In this document: in pieces, positions 1 through 64,000 of the stretch
How the letters are laid out: every line of letters starts with the position of its first letter
Numbering within the stretch: position 1 is the stretch's first letter
Assembly: GCF_000723165.1 (NCBI RefSeq)
Contig: NZ_HG322949.1
Location: forward strand, 2,274,448-2,338,447
Reading direction: 5' to 3'
DNA from: Janthinobacterium agaricidamnosum NBRC 102515 = DSM 9628
GTDB taxonomy: Bacteria > Pseudomonadota > Gammaproteobacteria > Burkholderiales > Burkholderiaceae_D
Length of the DNA stretch: 64,000 nt
Program-made: the position numbers and the translations under genes
Notes under the pieces: generated by a model
Told to the model about the DNA's origin: nothing
The model's database searches: none
The model's input: the letters and a program-made list of their open reading frames with translations, nothing else

Positions 1-1068
1 ATAGGCGCGTGGACCGATTATGCGCCGGTGTATCACCTGCCGGCGATCGCGCTCGGTCATGGCGCGCCGACGCTGGCGCTGGCCGGACTGGGCATCGTGG
101 CCGGCTTGCTGGCGCCGCTGTACCTGGCGCTGCTCGATGCCAGCCGCGCGCTGTTCGGCCGCTGGCAAGCGGCGCTGTGCCTAAAGCTGGCGCTGGGCGG
201 CTTGCTGGTGGGCGCCCTGTCGATCATCGAGCCTGGCGTGTGGGGCAATGGCTACAGCGTGGTGAATGCGGTGTTGCAGGGCACCTGGCTGTGGCAGGGG
301 CTGCTGGCGATACTGCTGCTCAAGCTGCTGGCGGTGGCGGCCACCACCGGCTCCGGTGCGGTCGGCGGCATTTTCACGCCGACCCTGTTTGTCGGCGCGG
401 TGAGCGGCGCCTTGTTCGGCGCCGCCTGCTCGGCCTTGTGGCCGGGCTTGGTCCCGGTGCCGGCGGCGGTCGCGGTCGGCATGGGCGCGATGCTGGCGGC
501 ATGCACCCATGCGCCGCTGATGTCGATCCTGATGCTGTTCGAAATGACGGAAAATTATGGGTTGATGGTGCCGCTGATGGCGGCCTGCGTGCTCAGCTAC
601 TCGATTGCCCGGGTGCTGCGGCCGAACTCGATCTACGCCGGCGCCAACGGCCAGGCGCGGCACGCGCCGCTGCTGACCAGCGCCGCCGACCTGCTGCGCG
701 ACGGGGCGCCGCTGATCCGCAGCGGCCAGGCCATCGGGGAACTGGAGCAGGTGTTCCTGCGCCAGCGCTGGCAGCATGCATACGTGCTGGATGCGGCCGG
801 ACTGTTTCTCGGCGCCGTATCGCTGCATGACTTTATGCCGCTGCTGGGCGATGCGGCCGCCGCCGATGCCGGCGCCGCATGGCCGGCCTCCCTGCTGCGG
901 GCCGACTACCCGCGGGTGCGTCGCGGCGATCCGCTGTGGCAGGTGATGGAAACCTTTGTACTCCATCCGGGCGAGCGCCTGCCGGTGATCGACGACGACG
1001 GCCGCCTGGCCGGTTATCTGACCAAGACCGACGTGGTGCTGCTGTTCCGCCAGCTGGCCGGCGGGTAG
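1..1068 (+). CDS. ClC-type chloride channel/antiporter with C-terminal CBS pair (5' truncated by window)
   Basis: The reading frame is open from the first base, so the N-terminus lies outside the window. About 355 residues remain, and complete family members with CBS domains are near 570. Several hydrophobic helices are visible. The segment GAVGGIFTPTLFVGA carries the ClC selectivity-filter motif GxFxP, and a later helix reads THAPLMSILMLFEMT. The last ~120 residues form a CBS-domain pair (LPVIDDDGRLAGYLTKTD). It would move chloride, probably in exchange for protons, across the inner membrane. The upstream GSGIP and GREGP motifs cannot be checked. It ends at TAG 1066-1068, seven bases before the convergent AraC-type gene. 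Confidence 0.9.
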   Translation: MGAWTDYAPVYHLPAIALGHGAPTLALAGLGIVAGLLAPLYLALLDASRALFGRWQAALCLKLALGGLLVGALSIIEPGVWGNGYSVVNAVLQGTWLWQGLLAILLLKLLAVAATTGSGAVGGIFTPTLFVGAVSGALFGAACSALWPGLVPVPAAVAVGMGAMLAACTHAPLMSILMLFEMTENYGLMVPLMAACVLSYSIARVLRPNSIYAGANGQARHAPLLTSAADLLRDGAPLIRSGQAIGELEQVFLRQRWQHAYVLDAAGLFLGAVSLHDFMPLLGDAAAADAGAAWPASLLRADYPRVRRGDPLWQVMETFVLHPGERLPVIDDDGRLAGYLTKTDVVLLFRQLAGG

Positions 1069-1075
1069 GCCGGGG

Positions 1076-1435
1076 TCAGCCTTCCGGTTCGCGCCGGCGC
1101 AAGCTGTCGCGGTAACGATGCGGCGTCATGCCGACATGCCGCGCAAACACCACCCGCATGCGCGCCGGGCTGCCGAAGCCGCAATGGTAGGCAATCGTCT
1201 TCAGCGCCAGCCCGCTGTTTTCCAGCAGATGGCGGGCGGTGGCGATACGGACCTGCTGCACGAATTGCGCGGGCGTGACGTTCATCTGCTTGACGAATAC
1301 ACGCGCAAAATTGCGTGTGCTCATTTTCGCGACCTGGGCCAGCTGCTCGACCGACAGCGATTCCGTCAGGTGGTGCATTACATGGTGCTGCATCACGGTC
1401 GCCAGGGTATCCGGCTCGCTTGTCGCCAGTCTCAC
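1076..1435 (-). CDS. Headless AraC/GlxA-type HTH protein (probable 5'-truncated regulator)
   Basis: About 119 residues hold only the double helix-turn-helix C-terminal domain of AraC/GlxA-family regulators: LSVEQLAQVAKMSTRNFARVF, then LALKTIAYHCGFGSPARMR and GMTPHRYRDSLRRR. GlxA-type proteins are normally ~320 residues with an N-terminal DJ-1/PfpI-like domain, and that domain is absent because ankB occupies the space. The frame can start at GTG 1435-1433, which overlaps the ankB stop in a GTGA arrangement and would give translational coupling. An internal ATG at 1393 has no clear Shine-Dalgarno sequence. It could be a decayed regulator or a functional stand-alone DNA-binding domain. The HTH itself shows no stop or frameshift. 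Confidence 0.6.
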   Translation of the reverse strand: MRLATSEPDTLATVMQHHVMHHLTESLSVEQLAQVAKMSTRNFARVFVKQMNVTPAQFVQQVRIATARHLLENSGLALKTIAYHCGFGSPARMRVVFARHVGMTPHRYRDSLRRREPEG

Positions 1436-2028
1436 TGCGCGCCCAATTGCTGGAGCGCTTGCGCGGCGCTGCTGTTGTGCTGTTCGATCGCCAGCGCCAG
1501 CGGGGTGCGCCCGTTGGCGTCGATGTGGTTCAGGTCGGCGCCGTGTTCGCGCAGCAGCGGCAGCATGTCGAGCCGGCCGAACAGGGTGGCAAACGAGACC
1601 GCGGTTTCGCCGGCGTTGTTGGCCTGGTCGATGTCGCAAGAGGTCGCCATCAGCGTCCTGGCGACGTCGGCATCGCCCTTGAACAGCGCACCCATCAGCG
1701 CCGTGTTGCCGCGTTTGTCCGCCGTGCACGCATTGGCGCCGCGTTCGATCAGCAAGGCCAGCGCCGCGCTCTGGTGGTTGTATGCACTCAGCGTCAGCGC
1801 GGTGTAGCCTTCCGCCGTGGTGCTTTCGATGGGGAATCTGGCGTCGATCAGCGCTTGCAGGATGTCGGTGCGGCCGGCGCGCGCGGCGGCGAACCAGGAA
1901 TCGGCATAGTCGGGCGGATTGGCTGTTTCAGCGTGGGCGATCGAGCCGGTCGACAGTATCACCGCCAGCATGGCCGTGGCGAGCAGGGCGCCGGCCAGGT
2001 AGGGCGATTTCAGTAAGAATTTTTGCAT
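1432..2028 (-). CDS. ankB: Periplasmic ankyrin-repeat protein, AnkB-like, paired with catalase
   Basis: The 198-residue protein has an N-terminal signal peptide (basic start, hydrophobic run, AHA cleavage region near residue 32). Ankyrin repeats follow, with the typical ‘GxTALxxA’ signatures: EGYTALTLSAYNHQSAAL, KRGNTALMGALFKGD, AGETAVSFATLFGR and NGRTPLALAIEQHN. It lies directly downstream of the catalase gene on the same strand. In Pseudomonas aeruginosa AnkB is encoded next to KatB and supports its activity, so a similar helper role is inferred. A stem-loop with a T-tract (2042-2079) sits between the two genes and may limit read-through. The stop overlaps a possible GTG start of the AraC-type gene. 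Confidence 0.85.
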   Translation of the reverse strand: MQKFLLKSPYLAGALLATAMLAVILSTGSIAHAETANPPDYADSWFAAARAGRTDILQALIDARFPIESTTAEGYTALTLSAYNHQSAALALLIERGANACTADKRGNTALMGALFKGDADVARTLMATSCDIDQANNAGETAVSFATLFGRLDMLPLLREHGADLNHIDANGRTPLALAIEQHNSSAAQALQQLGAQ

Positions 2029-2041
2029 GATGTTGTTCCCG

Positions 2042-2079
2042 AAAAATCCGGTCCTGCCGAGGCATGCGGCAAGACCGGA
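2042..2079 (-). terminator. Intrinsic terminator/attenuator between katB and ankB
   Basis: Read on the minus strand, arms TCCGGTC and GACCGGA pair, an inner TGCCG/CGGCA pairing is separated by one mismatch, and five T's follow. It lies nine bases after the katB stop and 14 bases before the ankB start, so it would terminate or attenuate katB transcription. Confidence 0.75.
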
Positions 2080-2087
2080 GAGCTTTG

Positions 2088-3626
2088 TTAATCGCTGAGT
2101 TTTGCCGCCGCTGCCTGCACCCGGGCCACGTCGGCATGGGTCGCCTTCGCCAGGCGCTTGCCGTAGTCCGCATCCGCCTTGTAGAAGTACGACAGCATGG
2201 TGTACTTGTTACCTTCGTGGCTGACATGGTTCAAGTCGCCCGACAGGTTGCTGATCAGTTCCTGCTTGGCCGCTTCCGACAGCGAGCGGTAGAACTCGCC
2301 GGCCTGGCGGAAGTTTTGCGTCTTGTGGATGGCGGCCTGCTGCGTCGTGCCGGCCAGCGGGGTGGTTTCATATTTGTATTGCGGCGACTGCTCCAGTTCG
2401 CCGATGCTGGACGGCTCGTAGTTCACTTCGCCCTGGCGGCCGCCGGCATACATGGCGCCGTCCTGGTTGTTATTGACGACCTTCGCGAGCGGGCGATTGA
2501 TCGGCAGGCTGCTGAAGTTGGCGCCCAGGCGGTACATCTGGGTGTCGGCGTACGAAAACAGCCGGCCTTGCAGCATGCGGTCTTCCGACGGCTCGATGCC
2601 GGGCACCAGGCGCGACGGCGCAAACGCGGATTCTTCGGTTGTTTCGAAGTAGTTATTCGGGATGCGGTTCAAGGTCATCGTTCCGACCTTTTGTTCGGCG
2701 ATGCTGGCCGGCCATTCCTTGGTATCGTCGAGCGGATCGAAGTCGAACTTGTCCAGATCGGCCGGCGCCAGCACTTGCACATACAAATCCCAGCCCGGGA
2801 ACTTGCCGGCCTTGACGGAGCCGTACAGGTCGTTGCTCATCAGATTCCAGTCGGCGCCTATCGAGGCGGCAACATCCTTGCCGGCGATGTTATGCAAGCC
2901 TTGCAAGCTCTTCCAGTGGAACTTGACGTAATTCACCTTGCCTGCGGCATTGACGAACTTGAACGCATGCACGCCAAAACCGTCCATATTGCGGTACGAG
3001 TCCGGCATGCCGTTCTCGTGATACATATGGGTCAGCATATTGGTCGCCTCCGGGGTATGGGCGAAGAAGTCGTAGGCCAGGTTGGCGTCCTGCACGCCGG
3101 TGACGGCCGATGGCTTGTTGGCGTGCACGAAGTCGGGGAACTTGATGGCGTCGCGGATGAAGAAGATCGGCTGGTTGATGCCGACGATGTCCCAGTTGCC
3201 TTCCTGGGTGTAGAACTTGACCGCGAAGCCGCGCGGATCGCGCGCCTGTTCCGGCGAACCGCGATAGCCCATCACGGTCGAAAAGCGCACGAACACCGGC
3301 GTCTTGGTGCCGGGCTTGAATACCTGGGCGCGGGTCAGGGCGCTGATATCGGCGCTCGGCACAAATTCACCGAAAATGCCGGTGCCGCGCGCGTGCACCA
3401 CGCGCTCCGGGATGCGTTCGCGGTCGAAGCGTTGCAGCTTTTCGATCAGTTGCGAGTCTTGCAGCAGCACCGGGCCGCGCGGGCCGGCGGTTTGCGAGTT
3501 TTGGTTGTCGCCGACCGGCGAGCCATTGTCCCGCGTCAGCTGGGTAGGCGAGCTGACTTGCGCCAAAGCCATGCTTGAAGCCAATGCGGCGACCGCAAAA
3601 GCCACATGTTTTTTAGGTGTTTTCAT
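2088..3626 (-). CDS. katB: Catalase KatB (periplasmic, monofunctional haem catalase)
   Basis: This 512-residue protein converts hydrogen peroxide to water and oxygen. Visible family motifs are the active-site histidine segment RVVHARGTGIFGEF, the distal asparagine region DIVGINQPIFFIRDAIKFPD and the proximal haem-tyrosine motif RLFSYADTQMYRLG. A signal peptide (MKTPKKH, hydrophobic core, cleavage near ALA-QV) predicts export. The ATG at 3626 is chosen because it begins this signal peptide; an upstream in-frame start would add 13 residues ahead of it. The gene is followed by ankB on the same strand. The intergenic region upstream (3627-3868) probably holds the promoter, but no OxyR site could be identified with confidence. 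Confidence 0.95.
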   Translation of the reverse strand: MKTPKKHVAFAVAALASSMALAQVSSPTQLTRDNGSPVGDNQNSQTAGPRGPVLLQDSQLIEKLQRFDRERIPERVVHARGTGIFGEFVPSADISALTRAQVFKPGTKTPVFVRFSTVMGYRGSPEQARDPRGFAVKFYTQEGNWDIVGINQPIFFIRDAIKFPDFVHANKPSAVTGVQDANLAYDFFAHTPEATNMLTHMYHENGMPDSYRNMDGFGVHAFKFVNAAGKVNYVKFHWKSLQGLHNIAGKDVAASIGADWNLMSNDLYGSVKAGKFPGWDLYVQVLAPADLDKFDFDPLDDTKEWPASIAEQKVGTMTLNRIPNNYFETTEESAFAPSRLVPGIEPSEDRMLQGRLFSYADTQMYRLGANFSSLPINRPLAKVVNNNQDGAMYAGGRQGEVNYEPSSIGELEQSPQYKYETTPLAGTTQQAAIHKTQNFRQAGEFYRSLSEAAKQELISNLSGDLNHVSHEGNKYTMLSYFYKADADYGKRLAKATHADVARVQAAAAKLSD

Positions 3627-3868
3627 TGTCGGTTTCTTTCTTTTTGGTAGACAGAAACCAAACAATACCGGACGGAAACTTATTGTGGAATTATATTGTT
3701 TCTATGACTTTGATAGTTTTTATGGTGGCAGTTTTTGATGCCTGAATGGCAGATTTCAATCCTTTTTTCAATCGGGCGCAGGGTTGTTTTATGCGATGAT
3801 GCTTGGTTTTTTTATAAAATTACCTGACAGTATCAGCATATATTTGCCTGCGCCCGGACGGGCAGCGA

Positions 3869-4303
3869 TCACCTGCGGTTCGGATTATTCGGATGGTCGT
3901 CATACCGGTTCGGCACGCCATCGTGGTCGCGGTCGCCGCGCGGTCCGTGATTTCCGCGGCCCATTCCCGGTGGCGGTCCCGGGCGGGGATCGGCTTGCCA
4001 GCCGCCGCGATTGAAACGCCAGCCGCCATGGGTTTGCTGCCATTCCGGCCGCGCATAATGCTGGCCCGGATGTAGCCGTTCCCAATGTCCCGCCATCCAC
4101 ACATGCCGGTGGCCATTCCAGTTCCAGTAGCCGGGCGCCCATTCGTAGCCGCGCCGGGGTGCCGGCATGACTTCGTAGCGTGGCGGCGGTGGAGCGGTAT
4201 TGATCACGATGCTTAAACCGGCCTGCGCCATGGCTTGCGTCGGCATCAGCGCCGCGCTGCCCAGCACGATTGCCGCCGCGCCGCAAAGAAGGAAGGTTTT
4301 CAT
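3869..4303 (-). CDS. WXXGXW/YXWGXW repeat periplasmic protein with Asp-rich tail
   Basis: The 144-residue secreted protein has a signal peptide ending near AMA-QAG. Its middle holds aromatic repeats of the YXWGXW/WXXGXW type (YEWAPGYWNWNGHRHVW, then MAGHWERL). Its C-terminus DRDHDGVPNRYDDHPNNP resembles a thrombospondin type-3-like calcium-binding loop. The molecular function of the family is not established. The ATG at 4303 is preferred over an upstream TTG because GGAG lies six bases before it. It is a single gene with no obvious operon partner, and katB lies downstream on the same strand after a 242-base gap. Confidence 0.8.
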   Translation of the reverse strand: MKTFLLCGAAAIVLGSAALMPTQAMAQAGLSIVINTAPPPPRYEVMPAPRRGYEWAPGYWNWNGHRHVWMAGHWERLHPGQHYARPEWQQTHGGWRFNRGGWQADPRPGPPPGMGRGNHGPRGDRDHDGVPNRYDDHPNNPNRR

Positions 4304-4784
4304 GGTGTTCTCCAAGTGAAGTACATAGCTTCACTATAGAGCGCCGTTAGCAGGACGGCATGTTTCATACGTCTGCTTACACCCGATACATTAGGTCATG
4401 TATTTATGTGCGCCAATGAACAGACATTTCCCTCATCAGATCGCCGCCCTCGGCGATTGCAAAGCGAAAATAAGTAACGATGTTGTATTTAGGCGACGTT
4501 TCTTCCCGCTTGACAACTCAACCCGATATCGCTTGCCGCGTTCTTTTATGACGGCCACGCCCTTGATTGCTCTTGGCAGCGCCATGAAAGATTATTTTTA
4601 AGGCATGCAATGACATTCTTTGCAAGTCATCTCTATGTAACACAGGATTTGTAGCATACCGCTCAGTTTGATCCGGGCAAGCCCGGACGCTGTTCGCTGA
4701 AAAGCTGGTTCTCTTACGAATCCAGGGGACGCCCTGAATTCCTGGCAGACATTCCACATCCCTTATATTGCAAAGAATCGTGTC
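4304..4784. other. Intergenic region between divergent WXXGXW gene and TonB receptor
   Basis: These 481 bases hold the upstream regions of both divergent genes. A short hairpin (TCCGGG-CAAG-CCCGGA, about 4671-4686) and weakly complementary segments near 4721-4743 are visible, but there is no T-tract. No known riboswitch and no convincing gene were recognised. Confidence 0.5.
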
Positions 4785-7196
4785 ATGAAATTCCAACGTA
4801 CCCATATCGCGAGCGCGGTAGCGCTGTTTGTCCTTGGTTTGTGCGCCCAGGCGCAAGCTCAAACCACCACCAGCGCCGCGGCGCCGCAGGCCAGCGCCGC
4901 GCCGGCGGAAACCAGCGCCGCCGACAGCGTGATCGTCACCGGCACCCGGCGCTCGAACCGCACCCAGTTCGACACCATGGCGCCGGTGGACGTGTTCACC
5001 CGTGAAGATATCGGCGCGGTCGAGTCGCACGACTTGAACGATGTGCTGGCGCAACTGGTGCCGTCGTTCGTGGTACAGCGTTTGCCGCTCGCCGATGGCC
5101 AGGTCTTCGTGCGTCCGGCAACCTTGCGCGGCCTGTCGCCGGACCAGACCCTGGTGCTGGTCAACGGCAAGCGTTTCCACCGCAGCGCCTTGCTGGGCGC
5201 GCGCGGCGCGCAGGCGGCCGACCTGGCGCAAATCCCGGTCAGCGCGATCAAGCGGATTGAAGTGTTGCGCGACGGCGCGTCGGCCCAGTATGGTTCCGAT
5301 GCGATCGCCGGCGTCATCAACATCATTCTCGACGACAGCATCGGCACCGACATCTCGCTGCGCGGTTCGCGTTATTCGGCGGGCGACGGACGCGGCCTGG
5401 AATTGAATGCGCGTCACGGTTTTGCCGTCGGCGACACCGGCCGGGTAGCGCTGTTCGCCGAAGCGGGGCAGTCCGATCCGACCTCGCGCACCCGCCAGCG
5501 CGCCGACGCGATCGCCTTCCAGGCCGCGCATCCGAACTTGAGCGTGCCGAATCCGGTACAGCGCTGGGGCCAGCCGGAACTGGAAAACCAGCGGCTCGGC
5601 TTCGAAGCCAGCGCCACCCTGTGGAACGACGTCGGTTTTTACAGCCACGGCATGTTCGGCCATAGCGACGGCAGCACCGATTTCAACTGGCGCAATCCGG
5701 ACACCACGGCCGGCGCCTACAAGCTGAGCACCGCGCTCCCGGGCTGGGACTTGCGCAAGCTGTATCCGGTCGGCTTCAGCCCGCAATATTCGAACCAGCA
5801 AAACGACGTGCAACTGGTCGGCGGCTTGCGCGGCCACTTCACCGATGCGTTCGGCTGGGATGTCAGCGCCTCGTTCGGCCGCAGCCGCATCGACTATACG
5901 CTGGGTAACTCGATCAACGCATCGCTGGGACCGGCCAGCCCGACTTCGTTCTACCTGGGCCAATTGTCGCAGCAAGAAAAAATCGTCAACGCCAACTTCA
6001 ACTATGAATTGCCGATGGCGGCATTGCCGCAGCCGATCAACATCGCCTTCGGCACCGAGTGGCGCAAGGAAACCTATGGCATCAAGGCCGGCGATCCGGC
6101 ATCGTATGCCGTCGGCCCCGGCGCGGCGACCGGACTGGACGCCAACTCCAGCGGCGCGCCCGGTTACAGCGACCGCCAGGCCGGCAGCTGGGACGAGAAC
6201 AGCTATGCCGCCTATGTCGACGTGGAAGTGCCGTTCACCGAGCGGTTCAGCATCGGCACGGCGGCCCGCTATGAACATTTTTCCGAGTTCGGCGACACCG
6301 TCAACGGCAAGCTGTCGGCGCGCTACACGGTGACGCCGGACTTCGCGCTGCGCGGTTCGTATTCGACCGGTTTCCGCGCCCCGACGCCGGGCCAGTTGAA
6401 TACCAACATCACCAACCAGGGCCTCGACACCAAGACCTTGCAAGTGTTTACCAGCGGCCGCCTGGCGAACAGCGATCCGCTGGCGATACTGCTCGGCGCA
6501 CAGCCATTAAAACCGGAAAAATCGAAGAATGCCTCGCTCGGTTTTACGTGGAAGACGGCCTACGGTTATTCCGGCTCGGTCGATTTGTATAACATCAAGG
6601 TCAGCGACCGCTTCAGCACCTCGGCCTCGTTCGCGGTGCCGGCCGGTCTCGCCAATCCGCTGCATTACACCTCGGTCAGCTATTTCACCAATGACTTCGA
6701 CACCACCACGCGCGGCGTCGATATCGTCGGCAATTACCTGAAGGCGCTCGGTATCGGCAAACTGAACCTGACGGTGGCGTACAACTACAACAGCACCAAG
6801 GTCGATAACGGCAAATCCAGCCTGGTCACCAGCGACGCCCAGCGCACCGTCTTCGAACAGCAACTGCCGCGCCAAAAAGCCACCTTCAGCGCCGCCTACG
6901 ATTGGGACCAGTGGAGCGCGCTGGCCAAGGTGCGCTACTACGGCGCCTGGACCGACAGCTCGGGCAACTCGACCGGCGATATCTTCCAGCGCTTTGGTTC
7001 GATGAAATTCCTCGACCTGGCCGGCAGCTACAAGTTCAACAAGATGCATTCGCTGCGTTTTGGCGTCGACAACGTGCTCAATAAATATCCGGACGAGGCA
7101 ACCTTCCAGGCCAGCCGCGGTCTGATTTATTCGCGCAATGCGCCATACGATACCGATGGCCGCAATCTGTACGTCGAATACCGGGTGAAATTTTGA
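4785..7196 (+). CDS. TonB-dependent outer-membrane receptor
   Basis: The 803-residue protein starts with a signal peptide (MKFQRTHIASAVALFVLGL, cleavage near AQA-QTT). A plug domain follows, with DSVIVTGTRRSNRTQF, LRGLSPDQTLVLVNGKR and IKRIEVLRDGASAQYGSDAI. A long beta-barrel ends in the typical C-terminal aromatic strand NLYVEYRVKF. It should import a scarce ligand across the outer membrane using TonB energy; the ligand is unknown. It overlaps or closely abuts a Tat-type PLP-dependent enzyme, which suggests that the two act on the same compound. Length and motif order fit the family, with no sign of truncation. Confidence 0.95.
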   Translation: MKFQRTHIASAVALFVLGLCAQAQAQTTTSAAAPQASAAPAETSAADSVIVTGTRRSNRTQFDTMAPVDVFTREDIGAVESHDLNDVLAQLVPSFVVQRLPLADGQVFVRPATLRGLSPDQTLVLVNGKRFHRSALLGARGAQAADLAQIPVSAIKRIEVLRDGASAQYGSDAIAGVINIILDDSIGTDISLRGSRYSAGDGRGLELNARHGFAVGDTGRVALFAEAGQSDPTSRTRQRADAIAFQAAHPNLSVPNPVQRWGQPELENQRLGFEASATLWNDVGFYSHGMFGHSDGSTDFNWRNPDTTAGAYKLSTALPGWDLRKLYPVGFSPQYSNQQNDVQLVGGLRGHFTDAFGWDVSASFGRSRIDYTLGNSINASLGPASPTSFYLGQLSQQEKIVNANFNYELPMAALPQPINIAFGTEWRKETYGIKAGDPASYAVGPGAATGLDANSSGAPGYSDRQAGSWDENSYAAYVDVEVPFTERFSIGTAARYEHFSEFGDTVNGKLSARYTVTPDFALRGSYSTGFRAPTPGQLNTNITNQGLDTKTLQVFTSGRLANSDPLAILLGAQPLKPEKSKNASLGFTWKTAYGYSGSVDLYNIKVSDRFSTSASFAVPAGLANPLHYTSVSYFTNDFDTTTRGVDIVGNYLKALGIGKLNLTVAYNYNSTKVDNGKSSLVTSDAQRTVFEQQLPRQKATFSAAYDWDQWSALAKVRYYGAWTDSSGNSTGDIFQRFGSMKFLDLAGSYKFNKMHSLRFGVDNVLNKYPDEATFQASRGLIYSRNAPYDTDGRNLYVEYRVKF

Positions 7197-7204
7197 GTGA
7201 TGAC

Positions 7205-8524
7205 ATGACTGTCAACCAGGCTGTCAACCGGCGCCGCCGCGCCTGGCTGCGGACCGGCATGCTGCTGCCGCTGGTTCCGGGCTGTGCGCTGGCCGCCGGC
7301 CAGGCGCCGCTGGCTGCGCTGCCGGCGGCGCCGTCCGGCGTGGCGGCCGATGCGCTGGCGCTGGACCGGCAATACTGGTCCGGCGTCGCCGCGCAATACG
7401 ACATGAGCGATCAGGCGGTGCTGCTCGATAACGGTTACTGGGGATCGATGGCGCGCCCGGTGCTGGCCGCCTACCAGGAAAACCTTGCCAGGGTGAATCG
7501 CGGCAATTCTTTCTATGCGCGCCAGGATTTTCCGCACGACTACCAGGCGGCGCGCCGCCGCACGGCCACGGCGCTCGGCGTGGCGCCCGATGAAATCGTG
7601 TTTACCCGCGGCGCCACCGAAGCGCTGCTGGCGCTGATCGGCGGCTATCGCGGCTTGCGCAGCGGCGACACGGTGCTGTACGCCGATATCGATTACGACG
7701 GCATGATTTGCGCCATGCAATGGCTGAAACAGCGCCGCGGCGTCGACGTGGTGTCGATCAGCTTGCCGGAACCGGCCACCCATCAATCCGTGATCGACTG
7801 TTATGCGCAGGCGCTGGAGCGGCATCCGAAGTTGAAATTGATGTTGCTGACCCACGTCAACCACCGCAACGGCATGGTGTTGCCGGTGGCCGAGATCAGC
7901 CGCATGGCGCGCCGGCGCGGCGTCGACGTCATCGTCGACACGGCGCACGGCTTCGGCCAACTGGACATGCGCATTCCGGATCTGGAAGCGGACTTCGCCG
8001 GCATCAACCTGCACAAATGGATAGGCGCGCCGGTCGGGGTGGGGGCGGTGTACATCAAGCGCAGCCGCATCGAAGACATCGAGCCCTGCATGGGGCAACC
8101 CGACGACGCCAACGTCTACAACCGGGTGCATACCGGCACCGCCAACTTTGCGGCGTTCATGACCTTGCCGCTGGCGTTCGACTTGCACGACCAGATCGGC
8201 GTGGCCAACAAGCAGGCCCGCCTGCGGCTGTTGCGCAACCGCTGGGTCGAAGCGGCGCGCGACATCAAGGGCATCGACGTGCTGGCCTCGCCGGATCCGC
8301 GCCTGGCCAGCGCGATCTCGTCGTTCCGCCTGCGCGGCAAAACCTCGCTGGCGGATAATGTGGCGCTGGCGAAGCGCTTGCTGGATGAGCACGGCATCTT
8401 TACGGTGCACCGCGACGGCCTGGCGTCGGGTGCGTGCATCCGGGTGACGCCGGCGGTGTTCACGCCGGAAGAGGATATGGACCGGCTGCTGCTGGCGTTG
8501 CGGAAGATTGCCGGCAGTGCCTAG
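7205..8524 (+). CDS. Class V aminotransferase-fold PLP enzyme with Tat-like signal (PvdN/isopenicillin N epimerase-like)
   Basis: About 439 residues. The N-terminus NRRRRAWLRTG followed by a hydrophobic stretch looks like a twin-arginine export signal. The fold-type I PLP core is evident: DEIVFTRGATEALLALIGG, DVIVDTAHGFGQLD (cofactor aspartate) and NLHKWIGAPVGVG (Schiff-base lysine). A Tat-exported class V PLP enzyme, PvdN, acts in periplasmic pyoverdine maturation in Pseudomonas, so a periplasmic modification role linked to the preceding receptor is plausible but unproven. The ATG at 7205 is chosen; a TTG at 7193 overlaps the receptor stop (TTGA) and is an alternative. The pair is probably co-transcribed. 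Confidence 0.85.
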   Translation: MTVNQAVNRRRRAWLRTGMLLPLVPGCALAAGQAPLAALPAAPSGVAADALALDRQYWSGVAAQYDMSDQAVLLDNGYWGSMARPVLAAYQENLARVNRGNSFYARQDFPHDYQAARRRTATALGVAPDEIVFTRGATEALLALIGGYRGLRSGDTVLYADIDYDGMICAMQWLKQRRGVDVVSISLPEPATHQSVIDCYAQALERHPKLKLMLLTHVNHRNGMVLPVAEISRMARRRGVDVIVDTAHGFGQLDMRIPDLEADFAGINLHKWIGAPVGVGAVYIKRSRIEDIEPCMGQPDDANVYNRVHTGTANFAAFMTLPLAFDLHDQIGVANKQARLRLLRNRWVEAARDIKGIDVLASPDPRLASAISSFRLRGKTSLADNVALAKRLLDEHGIFTVHRDGLASGACIRVTPAVFTPEEDMDRLLLALRKIAGSA

Positions 8525-8600
8525 GTATCCGCGCGGCTGCCGACGGCACTGCCGGCAGCGTCGTCAGCCATGCCTGTTTGATGCCGGACGCCGGTTTCGA

Positions 8601-9239
8601 TCAGGCCGGTCTGGCCTTGCGTCGAACGGCAAAGCCGATCAGGCCCAGGCCAGCGAGCAGCATGCCGTATGTTTCCGGCTCAGGTACCGCGGCAGTGATA
8701 TTGGCTGTGTAAGCCATATTACTGGCAGTCCACGGGCTCCACGACTGATTCGCTAAAAGAGGGTCGTTGGCGGTCGAATAAACGAATTTGCCCGGCAGGC
8801 CGCCATTATTGCCCGATCCTTGAAAGGTGGCCGATGGAATCGGGCTGGTCACGCCTGCGACCGTCAGATACGCGATATAACTGGTATTTGCCTGCAATGC
8901 CAGGTTAATGCCGGTCGCCCCGATTGCTTGTGCTCCGCCACCGTATGATATTGGCGAGCTTGTGTACAAGGCGGGTCCGATGGCCTTGTTGCCATCCCAG
9001 GCTGCAATCGTTAAGGCGGCGTTTCCTTTAGTTCCTGAAAGCGCATAAAAGGTGAAGTCTTCCAGTATTCCGCCGGGCGAGGTGAAGGTTTCGCCGTAAT
9101 TCGGGGTCGCTCCTTTGCCGAAAGTCCAAATGGGGGTCGACGATAGGCCAACGTTGGAGTATGTGGTGGCGTGGGCATGCATGGATGCGCTGACGATGAG
9201 AGTGCTCAGCAGCAGTTTGGCGAAATGTATCTTTTTCAT
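8601..9239 (-). CDS. PEP-CTERM sorting domain protein
   Basis: The 212-residue secreted protein has an N-terminal signal peptide (MKKIHFAKLLLSTLIVSAS) and a C-terminal tripartite PEP-CTERM signal: VPEPETYGM, a hydrophobic helix (LLAGLGLIGFAV) and a basic tail RRKARPA. Such proteins are processed by an exosortase (EpsH/XrtA type) and usually reach the surface or the exopolysaccharide matrix. The ~150-residue body is Ala/Gly/Thr/Asn-rich and matches no enzyme I recognise. No exosortase gene is in the window. The gene faces the preceding PLP-enzyme gene tail to tail. Confidence 0.9.
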   Translation of the reverse strand: MKKIHFAKLLLSTLIVSASMHAHATTYSNVGLSSTPIWTFGKGATPNYGETFTSPGGILEDFTFYALSGTKGNAALTIAAWDGNKAIGPALYTSSPISYGGGAQAIGATGINLALQANTSYIAYLTVAGVTSPIPSATFQGSGNNGGLPGKFVYSTANDPLLANQSWSPWTASNMAYTANITAAVPEPETYGMLLAGLGLIGFAVRRKARPA

Positions 9240-9572
9240 TTTCCCTATTTAATTATCAATAACACAAATATTAATTATACATCGTTTAATGAAAAAATAT
9301 TACTAATTGAGTATTTATTTTCAAGGTAATTTTTTATTCATCGTCATCGTTATCGGCGAACCTGCGCGATTATTCCTGGCACCGTGTCGCATGCAAGCGT
9401 CGTGACAGTGGGTTCATGTTGTGGGCCGGGGCGCGGATGCCGAGCAGTGGGGGCGCGGGCGGCGGACTGGTTATGCTCAAGCGCCTTCATGACGGTTTTG
9501 CCATCCTCAACGCCGTGCCGATAAATGTACCACCTGCCTGTATCGAACTAATCGTATCTGCGGAAAGCATTC
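9240..9572. other. Intergenic region upstream of PEP-CTERM gene and distal to the CRISPR trailer
   Basis: These 333 bases are AT-rich near 9240-9350, which presumably holds the PEP-CTERM promoter, and GC-richer afterwards. No gene, cas fragment or terminator was recognised. Confidence 0.4.
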
Positions 9573-9600
9573 AATTGATGCCCGCGCATGCGGGGAACAC
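9573..9600 (-). repeat. Degenerate trailer-end CRISPR repeat
   Basis: It sits exactly one 61-nt period before the first canonical repeat. Its last 19 bases match the repeat, but its first eight (AATTGATG) carry four mismatches to GGTTCATC. Degeneracy at this end marks the leader-distal side of the array. Confidence 0.85.
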
Positions 9601-10576
9601 AGGTGGGCCGAATCACCGGCGCCACCAGTGACCGGTTCATCCCCGCGCATGCGGGGAACACGGAATATCCCATTATGAATAATGATGCGCTGATGGTTCA
9701 TCCCCGCGCATGCGGGGAACACCCAGTGGCGCGGGGATCGGCAGCGCTAATGCTCGGTTCATCCCCGCGCATGCGGGGAACACTTGACGCCAGCGGCCAG
9801 CGATGGAGAAAAAATCGGTTCATCCCCGCGCATGCGGGGAACACGCGCATCGGGTATGCTGCCGGGTCGACGTTCACGGTTCATCCCCGCGCATGCGGGG
9901 AACACCCATTGGTGCGGCGTTGATTGTTGTTTTGGCGCGGTTCATCCCCGCGCATGCGGGGAACACGTACTAAGACGGAACGGGGCTCCCCGCTAAAACG
10001 GTTCATCCCCGCGCATGCGGGGAACACCGCATTGCACGGTCAAACTCCTGACCACTGGTCGGTTCATCCCCGCGCATGCGGGGAACACTATTGCTGACAA
10101 TGCATGGCGGGCTGCTGCGGCGGTTCATCCCCGCGCATGCGGGGAACACGCGAACGCATCCCAGGTTACGTCAAGCTCGGCCGGTTCATCCCCGCGCATG
10201 CGGGGAACACATAATCCCGCTCCACCACCCACGGGTGAGCGGCGGTTCATCCCCGCGCATGCGGGGATCACGCCACCACCAGCACCAGCAAGTACAAGAC
10301 CCTCGGTTCATCCCCGCGCATGCGGGGAACACAAATTCCTTCGAGGGGTTAAAAATCATCCGCACGGTTCATCCCCGCGCATGCGGGGAACACTTACCGA
10401 ATCCGCGTGACTCGAAGTCAACCGCCGGTTCATCCCCGCGCATGCGGGGAACACTGCGTTGCCGCTGCCGTGCACTATTGTCAGGCCGGTTCATCCCCGC
10501 GCATGCGGGGAACACTGCATATCGAAGGAAAGACGGCCTGTCAGCATCGGTTCATCCCCGCGCATGCGGGGAACAC
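9573..10576 (-). CRISPR. Type I-E CRISPR array: 16 canonical repeats plus one degenerate terminal repeat, 16 spacers
   Basis: On the plus strand the 28-nt repeat begins GGTTCATC, continues CCCGCGCATGCGGGG and ends AACAC. Repeats start at 9634, 9695, 9756 and so on to 10549, at an exact 61-nt period. The repeat forms a CCCCGC/GCGGGG stem with a GCAT loop. Its reverse complement starts GTGTTCCCCGCG and ends GATGAACC, matching the E. coli-type I-E repeat orientation, so the array is read on the minus strand from a leader to the right of 10576. A degenerate repeat lies at the opposite, trailer end. The base before GG is C at 15 of 16 canonical repeats (T at 9694), so repeats may be counted as 29 nt with 32-nt spacers. 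The repeat at 10244-10271 has one substitution (GGATCAC). No cas genes flank the array. Confidence 0.97.
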
Positions 10577-10640
10577 ACCAATTATAAGTCATTGATTACA
10601 ATAACTTAAATGGCATATGATTTTTCTACCGATTTTTCAG
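10577..10640 (-). promoter_or_regulatory. CRISPR leader with consensus IHF site
   Basis: The AT-rich sequence directly abuts the repeat at 10576. On the minus strand, positions 10597-10585 read AATCAATGACTTA, a full match to the IHF consensus WATCAANNNNTTR, eight bases from the first repeat. In E. coli type I-E, IHF bound at a comparable leader position directs new spacers to the first repeat. This supports a functional leader and the minus-strand orientation. Confidence 0.75.
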
Positions 10641-10699
10641 GCGTTTTGGAGAAGCATTGATATGGATGTTTTTCGGCGGCATCAGCGCTCTCAAACAGC

Positions 10700-11407
10700 C
10701 TATCTGCGCGACCTCTTGTACTGCTCCAGCAACTGTTCCATCGTCGTGCTGCGGGTATGCAGTTGCAGCGGTCCCGGCGGGGCGAAGTTGGTGAAGCGGA
10801 CTACCCAGTCGTGCTCTTCGGTGCCGACGTCGAGTGCGTTGATGCAGCCTGCCGTTTGCGCCATGTTGCCGAGGAAGAGGCGCTGGCCGGTCAGTGCGTA
10901 GGACAGGATCGCCCGGTTGACGCCGCCGTGCAAGACCAGCAGCACGGTGTCCCACGACGGGTCGGCGCGCAGTTTGTCCAGCGCGGGAAACACGCGGTCC
11001 ATCAATTCGCCGACCGATTCGCCGCCGAGGAATTGCTTGTCTTCCGGCACCACGCCGTAGAAGGCGCCGGTGAAGGCGTCTTGCAGGTCGGCGTCGGAAA
11101 TGGTCGACAGACGGCCACCGCGCAATTCTTCCAGTTCCGGCCATTGTTCGATAGCGATCTGCTGGCCCGCTTCGGCCAGTACGCGGATTGCGGTTTCTAC
11201 CGTGCGCGGCAAGCCGGACACGATGACGCGGTCGAAGCGCACTTGCTGCGCGGCGAAGGCTGCGCCGGCCGCGGTCGCTTGCTTGCGGCCAGATTCATTC
11301 AGGGGGACTGATTCTGGCAGGAATGGTTTGCCGCTGTCGTCGAAGTACGTCACGCTGCCGTGGCGCATCAGGAAGACGCGCCGTCTTGAAGAAACAAGTT
11401 TGCTCAT
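10700..11407 (-). CDS. Histidine phosphatase (phosphoglycerate mutase-like) family protein
   Basis: The 235-residue cytosolic protein has the phosphoacceptor motif FLMRHGS near residue 15, the arginine-bearing segment SGLPRTVETAIRV, an acidic PELEELRGG segment and the second catalytic histidine in LLVLHGGVNRAIL. These define the branch 1 histidine phosphatase superfamily. The substrate cannot be deduced: phosphosugar mutase, phosphatase of small phosphoesters, or CobC-like are all possible. It lies between the CRISPR leader and the left pilus-like cluster and shows no link to either. Confidence 0.85.
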   Translation of the reverse strand: MSKLVSSRRRVFLMRHGSVTYFDDSGKPFLPESVPLNESGRKQATAAGAAFAAQQVRFDRVIVSGLPRTVETAIRVLAEAGQQIAIEQWPELEELRGGRLSTISDADLQDAFTGAFYGVVPEDKQFLGGESVGELMDRVFPALDKLRADPSWDTVLLVLHGGVNRAILSYALTGQRLFLGNMAQTAGCINALDVGTEEHDWVVRFTNFAPPGPLQLHTRSTTMEQLLEQYKRSRR

Positions 11408-11496
11408 GGGAACCTGGAAAAAGAATGCCGGTGCACCACACTGGCGCTACCGGCGTTGGCCCCTATGATAACGCTAAATCAGCATGCACTATTGCT

Positions 11497-12075
11497 TCAG
11501 AAGAATACTGCGGTGCGGCTGATGATGGCGCCGGTATTGCCGTATGGCGCCTTGGCGCGCACCGAGCCGGTATTGGCGACGCCGTCGTCGAGCTTGCTGT
11601 CTAGCTGTTCGGCGAACGATTCGGGCAAGTTGTCGAAGCGGATGCCGTTGCCGGAACGTCCGCCGACTTCGTCGTTGTACAGGTAGACGGCGCCGCCCTG
11701 GGCGCTGGTCATGAATTGCGAGGTGCCGTTGTAGGAGCCGGTGATGAAGCCGCCCAGCGCCAGATGTTGCGGCGCCAGCGTGAATTCGCGCGGCTGGCCG
11801 TCGCCGATCTGGCCGTCGCCATTGCCGTTGCCGGCCGAGTTAGGTACGTGCAAGGTGCCCTGGATATCGTCGCCGGGCAGCGCGCGGAATTTGTCCTGGT
11901 AGGCGTTGACGGCGGCCGTCAGCGAATTCGATTGCTGGATCAGGTTCTTGACCTTGGCGCTGTCGATCAAGCCTTGGCCCTTGAGTACGCCGCCCAGCAG
12001 CAAGCCGATAATCACCAGCACGATGGCGATTTCCACGAGGGTAAAACCGTGCTGGCGGCGGGCGGTGGTTGACAT
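11497..12075 (-). CDS. Type IV prepilin-like (pseudo)pilin, last gene of the left pilus-like cluster
   Basis: The 192-residue protein begins with a short basic leader and the class III signal RRQHGFTLVEIAIVLVIIGLLL: cleavage would follow Gly, leaving Phe1 and Glu5. The lumenal part contains AYQDKFRALPGDDIQG and a Gly/Asn-rich loop, as in MshA/PulG-like major pilins. It follows the TPR-like gene by 72 bases on the same strand, so it is probably transcribed with the cluster or from a local promoter. It is the best candidate for the main subunit of the left system, because the other two pilin-like proteins there are larger and less canonical. A prepilin peptidase must be encoded elsewhere. Confidence 0.85.
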   Translation of the reverse strand: MSTTARRQHGFTLVEIAIVLVIIGLLLGGVLKGQGLIDSAKVKNLIQQSNSLTAAVNAYQDKFRALPGDDIQGTLHVPNSAGNGNGDGQIGDGQPREFTLAPQHLALGGFITGSYNGTSQFMTSAQGGAVYLYNDEVGGRSGNGIRFDNLPESFAEQLDSKLDDGVANTGSVRAKAPYGNTGAIISRTAVFF

Positions 12076-12147
12076 GAGGACTCCTTTTCTTTCAGTAAGT
12101 GTTGCCGTATCAGTCTAATCAAATTGGCTGTTCAATGGAGAAATTTC

Positions 12148-12852
12148 TCATCTTTGCCGCGCGGCAATTTCCTGTAAGCGACGCTCCAGGAATGCCAGTT
12201 CATGCGGATCGGAAATTTGTCCACTGCTGATCATGCCGCCGATCAGGATTTTTGCGCTGTCGAGTTCGTTCATGTCTTCCAGGATGAAAATTTCCAGCTC
12301 GCGCGCCCAGGCCGGCATCTCGGCTGCGTTCGCCTGTTCGCGGATTGCTTGCGCATAGTGGCGCGCCAGCGGCAAGTCGTGCAGGCGGTGCTTGGCGACA
12401 ATGGCGGCGTGGGCCAGCCACGGCCAGCGCCGGTGCGGGTCTTCGGCAAACCGGCGCGCGATAAAATCGAGCATGATGCGGCTGCGCACCGGATCGGGCA
12501 CGGCCGCGTAGATTTCGCTGGCGGCCATCAATGGATATTGCCCGCGCGGATCGAGGTCCAGCGCCGCGCCCAGCCAGTCTCGCAGGCGGTCGTAATCGAG
12601 TTGCGTCCAGCGCAGGCTGATGCCGTCCTGATCTTCAAACCCTTGCAGGTACAACATGGTCGCCTTGGACAAGGCCAGCGGTTCGCCGAGGCTGGCCAGT
12701 TGCAGCATCGCCGGCGCCGGCGCCGGCGGCAATGGCCGGCCGCTGGCGGGCGGCAGCGGATGGGCCAGGTGCCAGCCGCATTGCAGCAGCGCGGCCAGTC
12801 CCAGCGCGGCCAGCACGCTGTTTGGTATATGGGAGAGGGGTTTCAGCATCAT
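12148..12852 (-). CDS. Membrane-anchored TPR-like protein of unknown function in pilus-like cluster
   Basis: I do not recognise this ~234-residue protein. It has an N-terminal membrane anchor (SVLAALGLAALLQCGW), a Pro-rich linker (residues ~35-50) and a helical C-terminal part that looks TPR-like (LAHAAIVAKHRLHDLPLARHYAQAI). Its ATG shares one base with the stop of the ABC permease (TGATG), which implies translational coupling and joint function. It may be a periplasmic scaffold, but nothing in the sequence shows a catalytic site. Confidence 0.7.
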   Translation of the reverse strand: MMLKPLSHIPNSVLAALGLAALLQCGWHLAHPLPPASGRPLPPAPAPAMLQLASLGEPLALSKATMLYLQGFEDQDGISLRWTQLDYDRLRDWLGAALDLDPRGQYPLMAASEIYAAVPDPVRSRIMLDFIARRFAEDPHRRWPWLAHAAIVAKHRLHDLPLARHYAQAIREQANAAEMPAWARELEIFILEDMNELDSAKILIGGMISSGQISDPHELAFLERRLQEIAARQR

Positions 12853-13619
12853 CAAATATTCTTGCGGTACAGGTCGAACAGCGCGGCCGATGTCATCAGC
12901 GCGACGTAGATGACTGTTTGCGACAGGATATCCAGCAAGGCCGCGCTATTGCCGGTGTGATACAGCAGCCATTCGGTGCGCGTAAAACCATCCAGTCTCG
13001 GCAGCAGGAAAGCGAGCGAGTTGATGCCGCTGCTCAAGATTTGTTGTTGCCAGGAATGTGCACCGCTCCCCGCATGGACTAGCAGTTGCAAGCCGCTGAT
13101 GCTGCGCGCCAGCAGATAAAAGCCGGCGCACGCGGCCAGCGCCGGCATCACCTGGCTCAGGCTGAGTACGCACAGCAGGGCAAACGCGGCGACGATCCAC
13201 AGTTCGCACAGCAGCGACATGCTCCACAGTGCGCTTTGGAACAGCGGCGCAAAGAACAGGCTCAGCAGGCCGAACAGCAGCGCGGGAATCAGCGCCAGCA
13301 AGCCGAATCCGCACAGCTTGCCCAGCAGATAGGATGAGCGCGGCATCGGCAGCGCCAGCAACAGTTCCAGTCCCTTGTCGTTGGCTTCGCGCACCATGCT
13401 GGTGACGACAAACGTCGCGATCAAGAACACCGCGGCAAAGCGCAGCAGCGCCGCCAGCAGCGCGGCTTGCATTTGCCGGCTTTCGGTCAGCGCCAATTCA
13501 TTCAAAAAACCGCTGAGGCCGACCGCGATGCAGGCGACCAGCAGGAATAAGCAGGCCAGCCGGTTGCGCAATGCTTCCAGCAAGGTGTAGCGGGCAATTG
13601 TCGGTATCGGATGTATCAT
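12852..13619 (-). CDS. ABC-2 type transporter permease inside the pilus-like cluster
   Basis: The 255-residue integral membrane protein has about six hydrophobic helices (for example ACLFLLVACIAVGLSGFL, LLRFAAVFLIATFVVTSMV and LLALIPALLFGLLSLFFA) and a conserved-looking cytoplasmic segment REANDKGLELLLALPMPRSSY, typical of ABC-2/NatB-like permeases. The ATG at 13619 follows the pseudopilin stop by seven bases. An upstream in-frame start would add 72 low-complexity residues that overlap that gene and is rejected. The likely partner is the ATPase at 23950-24666, the first gene of the same cluster. In Myxococcus xanthus the ABC proteins PilGHI are encoded with pilus genes and needed for pili. 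The cargo is unknown. Confidence 0.75.
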   Translation of the reverse strand: MIHPIPTIARYTLLEALRNRLACLFLLVACIAVGLSGFLNELALTESRQMQAALLAALLRFAAVFLIATFVVTSMVREANDKGLELLLALPMPRSSYLLGKLCGFGLLALIPALLFGLLSLFFAPLFQSALWSMSLLCELWIVAAFALLCVLSLSQVMPALAACAGFYLLARSISGLQLLVHAGSGAHSWQQQILSSGINSLAFLLPRLDGFTRTEWLLYHTGNSAALLDILSQTVIYVALMTSAALFDLYRKNI

Positions 13620-13626
13620 CGATCTA

Positions 13627-14349
13627 CTATAAAGGCAGGCGCTGCGCCGCGACCATGCGGTGGTACAGGATATTCGGCGATAGCCAGACGACGATATCGT
13701 CGAATTCGCCGCCCGGACCGCCATCGCTGGCGGGCCGGCTGATGAAGGTGGTGGCATTGGCGCTATTGTTGCGCTCATCGACATTGGTGCCGGCCGGGGT
13801 GGCGCTGGACACGCCTGAGCCGCTGGTCGCGCCAAAACCGTTTTTGCCGTGCGACATGATCAGCGCCGGAATATCTTTCAAGGCTGTCGCTTGCACCAGC
13901 GCACCGTCGGCGCCACGCGTGACGACGCTGATGTCGCGCGGCGTTTGCAGCGAAAACAAGACGGTGGCATTGCTAAACGCCGGCGTCACGCTGTAGCGCA
14001 ACAGGTGGTCCCAGCTATCGGTTTTTTGCAGGCCGAGCGTCGCCCACGGCAGGAAGCCATCGCGTTTGTCGTTGGCGCAGGCGCCGCCGCGGCGGTCTTC
14101 CAGCCCGTTGCTGGCGGAAATGGCCGGGCAGGGCAGGTAGCCGTAGCGCACCGCAAAGCCGGTCAGCGCTTCTTTCGCTTCGTCCAGCGCCTTGTTGGTA
14201 TCCGCTACCTTGCGCTGTTCGATCTGCACCGCCAGCGGCGTGACCAGGCCGCCTATCATCAAGCCGACGATCAAAAGCACGATGGCGATTTCAAGCAGGC
14301 TGAAGCCGTTTTGTCGTCCCATAACTCTTTTCTCATGATGCTTTCTCAT
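13627..14349 (-). CDS. Type IV prepilin-like minor (pseudo)pilin
   Basis: About 240 residues with a canonical class III signal: MGRQNGFSLLEIAIVLLIVGLMIGG, here preceded by a short MRKHHEKRV leader. Cleavage after Gly leaves Phe1 and Glu5. The C-terminal part shares distinctive segments with the upstream neighbour (GFLPWATLGLQKTDSW, LLRYSVTPAF and the final ILYHRMVAAQ), so the two are paralogues from a tandem duplication. The start at 14349 overlaps the previous stop as ATGA; the inner ATG at 14322 is an alternative. It probably serves as a tip or minor pseudopilin of the left system. Confidence 0.85.
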   Translation of the reverse strand: MRKHHEKRVMGRQNGFSLLEIAIVLLIVGLMIGGLVTPLAVQIEQRKVADTNKALDEAKEALTGFAVRYGYLPCPAISASNGLEDRRGGACANDKRDGFLPWATLGLQKTDSWDHLLRYSVTPAFSNATVLFSLQTPRDISVVTRGADGALVQATALKDIPALIMSHGKNGFGATSGSGVSSATPAGTNVDERNNSANATTFISRPASDGGPGGEFDDIVVWLSPNILYHRMVAAQRLPL

Positions 14350-15074
14350 GGCAAGTTCCGCGCCGCGCGCATGCGTTGGTACAAAGCTGGCAGGGTACTC
14401 CACACCAGCATGTCGTCGAAGGTTCCGCCCGGCTGGGCCGTATCGTCGCTGGCCATGCGGCTGATGAAGCGCACACTGGCTTGCTGGTTGGCCGCTTCAT
14501 CCAGATTGCCTTGCGCCATGTTAGCCTGGGTCATGCCATTGGCCGCAACACCAACGTTATTCCGGCCCTGAGAAAAGACCACGAATGGCAGGCACTGGCT
14601 GCTTAAGCCGCACACAGTGTAGCCGGCAAGCAAGAATAATCGGCCACGCTCGTCGCGGCTGTGCACGGTCTTGGTCGCCACCGCCGACAGCGCGGCAATC
14701 GGCGCCACCGTCATTGCCGGCGTGACGCTGTAGCGCAGCAACTTGCCCCAGCTATCCGCGCCATCGATACCCAACGTGACCCACGGCAAAAAACCGCTGC
14801 AATCGGCTTCGCTGCGGCAGGCGGCGGATTGTTCGCGGCCATCGAGGCTGGATGCGGCCGGACGCGGCAAGCGGCCATTGACGGCCGCAAAACCGAGCAG
14901 CGCTTCGCGCGCTTGCACCAGTGTCGCCAGCGTCTTGCGTTCGCGCTGCGCTTGCTGGGTATTCTTGCCGAAAACGCCGATCAGCAGGCTGGCCGCGCCC
15001 AGGCCGAGCACGGCGACCAGGATCAGCAAGGCCGCACCGCGCTGGTTCGCATGGTGGCGTGCGTCAAGGTTCAT
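14346..15074 (-). CDS. Pilin-like protein lacking the canonical Glu5 (paralogue of next gene)
   Basis: The ~242-residue protein has an N-terminal basic stretch and a hydrophobic helix (NQRGAALLILVAVLGLGAASLLIG), but the residue at pilin position 5 is Leu rather than Glu and no Phe/Met1 follows the glycine. The C-terminal domain clearly matches the adjacent pilin gene (GFLPWVTLGIDGADSW, LLRYSVTPAM, ALYQRMRAAR). This resembles GspK-like tip pseudopilins, which also lack Glu5, although the length is closer to that of a minor pilin. The start at 15074 overlaps the end of the PilP-like gene by 11 bases. It may be processed by the prepilin peptidase or stay as a membrane protein. Confidence 0.7.
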   Translation of the reverse strand: MNLDARHHANQRGAALLILVAVLGLGAASLLIGVFGKNTQQAQRERKTLATLVQAREALLGFAAVNGRLPRPAASSLDGREQSAACRSEADCSGFLPWVTLGIDGADSWGKLLRYSVTPAMTVAPIAALSAVATKTVHSRDERGRLFLLAGYTVCGLSSQCLPFVVFSQGRNNVGVAANGMTQANMAQGNLDEAANQQASVRFISRMASDDTAQPGGTFDDMLVWSTLPALYQRMRAARNLP

Positions 15075-15462
15075 GGTCTTCACTGACGCTGCCGTGGTTC
15101 GGATCAAAACGCTGGCCCGGCTTCAAGATCACCTTGCGGCCATTCGACAATTGCAGCGTCAGCGTCTGGTTTTTATTCAGCGTGTTATTGCCATCGTTTT
15201 GCGGCGCATCGTTCAGCCACGCGGTCGATTTGCCGCTGCTGCGCTTGACCAAGCCATTCAGCAACACCGGTTCGGCTAGCGCTGCGGGCGGCGCAGCGCT
15301 AGCCGGGGCCGCTTCGGTTTGCGGCGGCGGATCGCGTTGCAGGTCGAGCGCGCCGCGTTCTGCCGGCGATAAAAACAAGCGGCCCAGTTGCGGCGCCGCG
15401 GCATGCACCAGCACCGGCATGCTTGCCAGTAATGCTGACATGATCCATCCGTGCTTGTTCAT
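15064..15462 (-). CDS. PilP/MshK/GspC-like periplasmic protein
   Basis: The 132-residue exported protein has a signal peptide (MNKHGWIMSALLASMPVLVHA). A Pro/Ala-rich linker leads to a small C-terminal domain with VLLNGLVKRSSGKSTAWLND and LSNGRKVILKPGQRF, the pattern of MshK/PilP/GspC homology-region domains that link the inner-membrane platform to the secretin. The start at 15462 forms an ATGA overlap with the PilO-like gene. Gene order (PilM/N-like, PilO-like, this gene) matches the pilMNOP arrangement. Homology is inferred from position and motif rather than from strong identity. Confidence 0.65.
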   Translation of the reverse strand: MNKHGWIMSALLASMPVLVHAAAPQLGRLFLSPAERGALDLQRDPPPQTEAAPASAAPPAALAEPVLLNGLVKRSSGKSTAWLNDAPQNDGNNTLNKNQTLTLQLSNGRKVILKPGQRFDPNHGSVSEDHEP

Positions 15463-16100
15463 GGCGCCGCGCCTTGCTGCTCCAGCGTCAGCCAGACCAG
15501 CGTGCAATCGGCCGACAGATGGGGCGCGAGGGCCGTTTGTTCCACCGCGCTGTTGCGTTTTATCGTGCATTGTTGTACTGCGAAATAATTGCGTTGCCGC
15601 AGGTCGTCGAGGAAATGGAATAAATCCATTTCATGTAGCAAGTCCATATGCAGTTCCATTTTGCTGCCGCGTAATTGATAGGGCCCCATAGCGACCCGCG
15701 CATCGGTCTTGAATACTTGCTGTGCGTCGATGTCATAAGTGATTGGCAGCAATTTGCGCTGTTGCTGGCTGCGATGGATCACCTCGATCCAGTCCAGCCG
15801 GTTTTCCGCGCCGAGCAAGTTCTTTTGCTGCAAGGCGACGTAGGCGGGCTGGAAAGTGCGGATGTCCTGTTTTTCATTTTCCACATGATTAAAGCGCTCG
15901 GATGCGGCATTCCGCGCCTGTTGCGCCTGCTTCAGCCTGTCGTCCTGCTGATGCAGATAATGGTTGCTGACGCCAATCGCGGCGATGGCGCCCGGCACGG
16001 CCAGCGCGCAGCACAGCAATGGCCGGCGTATCAGTCCCAGTTCGCCGAGCCACGACGCCTGCGGGCGCGCCGCCGATGTTTTCTTTTTTAAACTGTTCAT
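15459..16100 (-). CDS. PilO-like inner-membrane assembly protein
   Basis: About 213 residues: a short basic cytoplasmic N-terminus, one transmembrane helix (LLCCALAVPGAIAAIGV), a coiled-coil-like segment (residues ~55-85, DDRLKQAQQARNAASERF) and a periplasmic alpha/beta domain containing MELHMDLLHEMDLFHFLDDL, typical of PilO/GspM-like folds. The ATG at 16100 overlaps the previous stop (ATGA). It should form the alignment complex with the PilM/N-like and PilP-like neighbours. No lipid or enzymatic motif is visible. Confidence 0.7.
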   Translation of the reverse strand: MNSLKKKTSAARPQASWLGELGLIRRPLLCCALAVPGAIAAIGVSNHYLHQQDDRLKQAQQARNAASERFNHVENEKQDIRTFQPAYVALQQKNLLGAENRLDWIEVIHRSQQQRKLLPITYDIDAQQVFKTDARVAMGPYQLRGSKMELHMDLLHEMDLFHFLDDLRQRNYFAVQQCTIKRNSAVEQTALAPHLSADCTLVWLTLEQQGAAP

Positions 16101-17638
16101 GGCCGCCACACCAGCTTGAGGATAAATCTGGCCTGGCGATGGTCCGCCGTCGCCGCTGTCTTGCCGGATAATGTGGCGGCGGGCCGCAAATCGAGCGGCA
16201 TGTCGACGATTTCGACGCGCATGGCCGGCAGCCGCGCCAATTGCTGGGTGAATTGATTGATGTTGCCCAGGGCGCTACGGTAATCGTTTTGCGGCAAGTT
16301 CACTTCCGCTTCCAGGCGCAGGCTTTGCGGCGGGCCCAGCGGCATGCCGGCCAGCGCCAACGGCAGCGCTTCGCCTTTCACTTTCAAGAACGGCAGCTCG
16401 GCTTGCCAGTGCAGTTGTATCAGATTGATGGCCGGCGACTGCTCCAGCGCCTGGCTGACCATCACCAGCATCGCTTGCGGGCCGGGCGCCTGGCTGCTGA
16501 TCAGGCGTTCCAGGCTGACCGCGCTTTTCATGTCGCCGGCTTTTGCCAGCACCGGCGGCAGCGACGACATGATGGCTTGATAGCGCTGGTCGTAGGAGGC
16601 CGCTTCGGCTTGCAGCCGGCTGCCGTCGTTCGATACCAGCACGATGCTCCAGATATTCCATGCCAGCCACAATACGCCCACGGTCGCCGCCAGCGCGGTG
16701 CTGGCGTACAGGCCCAGCCGGGCGCGCCATAATTGGTAAAAGCGGGCGCGCGGCCCCAGCGGATAATGGCTGGCCGGCTGTTTCTTGCCCAGTAGCGACA
16801 GCAGCAATGGGTCGGCCAGCAGCGGCGCATTATGCAAGCCCAGCCGTTTGCTGGCGACCGCCATGTCGATGAACTGGTAGGCCAGCTCGACGCCGTCCCG
16901 GCACAGCGCCTGCAAGGCGGCGATGTGCGGCCCCGGCGCCAGTATCGCCGTGTGCAGCACGTCGCCGCGCTCCAGCAAACGGGTGCTGGTGAGGAATTGG
17001 CGGGTCTTTTCGGTTTCCGTTGCAACATTGACAGACAGGCCGTCGCGGTCGATGGCCGGCGTCAGGCGGCTGAAACGCAGCTTGCCTTGCTCAAAATAAC
17101 TTTGGCGCAAGCCGCCCGATTGCTGGGTGATCAGCAATAAATGCTCTTGCCGCAGCTTCAATCTACCGACCAGCGCGGCGCCCAGCAAGCTGCTGGAATA
17201 CAGGCCGGCCAGCGGAATTTTTAAATATTCCAGCGCTTCCAGCCACGGCTGCAACAGCGACGGATTGGTCAGCGCATTGAATAGCACCTGGTTGTCGCGC
17301 CGGCCCGCCGTGTCGCGGCCGAGTATGCTTGCCATGCGGAATGGCGTGTCGCGATACAACTGGGTCAGGCGGCGCGTGATCAATTCCCGGCCTGCCTTGC
17401 CGCCTACATGGGGTAGCAACTGGCGCTGGAAATCTTCCTCGATCAAATCGGTCAGCAAATAGGCTGGCACGGTAGAGCGGCTTTCCAGGTAGGCGGCGAA
17501 CTGGTCCAGGCCATCGGCGTTGGCGGCAAACTGCTGGCCCGGCGACAATTTTCCGTGCCGCCAGTCGTAGGCGCACAGCTGATCGCTGGTCACATAGAAT
17601 AATTGCTGATGGAATAAGGGGAACACAGTCGGCCTCAT
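16097..17638 (-). CDS. PilM/PilN-like fusion (GspL-like) inner-membrane platform protein
   Basis: The 513-residue protein has a long cytoplasmic N-terminal part (about 310 residues) with an actin-like PilM/GspL character (HLLLITQQSGGLRQSYFEQG, IPLAGLYSSSLLGAAL). One transmembrane helix follows (residues ~315-340, ALAATVGVLWLAWNIWSIVLV), then a periplasmic coiled coil and a PilN-like C-terminal domain. In the MSHA locus next door the PilM- and PilN-like parts are separate genes (31285-32229 and 32226-32873), so this is effectively the fused version. The start overlaps the GspF stop by ATGA. Assignment rests on layout and topology, because overall conservation is weak. Confidence 0.65.
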   Translation of the reverse strand: MRPTVFPLFHQQLFYVTSDQLCAYDWRHGKLSPGQQFAANADGLDQFAAYLESRSTVPAYLLTDLIEEDFQRQLLPHVGGKAGRELITRRLTQLYRDTPFRMASILGRDTAGRRDNQVLFNALTNPSLLQPWLEALEYLKIPLAGLYSSSLLGAALVGRLKLRQEHLLLITQQSGGLRQSYFEQGKLRFSRLTPAIDRDGLSVNVATETEKTRQFLTSTRLLERGDVLHTAILAPGPHIAALQALCRDGVELAYQFIDMAVASKRLGLHNAPLLADPLLLSLLGKKQPASHYPLGPRARFYQLWRARLGLYASTALAATVGVLWLAWNIWSIVLVSNDGSRLQAEAASYDQRYQAIMSSLPPVLAKAGDMKSAVSLERLISSQAPGPQAMLVMVSQALEQSPAINLIQLHWQAELPFLKVKGEALPLALAGMPLGPPQSLRLEAEVNLPQNDYRSALGNINQFTQQLARLPAMRVEIVDMPLDLRPAATLSGKTAATADHRQARFILKLVWRP

Positions 17639-18840
17639 GTCTTGATGGTGCTGATCGTGTCGTAAATCGGCCCCAGCACCGACAGCATGATCCAGCCCAG
17701 CAACAGCCCCAGGATCACGGTCATGGCCGGTTCTATCATCGCTTGCACCTTTTCAATCAGTTCCTTGACTTCGCGGTTGTAGAAATAACTGACATTGCGC
17801 AAGGCTGTATCGAGCGAGCCGGTCGCTTCGCCGACTTTCAGCATGCGGATCACCAGCGGCGGAAAGATGCCGGCCTGCTGGAACGCCGCCGTGATGCCTT
17901 GTCCCTCAGAAATATAGGCAGCGGCACGGCGCAAGCCGGCCGCGATCAGGCGGTTGCCGGTGATGCCTTCGGACAAGCGCATGCAGTCGAGGATGGTGAT
18001 GCCGGAGCCATACATCAGGGCAAAAAAGGTGGCGAAACGGGCCAGTATGATTTTGTGCAAGACCGGTCCCAGCAACCAGGCACGTAGCTTGAAAGCATCC
18101 CAGGCATACGCCGCCCGCTCGCTGCGCTTGATCCAGGCCCGCAAGAAAATAGGGGAAATGACCGGCAAAGCCAGCAAGATATACCAGTAATCGATGAAGA
18201 TGTTCGAGATGGCAATCAGTGCGCGGGTGTGGAAAGGCAATTCACCGCCCATGTTCTTGATGAAGGCGGTCAATTGCGGCACCAGGTACATCATCAGGAA
18301 AAACGTCACGGCGGTGACCACCAGCGCGACGATGACCGGGTAGGTGATGATTTTCCTGGTGTGCGCCGCCAGCTCGTCTTGCCACTTCAAGCTTTCCGAC
18401 AAGTTCTTGAACACCTCGGCCAGCTTGCCGCTTTGCTCGCCGGCCATGATCAGGCTGGTGAAGGTGGCGTCGAAAATATCCGGATGCTGGGCCAGCGCGG
18501 CCGACAGGTGCAAGCCGCCTTCTATGCTTTCGATCAAGTCGGTCACCACTTCGCGCAAACGCGGGTGGTCGGTGCTGTCGCGCAAGTCGTCCAGACCTTC
18601 CAGGATCGGCACGCCGGCGCCGGTCAATTGCTCCATATGGAAACAGAAGTTGATCAGGTCGGTCCGGCGTATCACCCGCTTGCCGAGCAAGATCACATGC
18701 TGGCCGGTGATCTTGCAATCGATCAAGTCCAACTGCATGCGGTGCAAGCGCGACTCCAGGTCCGGCACATTGCTGGCGTCCATGCTGCCGGGTATCAGTT
18801 CCCCGCTCGCATCCATGGCGCGGTAGGTATATTGCGGCAT
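17635..18840 (-). CDS. Type II secretion/type IV pilus inner-membrane protein GspF/PilC-like
   Basis: The 401-residue polytopic protein has two repeated GspF domains: the first has MEQLTGAGVPILEGLDDL and LIMAGEQSGKLAEVFKNLSE, the second has FALMYGSGITILDCMRL and MLKVGEATGSLDTALRNVS. It has three hydrophobic segments (near residues 170-190, 220-240 and 375-395). It forms the platform that the assembly ATPase acts on. Its ATG shares one base with the GspE stop (TGATG), a tight translational coupling typical of partner proteins. Length is standard for PilC/MshG. Confidence 0.92.
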   Translation of the reverse strand: MPQYTYRAMDASGELIPGSMDASNVPDLESRLHRMQLDLIDCKITGQHVILLGKRVIRRTDLINFCFHMEQLTGAGVPILEGLDDLRDSTDHPRLREVVTDLIESIEGGLHLSAALAQHPDIFDATFTSLIMAGEQSGKLAEVFKNLSESLKWQDELAAHTRKIITYPVIVALVVTAVTFFLMMYLVPQLTAFIKNMGGELPFHTRALIAISNIFIDYWYILLALPVISPIFLRAWIKRSERAAYAWDAFKLRAWLLGPVLHKIILARFATFFALMYGSGITILDCMRLSEGITGNRLIAAGLRRAAAYISEGQGITAAFQQAGIFPPLVIRMLKVGEATGSLDTALRNVSYFYNREVKELIEKVQAMIEPAMTVILGLLLGWIMLSVLGPIYDTISTIKT

Positions 18841-20549
18841 CAGGCCAGCCTGTCCGTCAAGTCGACCACGCGCGCGACTTCTTCCAGCGTCGTCAAGCCT
18901 TCGCGCACGCGGCGCACACCGTCATCGACCAGCGACTGGAAACCGGCGGCCATGGCGGCATTTTTCAGCTCGCGCGACGAGGCGCGGCGGGCCACCAGTT
19001 CATCGAGCTCCGGCGTCATTTTCAAGATTTCCATGATCGCCAGGCGGCCCTTGTAGCCTTGGTGCTGGCAGCGTTCGCATGCGCCGGCGCGGCAGATCGT
19101 GGCCGCCGCATCGTCGGCATGCAGACCCAGCAGCTTGTGTTCAAGCGCATCGGCTGGGTGTTCCTGTTTGCAATACGGACACAAGCGGCGCACCAGCCGC
19201 TGCGCGATGATGCCGATGATATTGCCGGCCATGATATCGGGCAAGATGCCGATATCGAGCAAGCGCGACACCGAGCCGACCGCCGACGCCGTGTGCAGCG
19301 TCGAATACACCTGGTGTCCCGTCATCGCGGCGGAAAACGCCATGTCGGCGGTTTCCTTGTCGCGGATTTCGCCGACCAGTATCACGTCCGGGTCTTGCCG
19401 CATCATCGAGCGGATGCCGTCGGCAAAACCCATCTTGGCCGATTCATTGACCGAGGTCTGGCGTATCATCGTCATCGGGTACTCGACCGGATCTTCCATC
19501 GTCATGATGTTGATGCTCTCGGTATTGATGTGATTCAAGATCGAATACAAGGTGGTGGTCTTGCCGCTGCCGGTCGGACCGGTCACCAGTATCATGCCGT
19601 CGGGCCGGGCAATCATCAGTTTTAGCAGGTTCAGTTCGCTTTCCGCCAGGCCCAGGCCCTCCAGCGGGACAATGCCTTTTTGGCGGTCCAGCACGCGCAA
19701 GACAAAATTTTCGCCATGCGTGGTCGGTTGCGCCGACGCCCGGAAATCGATTTGTCGGCCAGAAAATTTAATCGAAATGCGACCGTCTTGCGGCGCGCGC
19801 GCTTCGGCGATATTCATATTGCTCATCACCTTCAGCCGCACCGCCATTGCCGGCCAGTACGATTTATGCAGGCTGCGTATCTGCCGCAAGATGCCGTCGA
19901 TGCGGTAGCGTATCCGCAAGAACGATTGTTCCGGCTCGAAATGGATGTCGGAGGCGCTGTTTTGCACCGCGTCGGCCAGCAGCGCATCGATCAGGCGCAC
20001 CATCGGCTGGCTGTACTCATCCGACGTCGAGGCCATGCTGGCGTAATTGACTTCGCCGGTCTCGATTTCATGCAGGATGCCGTCGATCGACAATTCAAAG
20101 CCGTAATACTGGTCGATCGCGCGCGAAATATCGGACTCATTGACCAGCAGCGTCGAAATGGTGATGCCCTTGACCAGCATCGCGCTGATCTGGTCGAGCG
20201 CGACGATATTGCTGGTATCGGCCATTGCCAGGATCAGGTTGTCGTGATCGCGTTCATAGACGATGGGAAACACGCGGTAGCGCTTGGCCACTTCTTTCGG
20301 GATCAGTTTCAAGGCGATGGCGTCGACCACCAGGCTGCCCAGGTCGGCGCTTTGCTGTTTCAGGTTTTCGCTGAGCGCTACCCGCACCGTTGCTTCGGTG
20401 ACAAAGCCGAGCGTAATCAACAGTTTCCCCAATGGTTCGCTGCTGCGTTTTTGCTCGATCAGCGCGATGCGCAGCTGGTCTTCGCTGATCACGCCTTTCT
20501 GGATCAGCAGCTTGCCCAGCGGAAGTTTTGCCTGTTCTGCCATCGCCAT
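18840..20549 (-). CDS. GspE/PilB-like assembly ATPase of the left pilus-like system
   Basis: The 569-residue hexameric ATPase has an N-terminal MshEN/GspE-N region with two repeats of the form PLGKLLIQKGVISEDQL and PLGKLLITLGFVTEATV. The ATPase core has Walker A GPTGSGKTTTLYS, an Asp box SDIHFEPE, Walker B RQDPDVILVGEIRD, a His box TGHQVYSTLHTAS and a C-terminal zinc motif (CPYC...CERC). In c-di-GMP-binding MshEN motifs the repeat begins RLG; here both read PLG, so ligand binding is uncertain. It powers pilus or pseudopilus assembly. It begins immediately after the TPR gene stop and is coupled to gspF. Confidence 0.95.
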   Translation of the reverse strand: MAMAEQAKLPLGKLLIQKGVISEDQLRIALIEQKRSSEPLGKLLITLGFVTEATVRVALSENLKQQSADLGSLVVDAIALKLIPKEVAKRYRVFPIVYERDHDNLILAMADTSNIVALDQISAMLVKGITISTLLVNESDISRAIDQYYGFELSIDGILHEIETGEVNYASMASTSDEYSQPMVRLIDALLADAVQNSASDIHFEPEQSFLRIRYRIDGILRQIRSLHKSYWPAMAVRLKVMSNMNIAEARAPQDGRISIKFSGRQIDFRASAQPTTHGENFVLRVLDRQKGIVPLEGLGLAESELNLLKLMIARPDGMILVTGPTGSGKTTTLYSILNHINTESINIMTMEDPVEYPMTMIRQTSVNESAKMGFADGIRSMMRQDPDVILVGEIRDKETADMAFSAAMTGHQVYSTLHTASAVGSVSRLLDIGILPDIMAGNIIGIIAQRLVRRLCPYCKQEHPADALEHKLLGLHADDAAATICRAGACERCQHQGYKGRLAIMEILKMTPELDELVARRASSRELKNAAMAAGFQSLVDDGVRRVREGLTTLEEVARVVDLTDRLA

Positions 20550-21878
20550 TTATTCCTTGGCCGCTAGTGGAGCGGCGCCGAGTTCGCGCATGCGCCGGGC
20601 CACGGCGTTGCGGTCGAAACCGGCGGCCTTGTTTTGGGCCAACGTCACTGCGCGCTGGTAATAAGTCAGCGCCAATGCGGGCTGGTTCAAGCGGTCCAGC
20701 CCGACCGCCAGGTTGAATGCATAGTCGGGATTGTCGGGCGCGGCGCTGTAAGCGCTGAAAAATTGTTGCTGCGCTTCGGTCCAGCGCTGTTGTTTGGCAT
20801 ACAGATTACCGAGGGCAAACAATACCGGGCCGCTGTCCGGCGCGCGTTGCAACATCGCTTTCAGGCGCGTTTCGCCGTGTGCCGTGTCGCCCTGGCGCAG
20901 GCTGATCAACCCGGCCAGCGCGTCGCCATCGTCGGGATCGAGTTCCAGCAGGCGCAGGTACAGCGATGCCGCCTGCTGTCCCTGTTGCTGGCGCAGCGCG
21001 ACGGCGGCCAGGCCGAGCAGGGCGTCGCGATTATTGGCATCCTGTTGCAGCACGCTGTCGTATAAGGTGCTGGCGCTGGCCATGTCGCCGGCCGTGTAGG
21101 CTTGATAGGCGCTTTGCACGCCGGGAGGGATGGACGGCGCCACGTCGCTGCGTAACACGTGGATCTGGCTATTGTCGGCGGCCACCACTGGCGGCAATGT
21201 TGCGGCTTGTTGCTGAGATTGCTGAGATTGCTGGCGTTGTTGCTGCTGTTGTAGGCGGGCAATTATTTCGGCTTGCGCCGCTATTTGCATCGCTTGCTGT
21301 TGTTCAGTTCGCTCACCCGCTTCGTCATGCGATTGTGCTGGCGGTATTGCCGGCGCGTCGGTGCCTGGCGTCACCAGCAGCGGTCCATTTGCCGCGCCGA
21401 CGGAGCCGGGCGCATCGGTCAATGGCATCGGCACCATCGGCAAGCTGGCGCCGGCGCCCGGACCGGTGCTGGCCAGCCAGAACCAGGCCGCAAAACCGGC
21501 GATGACCAGCAATAAAATAGTGCCCAGCACAGCCAGGCGCAAGGTGGCCGGGTCGATCGTGGTCGCTGCGCGTGCCGCTGCGGGCCGCGCTGCGTGGCGC
21601 GTGGCCGGACGAGAGGGCGGCGCTGGCGGGGGGGAAGGAGGCGCTGAAGCGGGCGGTGCCGGATCGGGCTGGACCGGCTCTCCGCCCAGCGGTTCCAGCC
21701 GCAAGTCGCTGGCCGGCTCGACCGGCGCGGTTGGCGCGGCGCGGGGCGGCAAGCTTTCCTGCGGCGCCAGCGACAACACCTGGTCGTACGCTTCGGATGG
21801 CTTTTCCAGCTCTTCTTCGTGCAAACTGTTTTGTTTGGCGCGCTCGGCTTTCTTGAGCGCCTGCATCAACAAGCTCAT
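20550..21878 (-). CDS. Bitopic TPR protein, MshN-like
   Basis: The 442-residue protein starts with the short cytoplasmic motif MSLLMQALKKAERAKQ, then a Pro/Ala-rich stretch, one transmembrane helix (AVLGTILLLVIAGFAAWFW), a Gln-rich linker (residues ~205-225) and several TPR units in the last ~180 residues (NNRDALLGLAAVALRQQQG, SGPVLFALGNLYAKQQRW). Its architecture parallels mshN at the end of the divergent MSHA locus. It overlaps the secretin stop (ATGA) and directly precedes gspE. A role in secretin assembly or platform-secretin linkage is likely by analogy. Confidence 0.8.
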   Translation of the reverse strand: MSLLMQALKKAERAKQNSLHEEELEKPSEAYDQVLSLAPQESLPPRAAPTAPVEPASDLRLEPLGGEPVQPDPAPPASAPPSPPPAPPSRPATRHAARPAAARAATTIDPATLRLAVLGTILLLVIAGFAAWFWLASTGPGAGASLPMVPMPLTDAPGSVGAANGPLLVTPGTDAPAIPPAQSHDEAGERTEQQQAMQIAAQAEIIARLQQQQQRQQSQQSQQQAATLPPVVAADNSQIHVLRSDVAPSIPPGVQSAYQAYTAGDMASASTLYDSVLQQDANNRDALLGLAAVALRQQQGQQAASLYLRLLELDPDDGDALAGLISLRQGDTAHGETRLKAMLQRAPDSGPVLFALGNLYAKQQRWTEAQQQFFSAYSAAPDNPDYAFNLAVGLDRLNQPALALTYYQRAVTLAQNKAAGFDRNAVARRMRELGAAPLAAKE

Positions 21879-23716
21879 GATACCTCTCCCGGCCGGACCG
21901 GCGCGTTCGATTCCGAATACGGCTCGCTATTGAGCGGCTTTTGGTCCGGTATCAAATAACGGTAATCCTTGTAGTCGCCATCGAGGCTGGCGTCCTTGAC
22001 CACCACCGGCCGCATGAAAATGACCAGCTCGGTCTTGTTGCCGCTTTCATTGCGGTAACTAAACAGGTTGCCGATGAGGGGAAGCTGGCTCAGGCCGGGG
22101 ATGCCGTCCCTGGCGTTGTCGACCGAATCCTGCATCAGGCCACCCATCACGGCGATCTGGCCGCTGCTCACTTTCATGATCGATTCCAGTTCGCGGGCCT
22201 GGATCACCGGCACCTGGCTGGTCACTTTTTCGGCTGCCAGCGCCGGGTTCGGGTCTTGCACGTAACCGACGATACGGGTGATGCTGGGTCGCACGTTCAG
22301 CGTCACTTCATCGTTCTCGGAAATTTGCGGCGTCACGCTCATGACAAAACCGACCGGCACGGTTTCCAGTTTCGATTCGTAGGTGGCCGGGATGGTGGCC
22401 GAGCCATTGGTGCCGAGCACGGCCGGCGTCACCTTGATGGTGAAGAACACATTGTTGTCGACCACTTTCAACATCGCGGTCTGGTTGTTCAGCACGCTGA
22501 TTTTCGGACTCGACAAGACCTTGACCTTGCCGAACGATTCCAGCAATTGAATCGTCGTCGTGATATTGCCCAGCCGCGAAGTCGGATTGGCGTAATCGAG
22601 CACGAACAATCCCGGCGGGGCGCCGGGCGTCACGCCGGACGACAGGGCGGTGTTGCCGACCTGTTTCTGGGTCAGGCTCAGTCCGCCATGCAGGCGCGAC
22701 CAGTTAATGCCTTGCTGATACTCATTACTGAGTTGTACTTCGATGATGGTCGCTTCGATCAAGACCTGGCGCTTGGCGCTGCCCAGCACGATATCGAGGA
22801 ATGCGCGGATGCGTTCATGCTGGCGGCCGGTGGCGCGCACCGCGATCAAGCCGCCCTCGACGTTGACCACCACCGACGATGGCGCGCCTTTATTGGCCAG
22901 TTTCATCAGCGGCTGGCCATTCGGATCGCCAGGCTGCGGTGCTGTTTGCTGGTTGTGCGGCGCGTTGCCCGGCTGTTGGTTAGCTTGTTGGCTTAGTTGC
23001 TGATTCAGTTGCTGATTGAGTTGCGCCAGCGGATCGGTTTGCACATCGTTTTGCGTGGTTTCGCGCAGCAAGTCGCGGATATTGCGTTCCAGGCTGTACC
23101 AGAAATTGTTTTCCGAGCGGTTGACCACCAGCGTCGTCGAGTTATTGTTGCCGCCGTTATTGCCGCCGCTGCTGGCCGCGTTGTTCCCGCCATTATTCGT
23201 GTTGCCGCCGCTGTTCGAGCCGCCGCCGGCGGTCGAAATCTGGGTCGCGATATTGACGCTGCTATTGGTGCTGCGCGCCATGCTGACGTAATCGACCTTG
23301 TAATTGCGCCACACCGGGGTGTCCGGCAAGACCAGCAAGTTCTTGCCGTCGATTTCGTAGCGCATGTCGACTTGCCGGGAAATGCGCGTCAGCAATTGCG
23401 GCAGCGTCTGGTTCAGCGCGTTCAGCGTCACCACGCCTTCGATGCCGGGGTGAATGTCGATATTCATGCCGGCGTCGCGCGCCAGTGCGAACAGCAGCGA
23501 TTGCACCGCCACCTTGTGCACCGTCACGCTATAGGTTTCGACCTTGGCCGCCGGCACCGGCGCCGGCAGCGCGGTACTTTGCCGCACCGGATCGGGAATC
23601 GTGCCGGCCGGCCGCGGCGCAGGCGCCAGATGGCCGGGCGACAGCGGCGTCTGGTGCGAGGCGCAGGCCGACAGCAGCAGGCAGGACAGGCCGGAAATCA
23701 ACAGAGGTTTATTCAT
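21875..23716 (-). CDS. Secretin lipoprotein, MshL/PilQ-like, of the left pilus-like system
   Basis: About 613 residues. A lipoprotein signal (MNKPLLISGLSCLLLSAC) places the acylated Cys near residue 18. An STN/N0-like domain follows (VQSLLFALARDAGMNIDIHPGIEGVVTLNAL), then an Asn/Gly- and Gln-rich low-complexity segment, and then the secretin core (KRQVLIEATIIEVQLSNEYQ, QVPVIQARELESIMKVSSG, GLSQLPLIGNLFSYR). It forms the outer-membrane channel of the system. The ATG at 23716 is chosen because it starts the lipoprotein signal. A 233-base gap with an inverted repeat separates it from the ABC ATPase gene, so it may have its own promoter. Confidence 0.92.
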   Translation of the reverse strand: MNKPLLISGLSCLLLSACASHQTPLSPGHLAPAPRPAGTIPDPVRQSTALPAPVPAAKVETYSVTVHKVAVQSLLFALARDAGMNIDIHPGIEGVVTLNALNQTLPQLLTRISRQVDMRYEIDGKNLLVLPDTPVWRNYKVDYVSMARSTNSSVNIATQISTAGGGSNSGGNTNNGGNNAASSGGNNGGNNNSTTLVVNRSENNFWYSLERNIRDLLRETTQNDVQTDPLAQLNQQLNQQLSQQANQQPGNAPHNQQTAPQPGDPNGQPLMKLANKGAPSSVVVNVEGGLIAVRATGRQHERIRAFLDIVLGSAKRQVLIEATIIEVQLSNEYQQGINWSRLHGGLSLTQKQVGNTALSSGVTPGAPPGLFVLDYANPTSRLGNITTTIQLLESFGKVKVLSSPKISVLNNQTAMLKVVDNNVFFTIKVTPAVLGTNGSATIPATYESKLETVPVGFVMSVTPQISENDEVTLNVRPSITRIVGYVQDPNPALAAEKVTSQVPVIQARELESIMKVSSGQIAVMGGLMQDSVDNARDGIPGLSQLPLIGNLFSYRNESGNKTELVIFMRPVVVKDASLDGDYKDYRYLIPDQKPLNSEPYSESNAPVRPGEVS

Positions 23717-23759
23717 TACGATCCAATCCGGTGTGCAATTTCGTGACGGCCTCATCTAT

Positions 23760-23781
23760 CGTGAAGTTTCTGGACTTCACG
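23760..23781. repeat. Perfect inverted repeat upstream of the secretin gene
   Basis: CGTGAAGT and ACTTCACG (8 bp each) flank a 6-base loop TTCTGG. It lies 44 bases before the secretin start, within the only long gap of the cluster. It has no T-tract for terminating minus-strand transcription, so it could be an operator or a 5'-leader hairpin. Confidence 0.55.
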
Positions 23782-23949
23782 GGGGATTTCAAGACGCCAT
23801 TATTACGTAAAGGATAGATATGTACTTGTTGTAATCCTGTCGTGCAGCAAGTATTTTTTCAAGAAATTTTTTAGCGTTTTCACTGTGCCGACCGACAAAT
23901 AATGATGTGTAGCACTAAGTTTTTCTTGAGGGTATTTTTGACGCGACTT

Positions 23950-24666
23950 TTATGCGATGCATTGCAGGAATGCCTGCTCCAGCGTCGCCGCGCCATAGGC
24001 GGCGCGGCAGCCGGCTGGCGTGCCGGCGTAGCGGATTTTTCCGTCGTGCAGGATCGCCAGGCGGTCGCACAATTCATCGACATCGGCCAGCGCGTGCGAG
24101 GTGAACAAGACGGTGCTGCCGGCTGGGCGCAATTGCAACAACTGCTGCTTCAGCAACGCGCGCGCTTTCGGGTCGAGTCCGCTCATCGGTTCATCCAGCA
24201 CCAGCATCGGCTTATGGGCCAGCAGGCAGGCGGCCAGGCCCAGCTTTTGCGTCATGCCTTTGGAATAGTTGCGCGTCGGGCGGCTGAGTGCGCTTAACTC
24301 CAGGTCGAGTCCGTTTAACACGCGTTCGATCTCGACTTGCTGATAGGAAATACCCTGCAATGTCAGCAGGTAGGACAGGAAATCCTTGCCGGTCAAATAG
24401 TAGGGCGGCATGAAGCGCTCAGGCAAGAAAGTCAGTGGCGCGCGCGCGCCTGGCGCGCGGTGCGGCTGGCCGAAGATCTCGATGCTGCCGCCATCGAGCG
24501 CGCAAAAATCGAACAGACATTTGATCAGGCTGGTCTTGCCGGCGCCGTTGATGCCGACCAGGCCAAAGAATTCGCCGCGCTGGATGTCCAGGTCGACGCC
24601 TTGCAAGACCGGCTTGGCCGCATAACGTTGGGCGACAGCGCGGAAGCGGATTGCGGCTACGGTCAT
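23950..24666 (-). CDS. ABC transporter ATPase heading the left pilus-like cluster
   Basis: The 238-residue nucleotide-binding subunit has Walker A GINGAGKTSLIK, the signature NYSKGMTQKLGLA, Walker B MLVLDEPMSGLD and the switch histidine TSHALAD. The type is that of ABC-2 exporters (CcmA/NatA-like). The ATG at 24666 gives the standard N-terminus MTVAAIRFRAVAQRY; an upstream extension into the promoter region is rejected. The likely permease is encoded ten genes downstream at 12852-13619. The pair brackets the pilus-like machinery, recalling PilH/PilI of Myxococcus, but the cargo is unknown. Confidence 0.9.
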   Translation of the reverse strand: MTVAAIRFRAVAQRYAAKPVLQGVDLDIQRGEFFGLVGINGAGKTSLIKCLFDFCALDGGSIEIFGQPHRAPGARAPLTFLPERFMPPYYLTGKDFLSYLLTLQGISYQQVEIERVLNGLDLELSALSRPTRNYSKGMTQKLGLAACLLAHKPMLVLDEPMSGLDPKARALLKQQLLQLRPAGSTVLFTSHALADVDELCDRLAILHDGKIRYAGTPAGCRAAYGAATLEQAFLQCIA

Positions 24667-24780
24667 GGAAAATCGCTGATGGATGGCAGTGAGTGGAGGT
24701 TGCCATTGATTATCGTCAAAAATACAGCTGTGCGGCAAGTATTTCTGCCGGCAGCGGCGCAAACTGTCGCATCAGCTTAT

Positions 24781-24809
24781 TTACTTCAAGAAAGTTGACG
24801 TTCTAGAAT
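24781..24809 (+). promoter_or_regulatory. Possible promoter of the MSHA locus
   Basis: TTACTT and TAGAAT are separated by 17 bases, ahead of a GAGGAG Shine-Dalgarno and the mshE ATG. This lies in the 177-base region shared with the divergent left cluster. The match is modest. Confidence 0.3.
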
Positions 24810-24843
24810 AAAATGTCGCCAGCTAGCAATTTGAGGAGTCAGC

Positions 24844-26547
24844 ATGGCAAGGCCAGAAAAAGTCCGGCTGGGGGAAATCTTAGTACAGCAGAATTTGCTT
24901 TCGGAAGAACAGCTGGGTTTGGCGTTGACGGAGCAAAGACGCACCGGCCGCAAGCTGGGCCGCGTGTTTGTCGAAAACCGGTATGTGACGGAAGAACAGA
25001 TTTCGGGCGCGCTGGCCAAGCAGCTCGACATTCCCTATATTAATCTGAAGTTTTTCAATATCAATGCCGAACTGGTGCGGTTGCTGCCGGAAACCCAGGC
25101 GCGGCGTTTTCGCGCGCTGGTGCTGGAAGACCGGCGCGGCACCTTGCTGGTCGGCATGTCCGATCCGACCGACCTGTTTGCCTACGATGAAATCGCGCGG
25201 CTGGTCAAGCGCGGCATCGAATTGGCGGTGGTCAATGAAACCGAAGTGCTGCAAGCGATCGACCGGATTTACCGCCGCACCGAAGACATCACCGAGCTGA
25301 CCCGCGAGCTGGAACAGGACCTGGGCGACGTGTCGGTCGATTTCGGCGCGCTGGCCGCCAATCCGGGACTGGAAGAGGCGCCCATCGTCAAGCTGCTGCA
25401 ATCGGTGTTCGACGATGCGACCCAGGTGCGCGCGTCGGACATCCATATCGAGCCGCAGGAAGGGCGCCTGCAGATCCGTTTCCGCATCGATGGCGTGCTG
25501 CACCTGCAAACCGAGGCCGACATCAAGATCGCGGCGTCGCTGGCGCTGCGGCTGAAACTGATGTCGGACCTGGATATTTCCGAAAAACGCTTGCCGCAGG
25601 ATGGCCGCTTTGCGATCCGCGTCAAGCACCAGCGTATCGACGTGCGGATCTCGACCATGCCGACCCAGCATGGCGAATCGGTGGTGATGCGGCTGCTGAA
25701 CCAGGGCGGCACCACGCTGCGGCTCGACGCGATCGGCATGCCGCCGGCGCTGGTGGCGAAATTCCGCGCCATCGTGCAGCGGCCGAACGGCCTGGTGCTG
25801 GTCACCGGGCCGACCGGCAGCGGCAAGACCACCACCTTGTATTGCGCGCTGGCGGAACTCAATGCGGTCGAAAAGAAATTGATCACGGTTGAAGATCCGG
25901 TCGAGTACCGCTTGCCCGGCATTAATCAGGTGCAAGTCAACGACAAGATCGAGCTGAATTTCGCGCGCGTGCTGCGTTCGGCGTTGCGGCAAGATCCGGA
26001 CATCGTGCTGGTCGGCGAGATGCGTGACCAGGAAACCGCGCAAATCGGCTTGCGCGCCGCGATGACGGGCCACCTGGTGCTGTCGACGCTGCATACCAAC
26101 GACGCCATCAGCACGCCGCTGCGGCTGATGGACATGGGCGTGCCGCGCTACATGGTCGGCAGTTCGCTGCAGGCGGTGCTGGCGCAGCGGCTGGTGCGGG
26201 TGATTTGCGAAAGCTGCAGCACGCCGTACCAGCCGGCGCCGAATGAATATGAATGGCTGCGCCTGGAATTGGGCCAGCTGGTCGAGAAGACCCGCTATTT
26301 CCATGGCAAGGGCTGTTCGCATTGCAATGGCATGGGTTATCGGGGCCGCACCGGCGTGTATGAGTTGCTGGAAATGACGCGCCCGGTGGTGGACGCGGCG
26401 AATCACCCCGACCCGGCCCATTTCCTGAAGGTGGCGGCGGCCGAGATGGCGGGCGAAACCTTGCGCCGCCACGCGGTGCAACTGGTGGTGCAGGGCCGCA
26501 CCACGGTATCTGAAGCGATGCGCATCAGTCACCAGATCGAGGATTGA
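24844..26547 (+). CDS. mshE: MSHA pilus assembly ATPase MshE
   Basis: The 567-residue ATPase has an N-terminal MshEN region with RLGEILVQQNLLSEEQLGLAL and KLGRVFVENRYVTEEQI. The first repeat keeps the RLG start seen in c-di-GMP-binding MshEN domains, so pilus assembly may respond to c-di-GMP. The core has GPTGSGKTTTLYC (Walker A), SDIHIEPQ (Asp box), RQDPDIVLVGEMRD (Walker B), TGHLVLSTLHTND (His box) and a CESC...CSHC zinc site. It starts with ATG behind GAGGAG and is followed one base later by mshG. In Vibrio the order differs (mshE lies after mshN), so the locus is rearranged. Confidence 0.95.
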   Translation: MARPEKVRLGEILVQQNLLSEEQLGLALTEQRRTGRKLGRVFVENRYVTEEQISGALAKQLDIPYINLKFFNINAELVRLLPETQARRFRALVLEDRRGTLLVGMSDPTDLFAYDEIARLVKRGIELAVVNETEVLQAIDRIYRRTEDITELTRELEQDLGDVSVDFGALAANPGLEEAPIVKLLQSVFDDATQVRASDIHIEPQEGRLQIRFRIDGVLHLQTEADIKIAASLALRLKLMSDLDISEKRLPQDGRFAIRVKHQRIDVRISTMPTQHGESVVMRLLNQGGTTLRLDAIGMPPALVAKFRAIVQRPNGLVLVTGPTGSGKTTTLYCALAELNAVEKKLITVEDPVEYRLPGINQVQVNDKIELNFARVLRSALRQDPDIVLVGEMRDQETAQIGLRAAMTGHLVLSTLHTNDAISTPLRLMDMGVPRYMVGSSLQAVLAQRLVRVICESCSTPYQPAPNEYEWLRLELGQLVEKTRYFHGKGCSHCNGMGYRGRTGVYELLEMTRPVVDAANHPDPAHFLKVAAAEMAGETLRRHAVQLVVQGRTTVSEAMRISHQIED

Positions 26548-26548
26548 C

Positions 26549-27781
26549 GTGCCGTTCTTTGCCTACAAAGCCCGCAGCGCCGGCGGCGACCTGTTGCACG
26601 GCGTGCTGGAAGGCGCCGATAGTCATGCCGTGGCCGACCAATTGTTTGCGACCGGCGCGACGCCGGTCGAGATCGTGCTGACCAAAAAGACGGTCAGCAA
26701 TAGCGGCGATATCGGCTGGTGGCAAAAACTGACCGAGCCGAAGGTGACATCGATGGACGTGCAATTGTTCAGCCGCCAGTTGTACACCTTGCTGAAGGCG
26801 GGCGTGCCGATCATGCGCGGCCTGGCCGGCTTGCAAGAGTCGGCGATCAGCAAGTCGTTCGGCCGTGTCATCAAGGATATCCGCGAATCGCTCGACGCCG
26901 GCCGCGAATTGTCGGCCGCGATGCGACGCCATCCGGACGTGTTTTCCGCATTTTACCTGTCGATGGTACGGGTCGGCGAAATGACCGGCCGCCTCGACGA
27001 CGTGTTTTTGCGGCTGTTCAACCACCTGGAATTCGACCGCGACATGCGCTCCCGGGTCAAGACCGCGACCCGCTACCCGACGTTCGTGATCGTCGCGATG
27101 ATCATTGCGATGGTCATCGTCAACATGTTTGTGATACCGCAATTCGTCAGCGTGTTTGCCAGCTTCAATGCCGAATTGCCGCTGATGACGCGCATCCTGA
27201 TCGCCACGTCATCGTTCACCGTGCATTACTGGCCGGTGCTGCTGGCGCTGGCCATCGCCGGCATCGCGGCTTTCAAGGCGTGGCTGCGCACGGTGCGCGG
27301 CCGCTATGCCTGGGATCGGTACAAGCTGCGCTTTCCGATCGCCGGCAAGATCATCTTAAAAGGCACGATGGCGCGCTTTGCGCGCAGTTTCGCCTTGTCC
27401 AGCAGCAGCGGCGTGCCGATCGTGCAGGCGCTGACGGTGGTGTCGCAAACGGTCGACAACGCCTATCTGTGTTCCCGGGTCGAGCAGATGCGCGACGGCG
27501 TCGAGCGCGGCGACAGCATCTTGCGCACTTCGGTGACGGCAGGCGTGTTTACGCCGGTGGTGCTGCAAATGATCGCGGTCGGCGAAGAGTCCGGTTCGCT
27601 GGATGAGTTGATGGATGAAATTGCCCAGATGTATGAGCGCGAAGTGGATTACGAATTAAAGACGCTGTCGTCGCAGATCGAACCGATCCTGATCGCCTTT
27701 CTCGGCGTGATGGTGCTGGTGCTGGCGCTGGGTATCTTCTTGCCGATCTGGGACCTGGGCCGGGTCGCCTTGCATAAGTGA
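26549..27781 (+). CDS. mshG: MSHA pilus inner-membrane platform protein MshG
   Basis: The 410-residue GspF/PilC-family protein has two GspF domains (LYTLLKAGVPIMRGLAGLQE, MVRVGEMTGRLDDVFLRL; then FALSSSSGVPIVQALTVVS, MIAVGEESGSLDELMDEIA) and three transmembrane helices. It has a GTG start one base after the mshE stop, which supports coupling. It anchors the assembly ATPase at the inner membrane. It is the paralogue of the gspF-like gene at 17635-18840 in the divergent cluster. Confidence 0.93.
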   Translation: MPFFAYKARSAGGDLLHGVLEGADSHAVADQLFATGATPVEIVLTKKTVSNSGDIGWWQKLTEPKVTSMDVQLFSRQLYTLLKAGVPIMRGLAGLQESAISKSFGRVIKDIRESLDAGRELSAAMRRHPDVFSAFYLSMVRVGEMTGRLDDVFLRLFNHLEFDRDMRSRVKTATRYPTFVIVAMIIAMVIVNMFVIPQFVSVFASFNAELPLMTRILIATSSFTVHYWPVLLALAIAGIAAFKAWLRTVRGRYAWDRYKLRFPIAGKIILKGTMARFARSFALSSSSGVPIVQALTVVSQTVDNAYLCSRVEQMRDGVERGDSILRTSVTAGVFTPVVLQMIAVGEESGSLDELMDEIAQMYEREVDYELKTLSSQIEPILIAFLGVMVLVLALGIFLPIWDLGRVALHK

Positions 27782-28122
27782 CATTGGCGGTTTTTGCTTT
27801 GCCGGCTCGGATTTTCTCTTGGAAACTAATGATCGTATGGTTAAAAGTATTGCTCTAGAGCATATCCTTTTTGACAGAAATCATGGAAAATTGTTATATG
27901 TATTAGGTTATGGCAATACTTTTCGAGGAGGAGGTTCCGGCTTGCTGAAATTCAAGGTAAGCTTGTCAAATGTGCCCGATACACCGGGTCCATCCTTGAA
28001 TTCGACTGATGCACACGATGGCATGCTGGTTCAGCTTGGGGAGTAGCTTGTTGTTATTAATGAAGGTATAAACAGGGTTCTGTTTTGCCAGTGAAATGTT
28101 TACATGATTTTTGGAGATCCGC
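27782..28122 (+). other. Low-GC gap between mshG and the mshA-like gene; possible 69-residue reading frame 27837-28046
   Basis: The 341 bases are clearly AT-richer than their neighbours. They probably contain the promoter and 5' leader of the major pilin gene, which usually needs its own strong expression. An open frame from ATG 27837 to 28046 encodes 69 residues (MVKSIALEHILFDRNHGKL, later GLLKFKVSLSNVPDT). A purine-rich GAGGAGGAGG at about 27926-27935 could serve an internal TTG. No homology or signal was recognised, so I do not call it a gene. Confidence 0.35.
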
Positions 28123-28611
28123 ATGAACAAGCAGTCGATACGCAGTTTGAAACAAGGCGCCCAGGCGGGTTTTACGTTGATCGAGTTGGTGGTGGTGATC
28201 GTGATCCTGGGTATCCTGGCGGCCACCGCGATTCCTAAATTTGTCGATATGTCGGTCGATGCGCGGATTGCCAAGATGAATGGCGCCAAGGGTTCGATGC
28301 AATCGGCGGCCGCCTTGTTCCATGCGCAATGGCTGGTCAGCGGCTCGCCCGCCGACGCCGCCACCGGCGTCAAGATGGACGGCGCCGATATCGCCTTTAC
28401 CGGCGGCTATCCGACTTCCAACGCGGCGGGCATCGGCCTGGCCGCCGGCCTGACCGGCACCCAGGCCGACTACGGCAGTTCGTCCACCGCCACCGTGTTT
28501 ACCGTCACGCCCGATAGCAGCCATACCAATTGCAAGGTAACGTATACCATCGTCGCCGGTGCGGCGCCGACCGTCGATGCGTCGGCGTTGGCTACGCGCA
28601 CCAATTGCTGA
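28123..28611 (+). CDS. mshA: MSHA-type major prepilin (MshA-like)
   Basis: 162 residues. The class III signal is QAGFTLIELVVVIVILGILAATAIPKF, with cleavage after Gly and Phe1/Glu5 retained. The mature part shows the MshA/PilE pattern VDARIAKMNGAKGSMQSAAALFHAQW, and two Cys near the C-terminus (HTNCKVTY and TRTNC) can close a D-loop. The ATG at 28123 has GGAG eight bases upstream; an upstream TTG is not needed. It is the likely main subunit of the pilus. In this locus it precedes the minor pilins mshC, D, O and P. Confidence 0.9.
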   Translation: MNKQSIRSLKQGAQAGFTLIELVVVIVILGILAATAIPKFVDMSVDARIAKMNGAKGSMQSAAALFHAQWLVSGSPADAATGVKMDGADIAFTGGYPTSNAAGIGLAAGLTGTQADYGSSSTATVFTVTPDSSHTNCKVTYTIVAGAAPTVDASALATRTNC

Positions 28612-28653
28612 TGGTTATGACGGTTAAACCACGTCAAACCTAGTTGAATTGAG

Positions 28654-29232
28654 TTGAGCCGCAGTAATCCCTCATGCCTGCGCGCGCCGCTGCCGTGGCG
28701 CGACGCAGGTGGTTTTAGCCTCATCGAACTGATCGCGGTGATGGTGTTGGCCGGCATCATTGCCGCCTTCGCCGTGCCGCGTTTCTTCCAGCAAAATACC
28801 TTCGACGCGCGCAGTTTCACCGATCAGAACCTGAGCATGCTGCGCTATGGCCAAAAACTGGCGATCGCGCAAAACCGGCCGGTGTTCGTGCTGCTCAACG
28901 GCAGCAGCATCGCCTTGTGCTTCAAGGCGTCGTGCGCTGCGGCGGCCGACCGCGTATTGCCGCCGGCCGGCGCCAATAGCGGCGGCAAGGCGACCCTGAA
29001 CGCTTGCGGCAAGAGCACCGCGTGGCTGTGCGAAGCCGCGCCGGCCGGCATCACGTATGCGGTGCCGGCGGCTGGCGCGGCGTTTTATTTCAATGCGCTG
29101 GGCCGGCCTTTCGCGGCCGGCGACAACGAGCCGGTATCGACTTTTCCGGCCCGCCTGAACATCGGCATCAGCGGCGGCGGTTTCGCGCGCAGCATCGTGG
29201 TCGAAGGGGAAACCGGCTATGTCCATCTATAG
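28654..29232 (+). CDS. mshC: MSHA minor pilin MshC-like
   Basis: The ~192-residue prepilin has the signal DAGGFSLIELIAVMVLAGIIAAFAVPRF; Glu5 is present. Cysteines occur as LCFKASC and LNACGKSTAWLC. The only suitable start is TTG at 28654, with a weak GAG upstream; a nearby ATG at 28674 is out of frame. It overlaps the next gene by 14 bases. By position and sequence it corresponds to MshC, a minor pilin that follows MshA in Vibrio. Confidence 0.8.
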   Translation: MSRSNPSCLRAPLPWRDAGGFSLIELIAVMVLAGIIAAFAVPRFFQQNTFDARSFTDQNLSMLRYGQKLAIAQNRPVFVLLNGSSIALCFKASCAAAADRVLPPAGANSGGKATLNACGKSTAWLCEAAPAGITYAVPAAGAAFYFNALGRPFAAGDNEPVSTFPARLNIGISGGGFARSIVVEGETGYVHL

Positions 29233-29800
29233 GCGCGCCACGGCGCGGCGCGGTTTTACGCTGATTGAACTGATCGTGTTCATCCTGATCGTCGGCATCG
29301 CCGTGGCCGGCCTGGTGAAAATCTTCAGTTTTACCACCAGCCGCAGCGCCGACCCGCAATTGCGCAAGCAGGCGTTGGCGCTGGCCGAGGGCATGCTGGA
29401 AGAGGTCGAACTGGCGCGCTTCACGTTTTGCGACCCGCTTGCCGACCCGGCCGCCGACACGGCCAGCGGCGCGGGCGCCTGCAGCACCCCGCAACAGCCC
29501 CGCGCCGCCGCGCCAGCCACCGGGCGGCCGTATTACAACGTCAGCGATTATGTGCGGGCCTTCAATCAGGCCGTGAGCTACAGCACGGATGCGGCGGGTA
29601 ATAAATTTCCTGCTGGCTACACAGTGAACGTGACGATCAATCCCGACGCGGGCCTCGGCCCGTCCGGCGCCACCGTGCCGTCCGACGCCACGCCGGCCAA
29701 CATGAATGCGCTGCGCATCACGGTGGCGGTCAGCTACGCTAACGGGAGCGTGGCGCTGACCGGTTACCGCACCCGCTACGCGCCCAACGCCATCCCATGA
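29219..29800 (+). CDS. mshD: MSHA minor pilin MshD-like
   Basis: 193 residues with the prepilin signal RRGFTLIELIVFILIVGIAVAGL, followed by the MshD/GspI-like segment RKQALALAEGMLEEVELARFTF. The ATG lies 14 bases before the mshC stop, and its own stop overlaps mshO as ATGA. It is a probable minor pilin of the priming/tip complex. No defects are visible. Confidence 0.85.
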   Translation: MSIYRRATARRGFTLIELIVFILIVGIAVAGLVKIFSFTTSRSADPQLRKQALALAEGMLEEVELARFTFCDPLADPAADTASGAGACSTPQQPRAAAPATGRPYYNVSDYVRAFNQAVSYSTDAAGNKFPAGYTVNVTINPDAGLGPSGATVPSDATPANMNALRITVAVSYANGSVALTGYRTRYAPNAIP

Positions 29801-30702
29801 AGATACCAGCTCATCCAGGCGGGCAACGCGGCTTCACGCTGGTCGAACTGATCGTCGTGATCGTCATCACCGGCATCGTTGCCGGCATGGTCGCCTTGTT
29901 CATCCGGATTCCGGTGCAGGGTTACCTGGACGTCAATGCGCGTGCCGAACTGGCCGACGCGGCCGACACCGCGACCCGCCGCATCACACGCGACGTGCGC
30001 CTGGCGCTGCCGAACAGCGTGCGGGTCAGCAACGCAGCCAACGGCGGCAGTTACCTTGAGTTGCTGTTGACCAAGGCCGGCGGGCGCTATCTGTCGGAAG
30101 ACGACGACTTGACTGCCACCCCGGGCAATGTGCTGGCCTTCGACCCGAATACCCAGGCCGCCAATCCGAATGTCTTTACCATTGTCGGCGCGGCGCCGTC
30201 CGGCTTGCAAACCATCGTTGCCGGCGACTCCATCGTCGTCAACAACCTGGGCGACCAGCCGCCGGTGGATGCCTATAATTGCGGCGGGCAATGTAACCGG
30301 GCCCTGGTCAGCGCGGTCAATGGCAGCAATATTACGCTGGCCGCCAATCCGTTCCTGGCGCAAAATCCATCGATGCCGTCGCTGAGTCACCGTTTCCACG
30401 TAGTCACTACGCCGGTGACCTATTATTGCGCCGGCAATCCGGCCGGCCGTGGCGTCTTGCAGCGTTTTTCCGGCTACGCGATCCAGGCCGGCCAGCCGCT
30501 CGACGCCAGCGCGGCGCCATTGTCCACTGCGCCGGTGGCGGCGCTGCTGGCCCAGCAGGTGGCCAGTTGCGGATTTTTCTTCGACACCCTGGCCAATGCC
30601 GAGCGCGGCCTGGTGCGCATCAACCTGACCCTCGGCGCGCCGGGCTCGAGCTCCGGCCAGGTCAGCCTGGTACAACAGGCGCAAGTCAATAACACGCCAT
30701 GA
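29797..30702 (+). CDS. mshO: MSHA minor pilin MshO-like
   Basis: The 301-residue prepilin has QRGFTLVELIVVIVITGIVAGMVALFI and the GspJ/MshO-like segment AELADAADTATRRITRDVRLALPNSV after the helix. Cys-containing loops (YNCGGQCNR, TYYCAGNPAGRGVLQRF) fit the family. Its ATG overlaps the mshD stop and its stop overlaps mshP (ATGA at both ends), so the minor pilins form one translationally coupled block. Confidence 0.87.
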   Translation: MKIPAHPGGQRGFTLVELIVVIVITGIVAGMVALFIRIPVQGYLDVNARAELADAADTATRRITRDVRLALPNSVRVSNAANGGSYLELLLTKAGGRYLSEDDDLTATPGNVLAFDPNTQAANPNVFTIVGAAPSGLQTIVAGDSIVVNNLGDQPPVDAYNCGGQCNRALVSAVNGSNITLAANPFLAQNPSMPSLSHRFHVVTTPVTYYCAGNPAGRGVLQRFSGYAIQAGQPLDASAAPLSTAPVAALLAQQVASCGFFFDTLANAERGLVRINLTLGAPGSSSGQVSLVQQAQVNNTP

Positions 30703-31142
30703 GCAACGCCAGTCAACTTTCGCGGCAACAGCGATACCGTCCGGTACGCGGTTTCGGCATTGTCACGGCGGTATTTTTCCTGGTGGTGCTGGCCGGGCTG
30801 GGCGCCGCGCTGGTGGCGATTTCAACCCTGCAGCATGCCGAATCGGCGCTCGACGTGCAGGGCGCGCGCGCCTACCAGGCCGCCCGCGCCGGCATGGAAT
30901 GGGGCTTGTACCGGCAGCGCATCGCCGGCAGCTGTGCCGCCAGCAGCAGCTTCGCCTTGCCGGCCAATAGCGGCCTGAATGGCTTTTCCGTCACCGTGCA
31001 ATGCAGCCAGGCGGCCGGCGCGTTGCCGCGCTTCCAGGTCATCGCCACCGCGTGCAACCAGCCGGCCGGCGGGGTGTGCTCGACTGTCAACGCGAGCAAT
31101 CATGCGGATTATGTGCAGCGCGTGCTGCAGGCGGACTTTTGA
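30699..31142 (+). CDS. mshP: MSHA biogenesis protein MshP-like
   Basis: The 147-residue protein has a basic N-terminus and a hydrophobic helix (GFGIVTAVFFLVVLAGLGAALVA) without the canonical Glu5, then HAESALDVQGARAYQAARAGMEWGLY, as in MshP/PilX-like pilin-related proteins. Three or four Cys are in the C-terminal half. It ends the minor-pilin block. A 142-base AT-rich gap to the next gene may hold an internal promoter. Confidence 0.82.
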   Translation: MSNASQLSRQQRYRPVRGFGIVTAVFFLVVLAGLGAALVAISTLQHAESALDVQGARAYQAARAGMEWGLYRQRIAGSCAASSSFALPANSGLNGFSVTVQCSQAAGALPRFQVIATACNQPAGGVCSTVNASNHADYVQRVLQADF

Positions 31143-31284
31143 TGGCAGGAATTTGTGTATTTTATGGAAAAACTGTTATCAATATTGCCTTTTTTAAACC
31201 CGTAGTGCAGGCGATGAATTAAAATTGATCCAGTGCATTATTCTGGCCATAAGTAGTTGTAGCATTCTTTTTTGGATTGGTCGC

Positions 31285-32229
31285 ATGGGTTTATTCGCAA
31301 GGGCAAAAAAACAAGAAGGATTGCTGGCCACGGCGTGGGGCGCCGACGGCCTGTGCGCGGCGGTCGTCAAACGGCGCGGCGGCGACAAGCCGCTGGTGCA
31401 GGCGCTGGCTTTTTATCCCGGCCGTCAACCGCTGCTGGCGGCCACGCTGGAAAAACTGAACAGGGAAATGCAGGCCCACTCGTACCGCAACAGCACCTTG
31501 CTCGGCGCCGGCGAATATCAATTGCTGTCGCTCGACGCGCCCAATGTGCCGCCGGAAGAATTGAAGACGGCGGTCGGCTGGCGGCTGAAGGACATGATCG
31601 ATTTTGCGCTGTCGGACGCCACCATCGATGTGCTCGATATCCCGGCCGACAAGAATGGCGCCGGGCGCGGCCAGAGCCTGTTCGCGGTGGCCGCGCGCAA
31701 TCGCGCGCTGGTCCAGCGCCAGGCGCTGTACAGCGCCGGCAAGATCCGCCTGTCGGTGGTGGATATCCCGGAAATGGCGCAGCGTAATATCGCTGCCTTG
31801 CTGGAGCCGGAAGGGCGCGGCCTGGCGATGCTGTCCTTCGATGGCGAAGGCGGCTTGTTGACCGTCACCTTTAATGGCGAGCTGTACCTGTCGCGCCGCA
31901 TCGATGTCAACATCGGCCAGCTGGCCGATTCCAGCGACCAGCAAAAACAGCAGTATTACGACAAGATCACGCTGGAATTGCAACGCTCGTTCGACCATTT
32001 CGACCGCCAATTCCATTTCATCACGATCGCCAGGCTGGTGCTGGCGCCTACCGGCACCGATGGCTTGCACGCTTATCTGGCGGACAATCTGTACGTGCCG
32101 GTGGTGGTATTGCAACTGGAGGAGGTGCTGGATTGTTCGAAGGCGCCGGAATTGCGCGACGCGGCTTGCCAGGCGCGCTTTTTCCTGACGCTGGGCGCGG
32201 CGCTGCGCCACGAGGAGAGCGCCGCGTGA
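31285..32229 (+). CDS. mshI: MSHA biogenesis protein MshI (PilM-like actin-fold protein)
   Basis: The 314-residue cytoplasmic protein has the MshI/PilM pattern: GLLATAWGADGLCAAVVKRR at the N-terminus, YQLLSLDAPNVPPEELKTA, then LKDMIDFALSDATIDVLDIP and AVAARNRALVQRQALYSAG. The ATG at 31285 gives this typical start; an upstream start would add 20 hydrophobic residues within the intergenic gap. The stop overlaps the next start as GTGA. It anchors the PilN/PilO-like proteins to the platform. Confidence 0.87.
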   Translation: MGLFARAKKQEGLLATAWGADGLCAAVVKRRGGDKPLVQALAFYPGRQPLLAATLEKLNREMQAHSYRNSTLLGAGEYQLLSLDAPNVPPEELKTAVGWRLKDMIDFALSDATIDVLDIPADKNGAGRGQSLFAVAARNRALVQRQALYSAGKIRLSVVDIPEMAQRNIAALLEPEGRGLAMLSFDGEGGLLTVTFNGELYLSRRIDVNIGQLADSSDQQKQQYYDKITLELQRSFDHFDRQFHFITIARLVLAPTGTDGLHAYLADNLYVPVVVLQLEEVLDCSKAPELRDAACQARFFLTLGAALRHEESAA

Positions 32230-32873
32230 GCCAGCAAATCAATCTGTTCAACCCGGCTTTTGAAAAAAAGAAACAATACCTGTCGGCGCTCGGCATGGCC
32301 CAGGGCCTGGCGCTGATCCTGGCCGCCGGCATCGCGCTGGGCTGGTATGGCGCGCGCCAGGTAAGCGAGCTTGAGCGGCAGGCGGCGGCATCGAAAGTTG
32401 TGCTCGATGCGCGCGAGGCGCGCCGCGCCAAGGTCGCCGCCGATTTTCCGCCACGCCAGAAAGATCCGGCGATCGAGCGTGCGCTGGTGCAGGCCGAGGC
32501 CGACCAGGCCGCCTTGCGCGAAGCGCGGCAGATCCTCGACGGCGGCGAGTTGGGCAATACGCAGGGTTATGCCGGGTATTTTCGCGCCTTCGCCCGCGCC
32601 CGTGTCAATGGCTTGTGGCTGACCGGCGCCGGCATCGTCGGCGCCGGCAGCCAGATCGGTTTGCAGGGACGCGCCACGCAAGCGGAACTGGTGCCCTTAT
32701 ATATCGCCGCGCTGGGCAAGGAATCCCTGTTGAAAGGCTCATCGTTCGCTCGGCTTGATATTGCTCAAGGCCAAGCGCAAGATGCCGGTGCCGCAACGCC
32801 GTACTATGTGGAATTTGATTTGCAATCGTTGGCGGCGCCGGCCGATGGCGCCGCCGGAGCGGCCAAACCATGA
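32226..32873 (+). CDS. PilN-like MSHA protein (MshI2)
   Basis: 215 residues: the short cytoplasmic motif SQQINLFNPAFEKKK is the classic PilN docking peptide for PilM. One transmembrane helix (ALILAAGIALGWYGA), a coiled coil and a periplasmic domain follow. The GTG start overlaps the mshI stop, and the stop overlaps mshJ as ATGA. A longer in-frame extension upstream would run into mshI and lacks a signal. Confidence 0.85.
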   Translation: MSQQINLFNPAFEKKKQYLSALGMAQGLALILAAGIALGWYGARQVSELERQAAASKVVLDAREARRAKVAADFPPRQKDPAIERALVQAEADQAALREARQILDGGELGNTQGYAGYFRAFARARVNGLWLTGAGIVGAGSQIGLQGRATQAELVPLYIAALGKESLLKGSSFARLDIAQGQAQDAGAATPYYVEFDLQSLAAPADGAAGAAKP

Positions 32874-33604
32874 AACAGCAGTGGTCCACCCTGGCCGCGA
32901 AGGTCGATGCACTCAGCGTGCGCGAGCGTGTGATGTGCTTTGGCGCGGCCGCGGCCCTCTTGATCTTCCTGCTGTTTTTCATGTTGCTCGACCCAATGCT
33001 CAGCAAGCAAAAAATGCTGGCCAACACCATCGAACAGCAGCATCAAGCCGCCAGCGCCATCGATATCGAGGTAGCGGAAAAAATCGCGGCCCATGCCAGC
33101 GATCCCAGTTTGCAAGACCGTATCAAGCTGGAGCGCTTGCAGCAGGAAACCGCGCAAATGAGGCGGGCCTTGCAAACCACGCAAGAGGGCCTGGTGGCGC
33201 CGGAGCGCATCGTCTTCTTGCTGCAGCATTTGCTGAAACAGCACAAGCACCTGCGGCTGGTGTCGCTGAAAACCCTGCCGTCCAGCATCATGGGACAGGG
33301 GGGCGCAAGCTTGGCCAGCGCCCCTGCTACCGTTCCGGCCAGCGCCCCGGCCGCTACGCCAGCCAGTCCGGCCAGCGCGGCGGCCGTGCCGCTCACGGCG
33401 CCCGCGCTGCTGCATCGTCATGGCGTGGAAGTGGTGTTGCAAGGCGGTTATCTGGAATTGGTGAATTATATGGATGCACTGGAAGCGATGCCGTCCCATG
33501 TGTATTGGGGCAAGGCCAATCTGCTGGCCGGACACTATCCGGACGCCAGCCTGACGTTGACGCTGTACACGCTCAGCCTGGACGAGAAATGGATCGCGCT
33601 GTGA
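32870..33604 (+). CDS. mshJ: MSHA biogenesis protein MshJ (PilO-like)
   Basis: 244 residues with a cytoplasmic N-terminus, one transmembrane helix (FGAAAALLIFLLFFMLL), a coiled-coil segment, an Ala/Pro-rich linker (residues ~145-180) and a C-terminal domain (LHRHGVEVVLQGGYLELVNY) of PilO type. It has ATGA/TGATG overlaps on both sides. It forms the inner-membrane alignment complex with MshI, the PilN-like protein and MshK. Confidence 0.85.
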   Translation: MKQQWSTLAAKVDALSVRERVMCFGAAAALLIFLLFFMLLDPMLSKQKMLANTIEQQHQAASAIDIEVAEKIAAHASDPSLQDRIKLERLQQETAQMRRALQTTQEGLVAPERIVFLLQHLLKQHKHLRLVSLKTLPSSIMGQGGASLASAPATVPASAPAATPASPASAAAVPLTAPALLHRHGVEVVLQGGYLELVNYMDALEAMPSHVYWGKANLLAGHYPDASLTLTLYTLSLDEKWIAL

Positions 33605-33981
33605 TGGCCGGCAAGTTATGCGCGGCGAGATGCCTGTTTGCCTTGCTGGCCTGCGTGGCCGGATCCGCCGCGGCGCAAAGCCTGGTCGATCCGACCCGTC
33701 CGGCCGATGCGCCGCCGGCCGGCGCCGCTGCTGCCGCCGCCGCGGCCGGTCCGGTATTGCCGCAAATCCAGTCGCTGCTGGTGTCGGACCAGCGCCGCGT
33801 GGCGGTGATCGACGGCCAGACCGTGCGCATCGGCGACAAGGTCGGCGCTGCGACCGTGGTCAATATCGGCGAAACGACGCTGGTATTGCGCCGAGGTAAG
33901 AAGCTGGAAACCCTCAGGCTGTACCCTAAGGCGGCCGAGGCTGGTGATGTTGGAAAGAAACAGACTCATGCAACTCAATAA
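33604..33981 (+). CDS. mshK: MSHA biogenesis protein MshK (PilP-like)
   Basis: The ~125-residue exported protein has a signal peptide (CLFALLACVAGSAAAQ), SLVDPTRPADAPPAG, an Ala-rich linker and a small domain with LPQIQSLLVSDQRRVAVIDG and VRIGDKVGAATVVNIGETTL, the PilP/GspC homology pattern. Its ATG shares a base with the mshJ stop. Its end overlaps the mshL start region. It probably contacts the MshL secretin. Confidence 0.85.
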   Translation: MAGKLCAARCLFALLACVAGSAAAQSLVDPTRPADAPPAGAAAAAAAAGPVLPQIQSLLVSDQRRVAVIDGQTVRIGDKVGAATVVNIGETTLVLRRGKKLETLRLYPKAAEAGDVGKKQTHATQ

Positions 33982-35785
33982 AGACAAGGCGAGAATGCTG
34001 AAGATAAGCAAAATGGCCAGCGTGCTGGGCGTCACCGTCGCGCTGAGCGCCTGCAATAGCGCGCCGGTCAAGCGCGACACCTACGATGCGATCAAGGCGC
34101 AGGTGGCGGCCGCTGCGGCCAGCACGGCGGCGGCCCAGTCGGACGCGGTGGAAAACGCCTTGTTGCCGCCGCTGGCAACGCTGGCCGATCAATTGCCGAA
34201 AGCGCGCGCGGTGCTCGACGAACGTTTTAATGTGGCGTTTAACAATGTGCCGGCGCGCCAGTTCTATCATTCCATCGTTACCGGCACGCGCTACAACATC
34301 CTGGTGCATCCCGATGTGCAGGGCAATATTTCGGCCAACCTGAAAGACGTCACGCTGTTCGAGGCGCTCGACGCGGTGCGCGAACTGTACGGCTACGATT
34401 ACAAGGTCGACGGCACGCGCATTGCGATCCGCCCGCTGACCATGCAAACCCGCATGTTCCAGGTCAATTACCTGACCGGCAACCGCAAGGGCGTATCGAA
34501 CTTGCGGGTATCGTCGACTTCGGTCGGCAATGCCGGCATCAGCAACAGCGGACAAAGTTCCGGCAACGGTACCGGCAGCGGCCAGCCGCAGCAGACCGGC
34601 CCGCAGCCCGGCCAGCCGGGACAGCCTGGCGCCAGCAGTGCGCTCGACAGCGCCAACGTCAGCACCACGTCGGACAGCGATTTCTGGGGCGAGCTGAAAG
34701 AGTCGCTGAGCGCCATCGTCGGCAGCAGCGAAAATGGGCGCAAGATCGTCATCAGCCCGCAATCGGGCGTGGTCGTGATCCGCGCCATGCCGGATGAATT
34801 GCGCAGCGTCGACCAGTACCTGAAGGCAACCCAGCTGTCGGTCGACCGGCAAGTGATTTTGGAAGCCAAGATCATCGAAGTGGAGTTGAACAACAACTTC
34901 CAGACCGGCGTCAACTGGGCTTCGTTTGCATCGATCCGCAGCGGCCACGACAACCGCGTGTCGGGCGGCTTTATTGCGCCCGGCACCAACCTGGCGCCGT
35001 TGCCGTTTGGCGGCGGCCAGCCGCCGGTGATGAACAATGGCAATACCGGCTTGTCGGCCAGCGCCGGTTTCGGCCTCAGTTCGGCGGCCACCGCGGCCGG
35101 TTCGATGTTTGGTCTGGCGTTGCAAACCAGCAATTTCGCCGCCATGATTTCCTTCCTGGAATCGCAGGGCAGCGTGCATGTGCTGTCCAGCCCGCGCATC
35201 GCGACGATGAACAACCAGAAGGCCGTGCTGAAAATCGGCACCGATGAATTCTTCGTCACCGGCGTCAGCACCACCGTCACTTCGACCGGGACCAACGGCG
35301 GCACCACGTCCAGCCCGAACGTCACCTTGCAGCCATTCTTTTCCGGCGTGGTGCTGGATGTGACGCCGCAAATCGATGAAAACGGCAACATCATCCTGCA
35401 TGTCCACCCCTCGGTCAGCCAGGTGTCGACCGTCACCAAGAATGTCGACCTGGGCAGCGCCGGTTCGCTGAAATTGCCGCTGGCGTCGTCCAGCACGTCG
35501 GAAATGGACAGCATGGTGCGCAGCCAGGACGGCCGCATTGTCGCGATCGGCGGCCTGATGCGCCAGTCGACCACCGCCGACCGCTCGCAAGTGCCGGGCG
35601 CCGGCGACGTGCCGCTGCTGGGCGCGCTGTTCCGCAATACCGGCCAGGTGATCCAGAAACGCGAACTGGTGGTGCTGATCAAGCCGACCATCGTCGAAGG
35701 CGCGAATAGCTGGAATGAGGATTTGCTCGATTCCGGCAAGCGCATCGAGGCGCTCGACCCGCGCCGTCCGTCGGAGCGCAAATAA
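33968..35785 (+). CDS. mshL: MSHA pilus secretin MshL
   Basis: The ~605-residue outer-membrane channel has a lipoprotein signal (MASVLGVTVALSAC), a periplasmic domain with FNNVPARQFYHSIVTGTRYN, a Gly/Ser/Gln-rich segment, and a secretin core with RQVILEAKIIEVELNNNFQ, SVHVLSSPRIATMNNQKA and VPLLGALFRNTGQV. The start is uncertain among GTG 33944, ATG 33968 and ATG 33995; 33968 has GGAAAG upstream. It is the paralogue of the secretin at 21875-23716. Confidence 0.93.
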   Translation: MQLNKDKARMLKISKMASVLGVTVALSACNSAPVKRDTYDAIKAQVAAAAASTAAAQSDAVENALLPPLATLADQLPKARAVLDERFNVAFNNVPARQFYHSIVTGTRYNILVHPDVQGNISANLKDVTLFEALDAVRELYGYDYKVDGTRIAIRPLTMQTRMFQVNYLTGNRKGVSNLRVSSTSVGNAGISNSGQSSGNGTGSGQPQQTGPQPGQPGQPGASSALDSANVSTTSDSDFWGELKESLSAIVGSSENGRKIVISPQSGVVVIRAMPDELRSVDQYLKATQLSVDRQVILEAKIIEVELNNNFQTGVNWASFASIRSGHDNRVSGGFIAPGTNLAPLPFGGGQPPVMNNGNTGLSASAGFGLSSAATAAGSMFGLALQTSNFAAMISFLESQGSVHVLSSPRIATMNNQKAVLKIGTDEFFVTGVSTTVTSTGTNGGTTSSPNVTLQPFFSGVVLDVTPQIDENGNIILHVHPSVSQVSTVTKNVDLGSAGSLKLPLASSSTSEMDSMVRSQDGRIVAIGGLMRQSTTADRSQVPGAGDVPLLGALFRNTGQVIQKRELVVLIKPTIVEGANSWNEDLLDSGKRIEALDPRRPSERK

Positions 35786-36688
35786 ATGTATCTCGCCCAT
35801 TTCGGCTTGCGTGAGTTGCCTTTCGGACTCACGCCCGATACCAGCTTTTTCTTCAACAGCCCGCATTCCCAGGAGGCGCTGAACACCTTGCTGGTGGCGG
35901 CGCGCAATGGCGAGGGTTTTATCAAGATCACCGGTGAAGTGGGCACCGGCAAGACTTTCCTGTGCCGCAAATTCCTGGCCACGCTGGGGCCGGATTTTGT
36001 CACCGCCTACATTCCGAACCCGAACTTGCAGCCCCGTTCGCTGATCCTGGCGCTGGCGGAAGAATTGCAAGTGCTATTGGAAAAAGATGTCGAGCAGCAC
36101 CAGTTACTCAAATCGATCAACCTGCGCCTGCTGGACCTGGCGGCGCAGGGCAAGCGCGTGCTGCTGTGCCTGGACGAAGCGCAGGCGATCCCGCTCGACA
36201 GCCTGGAAGCGCTGCGGTTGCTGACCAACCTGGAAACGGAAAAACGCAAGCTGCTGCAAATCGTGCTGTTCGGCCAGCCGGAGCTGGATGCCAAGCTGGA
36301 GCTTGATGCGATCCGCCAACTGGCGCAGCGCATCACTTTCCATTACCGCATGGGACCTTTGAGCCGCGACGATGTCGAATATTACGTCGCGCACCGCTTG
36401 CGGGTGGCCGGTTTTGCCGGCAGCCGGCTGTTCAGCCGCGGCGCGGCGGCAAAATTGTATGCGGCCAGCGGCGGCACGCCGCGGGTGGTCAACATCCTGG
36501 CGCACAAGGCTTTGCTGATGTGCTTCGGCGAGGGCCGCCAGCAAGTGCAACGGCGCCATATTGCCGCGGCGGCCAGCGACACCGGCTCGTCGCGCAAGCG
36601 CGGCTTCTGGCCGTGGCTGGCCGGCAGCGCCGTCTTGATCGCCGCCTGCGGCCTGACCTGGGTGCTGACCTGGAAATCAAGTTTATGA
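35786..36688 (+). CDS. mshM: MSHA ATPase MshM (ExeA-like AAA protein)
   Basis: 300 residues. The N-terminal signature MYLAHFGLRELPFGLTPDTSFFF is typical of ExeA/MshM. Walker A is TGEVGTGKTFLCRK and Walker B is VLLCLDEAQAI; IVLFGQPELDAKL follows. A C-terminal transmembrane helix (WLAGSAVLIAACGLTWVL) anchors it. ExeA-type proteins aid secretin assembly. It starts immediately after the mshL stop. Confidence 0.92.
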   Translation: MYLAHFGLRELPFGLTPDTSFFFNSPHSQEALNTLLVAARNGEGFIKITGEVGTGKTFLCRKFLATLGPDFVTAYIPNPNLQPRSLILALAEELQVLLEKDVEQHQLLKSINLRLLDLAAQGKRVLLCLDEAQAIPLDSLEALRLLTNLETEKRKLLQIVLFGQPELDAKLELDAIRQLAQRITFHYRMGPLSRDDVEYYVAHRLRVAGFAGSRLFSRGAAAKLYAASGGTPRVVNILAHKALLMCFGEGRQQVQRRHIAAAASDTGSSRKRGFWPWLAGSAVLIAACGLTWVLTWKSSL

Positions 36689-36698
36689 GTTTGACGGT

Positions 36699-37739
36699 AT
36701 GAGCCTTATCAATAAAATGCTGCAAGACCTCGATGCGCGCGGTTCGCAAGCCGGCAGCGGCTTGCCGCCCGACGTGCGCAGCGTGCCGCGCGAGCGCGAA
36801 CGGGGCGTACCGCGCGCCGTGGTGCTGGGCGGCGCGGCCGGCCTGACGGCGCTCGCCATCGCATTCGGCTGGACCTATTGGCCGCGGCCAACAGTGTTGC
36901 CGGCGCCGGCGGTTGCGCCGATGCCGATGCCGGTGGTGGTGATGGCGTCAGCGCCAGTGGTGGCGGCACCGCCGGAACCGCAAATAATCGCGCCGCCGGC
37001 GCCGGTGGCAGCGCCGCATGAGACGCCCGCCGTCGTCGAAAAGACAGCGCCGAAAAAGGTCGGGCAGGTCAAAGCGGGAAAAAACGAAGGTGCCGTGCAG
37101 GCCGCCGCCGAGCCGCTGCAAGCCGCGGTGCCAGCCTTGGAGGGCAAGCAAGCCAACTTGCCGCCGCGCGCCGAAAACGATTACCGCCGCGCGCTCGATG
37201 CGCTGCAAGATGGCCGGGTGCCGGAAGCGCTGGCCCGTTTGCAGCAGGCGCTGGCCATCGATCCGCGCCACCAGGCCGCGCGTGAAACGCTGGTGCGCCT
37301 GTTGCTGGAAGCCCAGCGTCCGGACGAGGCGATGCGCCAGTTGCAACTGAGTTTGAGCCTGGACCCGAAACAGCCGGCCCAGGCGATGATGCTGGCGCGG
37401 CTGCAAGTGGAGCAGGGCGGCCCGGCGCTCGATACGCTGATGCGCACCTTGCCGTTCGCCGCCGACCATGGCGAATACCGGGCGTTTTTGGCCGGCGTGC
37501 TGCAACGCCAGCAGCGCAACAAGGAAGCCGCCGAGCAATACCAGCAAGCGTTGCAGCACGCGCCGCACAACGGCGTCTGGTGGATGGGACTGGGGATTTC
37601 CCTGCAAGCCGATCAGCGTCCGGCCGAGGCGAAAGAGGCGTTTTCGCATGCCAGGGTCTCGGGCAACCTGTCGCCGGAATTGCAAGCCTTTGTCGAGCGC
37701 AAGTTATTGCAATTGGCACAGAAGCAGGCTGCGCCTTAA
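36699..37739 (+). CDS. mshN: MSHA biogenesis TPR protein MshN
   Basis: The 346-residue bitopic protein has the start MSLINKMLQDLDARG (an MshN/ExeB-like cytoplasmic motif), one transmembrane helix (VVLGGAAGLTALAIAFGWTYW), a Pro/Ala-rich linker and TPR units in the second half (ENDYRRALDALQDGRVPEAL, NGVWWMGLGISLQADQRPAEA). It is the last gene of the plus-strand locus and converges with the HD-GYP-like gene after 18 bases. Confidence 0.9.
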   Translation: MSLINKMLQDLDARGSQAGSGLPPDVRSVPRERERGVPRAVVLGGAAGLTALAIAFGWTYWPRPTVLPAPAVAPMPMPVVVMASAPVVAAPPEPQIIAPPAPVAAPHETPAVVEKTAPKKVGQVKAGKNEGAVQAAAEPLQAAVPALEGKQANLPPRAENDYRRALDALQDGRVPEALARLQQALAIDPRHQAARETLVRLLLEAQRPDEAMRQLQLSLSLDPKQPAQAMMLARLQVEQGGPALDTLMRTLPFAADHGEYRAFLAGVLQRQQRNKEAAEQYQQALQHAPHNGVWWMGLGISLQADQRPAEAKEAFSHARVSGNLSPELQAFVERKLLQLAQKQAAP

Positions 37740-37757
37740 GTTCCAGGCAGTTACAAG

Positions 37758-38858
37758 CTACAAGCTGGCCCGCTCGCCCCACACATTTTTCATGCTGAAG
37801 CGTAATCCCGCCTCATCTTCATGCAGCGCTGCGGCGATCGCGTAGGCCGGCTCGCCGGTGCTGCGCAGCACCGTGTCCGGTATCGGCATGCCGCTGGCGT
37901 CGCGCAAGGCGCGCACCGGGATGCGGCCATCGCTGTCCTGGCGCCGTGTCACGACGCCGACTTCGCCATTGTGCAGGCGCACCAGGCTGCCGGGCGGATA
38001 CTTGCCCAACTGGCGCACGAATTGCTCGGCCAGCATGGGATCGACCGCCAGGCGCTGCTCCAGAAACAGATGCTGCAAGGCCTGGTCCGGCAAGATCGAG
38101 CGCCGGTAATTGCGCGCCGATACGCGCGCGCAATAGCGGTCGGCCAGGCCGATCAATTTGGCGTTCTGGGTGATTTCGTCGCTGGTCTTGCCGTCCGGAT
38201 AGCCGCTGCCATCGTCGTTTTCATGGTGCAGCATCACGCACGATAGCCATTCCTCGTCGTCGACGCCGGCGCATTTGAGTAAGTCCGCGCTTTGTTCCGG
38301 ATGGCGCCGCACGATTTCCATTTCTTCGCGGGTCAGCGGCGTGCGTTTTAATTGAAAACTGTCGTGATGGCGCAGCATGCCGACATTCATCGTCAGCGCG
38401 GCCGAACCGATGACCAGCGTTTCTTCCTGCGACTTTTCCATGCCGCGCGCCACCAGCGACACCAGCAGCGCCGTTTCGATGCAATGCCGCACCGCATAGG
38501 TGCCATTGATCTGGTTCAGGAAGATGCTGGCCAGCGCGATGTCCGGATCGAGCTCGGCGGCCCGCACGACGTCGGCGGCGATATGACGCACCTCGTGTTC
38601 GGCATCGTCCTGGCTGCGCAAGTCGAGCAGCAAACGCTCCAGGCGCTGGTTCGATCGGTTCAACAGATGCAGCACCGACGGCGCCGGAGTGTCATCGGCA
38701 AACAGGCCGTTTTCCAGCAGGCGCCGCAATTGCGCACCATCCGGCGCCGGCCGGCCCTTGTGCAGCAGCGGGCCGGCCGCGCCCTCGTTGCCATACAGAT
38801 CCCATGCCAGTACCTGGCCTGGTGCCAGGTCGTTCAAACCGATGCGCCTTCGAGTCAT
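37758..38858 (-). CDS. HD-GYP-like domain protein with degenerate HD site
   Basis: The 366-residue soluble protein keeps the second half of an HD-GYP domain: LTREEMEIVRRHPEQSADLL, MLHHENDDGSGYPDG, and an aspartate in GLADRYCARV. The catalytic HDIGK motif expected near SAALTMNVGMLRHH is missing (HD replaced by MN), so two metal ligands are lost. Active HD-GYP proteins hydrolyse c-di-GMP; this one is more likely a binding or regulatory relative. It lies tail to tail with the MSHA locus, whose MshE has a putative c-di-GMP-binding domain, so a link is possible but only inferred. Confidence 0.8.
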   Translation of the reverse strand: MTRRRIGLNDLAPGQVLAWDLYGNEGAAGPLLHKGRPAPDGAQLRRLLENGLFADDTPAPSVLHLLNRSNQRLERLLLDLRSQDDAEHEVRHIAADVVRAAELDPDIALASIFLNQINGTYAVRHCIETALLVSLVARGMEKSQEETLVIGSAALTMNVGMLRHHDSFQLKRTPLTREEMEIVRRHPEQSADLLKCAGVDDEEWLSCVMLHHENDDGSGYPDGKTSDEITQNAKLIGLADRYCARVSARNYRRSILPDQALQHLFLEQRLAVDPMLAEQFVRQLGKYPPGSLVRLHNGEVGVVTRRQDSDGRIPVRALRDASGMPIPDTVLRSTGEPAYAIAAALHEDEAGLRFSMKNVWGERASL

Positions 38859-38929
38859 GATGTTTCCTGCCTCCCCGTGTGCACCGGTCTTCGTTGTGGC
38901 CGGTTTTGACTGTTTTTACGATTACCGTG

Positions 38930-40129
38930 TCATACCCTGGCCAGCCGCTCCAGCGCCAGCTTCAATGTGTCATCTCTTTTCGCAAAACAAAACCGCACGA
39001 TGCCCGATTCCTTGCCTTGCGCATAAAACGCCGACACCGGGATCGCCGCAACCTTGATTTCACTGGTCAGCCATTCGGCGAAAGCGGCTTCGCTGTCGGC
39101 CGAAATCGCCTCGTACTTAACGCACTGGAAATACGTGCCGTCGGCCGGCAGCAGCGTGAAGCGGCTGCCGGCCAGGCCGGCCCGGAACAGGTCGCGCTTG
39201 CGCTGGTAAAAGTCCGGCAATTGCCGGTACGGCGCGGCATCGGCCATATAACTGGCGATGCCATGCTGCATAGGCGTGTTGACCGTAAATACATTGTACT
39301 GGTGCACCTTGCGCAATTCCGCGCTCAGCGACGCCGGCGCGGCGACATAGCCGACTTTCCAGCCGGTCACGTGATAGGTCTTGCCGAAACTGGATACGAC
39401 AAAACTGCGCGCCGCCAGTTCCGCATGGCGGCACACCGATTCGTGCTGGATGCCGTCGTAGACCATGTGTTCATAGACTTCGTCGGACAGGATCAGGATA
39501 TCGCTGCCGCGCACGATATCGGCCAGCGCATCGATGTCGCTGCGGCGCAGGATCGAACCGGTCGGATTGTGCGGCGAGTTAATGATGATCAAGCGCGTTT
39601 TCGGCGTCACGGCGGCGGCCAGCTTGTGCCATGGCACGCTGTAGCCTTGCGGGCCGACTTCCATCGCCACCAGTACCGGCAGACCGCCGGCCAGCGCAAT
39701 TGCCGGCAAATAACTGTCGTAGGCCGGTTCGATGACGATCACTTCGTCGCCCGGATGCACGCAGCACAGGATCGCCGTGGTCAGCGCCTGGGTCGCGCCG
39801 GCGGTGACCGTGATTTCGCTGGCCGGGTTGTATTGATGGCCGTAGTGGGCCGCGATCTTGGCGGCGATCGCTGCGCGCAACGGCGCTGCGCCGGTCATCA
39901 GCGGATATTGGTTGAAGCCGGCGTGCATCGCCGCGCCGACCATATCGATCAGCTTGCTGTCGCAGGCGAAATCGGGGAAACCCTGGCCCAGGTTGACTGC
40001 GCCATGTTCGGCCGCCAGGGCCGACATGCGCGTAAAGATGGTGGTGCCGACGGCGGGCAGCCGGGTCGTCAGGACAGGTGTGACTGGAGGCATGGCTGGG
40101 CTATTCATCAAGGCAGGAAAATTTGTCAT
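38930..40129 (-). CDS. Class I/II PLP aminotransferase, methionine/kynurenine aminotransferase-like (YbdL type)
   Basis: The 399-residue cytosolic enzyme has AVNLGQGFPDF near the N-terminus, NSPHNPTGSIL (PLP-contacting Asn), DEVYEHMVYDG, the Schiff-base lysine in SSFGKTYHVTGWKVGY and a C-terminal arginine in GIVRFCFAKRDD. These match methionine aminotransferase YbdL and related kynurenine transaminases; substrate choice cannot be decided from sequence. It starts with ATG at 40129 behind AGGAAA. It is a single gene; the PIN-domain gene upstream is on the same strand. Confidence 0.88.
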   Translation of the reverse strand: MTNFPALMNSPAMPPVTPVLTTRLPAVGTTIFTRMSALAAEHGAVNLGQGFPDFACDSKLIDMVGAAMHAGFNQYPLMTGAAPLRAAIAAKIAAHYGHQYNPASEITVTAGATQALTTAILCCVHPGDEVIVIEPAYDSYLPAIALAGGLPVLVAMEVGPQGYSVPWHKLAAAVTPKTRLIIINSPHNPTGSILRRSDIDALADIVRGSDILILSDEVYEHMVYDGIQHESVCRHAELAARSFVVSSFGKTYHVTGWKVGYVAAPASLSAELRKVHQYNVFTVNTPMQHGIASYMADAAPYRQLPDFYQRKRDLFRAGLAGSRFTLLPADGTYFQCVKYEAISADSEAAFAEWLTSEIKVAAIPVSAFYAQGKESGIVRFCFAKRDDTLKLALERLARV

Positions 40130-40182
40130 TTTCCTATTCTAGCGCAGCCGATTGTATTTGGTGTTGCAGGGACGCCCGTTTA

Positions 40183-40617
40183 TTACCCCGCAGGAAGCCA
40201 TGCTTCCGGCACCATGATCTTGAACAGGCCGGCCTTGGCGGTCTTGCGCGCCAGTTTCAGCAGTGCCTTGTCCTTGGTGATCAGGATGTCGGCGCTGGCG
40301 TCGCGCGCCAGTTCGAGGAATTTCTGGTCATCCTTGTCCGTGCAGACCGGCAAGCGGATGCCTGAAACCGGCGGCGCCACCAGCGTGATCAGCGCATCGA
40401 AACGGGCCGCGCTGACGGCGCGGCTGGCTTCGTCGAGCGGCAAATGCGGGTAGTGCAGCACCACCAGATATTCCATACGGCAATCTTCACGCGTGATCGC
40501 CTGCACCGCGCCGCTTTCCAGCGCGGCCAGCAGCGCGGCCCAGCGCGGGTCGCGGAACACGAACAGGTCGAGGCAAACGTTGGTGTCCAGGACGATTTTT
40601 TGAGGAGCAGGTATCAT
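40183..40617 (-). CDS. PIN-domain protein (putative nuclease/toxin family), no antitoxin seen
   Basis: The 144-residue protein has the PIN acidic pattern: KIVLDTNVCLDLF, then CRMEYLVVL, CTDKDDQKFLELA and ADILITKDKAL. PIN proteins are metal-dependent RNases, often VapC-like toxins. No small antitoxin gene overlaps either end: yaaA starts only 30 bases away on the opposite strand. It could be a solitary housekeeping PIN protein. Confidence 0.8.
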   Translation of the reverse strand: MIPAPQKIVLDTNVCLDLFVFRDPRWAALLAALESGAVQAITREDCRMEYLVVLHYPHLPLDEASRAVSAARFDALITLVAPPVSGIRLPVCTDKDDQKFLELARDASADILITKDKALLKLARKTAKAGLFKIMVPEAWLPAG

Positions 40618-40647
40618 GTGGGCAATTCTATTTTGTAGTGAAATTTT

Positions 40648-41418
40648 ATGTTGATTGTGCTTTCGCCCGCCAAGAGTCTCGACCTGGAGACGCCACCGAC
40701 CACCCAGTTACGCAGCACCCCGGATTTTCTCGACCATTCAGCATTGCTGATCGAGCGCATGCGCCAGTTTTCGCCGGCCGAGGTCGGCAGCCTGATGGAT
40801 ATCTCCGACACCTTGTCCGCGTTGAACGTGGCGCGCTACGCGTCGTGGACCCCGGAACTGGACCATGCCCGCCAGGCCATCATGGCCTTCAACGGCGACG
40901 TGTACGCCGGCTTCGATGCGCGCAGCCTGGCGCCGAAACAGCTCGACTATGCGCAATCGCATGTGCGCATATTGTCGGGCCTGTACGGCTTGCTGCGACC
41001 GTTCGACCTGATCCATCCACACCGGCTGGAAATGGGCACCCGCTTGTCCACCGCGCGTGGCAAGGATTTATACACTTTCTGGGGAGACATCATCACCAAC
41101 GGCTTGAACCGCACGGCGCAAGAGCAGGGCGCCAAGGTGCTGGTCAACCTGGCCTCGGAAGAATATTTTAAATCCGTCAAGCCGCGCCAATTGACGGTGC
41201 CGGTGATCACGCCGGTATTCGAGGACTGGAAAAACGGCAAATACAAGATCATCTCGTTTTACGCCAAACGCGCGCGCGGCATGCTGGCGCGCTACGCCGC
41301 GTTGCACCAGATCCGCGAGCCGCAGCAACTGAAAGGCTTCGACATCGACGGCTACCGCTTCGTGCCGCAAGACTCCAGCGACACCAGCTGGATGTTCCGC
41401 CGCCGCGTCGCCGACTAA
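40648..41418 (+). CDS. yaaA: Peroxide stress protein YaaA
   Basis: The 256-residue protein matches the YaaA/UPF0246 family from end to end: [17 protein letters not shown], then [32 protein letters not shown] [12 protein letters not shown], and [18 protein letters not shown]. In E. coli YaaA lowers free iron during peroxide stress. It stands alone with a 30-base divergent region to the PIN gene. Confidence 0.93.
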
Positions 41419-41424
41419 TTCAAC

Positions 41425-41449
41425 CACACCGGGGACCGGCCTCGGTGTG
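41425..41449. terminator. Hairpin between convergent yaaA and bamD
   Basis: CACACCGGGG and CCTCGGTGTG pair (one G-T wobble) around an ACCGG loop. There is no T-tract, so intrinsic termination is uncertain. It lies seven bases after the yaaA stop. Confidence 0.4.
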
Positions 41450-41472
41450 TCGCCGCAGCTACGCGTTTTGTC

Positions 41473-42276
41473 TTATTGCCAGAACTTCCACCACTTGCGT
41501 TCGGCCTTGCCGCCGCCGGCCACCAGGAAGCGGCTGTTCGGGTAGTTTTTGTCGAATACGCGCTGGGTGTCGTCGCGCAGGTCGGTCATGCCCATCTTGT
41601 CGTAGCAGCGTATCATGATGAACAGCGCTTCTTCGATCGACGGCGAGTCGCGGAAGTCGTTGACCGAGCTTTGGGCGCGGTTCAGCGCCGCCAGGTACGC
41701 TTCGCGGCGGTAGTAATAACGCGCCACGTGCACTTCATACGACGCCATCGCATTGATCAGGTAGCTCATGCGGTCGACCGCATCCGGCGTGTACTGGCTG
41801 TTCGGGAATTTATCGACCAGTTGCTTGAACGCGGCAAACGCTTCGCGCGTCGCTTTCGGATCGCGTTCGGTCGGGTCTTGCTCGTAGACAAAGTTCAAGA
41901 AGCCGACCTGGTCGTTAAAGCTGATCAAGCCGCGCAAGTAGTACATATAATCCACGTTATTGTGGTTAGGATGCAACTTAATGAAACGTTCGACCGCCGC
42001 CAGCGCCTGGGCCTGGTCACCGGATTTGTAATACGCGTAGGCAATCTCCATCTGTGCTTGCAAGGCATAATTGCCGAACGGGTAGTTCGATTCGAGCTTC
42101 TCGAACAGCTGAATGGCGCGCTCGTAGTGCTGGCCCGCCATTTCTTCGCGTGCCTCCGAGTATAATTTCGTAACGGACCAGTTTTTGGTCTCATCGACTT
42201 TTTCCGGTAACAAGCTGCAAGCGGACATGCCGAGCAGAACGACTGAGGCGACTACCAACGATAATTTTTTTTGCAT
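41473..42276 (-). CDS. bamD: Outer-membrane assembly lipoprotein BamD
   Basis: 267 residues with a lipoprotein signal (MQKKLSLVVASVVLLGMSAC) and TPR units (LYSEAREEMAGQHYERAIQLF, QMEIAYAYYKSGDQAQALAAV), including SNYPFGNYALQAQ, typical of BamD/ComL. It acts in the BAM complex that inserts beta-barrel proteins. The ATG at 42276 starts the lipoprotein signal. It is divergent from rluD, an arrangement common in Betaproteobacteria. Confidence 0.95.
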   Translation of the reverse strand: MQKKLSLVVASVVLLGMSACSLLPEKVDETKNWSVTKLYSEAREEMAGQHYERAIQLFEKLESNYPFGNYALQAQMEIAYAYYKSGDQAQALAAVERFIKLHPNHNNVDYMYYLRGLISFNDQVGFLNFVYEQDPTERDPKATREAFAAFKQLVDKFPNSQYTPDAVDRMSYLINAMASYEVHVARYYYRREAYLAALNRAQSSVNDFRDSPSIEEALFIMIRCYDKMGMTDLRDDTQRVFDKNYPNSRFLVAGGGKAERKWWKFWQ

Positions 42277-42341
42277 GACGTTTTGCAAGAAGGTTTTAAC
42301 CAAGTTTTTACAATAGGCTGATTATAGCCGATGGGAATGCT

Positions 42342-43379
42342 GTGATATTAACTCCTAAGCCTAATTTGGCTGACCCCCTGTCTGACCACGAAGCCGAAGA
42401 TGCATTCGATGGCGATTTTGCCGCCGACGACATCCTCGACGACATGGCGCCGATCGAACTCGAACTGACGCCGGACGCTTGCGGCCACCGCCTCGATAAA
42501 GTCATTTCCAGGCTGGTGCCGCAATATTCCCGCAGCCGTTTGCAACTGTGGCTGGAAGCCGGTTTCGTTACCGTCGACGGTAAAGTCGCGAAACGCAACA
42601 TGACTGCCTATGGCGATGAAAAGATCGTCATTCTGCCGCAAACCGCGCCGGAAGACGAGGCTTTTAAGCCGGAAGCGATGGATTTGAACATCGTCCATGA
42701 AGATGAGCATATCATCGTGATCAATAAACCGGCCGGACTGGTGGTGCATCCGGGCGCCGGCAACTGGTCCGGCACCTTGCTCAACGGCTTGCTGCATCAC
42801 TGTCCGCAACTGGCCGGCGTGCCGCGCGCGGGCATCGTGCACCGGCTCGACAAGGATACCAGCGGCTTGATGGTGGTCGGCAAGACCCTGGCGTCGCAAA
42901 CCGACCTGGTGCGCCAATTGCAGGCGCGCACCGTGAAGCGTGAATATTTCGCGCTGGTATGGGGTACGCCGAAACCGGCCGGCACCATCGATGCGTCGAT
43001 GGCGCGCCATCCGCGCGACCGTATCAAGATGGCGGTGTCGGAAAACTTTGCCGCCAAGCCGGCCATCACGCATTACACCTTGCTGTCGAGCGGCGAGCTG
43101 GACCGCCGTCCGGTCAGCCTGGTGTTATGTCGCCTGGAAACCGGACGCACCCACCAGATCCGCGTGCACATGCAATCGCTGGGCTTTGCGCTGGTCGGCG
43201 ATGCGCTGTACGGCAAGCAGCACCTGGTCTCGGTCTTCCCGCGCCAGGCCTTGCAGGCGCGCCGGCTGGGCCTGACCCATCCGGGCAGCGGCCGGCAATG
43301 CGAATGGCTGGTGCCGCTGGCCGACGACTTTGCCGCGCTGATCGCCAGCGCCGGCATTCCCGAGCCGGAACAGGTGTAA
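42342..43379 (+). CDS. rluD: 23S rRNA pseudouridine synthase RluD
   Basis: The 345-residue enzyme has an N-terminal S4 RNA-binding domain (CGHRLDKVISRLVPQYSRS, LWLEAGFVTVDGK) and a catalytic domain with the active-site Asp in GIVHRLDKDTSGLMVV. Other conserved segments are IVINKPAGLVVHPGAGN and ETGRTHQIRVHM. It converts uridines in helix 69 of 23S rRNA. It is followed 13 bases later by pgeF, a common pairing. Confidence 0.95.
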   Translation: MILTPKPNLADPLSDHEAEDAFDGDFAADDILDDMAPIELELTPDACGHRLDKVISRLVPQYSRSRLQLWLEAGFVTVDGKVAKRNMTAYGDEKIVILPQTAPEDEAFKPEAMDLNIVHEDEHIIVINKPAGLVVHPGAGNWSGTLLNGLLHHCPQLAGVPRAGIVHRLDKDTSGLMVVGKTLASQTDLVRQLQARTVKREYFALVWGTPKPAGTIDASMARHPRDRIKMAVSENFAAKPAITHYTLLSSGELDRRPVSLVLCRLETGRTHQIRVHMQSLGFALVGDALYGKQHLVSVFPRQALQARRLGLTHPGSGRQCEWLVPLADDFAALIASAGIPEPEQV

Positions 43380-43392
43380 GCATGGGTTTGCC

Positions 43393-44184
43393 ATGATGAG
43401 TTTGCCATTGCTGCTGCCGCACTGGCCGGACTTGCCCGCTGGAATAGGGGCGCTGTCCACGCTGCGTAGCGGGGGCATCAGCCTGGCGCCGTATGGCGCG
43501 ACCGATGGCAGCGGTGGCTTGAACCTGGGCCAGCATGTCGGCGACCGGCCTGAGCATGTACAGCATAACCGCGACGCGCTGGCGGCCTTGCTGCCGTCGC
43601 AGCCGGTGTGGCTGTCGCAAGTGCATGGCACCAAGGTGGTTGACGCCGCCCAGGTGGCCGGCGGCGACGTGCCGGAAGCGGACGCCAGCTTTGCGGCGGC
43701 GCCCTCGGCGGTGTGCCTGGTCATGAGCGCCGATTGTTTGCCGGTATTGTTCAGCGCGCTCGACGGCAGCGTGGTCGCGGCGGCGCACGCCGGCTGGCGC
43801 GGCCTGGCGGGCGGCGTGCTCAACCGCACCGTATCGGCCATGCGTCATGCCGGCGTGGGCGCCGGCGAGATCACCGCCTGGCTGGGACCGGCCATCGGAG
43901 CGTCGCAATTCGAGGTCGGCGCCGATGTGCTGGCCGCATTCCAGGCCGGCGCGTCGGATGACGGCGAGGCGCGGCGTGTGAAGGCGGCGTTCACGCCCAT
44001 CGACGGACGTCCGGGCAAATACCTGGCCGACATCTATGCGCTGGCGCGGATTTTCCTGCGCCGCGGCGGTGTCGAACGGGTTTCGGGCGGGGAATTTTGT
44101 ACCGTCAGCGATGCGGCCCGTTTTTATTCGTATCGCCGTGATGGCGTCACCGGGCGACAGGCAAGTTTGATCTGGCGCAAATAA
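43393..44184 (+). CDS. pgeF: Peptidoglycan editing factor PgeF (YfiH/polyphenol oxidase family)
   Basis: The 263-residue protein has the conserved Cu/Zn-type site residues in WLSQVHGTKVVD, VCLVMSADCLPVLF and VVAAAHAGWRGLAGG. It ends with the family pattern SDAARFYSYRRDGVTGRQASLIW. The family removes wrongly incorporated serine from peptidoglycan precursors. It is co-directional with rluD and ends before a strong terminator. Confidence 0.95.
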   Translation: MMSLPLLLPHWPDLPAGIGALSTLRSGGISLAPYGATDGSGGLNLGQHVGDRPEHVQHNRDALAALLPSQPVWLSQVHGTKVVDAAQVAGGDVPEADASFAAAPSAVCLVMSADCLPVLFSALDGSVVAAAHAGWRGLAGGVLNRTVSAMRHAGVGAGEITAWLGPAIGASQFEVGADVLAAFQAGASDDGEARRVKAAFTPIDGRPGKYLADIYALARIFLRRGGVERVSGGEFCTVSDAARFYSYRRDGVTGRQASLIWRK

Positions 44185-44190
44185 ACTGAA

Positions 44191-44219
44191 CGGCAGACAG
44201 TGTAATGTCTGCCGTTTTT
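44191..44219 (+). terminator. Intrinsic terminator after rluD-pgeF
   Basis: A 9-bp perfect stem (CGGCAGACA/TGTCTGCCG) with a GTGTAA loop is followed by TTTTT, seven bases after the pgeF stop. Confidence 0.9.
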
Positions 44220-44236
44220 GTTTTATCTGCTTTATC

Positions 44237-44434
44237 TTACCGGGCTGGCGGTTCGGATGGCGCTTGTTGCCGCGCGGCTTTGCGTTTGCGCCGCCTGGAG
44301 CCGGTCAGATAGAATAGGATGGACAAGGGAACCACGCAGTAGATGAGAAACGTCATCACTCCGGCAACGATGGAGGGTTCCGTCAGGGCCATGAGGCCGA
44401 CCACGTAAATCCATGCAATAGCGACGATCAGCAT
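44237..44434 (-). CDS. Small two-helix membrane protein, function unknown
   Basis: The 65-residue protein has two predicted transmembrane helices (MLIVAIAWIYVVGLMAL and VMTFLIYCVVPLSILFYLTG) and a basic tail (SRRRKRKAARQQ). The coding pattern is clean and it lies between a terminator and phaC. I recognise no functional motif; topology suggests that both termini may face the same side, with the positive tail inside. Confidence 0.65.
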   Translation of the reverse strand: MLIVAIAWIYVVGLMALTEPSIVAGVMTFLIYCVVPLSILFYLTGSRRRKRKAARQQAPSEPPAR

Positions 44435-44464
44435 AAAACGGCCTTGGAAAATTTTAATTCTTAA

Positions 44465-46216
44465 ATGGACTTAAACACTATGAATATGCCCGATCCTCAA
44501 GTGATGGCCAACGCGTGGATAGCGCAGATGAGCAATCCCGAGCAGTGGAAAACCTGGTTCAACATGGCGCCGCAGGCGCCGTCGAATCCGATCGCGGCGG
44601 TGCTGCAAGACACCGGCGCCAGCATCAAGCCTGAAGTCATCGACCGCCTGAAAGACGATTACCTGGCCAAGCTGGGCATCTTGTGGGCGCAATTCATGGC
44701 GGGCCAGATTCCGCCGCTGAACGACCGCCGCTTCGCCGCGCCGGCCTGGCGCGACAGCCCGTTGTCGGCATTCAATGCCGCATCATACCTGCTCAACGCC
44801 GAATTTCTCAACGCCCTGGCCAATGCGGTCGACGCGACCGCGCACCAAAAGCAGAAAATCCGCTTCGCCGTGCAACAAATCGTCGATGCGATGTCGCCGG
44901 CCAATTTCCTGGCGACCAATCCGGAAGCGCAGCAAAAAGTTATCGAAAGCAAGGGTGAAAGCCTGACCAAGGGCTTGAGCAATATGTTGGCCGACATGCA
45001 GAAGGGCCGCATTTCGCAATCCGATGAAACGGCCTTCGAAGTGGGCCGCAATGTCGCCACCACGCCCGGTACGGTGGTGTTTGAAAATGCGCTGTTCCAG
45101 CTGATCCAGTACACCCCGGCCACGCCGAAGGTGCACCAGCGGCCGCTGTTGATGGTGCCGCCGTGCATCAACAAGTTTTACATCCTCGACTTGCAGCCCG
45201 AAAACTCGCTGGTGCGTTACGCGGTGGAGCAGGGCAATACCGTGTTCCTGATGTCGTGGCGCAATCCCGACCAGAGCATGCAGCACACCACGTGGGACGA
45301 TTACATCGAACAAGGCGTGATCCAGGCGATCCAGGTGGCCCAGGATATTTCCGGACAAGATAAACTGAACATGTTCGGCTTTTGCGTCGGCGGCACGCTG
45401 ATCGCCACCGCGCTGGCGGTGCTGAAGGCGCGCGGCGAGAATCCCGCGTCCAGCCTGACCTTGCTGACCACCTTCCTCGATTTTTCCGATCCCGGCGTGC
45501 TGGAAGTGTTCATCGATGAAGCCCAGGTCAGCCTGCGCGAACAATCGCTGGCCAACGGCGGCTTGTTGCCCGGGCGCGATCTGGCCAGCACTTTTTCCAG
45601 CCTGCGGCCGAACGACCTGGTCTGGAATTACGTGCAATCGAATTATTTGAAGGGCAATGAGCCGCCGGCGTTCGATTTGCTGTACTGGAATGCCGACAGC
45701 ACCGGCTTGCCCGGCCCGATGTTTTGCTGGTACCTGCGCAACACTTACCTGGAAAACAGCCTGAAGGTGCCGGGCAAGCTGACCGTGGCCGGCGAAAAAG
45801 TCGATTTGTCGAGCATCGACGCGCCGGTTTTCATCTACGGTTCGCGCGAAGACCATATCGTGCCGTGGCCGGCTGCGTATGCATCGACCTTCTTGCTGAA
45901 TCCAAAGAAGGCCAAGGCCAACCGCTTCATCCTCGGCGCTTCCGGCCATATCGCCGGCGTGATCAACCCGGCGTCCAAGAAAAAGCGCAATTACTGGAGC
46001 AACGATACGGCCCGGCCAGCCCGCGCCAAGCCGCTCAGCGCCGACGACTGGTTCAGCGGCGCCACCGAACACGCCGGCAGCTGGTGGCCGGAATGGGCGC
46101 AATTCCTGGCGCAGCATGGCGGCAGCGATGTCAAGGCGCCAGCCAAGCCGGGCAACAGGAAGCACAAGGCGATCGAACCGGCGCCGGGCAGATATGTTAC
46201 AGTCAGGGCTGATTGA
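44465..46216 (+). CDS. phaC: Class I polyhydroxyalkanoate synthase PhaC
   Basis: The 583-residue cytoplasmic enzyme polymerises 3-hydroxyacyl-CoA into PHA granules. The lipase-like box FGFCVGGTL has its catalytic Cys at residue 307; the aspartate lies in the conserved IYGSREDHIVPWPAAY region and the histidine in GASGHIAGVINP. Length and the N-terminal domain (Pha_C N) fit class I synthases. An ATG 15 bases further in is an alternative start. phaR follows after 238 bases; phaA and phaB are not here. Confidence 0.95.
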   Translation: MDLNTMNMPDPQVMANAWIAQMSNPEQWKTWFNMAPQAPSNPIAAVLQDTGASIKPEVIDRLKDDYLAKLGILWAQFMAGQIPPLNDRRFAAPAWRDSPLSAFNAASYLLNAEFLNALANAVDATAHQKQKIRFAVQQIVDAMSPANFLATNPEAQQKVIESKGESLTKGLSNMLADMQKGRISQSDETAFEVGRNVATTPGTVVFENALFQLIQYTPATPKVHQRPLLMVPPCINKFYILDLQPENSLVRYAVEQGNTVFLMSWRNPDQSMQHTTWDDYIEQGVIQAIQVAQDISGQDKLNMFGFCVGGTLIATALAVLKARGENPASSLTLLTTFLDFSDPGVLEVFIDEAQVSLREQSLANGGLLPGRDLASTFSSLRPNDLVWNYVQSNYLKGNEPPAFDLLYWNADSTGLPGPMFCWYLRNTYLENSLKVPGKLTVAGEKVDLSSIDAPVFIYGSREDHIVPWPAAYASTFLLNPKKAKANRFILGASGHIAGVINPASKKKRNYWSNDTARPARAKPLSADDWFSGATEHAGSWWPEWAQFLAQHGGSDVKAPAKPGNRKHKAIEPAPGRYVTVRAD

Positions 46217-46293
46217 CATTTAAAGCATTGTCATTCTGGATAGGCGCGCCAGGATGGCGCCGCCTGTCCGCCAATCAGTTTAGTGACTTTTAG

Positions 46294-46336
46294 TTGCGTT
46301 GCAATAAAACACAGAAACTTGCATTGTTATATGCAA
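46294..46336. promoter_or_regulatory. TTGC-rich inverted repeats upstream of phaR (possible PhaR autoregulatory site)
   Basis: TTGCAT-N6-ATGCAA (46319-46336) is a perfect inverted repeat. TTGCGTTGCAA lies just before it (46294-46304) and a TATAAT lies at 46355-46360. PhaR-type repressors bind TGC-rich repeats and control their own gene in some species; assignment here is inferred. Confidence 0.4.
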
Positions 46337-46382
46337 AATGATGGTTTTCCACTCTATAATGCCATCAGAGTAGGCAGGTGCG

Positions 46383-46409
46383 AAAGCGGACCGAAGTTCG
46401 CTTTTTTTT
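46383..46409 (+). terminator. Hairpin with T-tract between phaC and phaR
   Basis: AAAGCGGA pairs with TTCGCTTT (one G-T wobble) around CCGAAG and is followed by further T's. It lies after the TATAAT at 46355-46360, so it may act as a leader hairpin for phaR as well as a phaC terminator. Confidence 0.55.
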
Positions 46410-46454
46410 CGGATTTAATCAGTACGCGCCGCGGCGCAATAAGTGGAACTTGTG

Positions 46455-47021
46455 ATGAGTAGTGCAAAAAAAAGTATTGACCGCCTGATCAAGAAATACC
46501 CCAACCGCCGTCTGTACGACACCCAGACCAGTTCGTACATCACGCTGACCGACGTCAAGCAGCTGGTGCTCGATAACGAGGAATTCACCGTGGTCGACGC
46601 CAAGTCGAATGACGATTTGACGCGCAGCATCTTGCTTCAGATTATCCTGGAAGAAGAGGCGAACGGCGTGCCGATGTTTTCCAGTGGCGTCTTGTCGCAA
46701 ATCATCCGTTATTACGGCCATGCGATGCAGGGCATGATGGGTTCTTACCTGGAAAAGAACGTCCAGGCCTTCACCGACATCCAGCACAAATTCACTGGCG
46801 GCAGCGCCAACGGCACGTTCGAAGGCAAGCCGTTCAGTCCGGAAATGTGGACCCAGTTCATGAATGTGCAGGGGCCGATGATGCAGGGCATGATGAATAA
46901 CTACATCGACCAGAGCAAAAGCCTGTTTGTGCAGATGCAAGAACAAATACAAAACCAAAGCAAGAATATCTTTGGCGCCTTCCCGTTTGTGCCGCCGGTT
47001 CCGCCAGCGGACAAGAAATAG
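46455..47021 (+). CDS. phaR: Polyhydroxyalkanoate synthesis repressor PhaR
   Basis: 188 residues. The N-terminal PHB-accumulation DNA-binding domain is clear (RLIKKYPNRRLYDTQTSSYI, DVKQLVLDNEEFTVVDAKS, DLTRSILLQIILEEE), and a Met/Gln-rich helical C-terminus (residues ~85-170) probably binds PHA. It represses phasin and its own gene until granules titrate it. The ATG at 46455 is preferred over a GTG at 46443. It is followed by a strong terminator. Confidence 0.95.
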   Translation: MSSAKKSIDRLIKKYPNRRLYDTQTSSYITLTDVKQLVLDNEEFTVVDAKSNDDLTRSILLQIILEEEANGVPMFSSGVLSQIIRYYGHAMQGMMGSYLEKNVQAFTDIQHKFTGGSANGTFEGKPFSPEMWTQFMNVQGPMMQGMMNNYIDQSKSLFVQMQEQIQNQSKNIFGAFPFVPPVPPADKK

Positions 47022-47048
47022 GCGCGGTCACAGCGGCATGGCATCGAA

Positions 47049-47078
47049 CGGCACAGGCGACTTCCCTGTGCCGTTTTT
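47049..47078 (+). terminator. Intrinsic terminator after phaR
   Basis: A 9-bp stem (CGGCACAGG/CCTGTGCCG) with a 7-base loop is followed by TTTTT, 27 bases after the phaR stop. Confidence 0.9.
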
Positions 47079-47133
47079 CTTTGCTGCACTGCAAAATGGC
47101 GCGCCGGCCGGGCCGGCTAAATTTAAAATATCG

Positions 47134-47163
47134 TTGACACTGCAAATTCTTCGCTGGTAGTAT
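47134..47163 (+). promoter_or_regulatory. Sigma-70-type promoter of the GH1 beta-glucosidase gene
   Basis: TTGACA (47134-47139) and TAGTAT (47158-47163) are separated by 18 bases. The predicted start of transcription lies just before the palindromic operator at 47175. Confidence 0.75.
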
Positions 47164-47174
47164 CGTTACACCTT

Positions 47175-47190
47175 GTGGAAGCGCTTCCAC
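47175..47190. promoter_or_regulatory. Perfect 16-bp palindrome, LacI-family operator
   Basis: GTGGAAGCGCTTCCAC is fully symmetric with a central CG, the form of LacI-family sugar-repressor operators. It sits directly downstream of the predicted promoter and ends 26 bases before the GTG start. The LacI-type regulator at 53006-54013 is the obvious candidate ligand. Confidence 0.8.
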
Positions 47191-47216
47191 TCCCATTTCG
47201 CAGCGAAGGAGATTTT

Positions 47217-48596
47217 GTGAATCAAGTAGTACCAGTTTCCCTGGAAGACCAATTTTCCCCACCGGCCGACTCGGTACTGTGGAACAAAGATTTCCTGTTG
47301 GGCGTGGCCACCGCCGCTTACCAGATCGAGGGCGCCGTCGCCGAAGACGGTCGCCTGCCGTCGATCTGGGATACCTTCTCGGCCACCCCCGGCAAAGTGC
47401 TGGCCGGCGATACCGGTGCCGTCGCTTGCGACCACTACCACTTGTGGGAGCAGGATGTCGAGACGATCGCCGCGCTGAACGTCGACGCCTACCGTTTGTC
47501 GATCTCCTGGCCGCGCGTGATGGATGCGGCCGGTCAGCCTAACCGCAAGGGCATCGATTTCTACAAGAACTTGCTGCAGCGCCTGAAACAAAAGGGCTTG
47601 AAAACCTTCGTCACGCTGTACCACTGGGACTTGCCGCAATACCTGGAAGACCGTGGCGGCTGGGTCAACCGCGACACCGCTTACCGATTCGCCGAATACG
47701 CCGACCTGATGAGCCGCGAATTGACCGGCCTGGTCGATGCGTGGGCCACGCTGAACGAACCTTGGTGCTCGGCATTCCACGGCTACGGCGGCGGTCACCA
47801 TGCGCCGGGCCGCGCCAACGTGCGTTACGCCACCCAGGCGATGCACCACTTGCTGCTGGGCCACGGCCTGGCGCTGCAGCACCTGCGCCGCAACGACCCG
47901 TCCGCACAAGCGGGCATCGTCGCCAACGTCGGCCGCGGCACCACCACCGGCACCAGCGCCGCCGACTTGCGCGCCGCCGAACTGTTCGAACTGCAGCACA
48001 ATAACTGGGTGCTCGACCCGCTGCTGAAAAAAACCAATGCCGCCGCGTTGTGGGAACTGTGGCCGGGCGCCGAACCGCTGGTGCTGGAAGGCGACATGGA
48101 CATCATCGGTGCGCCGATGGATTTCCTGGGTATCAATTACTATTTCCGCACCAACGTGGTCAGCGATGGCAAGCACGGTTTTACCGAAGTCGACCTGGAA
48201 GGCGTCGAGCGCACGCAAATGGGCTGGGAAGTGTATCCGGTCGGCTTGCGCGACTTGCTGATCGGTTTCCACAAGGAATACGATAACTTGCCGCCGATCT
48301 ACATCACCGAGAACGGCACCGCGTCCGACGACCAGGTGGTCGATGGCGCAGTCAACGACCCGCGCCGCATTTCGTTCCTGAACCGCCACCTGGCGGCGGT
48401 CGATGAAGCGGTCAAGGCCGGCGTCGACGTGCGCGGTTATTTCATCTGGTCGCTGATGGACAATTTCGAATGGGCTTTCGGTTACGAGCGCCGCTTCGGC
48501 ATCATCCACGTCGATTACGCGACCCAGAAGCGCACGCTGAAACGCAGCGCGCAACTGGTGGCGGATTTCCTGGCCGAGCGTAACGCCCGTCCTTGA
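47217..48596 (+). CDS. GH1 family beta-glucosidase
   Basis: The 459-residue cytosolic enzyme has the GH1 acid/base Glu181 in TLNEPW and the nucleophile Glu365 in YITENG. The N-terminal signature FLLGVATAAYQIEGAVAEDG and the segments YRLSISWPRVM and YHWDLPQYLED are conserved. It should hydrolyse beta-glucosides such as cellobiose. The GTG at 47217 is chosen because AAGGAG lies seven bases upstream; an earlier start would lie across the operator. It heads the sugar-utilisation island and is probably repressed through the palindrome at 47175. Confidence 0.95.
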   Translation: MNQVVPVSLEDQFSPPADSVLWNKDFLLGVATAAYQIEGAVAEDGRLPSIWDTFSATPGKVLAGDTGAVACDHYHLWEQDVETIAALNVDAYRLSISWPRVMDAAGQPNRKGIDFYKNLLQRLKQKGLKTFVTLYHWDLPQYLEDRGGWVNRDTAYRFAEYADLMSRELTGLVDAWATLNEPWCSAFHGYGGGHHAPGRANVRYATQAMHHLLLGHGLALQHLRRNDPSAQAGIVANVGRGTTTGTSAADLRAAELFELQHNNWVLDPLLKKTNAAALWELWPGAEPLVLEGDMDIIGAPMDFLGINYYFRTNVVSDGKHGFTEVDLEGVERTQMGWEVYPVGLRDLLIGFHKEYDNLPPIYITENGTASDDQVVDGAVNDPRRISFLNRHLAAVDEAVKAGVDVRGYFIWSLMDNFEWAFGYERRFGIIHVDYATQKRTLKRSAQLVADFLAERNARP

Positions 48597-48626
48597 AGGT
48601 TGTAGCAAGGTAAAAAAGTTGTATCT

Positions 48627-48666
48627 GGTTACGTCCTGATATGTATTTTTAATATTGGACGTTACC
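48627..48666. promoter_or_regulatory. Inverted repeat and possible promoter upstream of the sugar importer genes
   Basis: GGTTACGTCC and GGACGTTACC (nine of ten positions symmetric) flank a 20-base AT-rich spacer. The right arm overlaps a possible -35 TTGGAC (48655-48660), followed after 17 bases by AATAAA. It could be a second operator for the island, of a type different from the GH1 palindrome. Confidence 0.45.
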
Positions 48667-48712
48667 AATTCATTCCCAATAAAATGAGTGCCAGACACTC
48701 ACAGGAGACAAT

Positions 48713-49962
48713 ATGAATAAAACCAAAAAATTGCCGGCGCAGTCGCGCTGGCCCTCGCCGCACAAGGCACCATGATGGCCCAGGCGCACGCCCAGGCGCC
48801 ATTAAAAGCCACCGTGATTCACTGGTGGACTTCCGGCGGCGAATCGGCCGCGATCAAACAATTTGCCGACGCCTACAACAAGGCCGGCGGCCAGTGGATC
48901 GACCAGGCGATTGCCGGCGCTGACCAGGCCCGCGCGACCACCATCAACCGCATCGTCGGCGGCAACGCGCCGGTGGCGGCGCAATTCAATACCTCGCAAC
49001 AATTCCGCGACATCGTCGAACAAGGCTTGCTGAACAACGTCGATGACGTGGCGATCAAGGGCAACTGGGACCAGATCATGCCGCCGTCGATCTTGAACGC
49101 GATCAAGATCAACGGTCACTTCTATGCCGCGCCGGTCGACATCCACATGCCGGCCTGGTTCTTCTACTCCAAGGCCGCTTTCAAGAAGGCCGGCATCGCC
49201 GACGAACCGAAAACCTGGGACGAATTCCTGGCCGACCTGGCCAAATTGAAAGCCGCCGGCATCGTGCCGCTGGCGTTTGGCGGCCAGGTATGGCAAGAAA
49301 AAATCACCTTCGACGCGATCTTCGCGATGGTCGGCGGCCAGGACCTGTACCTGAAAGTCTACCGCGACCGCGACCAGAACGCGGTCAAGTCGGACGCCTT
49401 CAAGCAAGTGCTGCTGGCCTTCAAGAAATTGCGCGGCTTCATCGATCCAGGTTCGCCTGGCCGTAACTGGAACGACGCCACCGCGATGGTCGTGACCGGC
49501 AAGGCCGGCGTGCAAATCATGGGCGACTGGGCCAAGGGCGAATTCTCGGCCGCCAAGCAAACCGCCGGCAAGGATTTCGGCTGCTTCCCGGGCTTCGGTC
49601 CGAAGTCGCCGTACATCGTCGCGGGCGACGCGTTCGTGTTCCCGAAATCGACCAATGCCGATGTGGTCAAGGCGCAAAAGCTGATGGCCACCACCATCAC
49701 CTCGCCAGCCGCGCAAGTGGCGTTCAGTGCGCGCAAGGGTTCGATTCCGATCCGCGGCGACGTCGACGATTCCTCGCTGGACATTTGCGCCAGGCAGGGC
49801 ATCGTGATCATGAAGGATAAAACGCGCCAGTTGCCGAATTCGGAAATGCTGACTTCCCCTGACTTGAACGGCGCGCTGCAAGACGTGCTGACCAATTTCT
49901 GGAACAAGAACCAGTCCGCCGAAGATGCGCAAAAAGCCTTTGCCAGCGCATTGAAAGAGTAA
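48713..49962 (+). CDS. Sugar ABC transporter substrate-binding protein, apparent frameshift in the signal peptide
   Basis: The mature protein (in frame from 48772, about 396 residues) is a clear family 1 extracellular solute-binding protein: ATVIHWWTSGGESAAIKQF, FYAAPVDIHMPAWFFYSKAAF, KTWDEFLADLAKLKAAGIVPLAFGG. A good AGGAG and ATG at 48713 open with MNKTKK, but that frame stops after 20 codons. One extra base in the A6 run (48725-48730) would fuse MNKTKK to IAGAVALALAAQG...AQAHAQA, a perfect signal peptide. This is a sequencing or assembly error, a real mutation or slippage. It delivers sugar to the permeases that follow. Confidence 0.88.
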
Positions 49963-49996
49963 TCGGCGCGCGCCTACGGAGTAAGGGGAGAGTAAT

Positions 49997-50932
49997 TTGA
50001 GTAGCTCGAGTAAGTTAGCATCGCTGGAAGCGGCGGCGAAAACCAGGGCCGGACGCAAACGGTTTTCGTGGGCCGCCAACATCGCACTGATACCGATGGC
50101 AGTCACGGTATTGTTTGCATATATGGGAACGATGTTGTGGACCGCGCGCGTGTCGGTCAGCAGTTCGCGCACCTTTCCGGCGGACGACTTCGTCGGCGCC
50201 GCGCAATATATCCGCTTGTTCAATAACGACCGCTGGATGCTGTCGCTGCAAAACCTGCTGGTCTACGGTGTGCTGTTCATCGTGGCCTGCATGGTGATCG
50301 GCTTCCTGCTGGCGGTCTTTATCGACCAGAAAGTCGCGGCCGAAGGCGTGCTGCGCACCGTGTTCCTGTATCCGTACGCGATGTCGTTCGTGGCCACCGG
50401 CCTGATCTGGCAATGGATACTGAATCCGGAGCTGGGCATCCAGGAAGTGCTGCACAAGATGGGCTTCGAGCAGGCCCGCTTCGACTGGATCGTCAACCAG
50501 GACATGGTGATCTACACGGTGGTGATCGCCACCGTGTGGCAAGCTTCCGGGCTGGTGATGGCGCTGATGCTGTCGGGTTTGCGCGGCATCGACGAAGAGA
50601 TGTGGAAAGCGGCGCGGATCGACGGCATCCCGCGCTGGCGTGTCTACCTCAGCATCGTGCTGCCGATGCTCGGGCCATCGGTCTCGACCGCTTTCGTGCT
50701 GCTGTTCGTGATGGTCATCAAGGTGTACGACGCGGTCGTCGCGATGACCCAGGGCGGTCCCGGCACCGCCAGCGAAGTGCCGGCCAAGTTCATCATGGAT
50801 TACCTGTTCGGTCGCGCCAATATCGGCCTGGCGTCGGCGGCCTCGGTGGTGCTGCTGACCACCGTGCTGGCGATCGTCGCCCCCATTTTCATCGTGCGCA
50901 ACCGCGCAGGCAAGGGCAAGGCCAAGAAATGA
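49997..50932 (+). CDS. Sugar ABC transporter permease (MalF/UgpA-like)
   Basis: The 311-residue inner-membrane protein has about six transmembrane helices and the EAA-type loop MWKAARIDGIPRWRVYLSIVLPML, which docks to the ATPase. The TTG start at 49997 has AGGGGAG eight bases upstream. Its stop overlaps the next permease start as ATGA. It forms the channel with its partner in a CUT1-type importer. Confidence 0.92.
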   Translation: MSSSSKLASLEAAAKTRAGRKRFSWAANIALIPMAVTVLFAYMGTMLWTARVSVSSSRTFPADDFVGAAQYIRLFNNDRWMLSLQNLLVYGVLFIVACMVIGFLLAVFIDQKVAAEGVLRTVFLYPYAMSFVATGLIWQWILNPELGIQEVLHKMGFEQARFDWIVNQDMVIYTVVIATVWQASGLVMALMLSGLRGIDEEMWKAARIDGIPRWRVYLSIVLPMLGPSVSTAFVLLFVMVIKVYDAVVAMTQGGPGTASEVPAKFIMDYLFGRANIGLASAASVVLLTTVLAIVAPIFIVRNRAGKGKAKK

Positions 50933-51837
50933 GCAGCACCGTGAATAACCATAACCATAAACCTGCCGGCCAGGCCCGGCGCGCCAGCAGTTTCACGCCA
51001 GCACGGATCGGCGTGTACGCCTTCCTGATTTGCGCGGCGCTGTTTTTCCTGCTGCCGCTGTATGTCATGCTGGTCACGTCGGTCAAGCCGATGGAAGAAA
51101 TCCGCCTCGGCACGCTGTTCGCGCTGCCGATGCATATCACCTTCGAGCCGTGGAGCATGGCGTGGCAATCGGCCTGCACCGGGCTGGAATGCAACGGCAT
51201 CAAGGGCGGCTTCTGGAACTCGGTCAACATCGTGGTGCCGAGCACCATCCTGTCGATCGCGGTCGGCGCCGTCAATGGCTATGCGCTGTCGTTCTGGAAA
51301 CCGCGCGGCGCCGGTGTGCTGTTCGCGGTGCTGATGATGGGCGCGTTCATCCCGGTGCAGGTGATGGTGTATCCGCTGGTGCGCCTGCTGGCCGCCGCGC
51401 ATCTGTTCAGCTCGCTGCCCGGCATCATCCTGATCCACACCATCTTCGGCATGCCGGTGATGACGCTGCTGTTCCGTAATTACTATGCGGCGCTGCCGCA
51501 GGAATTGTTCAAGGCGGCGCGCATCGACGGCGGCGGCTTCTGGCGCATCTTCCTGCAACTGATGCTGCCGATGTCGACCCCGGTGATCGTGGTCGCGGCC
51601 ATCATGCAAGTGACCGGGATCTGGAACGACTTCCTGTTTGGCCTGGTGTTCGCCGGTTCCGACCATTTGCCGATGACGGTCCAGCTGAACAACATCATCA
51701 ACACCACCACCGGCGAACGGCTGTACAACGTGAACATGGCTGCCACCATCCTGACGTCGATGGTGCCGCTGGGTCTTTATTTCATCTCCGGCCGCTGGTT
51801 CGTGCGCGGCATCGCCTCCGGCGCGGTCAAGGGCTAA
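50929..51837 (+). CDS. Sugar ABC transporter permease (MalG/UgpE-like)
   Basis: 302 residues with a short His/Asn-rich N-terminus, six hydrophobic helices (first: GVYAFLICAALFFLLPLYVML) and the EAA loop LFKAARIDGGGFWRIFLQLMLPM. The ATG overlaps the previous stop by four bases. A two-Cys periplasmic loop (SACTGLECNG) sits between the first helices, as in related glucose-type importers. Confidence 0.92.
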   Translation: MSSTVNNHNHKPAGQARRASSFTPARIGVYAFLICAALFFLLPLYVMLVTSVKPMEEIRLGTLFALPMHITFEPWSMAWQSACTGLECNGIKGGFWNSVNIVVPSTILSIAVGAVNGYALSFWKPRGAGVLFAVLMMGAFIPVQVMVYPLVRLLAAAHLFSSLPGIILIHTIFGMPVMTLLFRNYYAALPQELFKAARIDGGGFWRIFLQLMLPMSTPVIVVAAIMQVTGIWNDFLFGLVFAGSDHLPMTVQLNNIINTTTGERLYNVNMAATILTSMVPLGLYFISGRWFVRGIASGAVKG

Positions 51838-51856
51838 CAAGGTAACAAGGGTAATT

Positions 51857-52927
51857 ATGTCTAATGTAGCTATACGCAATCTTCAGATCCAGCTTGGCGG
51901 CAATACCATCATCGATTCCCTGAATCTCGATGTGCAGGCAGGCGAATTCGTGGTCTTGCTGGGGCCTTCGGGCTGCGGCAAGTCGACCTTGTTGCACACC
52001 ATCGCCGGCCTGATCGACGTCAGCGGCGGCAGCATTGAAATCAGCGGCCAGGACATGACCTGGGCCGATCCGAAAGACCGCCGCATCGCGATGGTGTTCC
52101 AGTCGTACGCCTTGTATCCGACCATGAACGTGGAGCGCAATATGTCGTTCGGCCTGCGCATCAACGGCACGCCGAAGGCGGAAATCGAACGGCGCGTCAA
52201 GCGCGCGGCCGACATGCTGCAATTGCAGCCGCTGTTGAAGCGCAAGCCGGCCGAACTGTCCGGCGGCCAGCGCCAGCGCGTGGCGATCGGCCGCGCCATC
52301 GTGCGCCAGGCCGACGTGTTCCTGTTCGACGAACCGCTGTCGAACCTGGACGCCAAGCTGCGCACCGAATTGCGCCGCGAATTGAAGCAACTGCACCAGC
52401 AGCTGGGCGCGACGATGATCTACGTGACCCACGACCAGGTCGAGGCGATGACGCTGGCGCAGCGCATGGCGGTGATGAAGGGCGGGGTGATCCAGCAATT
52501 CGACACGCCGGCCAACGTCTACCGCGAACCGGCCAACCTGTTCGTCGCGACCTTCCTCGGCTCGCCGGGCATGAATCTGTTCCGCGGCACGCTGAGCAAG
52601 CAGGGCGGCAAGGTCTTGTTCCGCAACCAGCAGGTCGAACTCGACGTCAGCGCCTATCCGTTCAGGCAGGCGCCGGCCGATGGCCAGACCTGCGTGCTGG
52701 GCGTGCGCCCCGAAGACATCGGCGTCGGCCAGGGTTTGCCGTACCAGGCCGGCATTTCGCTGGTCGAGGCGATGGGCAACCACAAGGTGGTGTGGCTGGA
52801 CTTCCACGGCAACCAGATCGCCGCCGTGGTGCAGGAACAGGACGTGATCGATGCCGGCAGCACCTCATTCGAGATCCGCACCGGACAGGCGTCGCTGTTC
52901 GATGGCAGTAGTGAATTGCGCCTCTAG
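51857..52927 (+). CDS. Sugar ABC transporter ATPase (MsmK/UgpC/MalK-like)
   Basis: 356 residues with Walker A GPSGCGKSTLLH, the signature LSGGQRQRVAIGRA, Walker B VFLFDEPLSNLD and switch histidine VTHDQ. A C-terminal OB/TOBE-like regulatory region (from about residue 235) contains VLGVRPEDIGVG. It powers the importer formed by the three preceding genes and ends before a bidirectional terminator. Confidence 0.95.
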   Translation: MSNVAIRNLQIQLGGNTIIDSLNLDVQAGEFVVLLGPSGCGKSTLLHTIAGLIDVSGGSIEISGQDMTWADPKDRRIAMVFQSYALYPTMNVERNMSFGLRINGTPKAEIERRVKRAADMLQLQPLLKRKPAELSGGQRQRVAIGRAIVRQADVFLFDEPLSNLDAKLRTELRRELKQLHQQLGATMIYVTHDQVEAMTLAQRMAVMKGGVIQQFDTPANVYREPANLFVATFLGSPGMNLFRGTLSKQGGKVLFRNQQVELDVSAYPFRQAPADGQTCVLGVRPEDIGVGQGLPYQAGISLVEAMGNHKVVWLDFHGNQIAAVVQEQDVIDAGSTSFEIRTGQASLFDGSSELRL

Positions 52928-52947
52928 TCGGCGTTGTCGCTGGCGGT

Positions 52948-52990
52948 AAAAAAGCCGGATCGCGCAGCGCTGCGCGATCCGGCTTTTTTT
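52948..52990. terminator. Strong bidirectional terminator
   Basis: A ~19-bp stem (AAAAAAGCCGGATCGCGCA and its complement) with a GCGC loop has T- and A-tracts on the two sides. It separates the importer operon (plus) from the lacI-type gene (minus) and can stop both. Confidence 0.92.
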
Positions 52991-53005
52991 GCGCTCAAGT
53001 TCGGC

Positions 53006-54013
53006 TCAAATCCGTGTCGACACCGATCCGCGCATCGTCACCGTGACCGGGAAGTCGCGGATGATGTCATGCCTGGTGCCGTAGCACTGGTTCAGCAGCC
53101 AGCGTACCGCGCTTTGGGTCAATTCCTGGATCGGGATATGCACCGAGGTCAGGCCCGGCGCCGAAAACGCCGCCGAGTAGTCATCGTCGTAGCCGATCAC
53201 CGACACTTGTTCCGGCACCTTGATGCCGGCGCCGTGCAGGCAGGACAGCGCGCCGACCGCCATTTCATCGTTGGCGCAAAACAGGCCGGTGAACGGCTGC
53301 CGGCCGGCCAGCAGCGTGGCCGCGGAATCGAAGCCGCCCTGGCGCGAAAAGTCCGATTCGATCAGCGGCACGCCGGCGCGGGCGATGCCGTGCCTGGCCA
53401 GCTCATCGAAAAATCCCTGCAGGCGGCTCTTGTTGTCCGAGGTTTCGGACGGGCCGGAAATCACCGCAAGCTGCCGGTGGTTCGCTTCCAGCAGGGTCCT
53501 GGCCGCCGCCACGCCGCCCTGGTAATGGTCGGGGCAGAACGATGCTTCTTCCAGTTGCGGGCTGCGCCGGTTCAGGAACGCCATCTTCGGGTGCATGCGG
53601 TGCAGGTTGACCAGGTCTTCGTCGTGCAAGTCGTGGCCCAGCACGACGATGCCGTCGCAATCGCGGCCGATCAGGAACTTGACCGCCTCGATCGCCTCAT
53701 CGCGCGGCGTGCCGTCGCCGCAGCCGGTGGCGACCACCACATGGCGCCGCAATGCGCGCAGCTCGATGTCGGTCTGCTTCAGGATGGTGCCGTAATAGGC
53801 GCCGAAGAACGACGGCGCGAAAATGCCGATCATGCCCAGCGACTGGGCCGAAAGCGAGCGGCCGATCGAGGACGGGCGGAAGTTGAGTTGTTCGACGGCG
53901 GCCTGTACCCGGGCCAGCGCATCGGCCGATACCGGGCCGGCGCCGGAAATGGCGCGCGACGCCGTCGACATGCCGACACCGGCGAGCACTGCGACGTCTT
54001 TCAGTGTTGCCAC
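53006..54013 (-). CDS. LacI-family transcriptional repressor
   Basis: 335 residues. The N-terminal LacI helix-turn-helix is ATLKDVAVLAGVGMSTASRA with hinge RPSSIGRSLSAQSLG. A periplasmic-binding-protein-like sensor domain follows (MIGIFAPSFFGAYYGTIL, GIVVLGHDLHDEDL, GLFCANDEMAVGALSCL, VSVIGYDDDYSAAFSAPGLTSV). It probably represses the adjacent beta-glucosidase and importer genes through the TGGAAGCG-type palindrome and is released by a sugar ligand. Its own AT-rich upstream region (54014-54212) is shared with rimO. Confidence 0.93.
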   Translation of the reverse strand: MATLKDVAVLAGVGMSTASRAISGAGPVSADALARVQAAVEQLNFRPSSIGRSLSAQSLGMIGIFAPSFFGAYYGTILKQTDIELRALRRHVVVATGCGDGTPRDEAIEAVKFLIGRDCDGIVVLGHDLHDEDLVNLHRMHPKMAFLNRRSPQLEEASFCPDHYQGGVAAARTLLEANHRQLAVISGPSETSDNKSRLQGFFDELARHGIARAGVPLIESDFSRQGGFDSAATLLAGRQPFTGLFCANDEMAVGALSCLHGAGIKVPEQVSVIGYDDDYSAAFSAPGLTSVHIPIQELTQSAVRWLLNQCYGTRHDIIRDFPVTVTMRGSVSTRI

Positions 54014-54212
54014 AAAGTCTCCTGAAACCTGCTATTCATTGGGTAGTAAATTTTATAATAAATTGAAGCGGAATGCGCCGTGCATGTGGCGTTAATATAA
54101 ATTTTATATAAACTTTACGCGACACCCGGGATTATCCTCCATCCTAGCACGGATCAAGGGCGTGGAATGATGTACAATGTTCGATTGGTCTGAATTTTCC
54201 TGGCAATCAATC

Positions 54213-55625
54213 ATGCACTCCATTTCCCGTATTCCAGTAGTCAACTCCACCCCTGACGCAGTCGTCGCCGCACCCGGCTCGGCGCCGAAAGTGGGCTTTG
54301 TGTCGCTCGGCTGCCCGAAGGCGCTGGTGGACTCCGAACAAATCCTGACCCAGCTGCGCGCCGAGGGCTACGACACGGCGAAATCGTATGACGGCGCCGA
54401 CCTGGTGATCGTCAACACCTGCGGTTTCATCGACGCCGCGGTGCAGGAATCGCTGGACGCGATCGGCGAGGCGCTGGCCGAAAACGGCAAGGTCATCGTC
54501 ACCGGCTGCCTGGGCGCGAAAAAAGACGCGGCGGGCGACGATATCATCATGAAAGTGCACCCGAAAGTGCTGGCCGTGACCGGCCCGCATGCGCTGGGCG
54601 AGGTGATGGACTCGGTCCATAAGTACCTGCCGAAGCCGCATGCGCCATTCATCGACCTGCTGCCGCCGCAAGGCATCAAGCTGACGCCGAAGCACTATGC
54701 CTACCTGAAAATTTCCGAAGGCTGCAACCACCGCTGCAGCTTTTGCATCATCCCGTCGATGCGCGGCGACCTGGTGTCGCGCCCGATCGCCGAATTGATG
54801 ATGGAGGCGGAAAACCTGTTCAAGTCCGGCGTCAAGGAATTGCTGGTGATTTCGCAGGACACCAGCGCCTACGGCGTCGACGTCAAGTTCCGCTCCGGCT
54901 TCTGGAACGGCCGTCCGCTCAAGACCCATATGACACAGCTGACCGAAGCGCTGGGCGAGCTGGCCAAGAGCTACGGCGCCTGGGTACGGCTGCATTACGT
55001 CTACCCGTATCCGCACGTCGACCAGATCATTCCGATGATGAGCGGCGGCCATATCCTGCCTTACCTCGACATCCCGCTGCAGCACGCGCATCCGGACGTG
55101 CTGAAGCGCATGAAGCGTCCGGCCAGCGGCGAGAAAAACCTGGACCGCATCCAGGCCTGGCGCGCGATGAACCCGGATCTGACCATCCGTTCGACCTTCA
55201 TCGCCGGTTTCCCCGGCGAGACCGAAGCCGAATTCGAATACCTGCTGGACTTCCTGAAGGAAGCGCAGATCGACCGCCTGGGCTGCTTCGCCTATTCGCC
55301 GGTGGAAGGCGCGACCGCCAACGAGATCGCCAACCCGGTGCCGGAAGAGGTGCGCGAGGAACGCCGCGGCCGGGTGATGCTGCTGCAAGAGGAAATCTCG
55401 AAAAAACGCCTGCAGGCCAAGGTCGGCAAGACCGTGCGCGTGCTGATCGACGAAGTCACCCGCAGCGGCGGCGTCGGCCGCTCCAGCGCCGATGCGCCGG
55501 AAATCGACGGCGTGGTGTATGTCAAGCCGCCGTACGAACCGCACCGCAAGCTGCAGGTCGGCCAGTTCGTCGACGTCACCATCACCTCGTCCGACGCGCA
55601 TGATTTATGGGGCGCCGCCGAATAA
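54213..55625 (+). CDS. rimO: Ribosomal protein S12 methylthiotransferase RimO
   Basis: The ~470-residue radical SAM enzyme has an N-terminal UPF0004 domain ([39 protein letters not shown]), the radical SAM cluster motif [15 protein letters not shown] and a C-terminal TRAM domain (VRVLIDEV and FVDVTITSS). It methylthiolates an aspartate of S12. The ATG at 54213 is chosen; a frame-compatible ATG at 54177 would add 12 residues and cannot be excluded, since neither has a strong Shine-Dalgarno. Confidence 0.95.
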
Positions 55626-55650
55626 ACACGGTTGCATGGAATACAATAAG

Positions 55651-55683
55651 GGCGAACCGGCGGTATGCGGTTCGCCTTTTTTT
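55651..55683 (+). terminator. Intrinsic terminator after rimO
   Basis: A 9-bp stem (GGCGAACCG/CGGTTCGCC) with an 8-base loop is followed by seven T's, 26 bases after the rimO stop. Confidence 0.9.
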
Positions 55684-55706
55684 CTTGTCCGTACCTGCCC
55701 ATCATC

Positions 55707-56885
55707 ATGACTAAAAAATCTCCACAAACCGCGCTGATCCACAGCGATTACCGGGCGCCGGCCGGTTTCGCCGCCTTTCCCGGCGCAATCCACCACGCTT
55801 CCACCGTGCTGTTCAAGAACGTCGCCGCGATGCGCTCGGGCGACTGGAAGGATAAAAGCGGCTACACCTACGGCTTGCACGGCACGCCGACCACGTTCAC
55901 GCTGGAAGCGCGGCTGGCCGAGATCGAGGACGGCAAATACTGTTTGCTGGCGCCGAGCGGACTGGCGGCGATCGCGATGGTCGATTTTGCGCTGCTCAAA
56001 AGCGGCGACGACGTGCTGTTGCCGGACAATGTGTACAGCCCGAACCGCGAATTGAGCCGCTGGCTGGAACAGGATTTCGGCATCACGGCGCGCTATTACG
56101 ACCCCTTGATCGGCGCCGGCATCGCCGCGCTGATCCAGCCGAACACCCGCCTGGTCTGGACCGAGTCGCCGGGATCGGTGACCATGGAAGTACCGGACCT
56201 GCCGGCCATTTGCCGGGCCGCGCGCGCGCGCGGCGTGCCGGTGGCGCTCGACAATACCTGGTCGGCCGGGCTGGCCTTGCGCGCTTTCGAGCTTGGCGTG
56301 GACATCATCATGCAGGCGCTGACCAAGTACCAGTCCGGCGGCTCGGACGTGCTGATGGGCGCGGTGATCACGCGCGACCAGGCGCTGCACGAGCGCCTCT
56401 GCATGGCCCACATGCGGCTCGGTTTCGGCGTCGGCGCCGACGATGCCTACCTGGTGCAGCGCGGCTTGCCGACCATGAAGCTGCGTTTCGACGCGCATGA
56501 CAGCGCCGCCCGCAAGCTGGCGCTGTGGCTGCAGGGGCGCCCGGAAATCGCCGGCGTGCTGCATCCGGCGCTGCCGGGCTGCCCCGGCCACGACATCTGG
56601 CGGCGCGATTTCAGCGGCGCCGGCGGCCTGTTTTCGGTCATCTTCGACGCCCGTTTCAGCGAGCAGCAGACCGACCGCTTCGTCGATGCGCTGCGACTGT
56701 TCAAGATCGGCTATAGCTGGGGCGGCGTCAACAGCCTGGTGATGCCTTACCGGATGCGCCACATGCGCCCGGACTGGCAAGAGCAGGGCGTGCTGGTGCG
56801 CTTTAATGTCGGCCTGGAAGACGTCAACGACTTGATCGCCGATATCGAACAGGCCTTGGCTGTTATGCAGGCTGCAGGCGCTTGA
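55707..56885 (+). CDS. metC: Cystathionine beta-lyase (Cys/Met metabolism PLP enzyme)
   Basis: 392 residues. The PLP lysine is in MQALTKYQSGGSDVLMG. Other family segments are GYTYGLHGTPTTFTLEARLAE, CLLAPSGLAAIAM, WTESPGSVTMEVPDLPAI and YSWGGVNSLVMP. It cleaves cystathionine to homocysteine in methionine synthesis. The ATG at 55707 (MTKKSPQT) is chosen because the longer frame overlaps the rimO terminator. Identity as MetC rather than another gamma/beta-lyase rests on the YSWGG and SxGSxTMEVPD patterns. Confidence 0.9.
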   Translation: MTKKSPQTALIHSDYRAPAGFAAFPGAIHHASTVLFKNVAAMRSGDWKDKSGYTYGLHGTPTTFTLEARLAEIEDGKYCLLAPSGLAAIAMVDFALLKSGDDVLLPDNVYSPNRELSRWLEQDFGITARYYDPLIGAGIAALIQPNTRLVWTESPGSVTMEVPDLPAICRAARARGVPVALDNTWSAGLALRAFELGVDIIMQALTKYQSGGSDVLMGAVITRDQALHERLCMAHMRLGFGVGADDAYLVQRGLPTMKLRFDAHDSAARKLALWLQGRPEIAGVLHPALPGCPGHDIWRRDFSGAGGLFSVIFDARFSEQQTDRFVDALRLFKIGYSWGGVNSLVMPYRMRHMRPDWQEQGVLVRFNVGLEDVNDLIADIEQALAVMQAAGA

Positions 56886-56892
56886 GGCCAGG

Positions 56893-56911
56893 GCAGCGTG
56901 CGGCACGCTGC
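56893..56911. terminator. Hairpin between convergent metC and membrane-protein gene
   Basis: GCAGCGTG and CACGCTGC pair around a CGG loop, eight bases after the metC stop. It has no T-tract, so its role is uncertain. Confidence 0.3.
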
Positions 56912-56943
56912 GGCTCGTGCCATTCGCTTTGGCGCCGGCCGGT

Positions 56944-57306
56944 TTATTCCGGCATCGCCTTATTGCTGTTGAGGTCGAGGAAACCCTTGATCAGGCGGTA
57001 TGCTTTCCACAACCACGCGCCAGCCCAGACCAGCCAGGCCAGCGGAATGCCGATCAGCGTGACGAACAGCGCCGCACCGACCAGTACCCAGAATACATAC
57101 CACCAGAAGGAGCGGATTTGCCAGCCGTGATGGCTGTACAAATAGGTGCCGGCGGTCTCGTCTCGCTTCAGGTAATTGACGATGATCGGCACGATCGACA
57201 GCAGCCCCAGCGAAAAGAAGAACGTCGCGCCGTGGATCAGGTAAAGCCACCAGACCACGTTCCTGTTCGATTCCAGCTGCGTATCCAAAACGACATCTTG
57301 CGACAT
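56944..57306 (-). CDS. DUF4870/Tic20-like small membrane protein
   Basis: The 120-residue protein has three to four hydrophobic helices (NVVWWLYLIHGATFFFSLGLL, FWWYVFWVLVGAALFVTLIG) and the typical RDETAGTYLYSHHGWQIRSFWW segment of DUF4870-like proteins. The ATG at 57306 has a perfect AGGAGG Shine-Dalgarno. The molecular function of the family is unknown. It lies downstream of serB on the same strand. Confidence 0.85.
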   Translation of the reverse strand: MSQDVVLDTQLESNRNVVWWLYLIHGATFFFSLGLLSIVPIIVNYLKRDETAGTYLYSHHGWQIRSFWWYVFWVLVGAALFVTLIGIPLAWLVWAGAWLWKAYRLIKGFLDLNSNKAMPE

Positions 57307-57390
57307 GGGCGCCTCCTGTATTGTTGAATAATCAATTGTAACAGTGGTCATCGATGGGTGGCGCATGCATGCGCGTGGCGCCGCGGCCGC

Positions 57391-58257
57391 TTAGCTCAGC
57401 AGGTTGAGGATGCCGTCCAGTCCGACGAAATTGAGCGCCACGTCGGCCTGGGCGCGTACCACCGGCTTGGCGCGGAACGCCACCGACAGGCCGGCGATGC
57501 CCATCATTTTCAAGTCGTTGGCGCCGTCGCCCATGACGATCGCCTGCGCCGGCGAAATCCCCATTTCGCGGCACACGCGCTCGACGGTGCGCTTCTTTTC
57601 CTCGGCGTCGACGATGCCGCCGATGACTTTGCCGGTCAGCTTGCCGTCGATGATTTCGAGCTGGTTGGCGTGCGTGTAGTCGAGGCCCAGCCGCTGTTGC
57701 AGGCGCTCGGTGAAGAAGGTGAAACCGCCCGACACCAGCAGCGTTTTCAAGCCGGCCGCCTGGACCGCGGCCAGCATGGTTTCGGCGCCCATCGACAAGC
57801 GCAGGCGCTCGTCGTAGACGCGCTGCAAGGCCGATGCATCGAGACCTTCGAGCAGCGCCACGCGCTGTGCCAGGCTGGCCGCGAAATCGAGTTCGCCGCG
57901 CATCGCCGCTTCGGTGATCGCCGCCACTTCCGCCTTCAAGCCCTGCATGTCGGCGATTTCATCGATGCATTCGATGGTGATCAGCGTCGAATCCATGTCC
58001 ATCGCGACCAGCTTGAATTCATCCAGCGTGCGCACGCCGATCATGTAGGTGGCGTCCAGCTGCGCCGCGTGGGCCGCCACTTCGATGGTCGAGCGCAGCG
58101 CCGGCGAATAGCTGATGCCGTCGCAGCGCAAGGCGTTCTCGCCCAGCCTGGTGGTGCCGGTCGGCGCGGTCAGCGCGGCGATCCGTTCGAGCCGCGCGGC
58201 GCTGCCGTCCAGGCCCTGCAAGACCAGGTTCATCGTGGTGTTTTTGGTGTTGTCCAT
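57391..58257 (-). CDS. serB: Phosphoserine phosphatase SerB
   Basis: 288 residues. The HAD motif I is VAMDMDSTLI, motif II is LLVSGGFTFF and motif III/IV includes VMGDGANDLKMMGIAG. The N-terminal part is an ACT-like regulatory region. It makes serine from phosphoserine in the last step of the pathway. The start at 58257 is chosen; ATG 58233 is an alternative. It lies 122 bases downstream of mfd on the same strand. Confidence 0.95.
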   Translation of the reverse strand: MDNTKNTTMNLVLQGLDGSAARLERIAALTAPTGTTRLGENALRCDGISYSPALRSTIEVAAHAAQLDATYMIGVRTLDEFKLVAMDMDSTLITIECIDEIADMQGLKAEVAAITEAAMRGELDFAASLAQRVALLEGLDASALQRVYDERLRLSMGAETMLAAVQAAGLKTLLVSGGFTFFTERLQQRLGLDYTHANQLEIIDGKLTGKVIGGIVDAEEKKRTVERVCREMGISPAQAIVMGDGANDLKMMGIAGLSVAFRAKPVVRAQADVALNFVGLDGILNLLS

Positions 58258-58379
58258 GTCGCTGCCAATTGTTTGTATGCTGTTGGAGTGCCACAAGAGC
58301 GGCTGGGTTGACTATATGATACCGATAGCGCCGGCGCGCGTCCAGAATGGCGGACGCGGCCGTTTTCGGTGCCGCCGCC

Positions 58380-61300
58380 TCAGGCAGTCAGCTGCCTGAT
58401 CGCCGACTTGATTTGCGTGACGCGGGCGGCCAGGTCCGGCATGCTGGCGGTGATTTTCAGCTTGTCCTGGCCATGCAGCTTGATGTGCCGGTTTTTCTGG
58501 ATCAGCTCGATGATGCGCATCGGATCGATCGGCGGCTTCGGCATGAATTGCAGCGTGGCCGCCTCGCCGTGGGCGTCGATCTTGACGATGCCGACGGTGT
58601 TGGCGGCGATCCGCAGGCGGTGCGTCTCGACCAGCGCCTTGACGGCGTCCGGCAATTTGCCGAAACGGTCGATCAATTCTTCCTGGATGTCGTCGATCCT
58701 GTCTTGCGACGCGCAGTTGGCGAGGCGCTTGTAGATCGATAGCCGCTCGTGCACGTCGCCGCAGAAATCGGCCGGCAGCAGCGCCGGCGTATGCAGGTTG
58801 ATTTCGGTGGTCGACGACAGCGGCGCGGCCAGGTCCGGCTCCTTGCCGTTCTTCAGCGAACGGACCGCCTCGTTGAGCATGTCGGAATACAGCTGGAAGC
58901 CGATTTCATGCATTTCGCCGGACTGGTTGTCGCCCAATACTTCGCCGGCGCCGCGGATTTCCAGGTCGTGCATGGCCAGGTAAAAGCCGCTGCCCAGCTC
59001 TTCCATCTGCTGGATCGCATCGAGCCGGCGCTGCGCCAGCTTGCTCAGGCCCTGCACGTCGTGCACCAGCAAATAGGCGTAGGCCTGGTGGTGCGAACGG
59101 CCGACCCGGCCGCGCAGCTGGTGCAATTGGGCCAGGCCGAACTTGTCGGCGCGGTGCATGATGATGGTGTTCGCGGTCGGCACGTCGATGCCGGTTTCGA
59201 TGATGGTGGTGCACAGCAAAATGTTAAAGCGCTGGGCGACGAAGTCGCGCATCACTTTTTCCAGGTCGCGTTCATGCATCTGGCCGTGCGCCACCGCGAT
59301 GCGCGCTTCCGGCAGCAGTTCGGTCAGCATCGCCATGCGGTTCTGGATGGTTTCCACCTCATTGTGCAGGAAGTAGATCTGGCCGCCGCGCTTCAATTCG
59401 CGCAGGCAGGCTTCGCGGATGATCGATTCGTTTTCGCTGCGCACGAAGGTCTTGATCGCCAGCCGTTTTTGCGGCGCGGTGGCGATGATCGAAAAGTCGC
59501 GCAAGCCTTCCAGCGCCATGCCCAGCGTGCGCGGGATCGGCGTGGCGGTCAGCGTCAGCACGTCGACCTCGGCGCGCAGCGCCTTCAGCGCTTCCTTCTG
59601 CCGCACGCCGAAGCGGTGTTCCTCGTCGATGATGACCAGGCCCAGGCGGGTAAACTTGACGTCGTCCGACAGCAGCTTGTGGGTGCCGATGACGATGTCG
59701 AGCGTGCCGTCGGCCATGCCCTTGAACGCTTGCGTGATTTCCTTGCCGCTGCGGAAGCGCGACAATTCGGCGATGCGCACCGGCCAGTCGGCGAAGCGGT
59801 CGGCGAAGGTTTGCGCATGCTGTTCGGCCAGCAGCGTGGTCGGCGCCAGGATCGCCACCTGCTTGCCGCCCATCACGGCGATGAAGGCGGCCCGCAAGGC
59901 CACTTCGGTCTTGCCGAAACCGACGTCGCCGCACACCAGCCGGTCCATCGGCTTGCCCGAGGTCATGTCCTTGATGACGTTGTTGATCGCCTCGGCCTGG
60001 TCCGGGGTTTCGTCGAAGCCGAAGCTGTCGGCGAAACGTTCGTAGTCGTGCGCCGAATAGTCGAACGAGTGGCCCTTGCGCAGCGCGCGCCGGGCATACA
60101 GGTTGAGCAGTTCGGCAGCGGTGTCGCGCACCTGGTCGGCGGCCTTTTTCTTGGCCTTTTCCCACTGGCCGGAACCGAGCGAATGCAGCGGCGCGTCTTC
60201 CGGCGAGGCGCCCGAATAGCGCGAAATCACATGCAGTTGCGACACCGGCACATACAGCTTGGTGTCCTTGGCGTATTCCAGGTGCAGGAATTCGGTCTCG
60301 CCTTCGCCCAGGTCCATGCTGGTCAGGCCCATGTAGCGCCCGATGCCGTGGTTGATGTGCACCACCGGGTCGCCGATCTTCAGCTCCGACAGGTCGCGCA
60401 CCATCGATTCGACCTGGGTCGCGCCTTCCTGTTTTTTCTTGCCGGCGCGCCGGCCGGAACCGGCATACAGCTCGGTTTCGGTGATGAAGACCAGGTTGCC
60501 GTCCGGCGTGAACAGTTCAAAGCCGGCGTGCAGCGGCGCCACGCCGAGCATCAGCCTGGCATCGGCGTGCGCGAAGCCCTCGTAGCCTTCGACCGGGGCC
60601 AGGTCCAGCTGGTATTCGGTGAAATACTGTTGCAGGGTTTCGCGGCGGCCGTTCGACTCGGCGCAAATCATCACGCGCCGGCCCGGCTGCAGCAGGTAGC
60701 CGCGCAAATTGGCCAGCGGGTCGTCGGCGCGGCGGTTGACGGCGATATTCGGCACCGGCGCCGACAATTCCGACGTCATCCCCTGGTCATCCTTGGCGAT
60801 CGCCCAGCGGCCGAACGGCTTGGCCAGCGCAAAGAAATGCTCGTCGCTGAGGAATAGCGCTTCCGGCGCCAGGATCGGGCGCTCGCGGTCGGCTTTCAGG
60901 AAGCGGTAGCGCGACTGGGTGTCGACCCAGAAACGGCGGATCGCCTGGTCGATGTCGCCCACCAGGGCCAGCGCCGCGTCTTGCGGCAGGTAGTCGAACA
61001 GCGTGGCGGTGTCGTCGAAAAACAGCGGCAGATAATATTCGATGCCGGCCGAGGCGATGCCGCTGCTGATGTCCTTGTAGACCACCGAGCGCGACGGATC
61101 GCCTTCGAACTGTTCGCGCCAACGGCTGCGGAAGGTGGTGCGCGCCGCTTCATCCATCGGGAATTCGCGGCCCGGCAGCAGGCGCACCTGGTTGACCGGG
61201 TACAGCGAGCGCTGGGTGTCGGCGTCGAAGGTACGGATGGTGTCGATGGTGTCGCCGAACAGGTCGAGCCGGTACGGCAGCGCGGACCCCATCGGGAACA

Positions 61301-61823
61301 GGTCGAGCAAGCCGCCGCGCACCGAATATTCGCCGGGCGACATCACTTGCGACACATGGGTGTAGCCGGCCAGCGTCAGCTGCGACTTCAGGCGCGCTTC
61401 GTCGAGCTTTTCGCCCTTCTTGAAAAAGAAGGTGTAGGCGGCCAGGAACGACGGCGGCGCCAGCCGCACCAGCGCGGTGGTGGCCGGCACGATCAGCACG
61501 TCGCAGTGGCGGTTCTGGACTTCATGCAGCGTCGCCAGGCGTTCCGAGACCAGGTCCTGGTGCGGCGAAAAAGCGTCGTAGGGCAGGGTTTCCCAGTCGG
61601 GCAGCAAGTGGCAGCGCAAGGCGCCGGCCGCGAACCACGGGATTTCATCGAGCAGGCGCTGGCCGTCGCTGGCGCTGGCGACGATCACGGCCAGCATCCG
61701 GCCCTGCGATTTCAGTTCAAGCGCGGCGGCCGCCAGCGCATGGGCGTCGGACGAGCCGTACAGCGCCGGCAGGACAAACCGGCTGCCGGCTTTGGGAAAC
61801 GATTTTTTTAAGTCAAATGACAT
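58380..61823 (-). CDS. mfd: Transcription-repair coupling factor Mfd
   Basis: The 1147-residue protein is full length for Mfd. The N-terminal UvrB-like region, the RNA-polymerase-interacting domain with VHINHGIGRYMGL, the RecG-like helicase core with Walker A CGDVGFGKTEVALRA and IIDEEHRFGVRQKE, and the TRCF C-terminal domain are all present. It removes RNA polymerase stalled at lesions and recruits UvrA. The ATG at 61823 gives the family start MSFDLKKSFPKAG; an upstream start would add ~96 non-homologous residues from the intergenic region. Confidence 0.97.
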   Translation of the reverse strand: MSFDLKKSFPKAGSRFVLPALYGSSDAHALAAAALELKSQGRMLAVIVASASDGQRLLDEIPWFAAGALRCHLLPDWETLPYDAFSPHQDLVSERLATLHEVQNRHCDVLIVPATTALVRLAPPSFLAAYTFFFKKGEKLDEARLKSQLTLAGYTHVSQVMSPGEYSVRGGLLDLFPMGSALPYRLDLFGDTIDTIRTFDADTQRSLYPVNQVRLLPGREFPMDEAARTTFRSRWREQFEGDPSRSVVYKDISSGIASAGIEYYLPLFFDDTATLFDYLPQDAALALVGDIDQAIRRFWVDTQSRYRFLKADRERPILAPEALFLSDEHFFALAKPFGRWAIAKDDQGMTSELSAPVPNIAVNRRADDPLANLRGYLLQPGRRVMICAESNGRRETLQQYFTEYQLDLAPVEGYEGFAHADARLMLGVAPLHAGFELFTPDGNLVFITETELYAGSGRRAGKKKQEGATQVESMVRDLSELKIGDPVVHINHGIGRYMGLTSMDLGEGETEFLHLEYAKDTKLYVPVSQLHVISRYSGASPEDAPLHSLGSGQWEKAKKKAADQVRDTAAELLNLYARRALRKGHSFDYSAHDYERFADSFGFDETPDQAEAINNVIKDMTSGKPMDRLVCGDVGFGKTEVALRAAFIAVMGGKQVAILAPTTLLAEQHAQTFADRFADWPVRIAELSRFRSGKEITQAFKGMADGTLDIVIGTHKLLSDDVKFTRLGLVIIDEEHRFGVRQKEALKALRAEVDVLTLTATPIPRTLGMALEGLRDFSIIATAPQKRLAIKTFVRSENESIIREACLRELKRGGQIYFLHNEVETIQNRMAMLTELLPEARIAVAHGQMHERDLEKVMRDFVAQRFNILLCTTIIETGIDVPTANTIIMHRADKFGLAQLHQLRGRVGRSHHQAYAYLLVHDVQGLSKLAQRRLDAIQQMEELGSGFYLAMHDLEIRGAGEVLGDNQSGEMHEIGFQLYSDMLNEAVRSLKNGKEPDLAAPLSSTTEINLHTPALLPADFCGDVHERLSIYKRLANCASQDRIDDIQEELIDRFGKLPDAVKALVETHRLRIAANTVGIVKIDAHGEAATLQFMPKPPIDPMRIIELIQKNRHIKLHGQDKLKITASMPDLAARVTQIKSAIRQLTA

Positions 61824-62317
61824 GCAGGCGATGACACTCACGGTAAAAGGGCAGGGGAGGCGCCTGGCCGGATCGGCGGCGCCGTGACAATCATCATTAT
61901 AGTCCCTGAGTGACGATGCCGCGTTCGTCAGGGGTATGGTTTCCTGTGGCGTGTACTTGTTTTTTAAAAATGATTTATTTGGTAGACAAGCGCAAATTCG
62001 TGGCGTAAAGTTGCCACATAGCACAAAAATAATTGTCGCCCAAGCATACCATGCTGCGGCGCCTGGGCCGCAGGTCCAGGTTGTCGATCCAGTCACAGTC
62101 GCCATATCCACTTGCTGGATTTTTTTTGGCAGACGATTGGAAGCGGTTCCATTTTAATGGGGCCGGAATCCGGACTAGCCATCGGTGATACCGACCAGCC
62201 GTCTTTCATTGCACAGAATCTTCACGGGACGACCACGTCGCTTCCGTGGCGGTAACCAGCCTCCCTGCACAGGGGGGGATTGCAGTATCCACTTCACATC
62301 GATGAGGAGACATTTTT
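61824..62317. other. Divergent intergenic region between mfd and the RICIN lipoprotein gene
   Basis: These 494 bases hold the mfd promoter on the left and an operator-like site at 62138-62151 on the right. The stretch 62156-62300 forms a long 5' leader of the lipoprotein gene in which no known riboswitch was recognised. No further gene is supported. Confidence 0.5.
62138..62151. promoter_or_regulatory. LacI-type operator-like palindrome upstream of the RICIN lipoprotein
   Basis: TGGAAGCGGTTCCA keeps both half-sites (TGGAA and TTCCA) of the GH1 operator at 47175-47190 (TGGAAGCGCTTCCA) and differs from it at one central base. This suggests control by the same or a related repressor. Confidence 0.55.
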
Positions 62318-64000
62318 TTGAAAACGACTATAGGGAAATTCCTGGCGTTTTGCGCGCTGGGTGGGATGCTTGCCGCGTGCGGCGGCAGCGATAGCGGAGG
62401 CGGCGGATCGAAAGTGCTGGCGCAAAGCAATGCGCAGCAGGCTGATGCGGCGCTGGCCGCGATCACGCCGGGCGGCGTGTACACGCTGGTCAATCCGAAC
62501 AGCGGCAAGGCGCTGCAACCGGCCGGCGGCGCTTCCGCCGACGGCACCGTGACGCAGATTTTCACGGCCAACGGCACGGCGGCGCAACAGTGGCAAATCG
62601 TCAGCAATGCCAACGGCACTTACACCTTGTTGAACCAGAACGGCGGCAAGGCGCTCGACGTGCTTGGCGCGGCGACGCCCGATTCCAGCCCGGTCGGCAT
62701 TTATGCCAGCAACGGCACTGGCGCGCAGCAGTGGCAAATCAACGCCAATGCGGATGGCACGCATACGCTGATCAATCAAAACAGCGGCAAGGCATTGCAT
62801 GTAAGCAACTCGGGAACCGCCAACGGCAGCGCCGTGCAGATTTTTACCAGCAATGGCAGCGCGGCGCAGAAATGGCAGCTGACGCCGGCTGCCGGCGGCG
62901 CGGCGCCGGACTTCGGTCCGAACGTGCTGATCTTCGACCCGAGCATGAGCGCGGCGACCATCCAGGCGAAAGTGGACCAGGTCTACGGCCAGCAGCGCAC
63001 CAACCAGTTCGGCAACGAACGTTATGCGCTGCTGTTCAAGCCGGGCACCTATAGCACTGCCGTCAACGTCGGTTTTTATACCCACGTGGCGGGCCTGGGC
63101 TTGAGCCCGGACGACACCCACATCAACGGCGGCACGATACAGGTCGACGCATCCTGGTTCGGCGGCAATGCGACGCAAAACTTCTGGCGTTCGGTGGAAA
63201 ACATTTCGCTGACACCAAGCGGCGGCACCAGCATGTGGGCCGTGTCGCAAGCAGCGCCGATGCGCCGCATGCATATCAAGGGCAACCTGGCGCTGGCCGA
63301 CAACGGCGGCTGGTCGAGCGGCGGCTTCATGTCCGATTCGCTGATCGACGGCACCGTCAATTCGCAAAGCCAGCAGCAATGGCTGTCGCGTAACTCGAAA
63401 TGGGGCAACTGGGTCAGCGCGGTATGGAATATGGTGTTTGTCGGCAGTGTCAACGCACCGGCATCGACTTTCCCCAACCCGCCGAACACGACGATCGCCC
63501 TGACGCCGCAAGTGCGCGAAAAACCATTCCTGACGGTCGACGGCGCCGGCAACTACAGCGTGTTCGTGCCTGCGCTGCGCACCAATAGCCAAGGCATCAC
63601 CTGGACCAATGGCGTCGGTCCTGGCCAGTCGCTGCCGATCAGCCAGTTTTATATCGCGCGCGCCAATACCGACACCGCCGCCACCCTCAACGCGGCGCTG
63701 AGCCAAGGCAAGCATCTGCTGCTGACGCCGGGCATCTACAAATTGAACGATACGCTGCGCGTCAACAACGCCAACACCGTGGTGCTCGGCCTCGGCCTGG
63801 CCACGCTGACCCCGACCACCGGCTTGTCCGCGATGAACGTGGCCGACGTCGATGGCGTGTCGATCGCCGGCGTGCTGTTCGATGCCGGCGTCAATAATTC
63901 GCCGGTGTTGCTCGATGTCGGTCCGGTCGGCAGCAACGCCAGCCATGCCGCCAATCCAACCGTGCTGTTCGACACCTTCTTCCGCGTCGGCGGTGCCGAG
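62318..64000 (+). CDS. Secreted RICIN-domain lipoprotein with right-handed beta-helix-like region (3' truncated by window)
   Basis: The frame is open from TTG 62318 (GAGGAG nine bases upstream) to the window end, 561 codons. A lipoprotein signal (LAFCALGGMLAACGGSD) gives an acylated Cys near residue 21. A RICIN-type lectin domain follows (residues ~55-190) with QxW repeats AQQWQI, AQQWQI and AQKWQL. From ~residue 200 the sequence (FGNERYALLFKPGTYS, VGFYTHVAGLGLSPDDTHI, HLLLTPGIYKLNDTLRV) looks like a pectate-lyase/GH55-like beta-helix. It may bind and cleave a polysaccharide at the cell surface; no catalytic residue can be assigned. Confidence 0.8.
   Translation, partial: MKTTIGKFLAFCALGGMLAACGGSDSGGGGSKVLAQSNAQQADAALAAITPGGVYTLVNPNSGKALQPAGGASADGTVTQIFTANGTAAQQWQIVSNANGTYTLLNQNGGKALDVLGAATPDSSPVGIYASNGTGAQQWQINANADGTHTLINQNSGKALHVSNSGTANGSAVQIFTSNGSAAQKWQLTPAAGGAAPDFGPNVLIFDPSMSAATIQAKVDQVYGQQRTNQFGNERYALLFKPGTYSTAVNVGFYTHVAGLGLSPDDTHINGGTIQVDASWFGGNATQNFWRSVENISLTPSGGTSMWAVSQAAPMRRMHIKGNLALADNGGWSSGGFMSDSLIDGTVNSQSQQQWLSRNSKWGNWVSAVWNMVFVGSVNAPASTFPNPPNTTIALTPQVREKPFLTVDGAGNYSVFVPALRTNSQGITWTNGVGPGQSLPISQFYIARANTDTAATLNAALSQGKHLLLTPGIYKLNDTLRVNNANTVVLGLGLATLTPTTGLSAMNVADVDGVSIAGVLFDAGVNNSPVLLDVGPVGSNASHAANPTVLFDTFFRVGGAE

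Follow-up and report, generated by a model that had tools for sequence, protein, structure and literature searches.

In the assembly of nitrous-oxide reductase, NosFY serves as the ABC motor, with a mechanical or cofactor-handling function and with NosD as its partner. For type IV filament systems, Denise et al. 2019 set out an MSH model in which mshA, mshE, mshG, mshL and mshM are mandatory, and the term 'ABC transporter' is absent from the main text of that paper (PMC6668835). ABC genes in a pilus cluster are known from Myxococcus xanthus: in one account of the type IVa pilus (T4aP), pilGHI is listed with the cluster genes, and supporting experimental data are said there not to be available (PMC6060248).

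Here we analyse a window of 64,000 nucleotides from the 5.95 Mb, single-contig genome of Janthinobacterium agaricidamnosum. It holds a cluster of 13 minus-strand genes in which a secretin-type type IV filament machine is combined with a split ABC-2 transporter. We conclude that the cluster encodes a secretin-dependent type IV filament machine that is complete and belongs to a distinct, MSHA-allied and apparently unnamed lineage. We are highly confident that the machine is distinct and that an optional ABC-TPR module is dedicated to it.

Gene content and layout of the cluster

The order of transcription is ABC ATPase, gap, MshL-like secretin, MshN/GspB-like TPR protein, GspE, GspF, PilM/N-, PilO- and PilP-like proteins, X1, X2, ABC-2 permease, 234-residue orphan and pilin. 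The transporter is split, with its ATPase gene first in the cluster and its permease gene third from last. The features are as follows.

23950..24666, minus strand: ABC ATPase (NosF/ABCA-like nucleotide-binding subunit), first cluster gene; ABC_tran E 5e-20
23717..23949, no strand: gap between ABC ATPase and secretin; GC 0.39 over 23756-23949
21875..23716, minus strand: secretin, MshL-like; Secretin E 1.4e-38, TIGR02519 MshL 254 bits against a cut-off of 250.2
20550..21878, minus strand: MshN/GspB-like TPR protein; TPR families
18840..20549, minus strand: assembly ATPase (GspE/MshE-like) with N-terminal MshEN c-di-GMP-type domain; T2SSE E 1e-127, NCBIfam NF053729 63.5 bits against 38
17635..18840, minus strand: platform protein GspF; T2SSF E 1.6e-50
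16097..17638, minus strand: putative PilM/PilN (GspL)-like protein, 513 aa; position, weak GspL_C in homologues
15459..16100, minus strand: putative PilO/GspM-like protein; position, weak T2SSM in homologues
15064..15462, minus strand: putative PilP-like protein; position, relatives' conservation by tblastn
14346..15074, minus strand: X1, pilin-like minor component; no recognised N-methylation motif (Pfam)
13627..14349, minus strand: X2, minor pilin-like protein; N_methyl E 9e-5
12852..13619, minus strand: ABC-2 permease, NosY-like fold; ABC2_membrane_2/3, AF2 pLDDT 87.4, structure matches
12148..12852, minus strand: orphan protein, 234 aa, with predicted membrane helix and TPR-like domain; AF2 pLDDT 87.5
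11497..12075, minus strand: pilin, probably the major one, 192 residues; N_methyl E 3e-8
24844..37739, plus strand: MSHA locus, head to head with the cluster (context, outside the system)

The genes named in the preliminary description all lie at or near the positions it gave them, and the head-to-head MSHA locus is real. Its count of twelve tightly linked genes becomes 13; the tight spacing holds from the secretin to the 234-residue TPR-like gene, where neighbours overlap or lie at most about 10 bp apart, and the ABC ATPase gene is set off by an AT-rich gap and may thus be transcribed separately. At the position of this gap, an ExeA/GspA-like AAA gene is found in several relatives and is missing from the window. 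The likely start of the secretin is 23716, with the ORF open from 23755, and reading of the sequence places a lipobox-like LLSAC near its N terminus.

Family models back the secretin, GspE, GspF, the MshN/GspB-like TPR protein, the ABC ATPase and the ABC-2 permease, as labelled earlier. The labels PilM/N-, PilO- and PilP-like come mainly from gene order, together with weak family matches among homologues: GspL_C in 4 of 15 PilM/N-like homologues (best E 4.4e-4) and T2SSM in 2 of 10 PilO-like homologues (best E 0.0035). The window's own three proteins have no relevant Pfam match, and the PilP-like protein has no family match in Pfam or NCBIfam. Of three proteins described as pilin-like, X2 and the pilin have the N-methylation motif by Pfam and X1 does not; in several other families, the place of X1 is held by an ORF of about 400 to 575 aa. 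For the 234-residue protein, no relevant match was found in Pfam or NCBIfam, and it is the predicted model that points to the TPR-like fold of its earlier label.

Association of the ABC genes with the filament machine

The gene order of the cluster recurs in genomes of other families, indicating that the layout is more than chance. The recurring order runs from the ABC ATPase through (a response regulator and a sigma-54 activator), an ExeA/GspA-like AAA protein, secretin, TPR protein, GspE and GspF to PilM/N, PilO, PilP, X1, X2, (an opposite-strand histidine kinase), permease, TPR-like protein, (a regulator-kinase pair in some lineages) and pilin. The bracketed genes and the AAA gene are missing from some genomes' clusters, and in several genomes from outside the window's taxonomic order the ATPase gene instead comes after the pilin. 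Of 100 relatives, 49 gave a permease match in a single-sequence search, and 18 of the first 20 permease-centred stretches fetched have this GspE and other core genes adjoining. One of the 20 stretches (L046) ends with its contig after the X1/X2 genes; in L045, the kinase, permease, TPR-like gene and pilin lie together, with unrelated ORFs upstream and GspE on another contig. In the best 80 of 162 named loci for the TPR-like gene, the permease lies at most 2.2 kb upstream in 79 of 79 testable cases, one or more genes of the core machine stand upstream in 60 of 61 testable cases (all but L148), and a pilin match lies downstream in 75 of 80. Among the matches listed, the closest named homologues of the permease and the TPR-like protein are mostly from Duganella, Janthinobacterium and other Oxalobacteraceae, and further named holders are Sulfuricella, Gallionellaceae, Thiogranum and Chromatiales records.

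We searched a class sample of 321 genomes separately with the TPR-like protein, which is the marker of the ABC module, the permease and GspE. The TPR-like protein is present in 46 genomes, this GspE type (E<1e-150) in 63, and the permease in 58 at E<=1e-5. The permease matches are 47 strong ones (E<1e-30) and 11 weak ones (best 2.7e-12), with none in between; the 11 weak-permease genomes were left out of the counts, and in three of their loci that were fetched (L257-L259), GspE, secretin and TPR-like matches are all absent. Every one of the 46 genomes that have the TPR-like protein also has a strong permease, and 46 of the 47 copies of the former lie less than 300 bp from the latter, the remaining copy being on a different contig. 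G383 is the one genome in which the permease occurs but the TPR-like protein does not. The permease and the GspE type occur together in 45 genomes, the permease alone in 2 (G127, 93% complete, and G299, 64%), GspE alone in 18 and neither in 256 (Fisher 1.2e-37, kinship not accounted for). This strong association, with 45 of 47 strong-permease genomes also holding this GspE type, upholds the preliminary description's view that the ABC genes belong with the pilus genes. Their homologues are not found mostly apart from pilus genes, though the module is unlinked in some genomes.

These unlinked cases are themselves informative. Seventeen permease loci fetched from the class sample comprise 10 that are linked to core genes, 6 that are unlinked and 1 undecided. 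The 12 genomes searched (the six with an unlinked module and six more) each have one GspE of this type, with 55-62% identity, and the next GspE matches reach at most 48% identity over partial length. In two genomes (1.5 and 1.6 Mb), this GspE is the only match apart from one short PilT-sized match. In the six unlinked-module genomes, it sits elsewhere in the genome. In our view, unlinked but co-retained modules speak more strongly for a functional link than shared operons do.

The ABC-TPR module is an optional addition to the machine, and it hardly ever occurs without the pilus machine. The ABC genes are not a general need of the machine, for a strong permease match is absent in 18 of 63 genomes with this GspE in the class sample and in 12 of 61 among the relatives. 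In nine of the 18 GspE-only genomes, X2 adjoins the pilin and permease and TPR-like matches are absent, with a kinase between X2 and pilin in one of these clusters (L280); in the other nine, contig ends cut the cluster, the pilin match is missing or divergence is too great to judge. The 100 relatives include 61 with GspE, 49 with the permease, 47 with both, 2 with the permease alone (both incomplete genomes, 88% and 68%) and 14 with GspE alone. A profile search of these 14 found no strong permease, with weak matches in G063 and G079; G028 and G059, where a contig end cuts the cluster, were set aside as undecided, leaving the 12. Some clusters lack the permease and the TPR-like gene together. 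When the ABC label is placed on a 47-row GspE tree, 6 changes are needed, and well-supported branches force 3 or more of them.

The clusters without the module also bear on a possible sensory role, in which the ABC pair and the TPR-like protein would report on the condition of the envelope or filament to a kinase often encoded between X2 and the permease, and this kinase, with a sigma-54 type regulator, would tune the pilus genes. An HK2-type kinase adjoins the permease in many fetched loci, and some of those clusters hold a sigma-54 activator and a response regulator. However, five of the 12 clusters (L303, L304, L306, L307 and L310) keep the kinase where the permease and TPR-like gene are absent, which places the kinase outside the module, and the window's cluster has the ABC module but no kinase match. 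Since each is present without the other, the kinase and the ABC module do not travel together, and we consider this role quite improbable.

Possible roles of the machine and its ABC module

The ABC ATPase has its best PDB profile matches in ABCA and NosF. Across 13 aligned sequences, its Walker A/B motifs, SKGM signature and H-loop are conserved or nearly so. For the permease, NosDFY permease chains are top in both Foldseek and VIA-align. The preliminary description had suggested that the cluster might couple lipid, sugar or peptide export to a pseudopilus. In such a scheme, the ABC pair would move the substrate over the inner membrane, the TPR-like protein would receive it, and the filament machine would expel it through the secretin. 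The ABC-2 fold is common to exporters, and the conserved ABC motifs of the ATPase are consistent with such a route, as are the secretin and pseudopilin-like genes that share the operon. However, the nearest solved structures are the NosDFY chains, though exporters share the fold, and a recurring biosynthesis gene was not seen on maps that show query-matching genes only, with gap ORFs read in some loci. Export is unsupported as it was worded, and we hold it to be a doubtful explanation.

We favor an ABC motor that would act on the filament machine via the TPR-like protein over a plain exporter. GspE and GspF would build a filament from the 192-residue pilin, with X1/X2-type minor pilins, and the MshL-like secretin would receive the guided filament, which may leave the cell; the MshEN domain of GspE would allow c-di-GMP control. 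To this, most sampled genomes add the ABC ATPase, the NosY-like permease and the putatively membrane-anchored TPR-like protein, a three-gene module that may be an ATP-driven motor, like NosFY for NosD. The ATPase and permease would form a complex in which ATP hydrolysis shifts the TPR-like domain in the periplasm, and the moved domain would remodel or load a part of the filament machine, be it the minor-pilin tip, the alignment proteins or the secretin. The whole proposal, an MSHA-allied filament machine with an ABC-TPR motor module, seems to us evenly balanced between right and wrong. The mechanical rather than transport role of the ABC module is put forward tentatively, and a distinct MSHA-allied class of type IV filament whose NosFY-like motor acts periplasmically via the TPR-like protein is possible but rather doubtful. 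If true, ATP would power a type IV filament through a second motor, of ABC type, in addition to the GspE/PilT motors of the cytoplasm.

With regard to c-di-GMP, strict and relaxed MshEN motifs have been described by Wang et al. 2016 (PMC5013675). The strict motifs (two of 24 residues, RLG..Q) are broken in the window's GspE, where R is replaced by P in each half and the final Q by N; by eye, the protein fits the relaxed motif of that paper, and several distant relatives have an unbroken motif I. The MshEN domain suggests that the machine is under c-di-GMP control, with GspE as the putative binding protein.

The pilin is the most conserved cluster protein within the genus. Across eight congeneric genomes, its mean identity is 92.2% (89.6-93.6, best matched stretch), and the corresponding means are 88.6% for GspE, 63.2% for the permease, 60.6% for the TPR-like protein and 56.2% for the MSHA pilin. 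The uncorrected ratio of nonsynonymous to synonymous differences is 0.145 for the cluster pilin versus 0.44 for the MSHA pilin, synonymous difference being 0.38 for the cluster pilin, 0.44 for GspE, 0.42 for MshE and 0.59 for the MSHA pilin. Pilin matches in other families mostly show 32-57% identity over the matched stretch, and the genome has no close second copy. If a pilin were adhesive and freely exposed, its sequence should vary; the cluster pilin might be concealed, or bound by a single partner that does not change. Such strong constraint hints at a filament surface free of the usual diversifying pressure.

Comparison with MSHA, type II secretion and other known systems

In a 53-row tree of the GspE family, which includes reference rows from the window's own genome, the cluster GspE groups with its relatives at 100/100, as do the four MshE rows with one another. 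The two clades group at 93/93, together with a long-branched row of unsure place (L215), and stand apart from the PilB and T2SS GspE clades. This grouping indicates a lineage allied to MSHA, likely its sister. As the preliminary description had argued, the machine is separate and does not supply missing parts of the MSHA locus, its GspE clade lying near but outside MshE. Its layout likewise matches no named system in the literature searched, where we found no earlier description of this machine.

With the MSHA pilus, the cluster shares a secretin that passes the MshL model TIGR02519 narrowly, by 4 bits, an MshE-like ATPase with MshEN domain, a GspF-like platform, an MshN-like TPR protein and the lack of a prepilin peptidase at the locus, both Peptidase_A24 matches of the genome lying outside the window. 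It differs in its GspE clade and in its ABC-TPR module, and perhaps in its PilM/N-like protein: a profile of 15 homologues, compared with just the MshI of the window, gave no match (probability 0.5%). Set against the MSH list in PMC6668835, it holds equivalents of E, G and L, and the window's cluster lacks an MshM-like AAA gene, which several relatives have. The narrow pass of the MshL model would suit a plain MSHA paralogue or T2SS variant into which ABC genes were inserted by chance. However, the same association recurs across many families, unlinked modules co-occur with the machine, and the GspE clade is separate from MshE; this reading was already disfavored, and we consider it highly improbable.

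The likeness to T2SS lies in the secretin, GspE, GspF and pseudopilin-like X1/X2 and, among the cluster's relatives, in the ExeA/GspA-like AAA protein. The cluster ATPase differs in falling below the cut-off of the GspE equivalog TIGR02533 (511.1 vs 630.25 bits), and a separate GspE elsewhere in the same genome passes that model. A type IVa pilus was rejected: the ATPase falls below the cut-off of the PilB equivalog TIGR02538 (525 vs 675.65 bits) and lies in a separate clade. The same result counts against a counterpart of PilGHI, an ABC transporter for pilin export or pilus assembly that would here serve an MSHA-allied machine. M. xanthus does offer the precedent of ABC-type genes listed in a type IV pilus cluster (PMC6060248), but its machine is a T4aP, whereas here the machine is MSHA-allied and the ATPase and permease genes lie apart. 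We consider such a counterpart unlikely.

The kind of filament is a known one; what appears to be new is a separate MSHA-allied lineage whose ABC module is unusual and optional. It adds to the type IV filament superfamily a branch beside MSHA, and a widespread one, given that 63 of the 321 genomes in the class sample have this GspE type. Natural clusters with and without the module make the old question of the role of ABC transporters in pilus clusters testable. Finally, with NosFY the cluster module shares its permease fold, its best structural matches and its ATPase similarity. It differs in that no NosD-like partner (beta-helix domain, Pfam) is found among the 13 cluster proteins, the candidate partner being TPR-like, and in that its companions are filament genes.

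Pilin conservation and the X1 position

The conservation of the two pilins was compared over the same eight congeneric genomes, using the following window features:

11497-12075, minus strand, cluster pilin
28111-28611, MSHA major pilin

The cluster pilin shows 92% identity over these genomes, whereas the MSHA major pilin shows 56%.

The ORF at the position of X1, the pilin-like minor component, also differs in length: the window's version has about 242 aa, whereas in several families its length is between roughly 400 and 575 aa. Two of the long versions were scanned against Pfam and NCBIfam, and neither produced a match:

L042:10130-11467, long ORF at the X1 position
L044:8306-9904, long ORF at the X1 position

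Regulators and AAA protein in relatives' clusters

In the clusters of two relatives (L039 and L051), the regulators matched the XrtA/PEP-CTERM models for the kinase PrsK and for the response regulator. The AAA protein matched the model of an XrtA-associated ATPase. Each of these matches stayed under its cut-off, and NorR scores higher in the case of the L051 activator.

Separately, a gene for a PEP-CTERM protein lies close to the cluster in the window (8601-9239).

Distribution of the cluster and other GspE-like ATPases

Two genomes of 1.5-1.6 Mb, G207 and G324 (loci L254, L286 and L287), retain the cluster-type GspE, and their only other GspE-type match is one short, PilT-sized match. The ABC-TPR module is unlinked in G207. 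Parts of the cluster are also present in three metagenome-assembled records titled Bordetella parapertussis (L169, L180 and L187), a label that we infer is probably wrong.

The window's own genome encodes three more GspE-like ATPases (L006, L007 and L008), all of which scored under the cut-offs of the PilB, GspE and TfpB models. In the GspE-family tree, these three and L214, from another family, form a single 100/100 clade.
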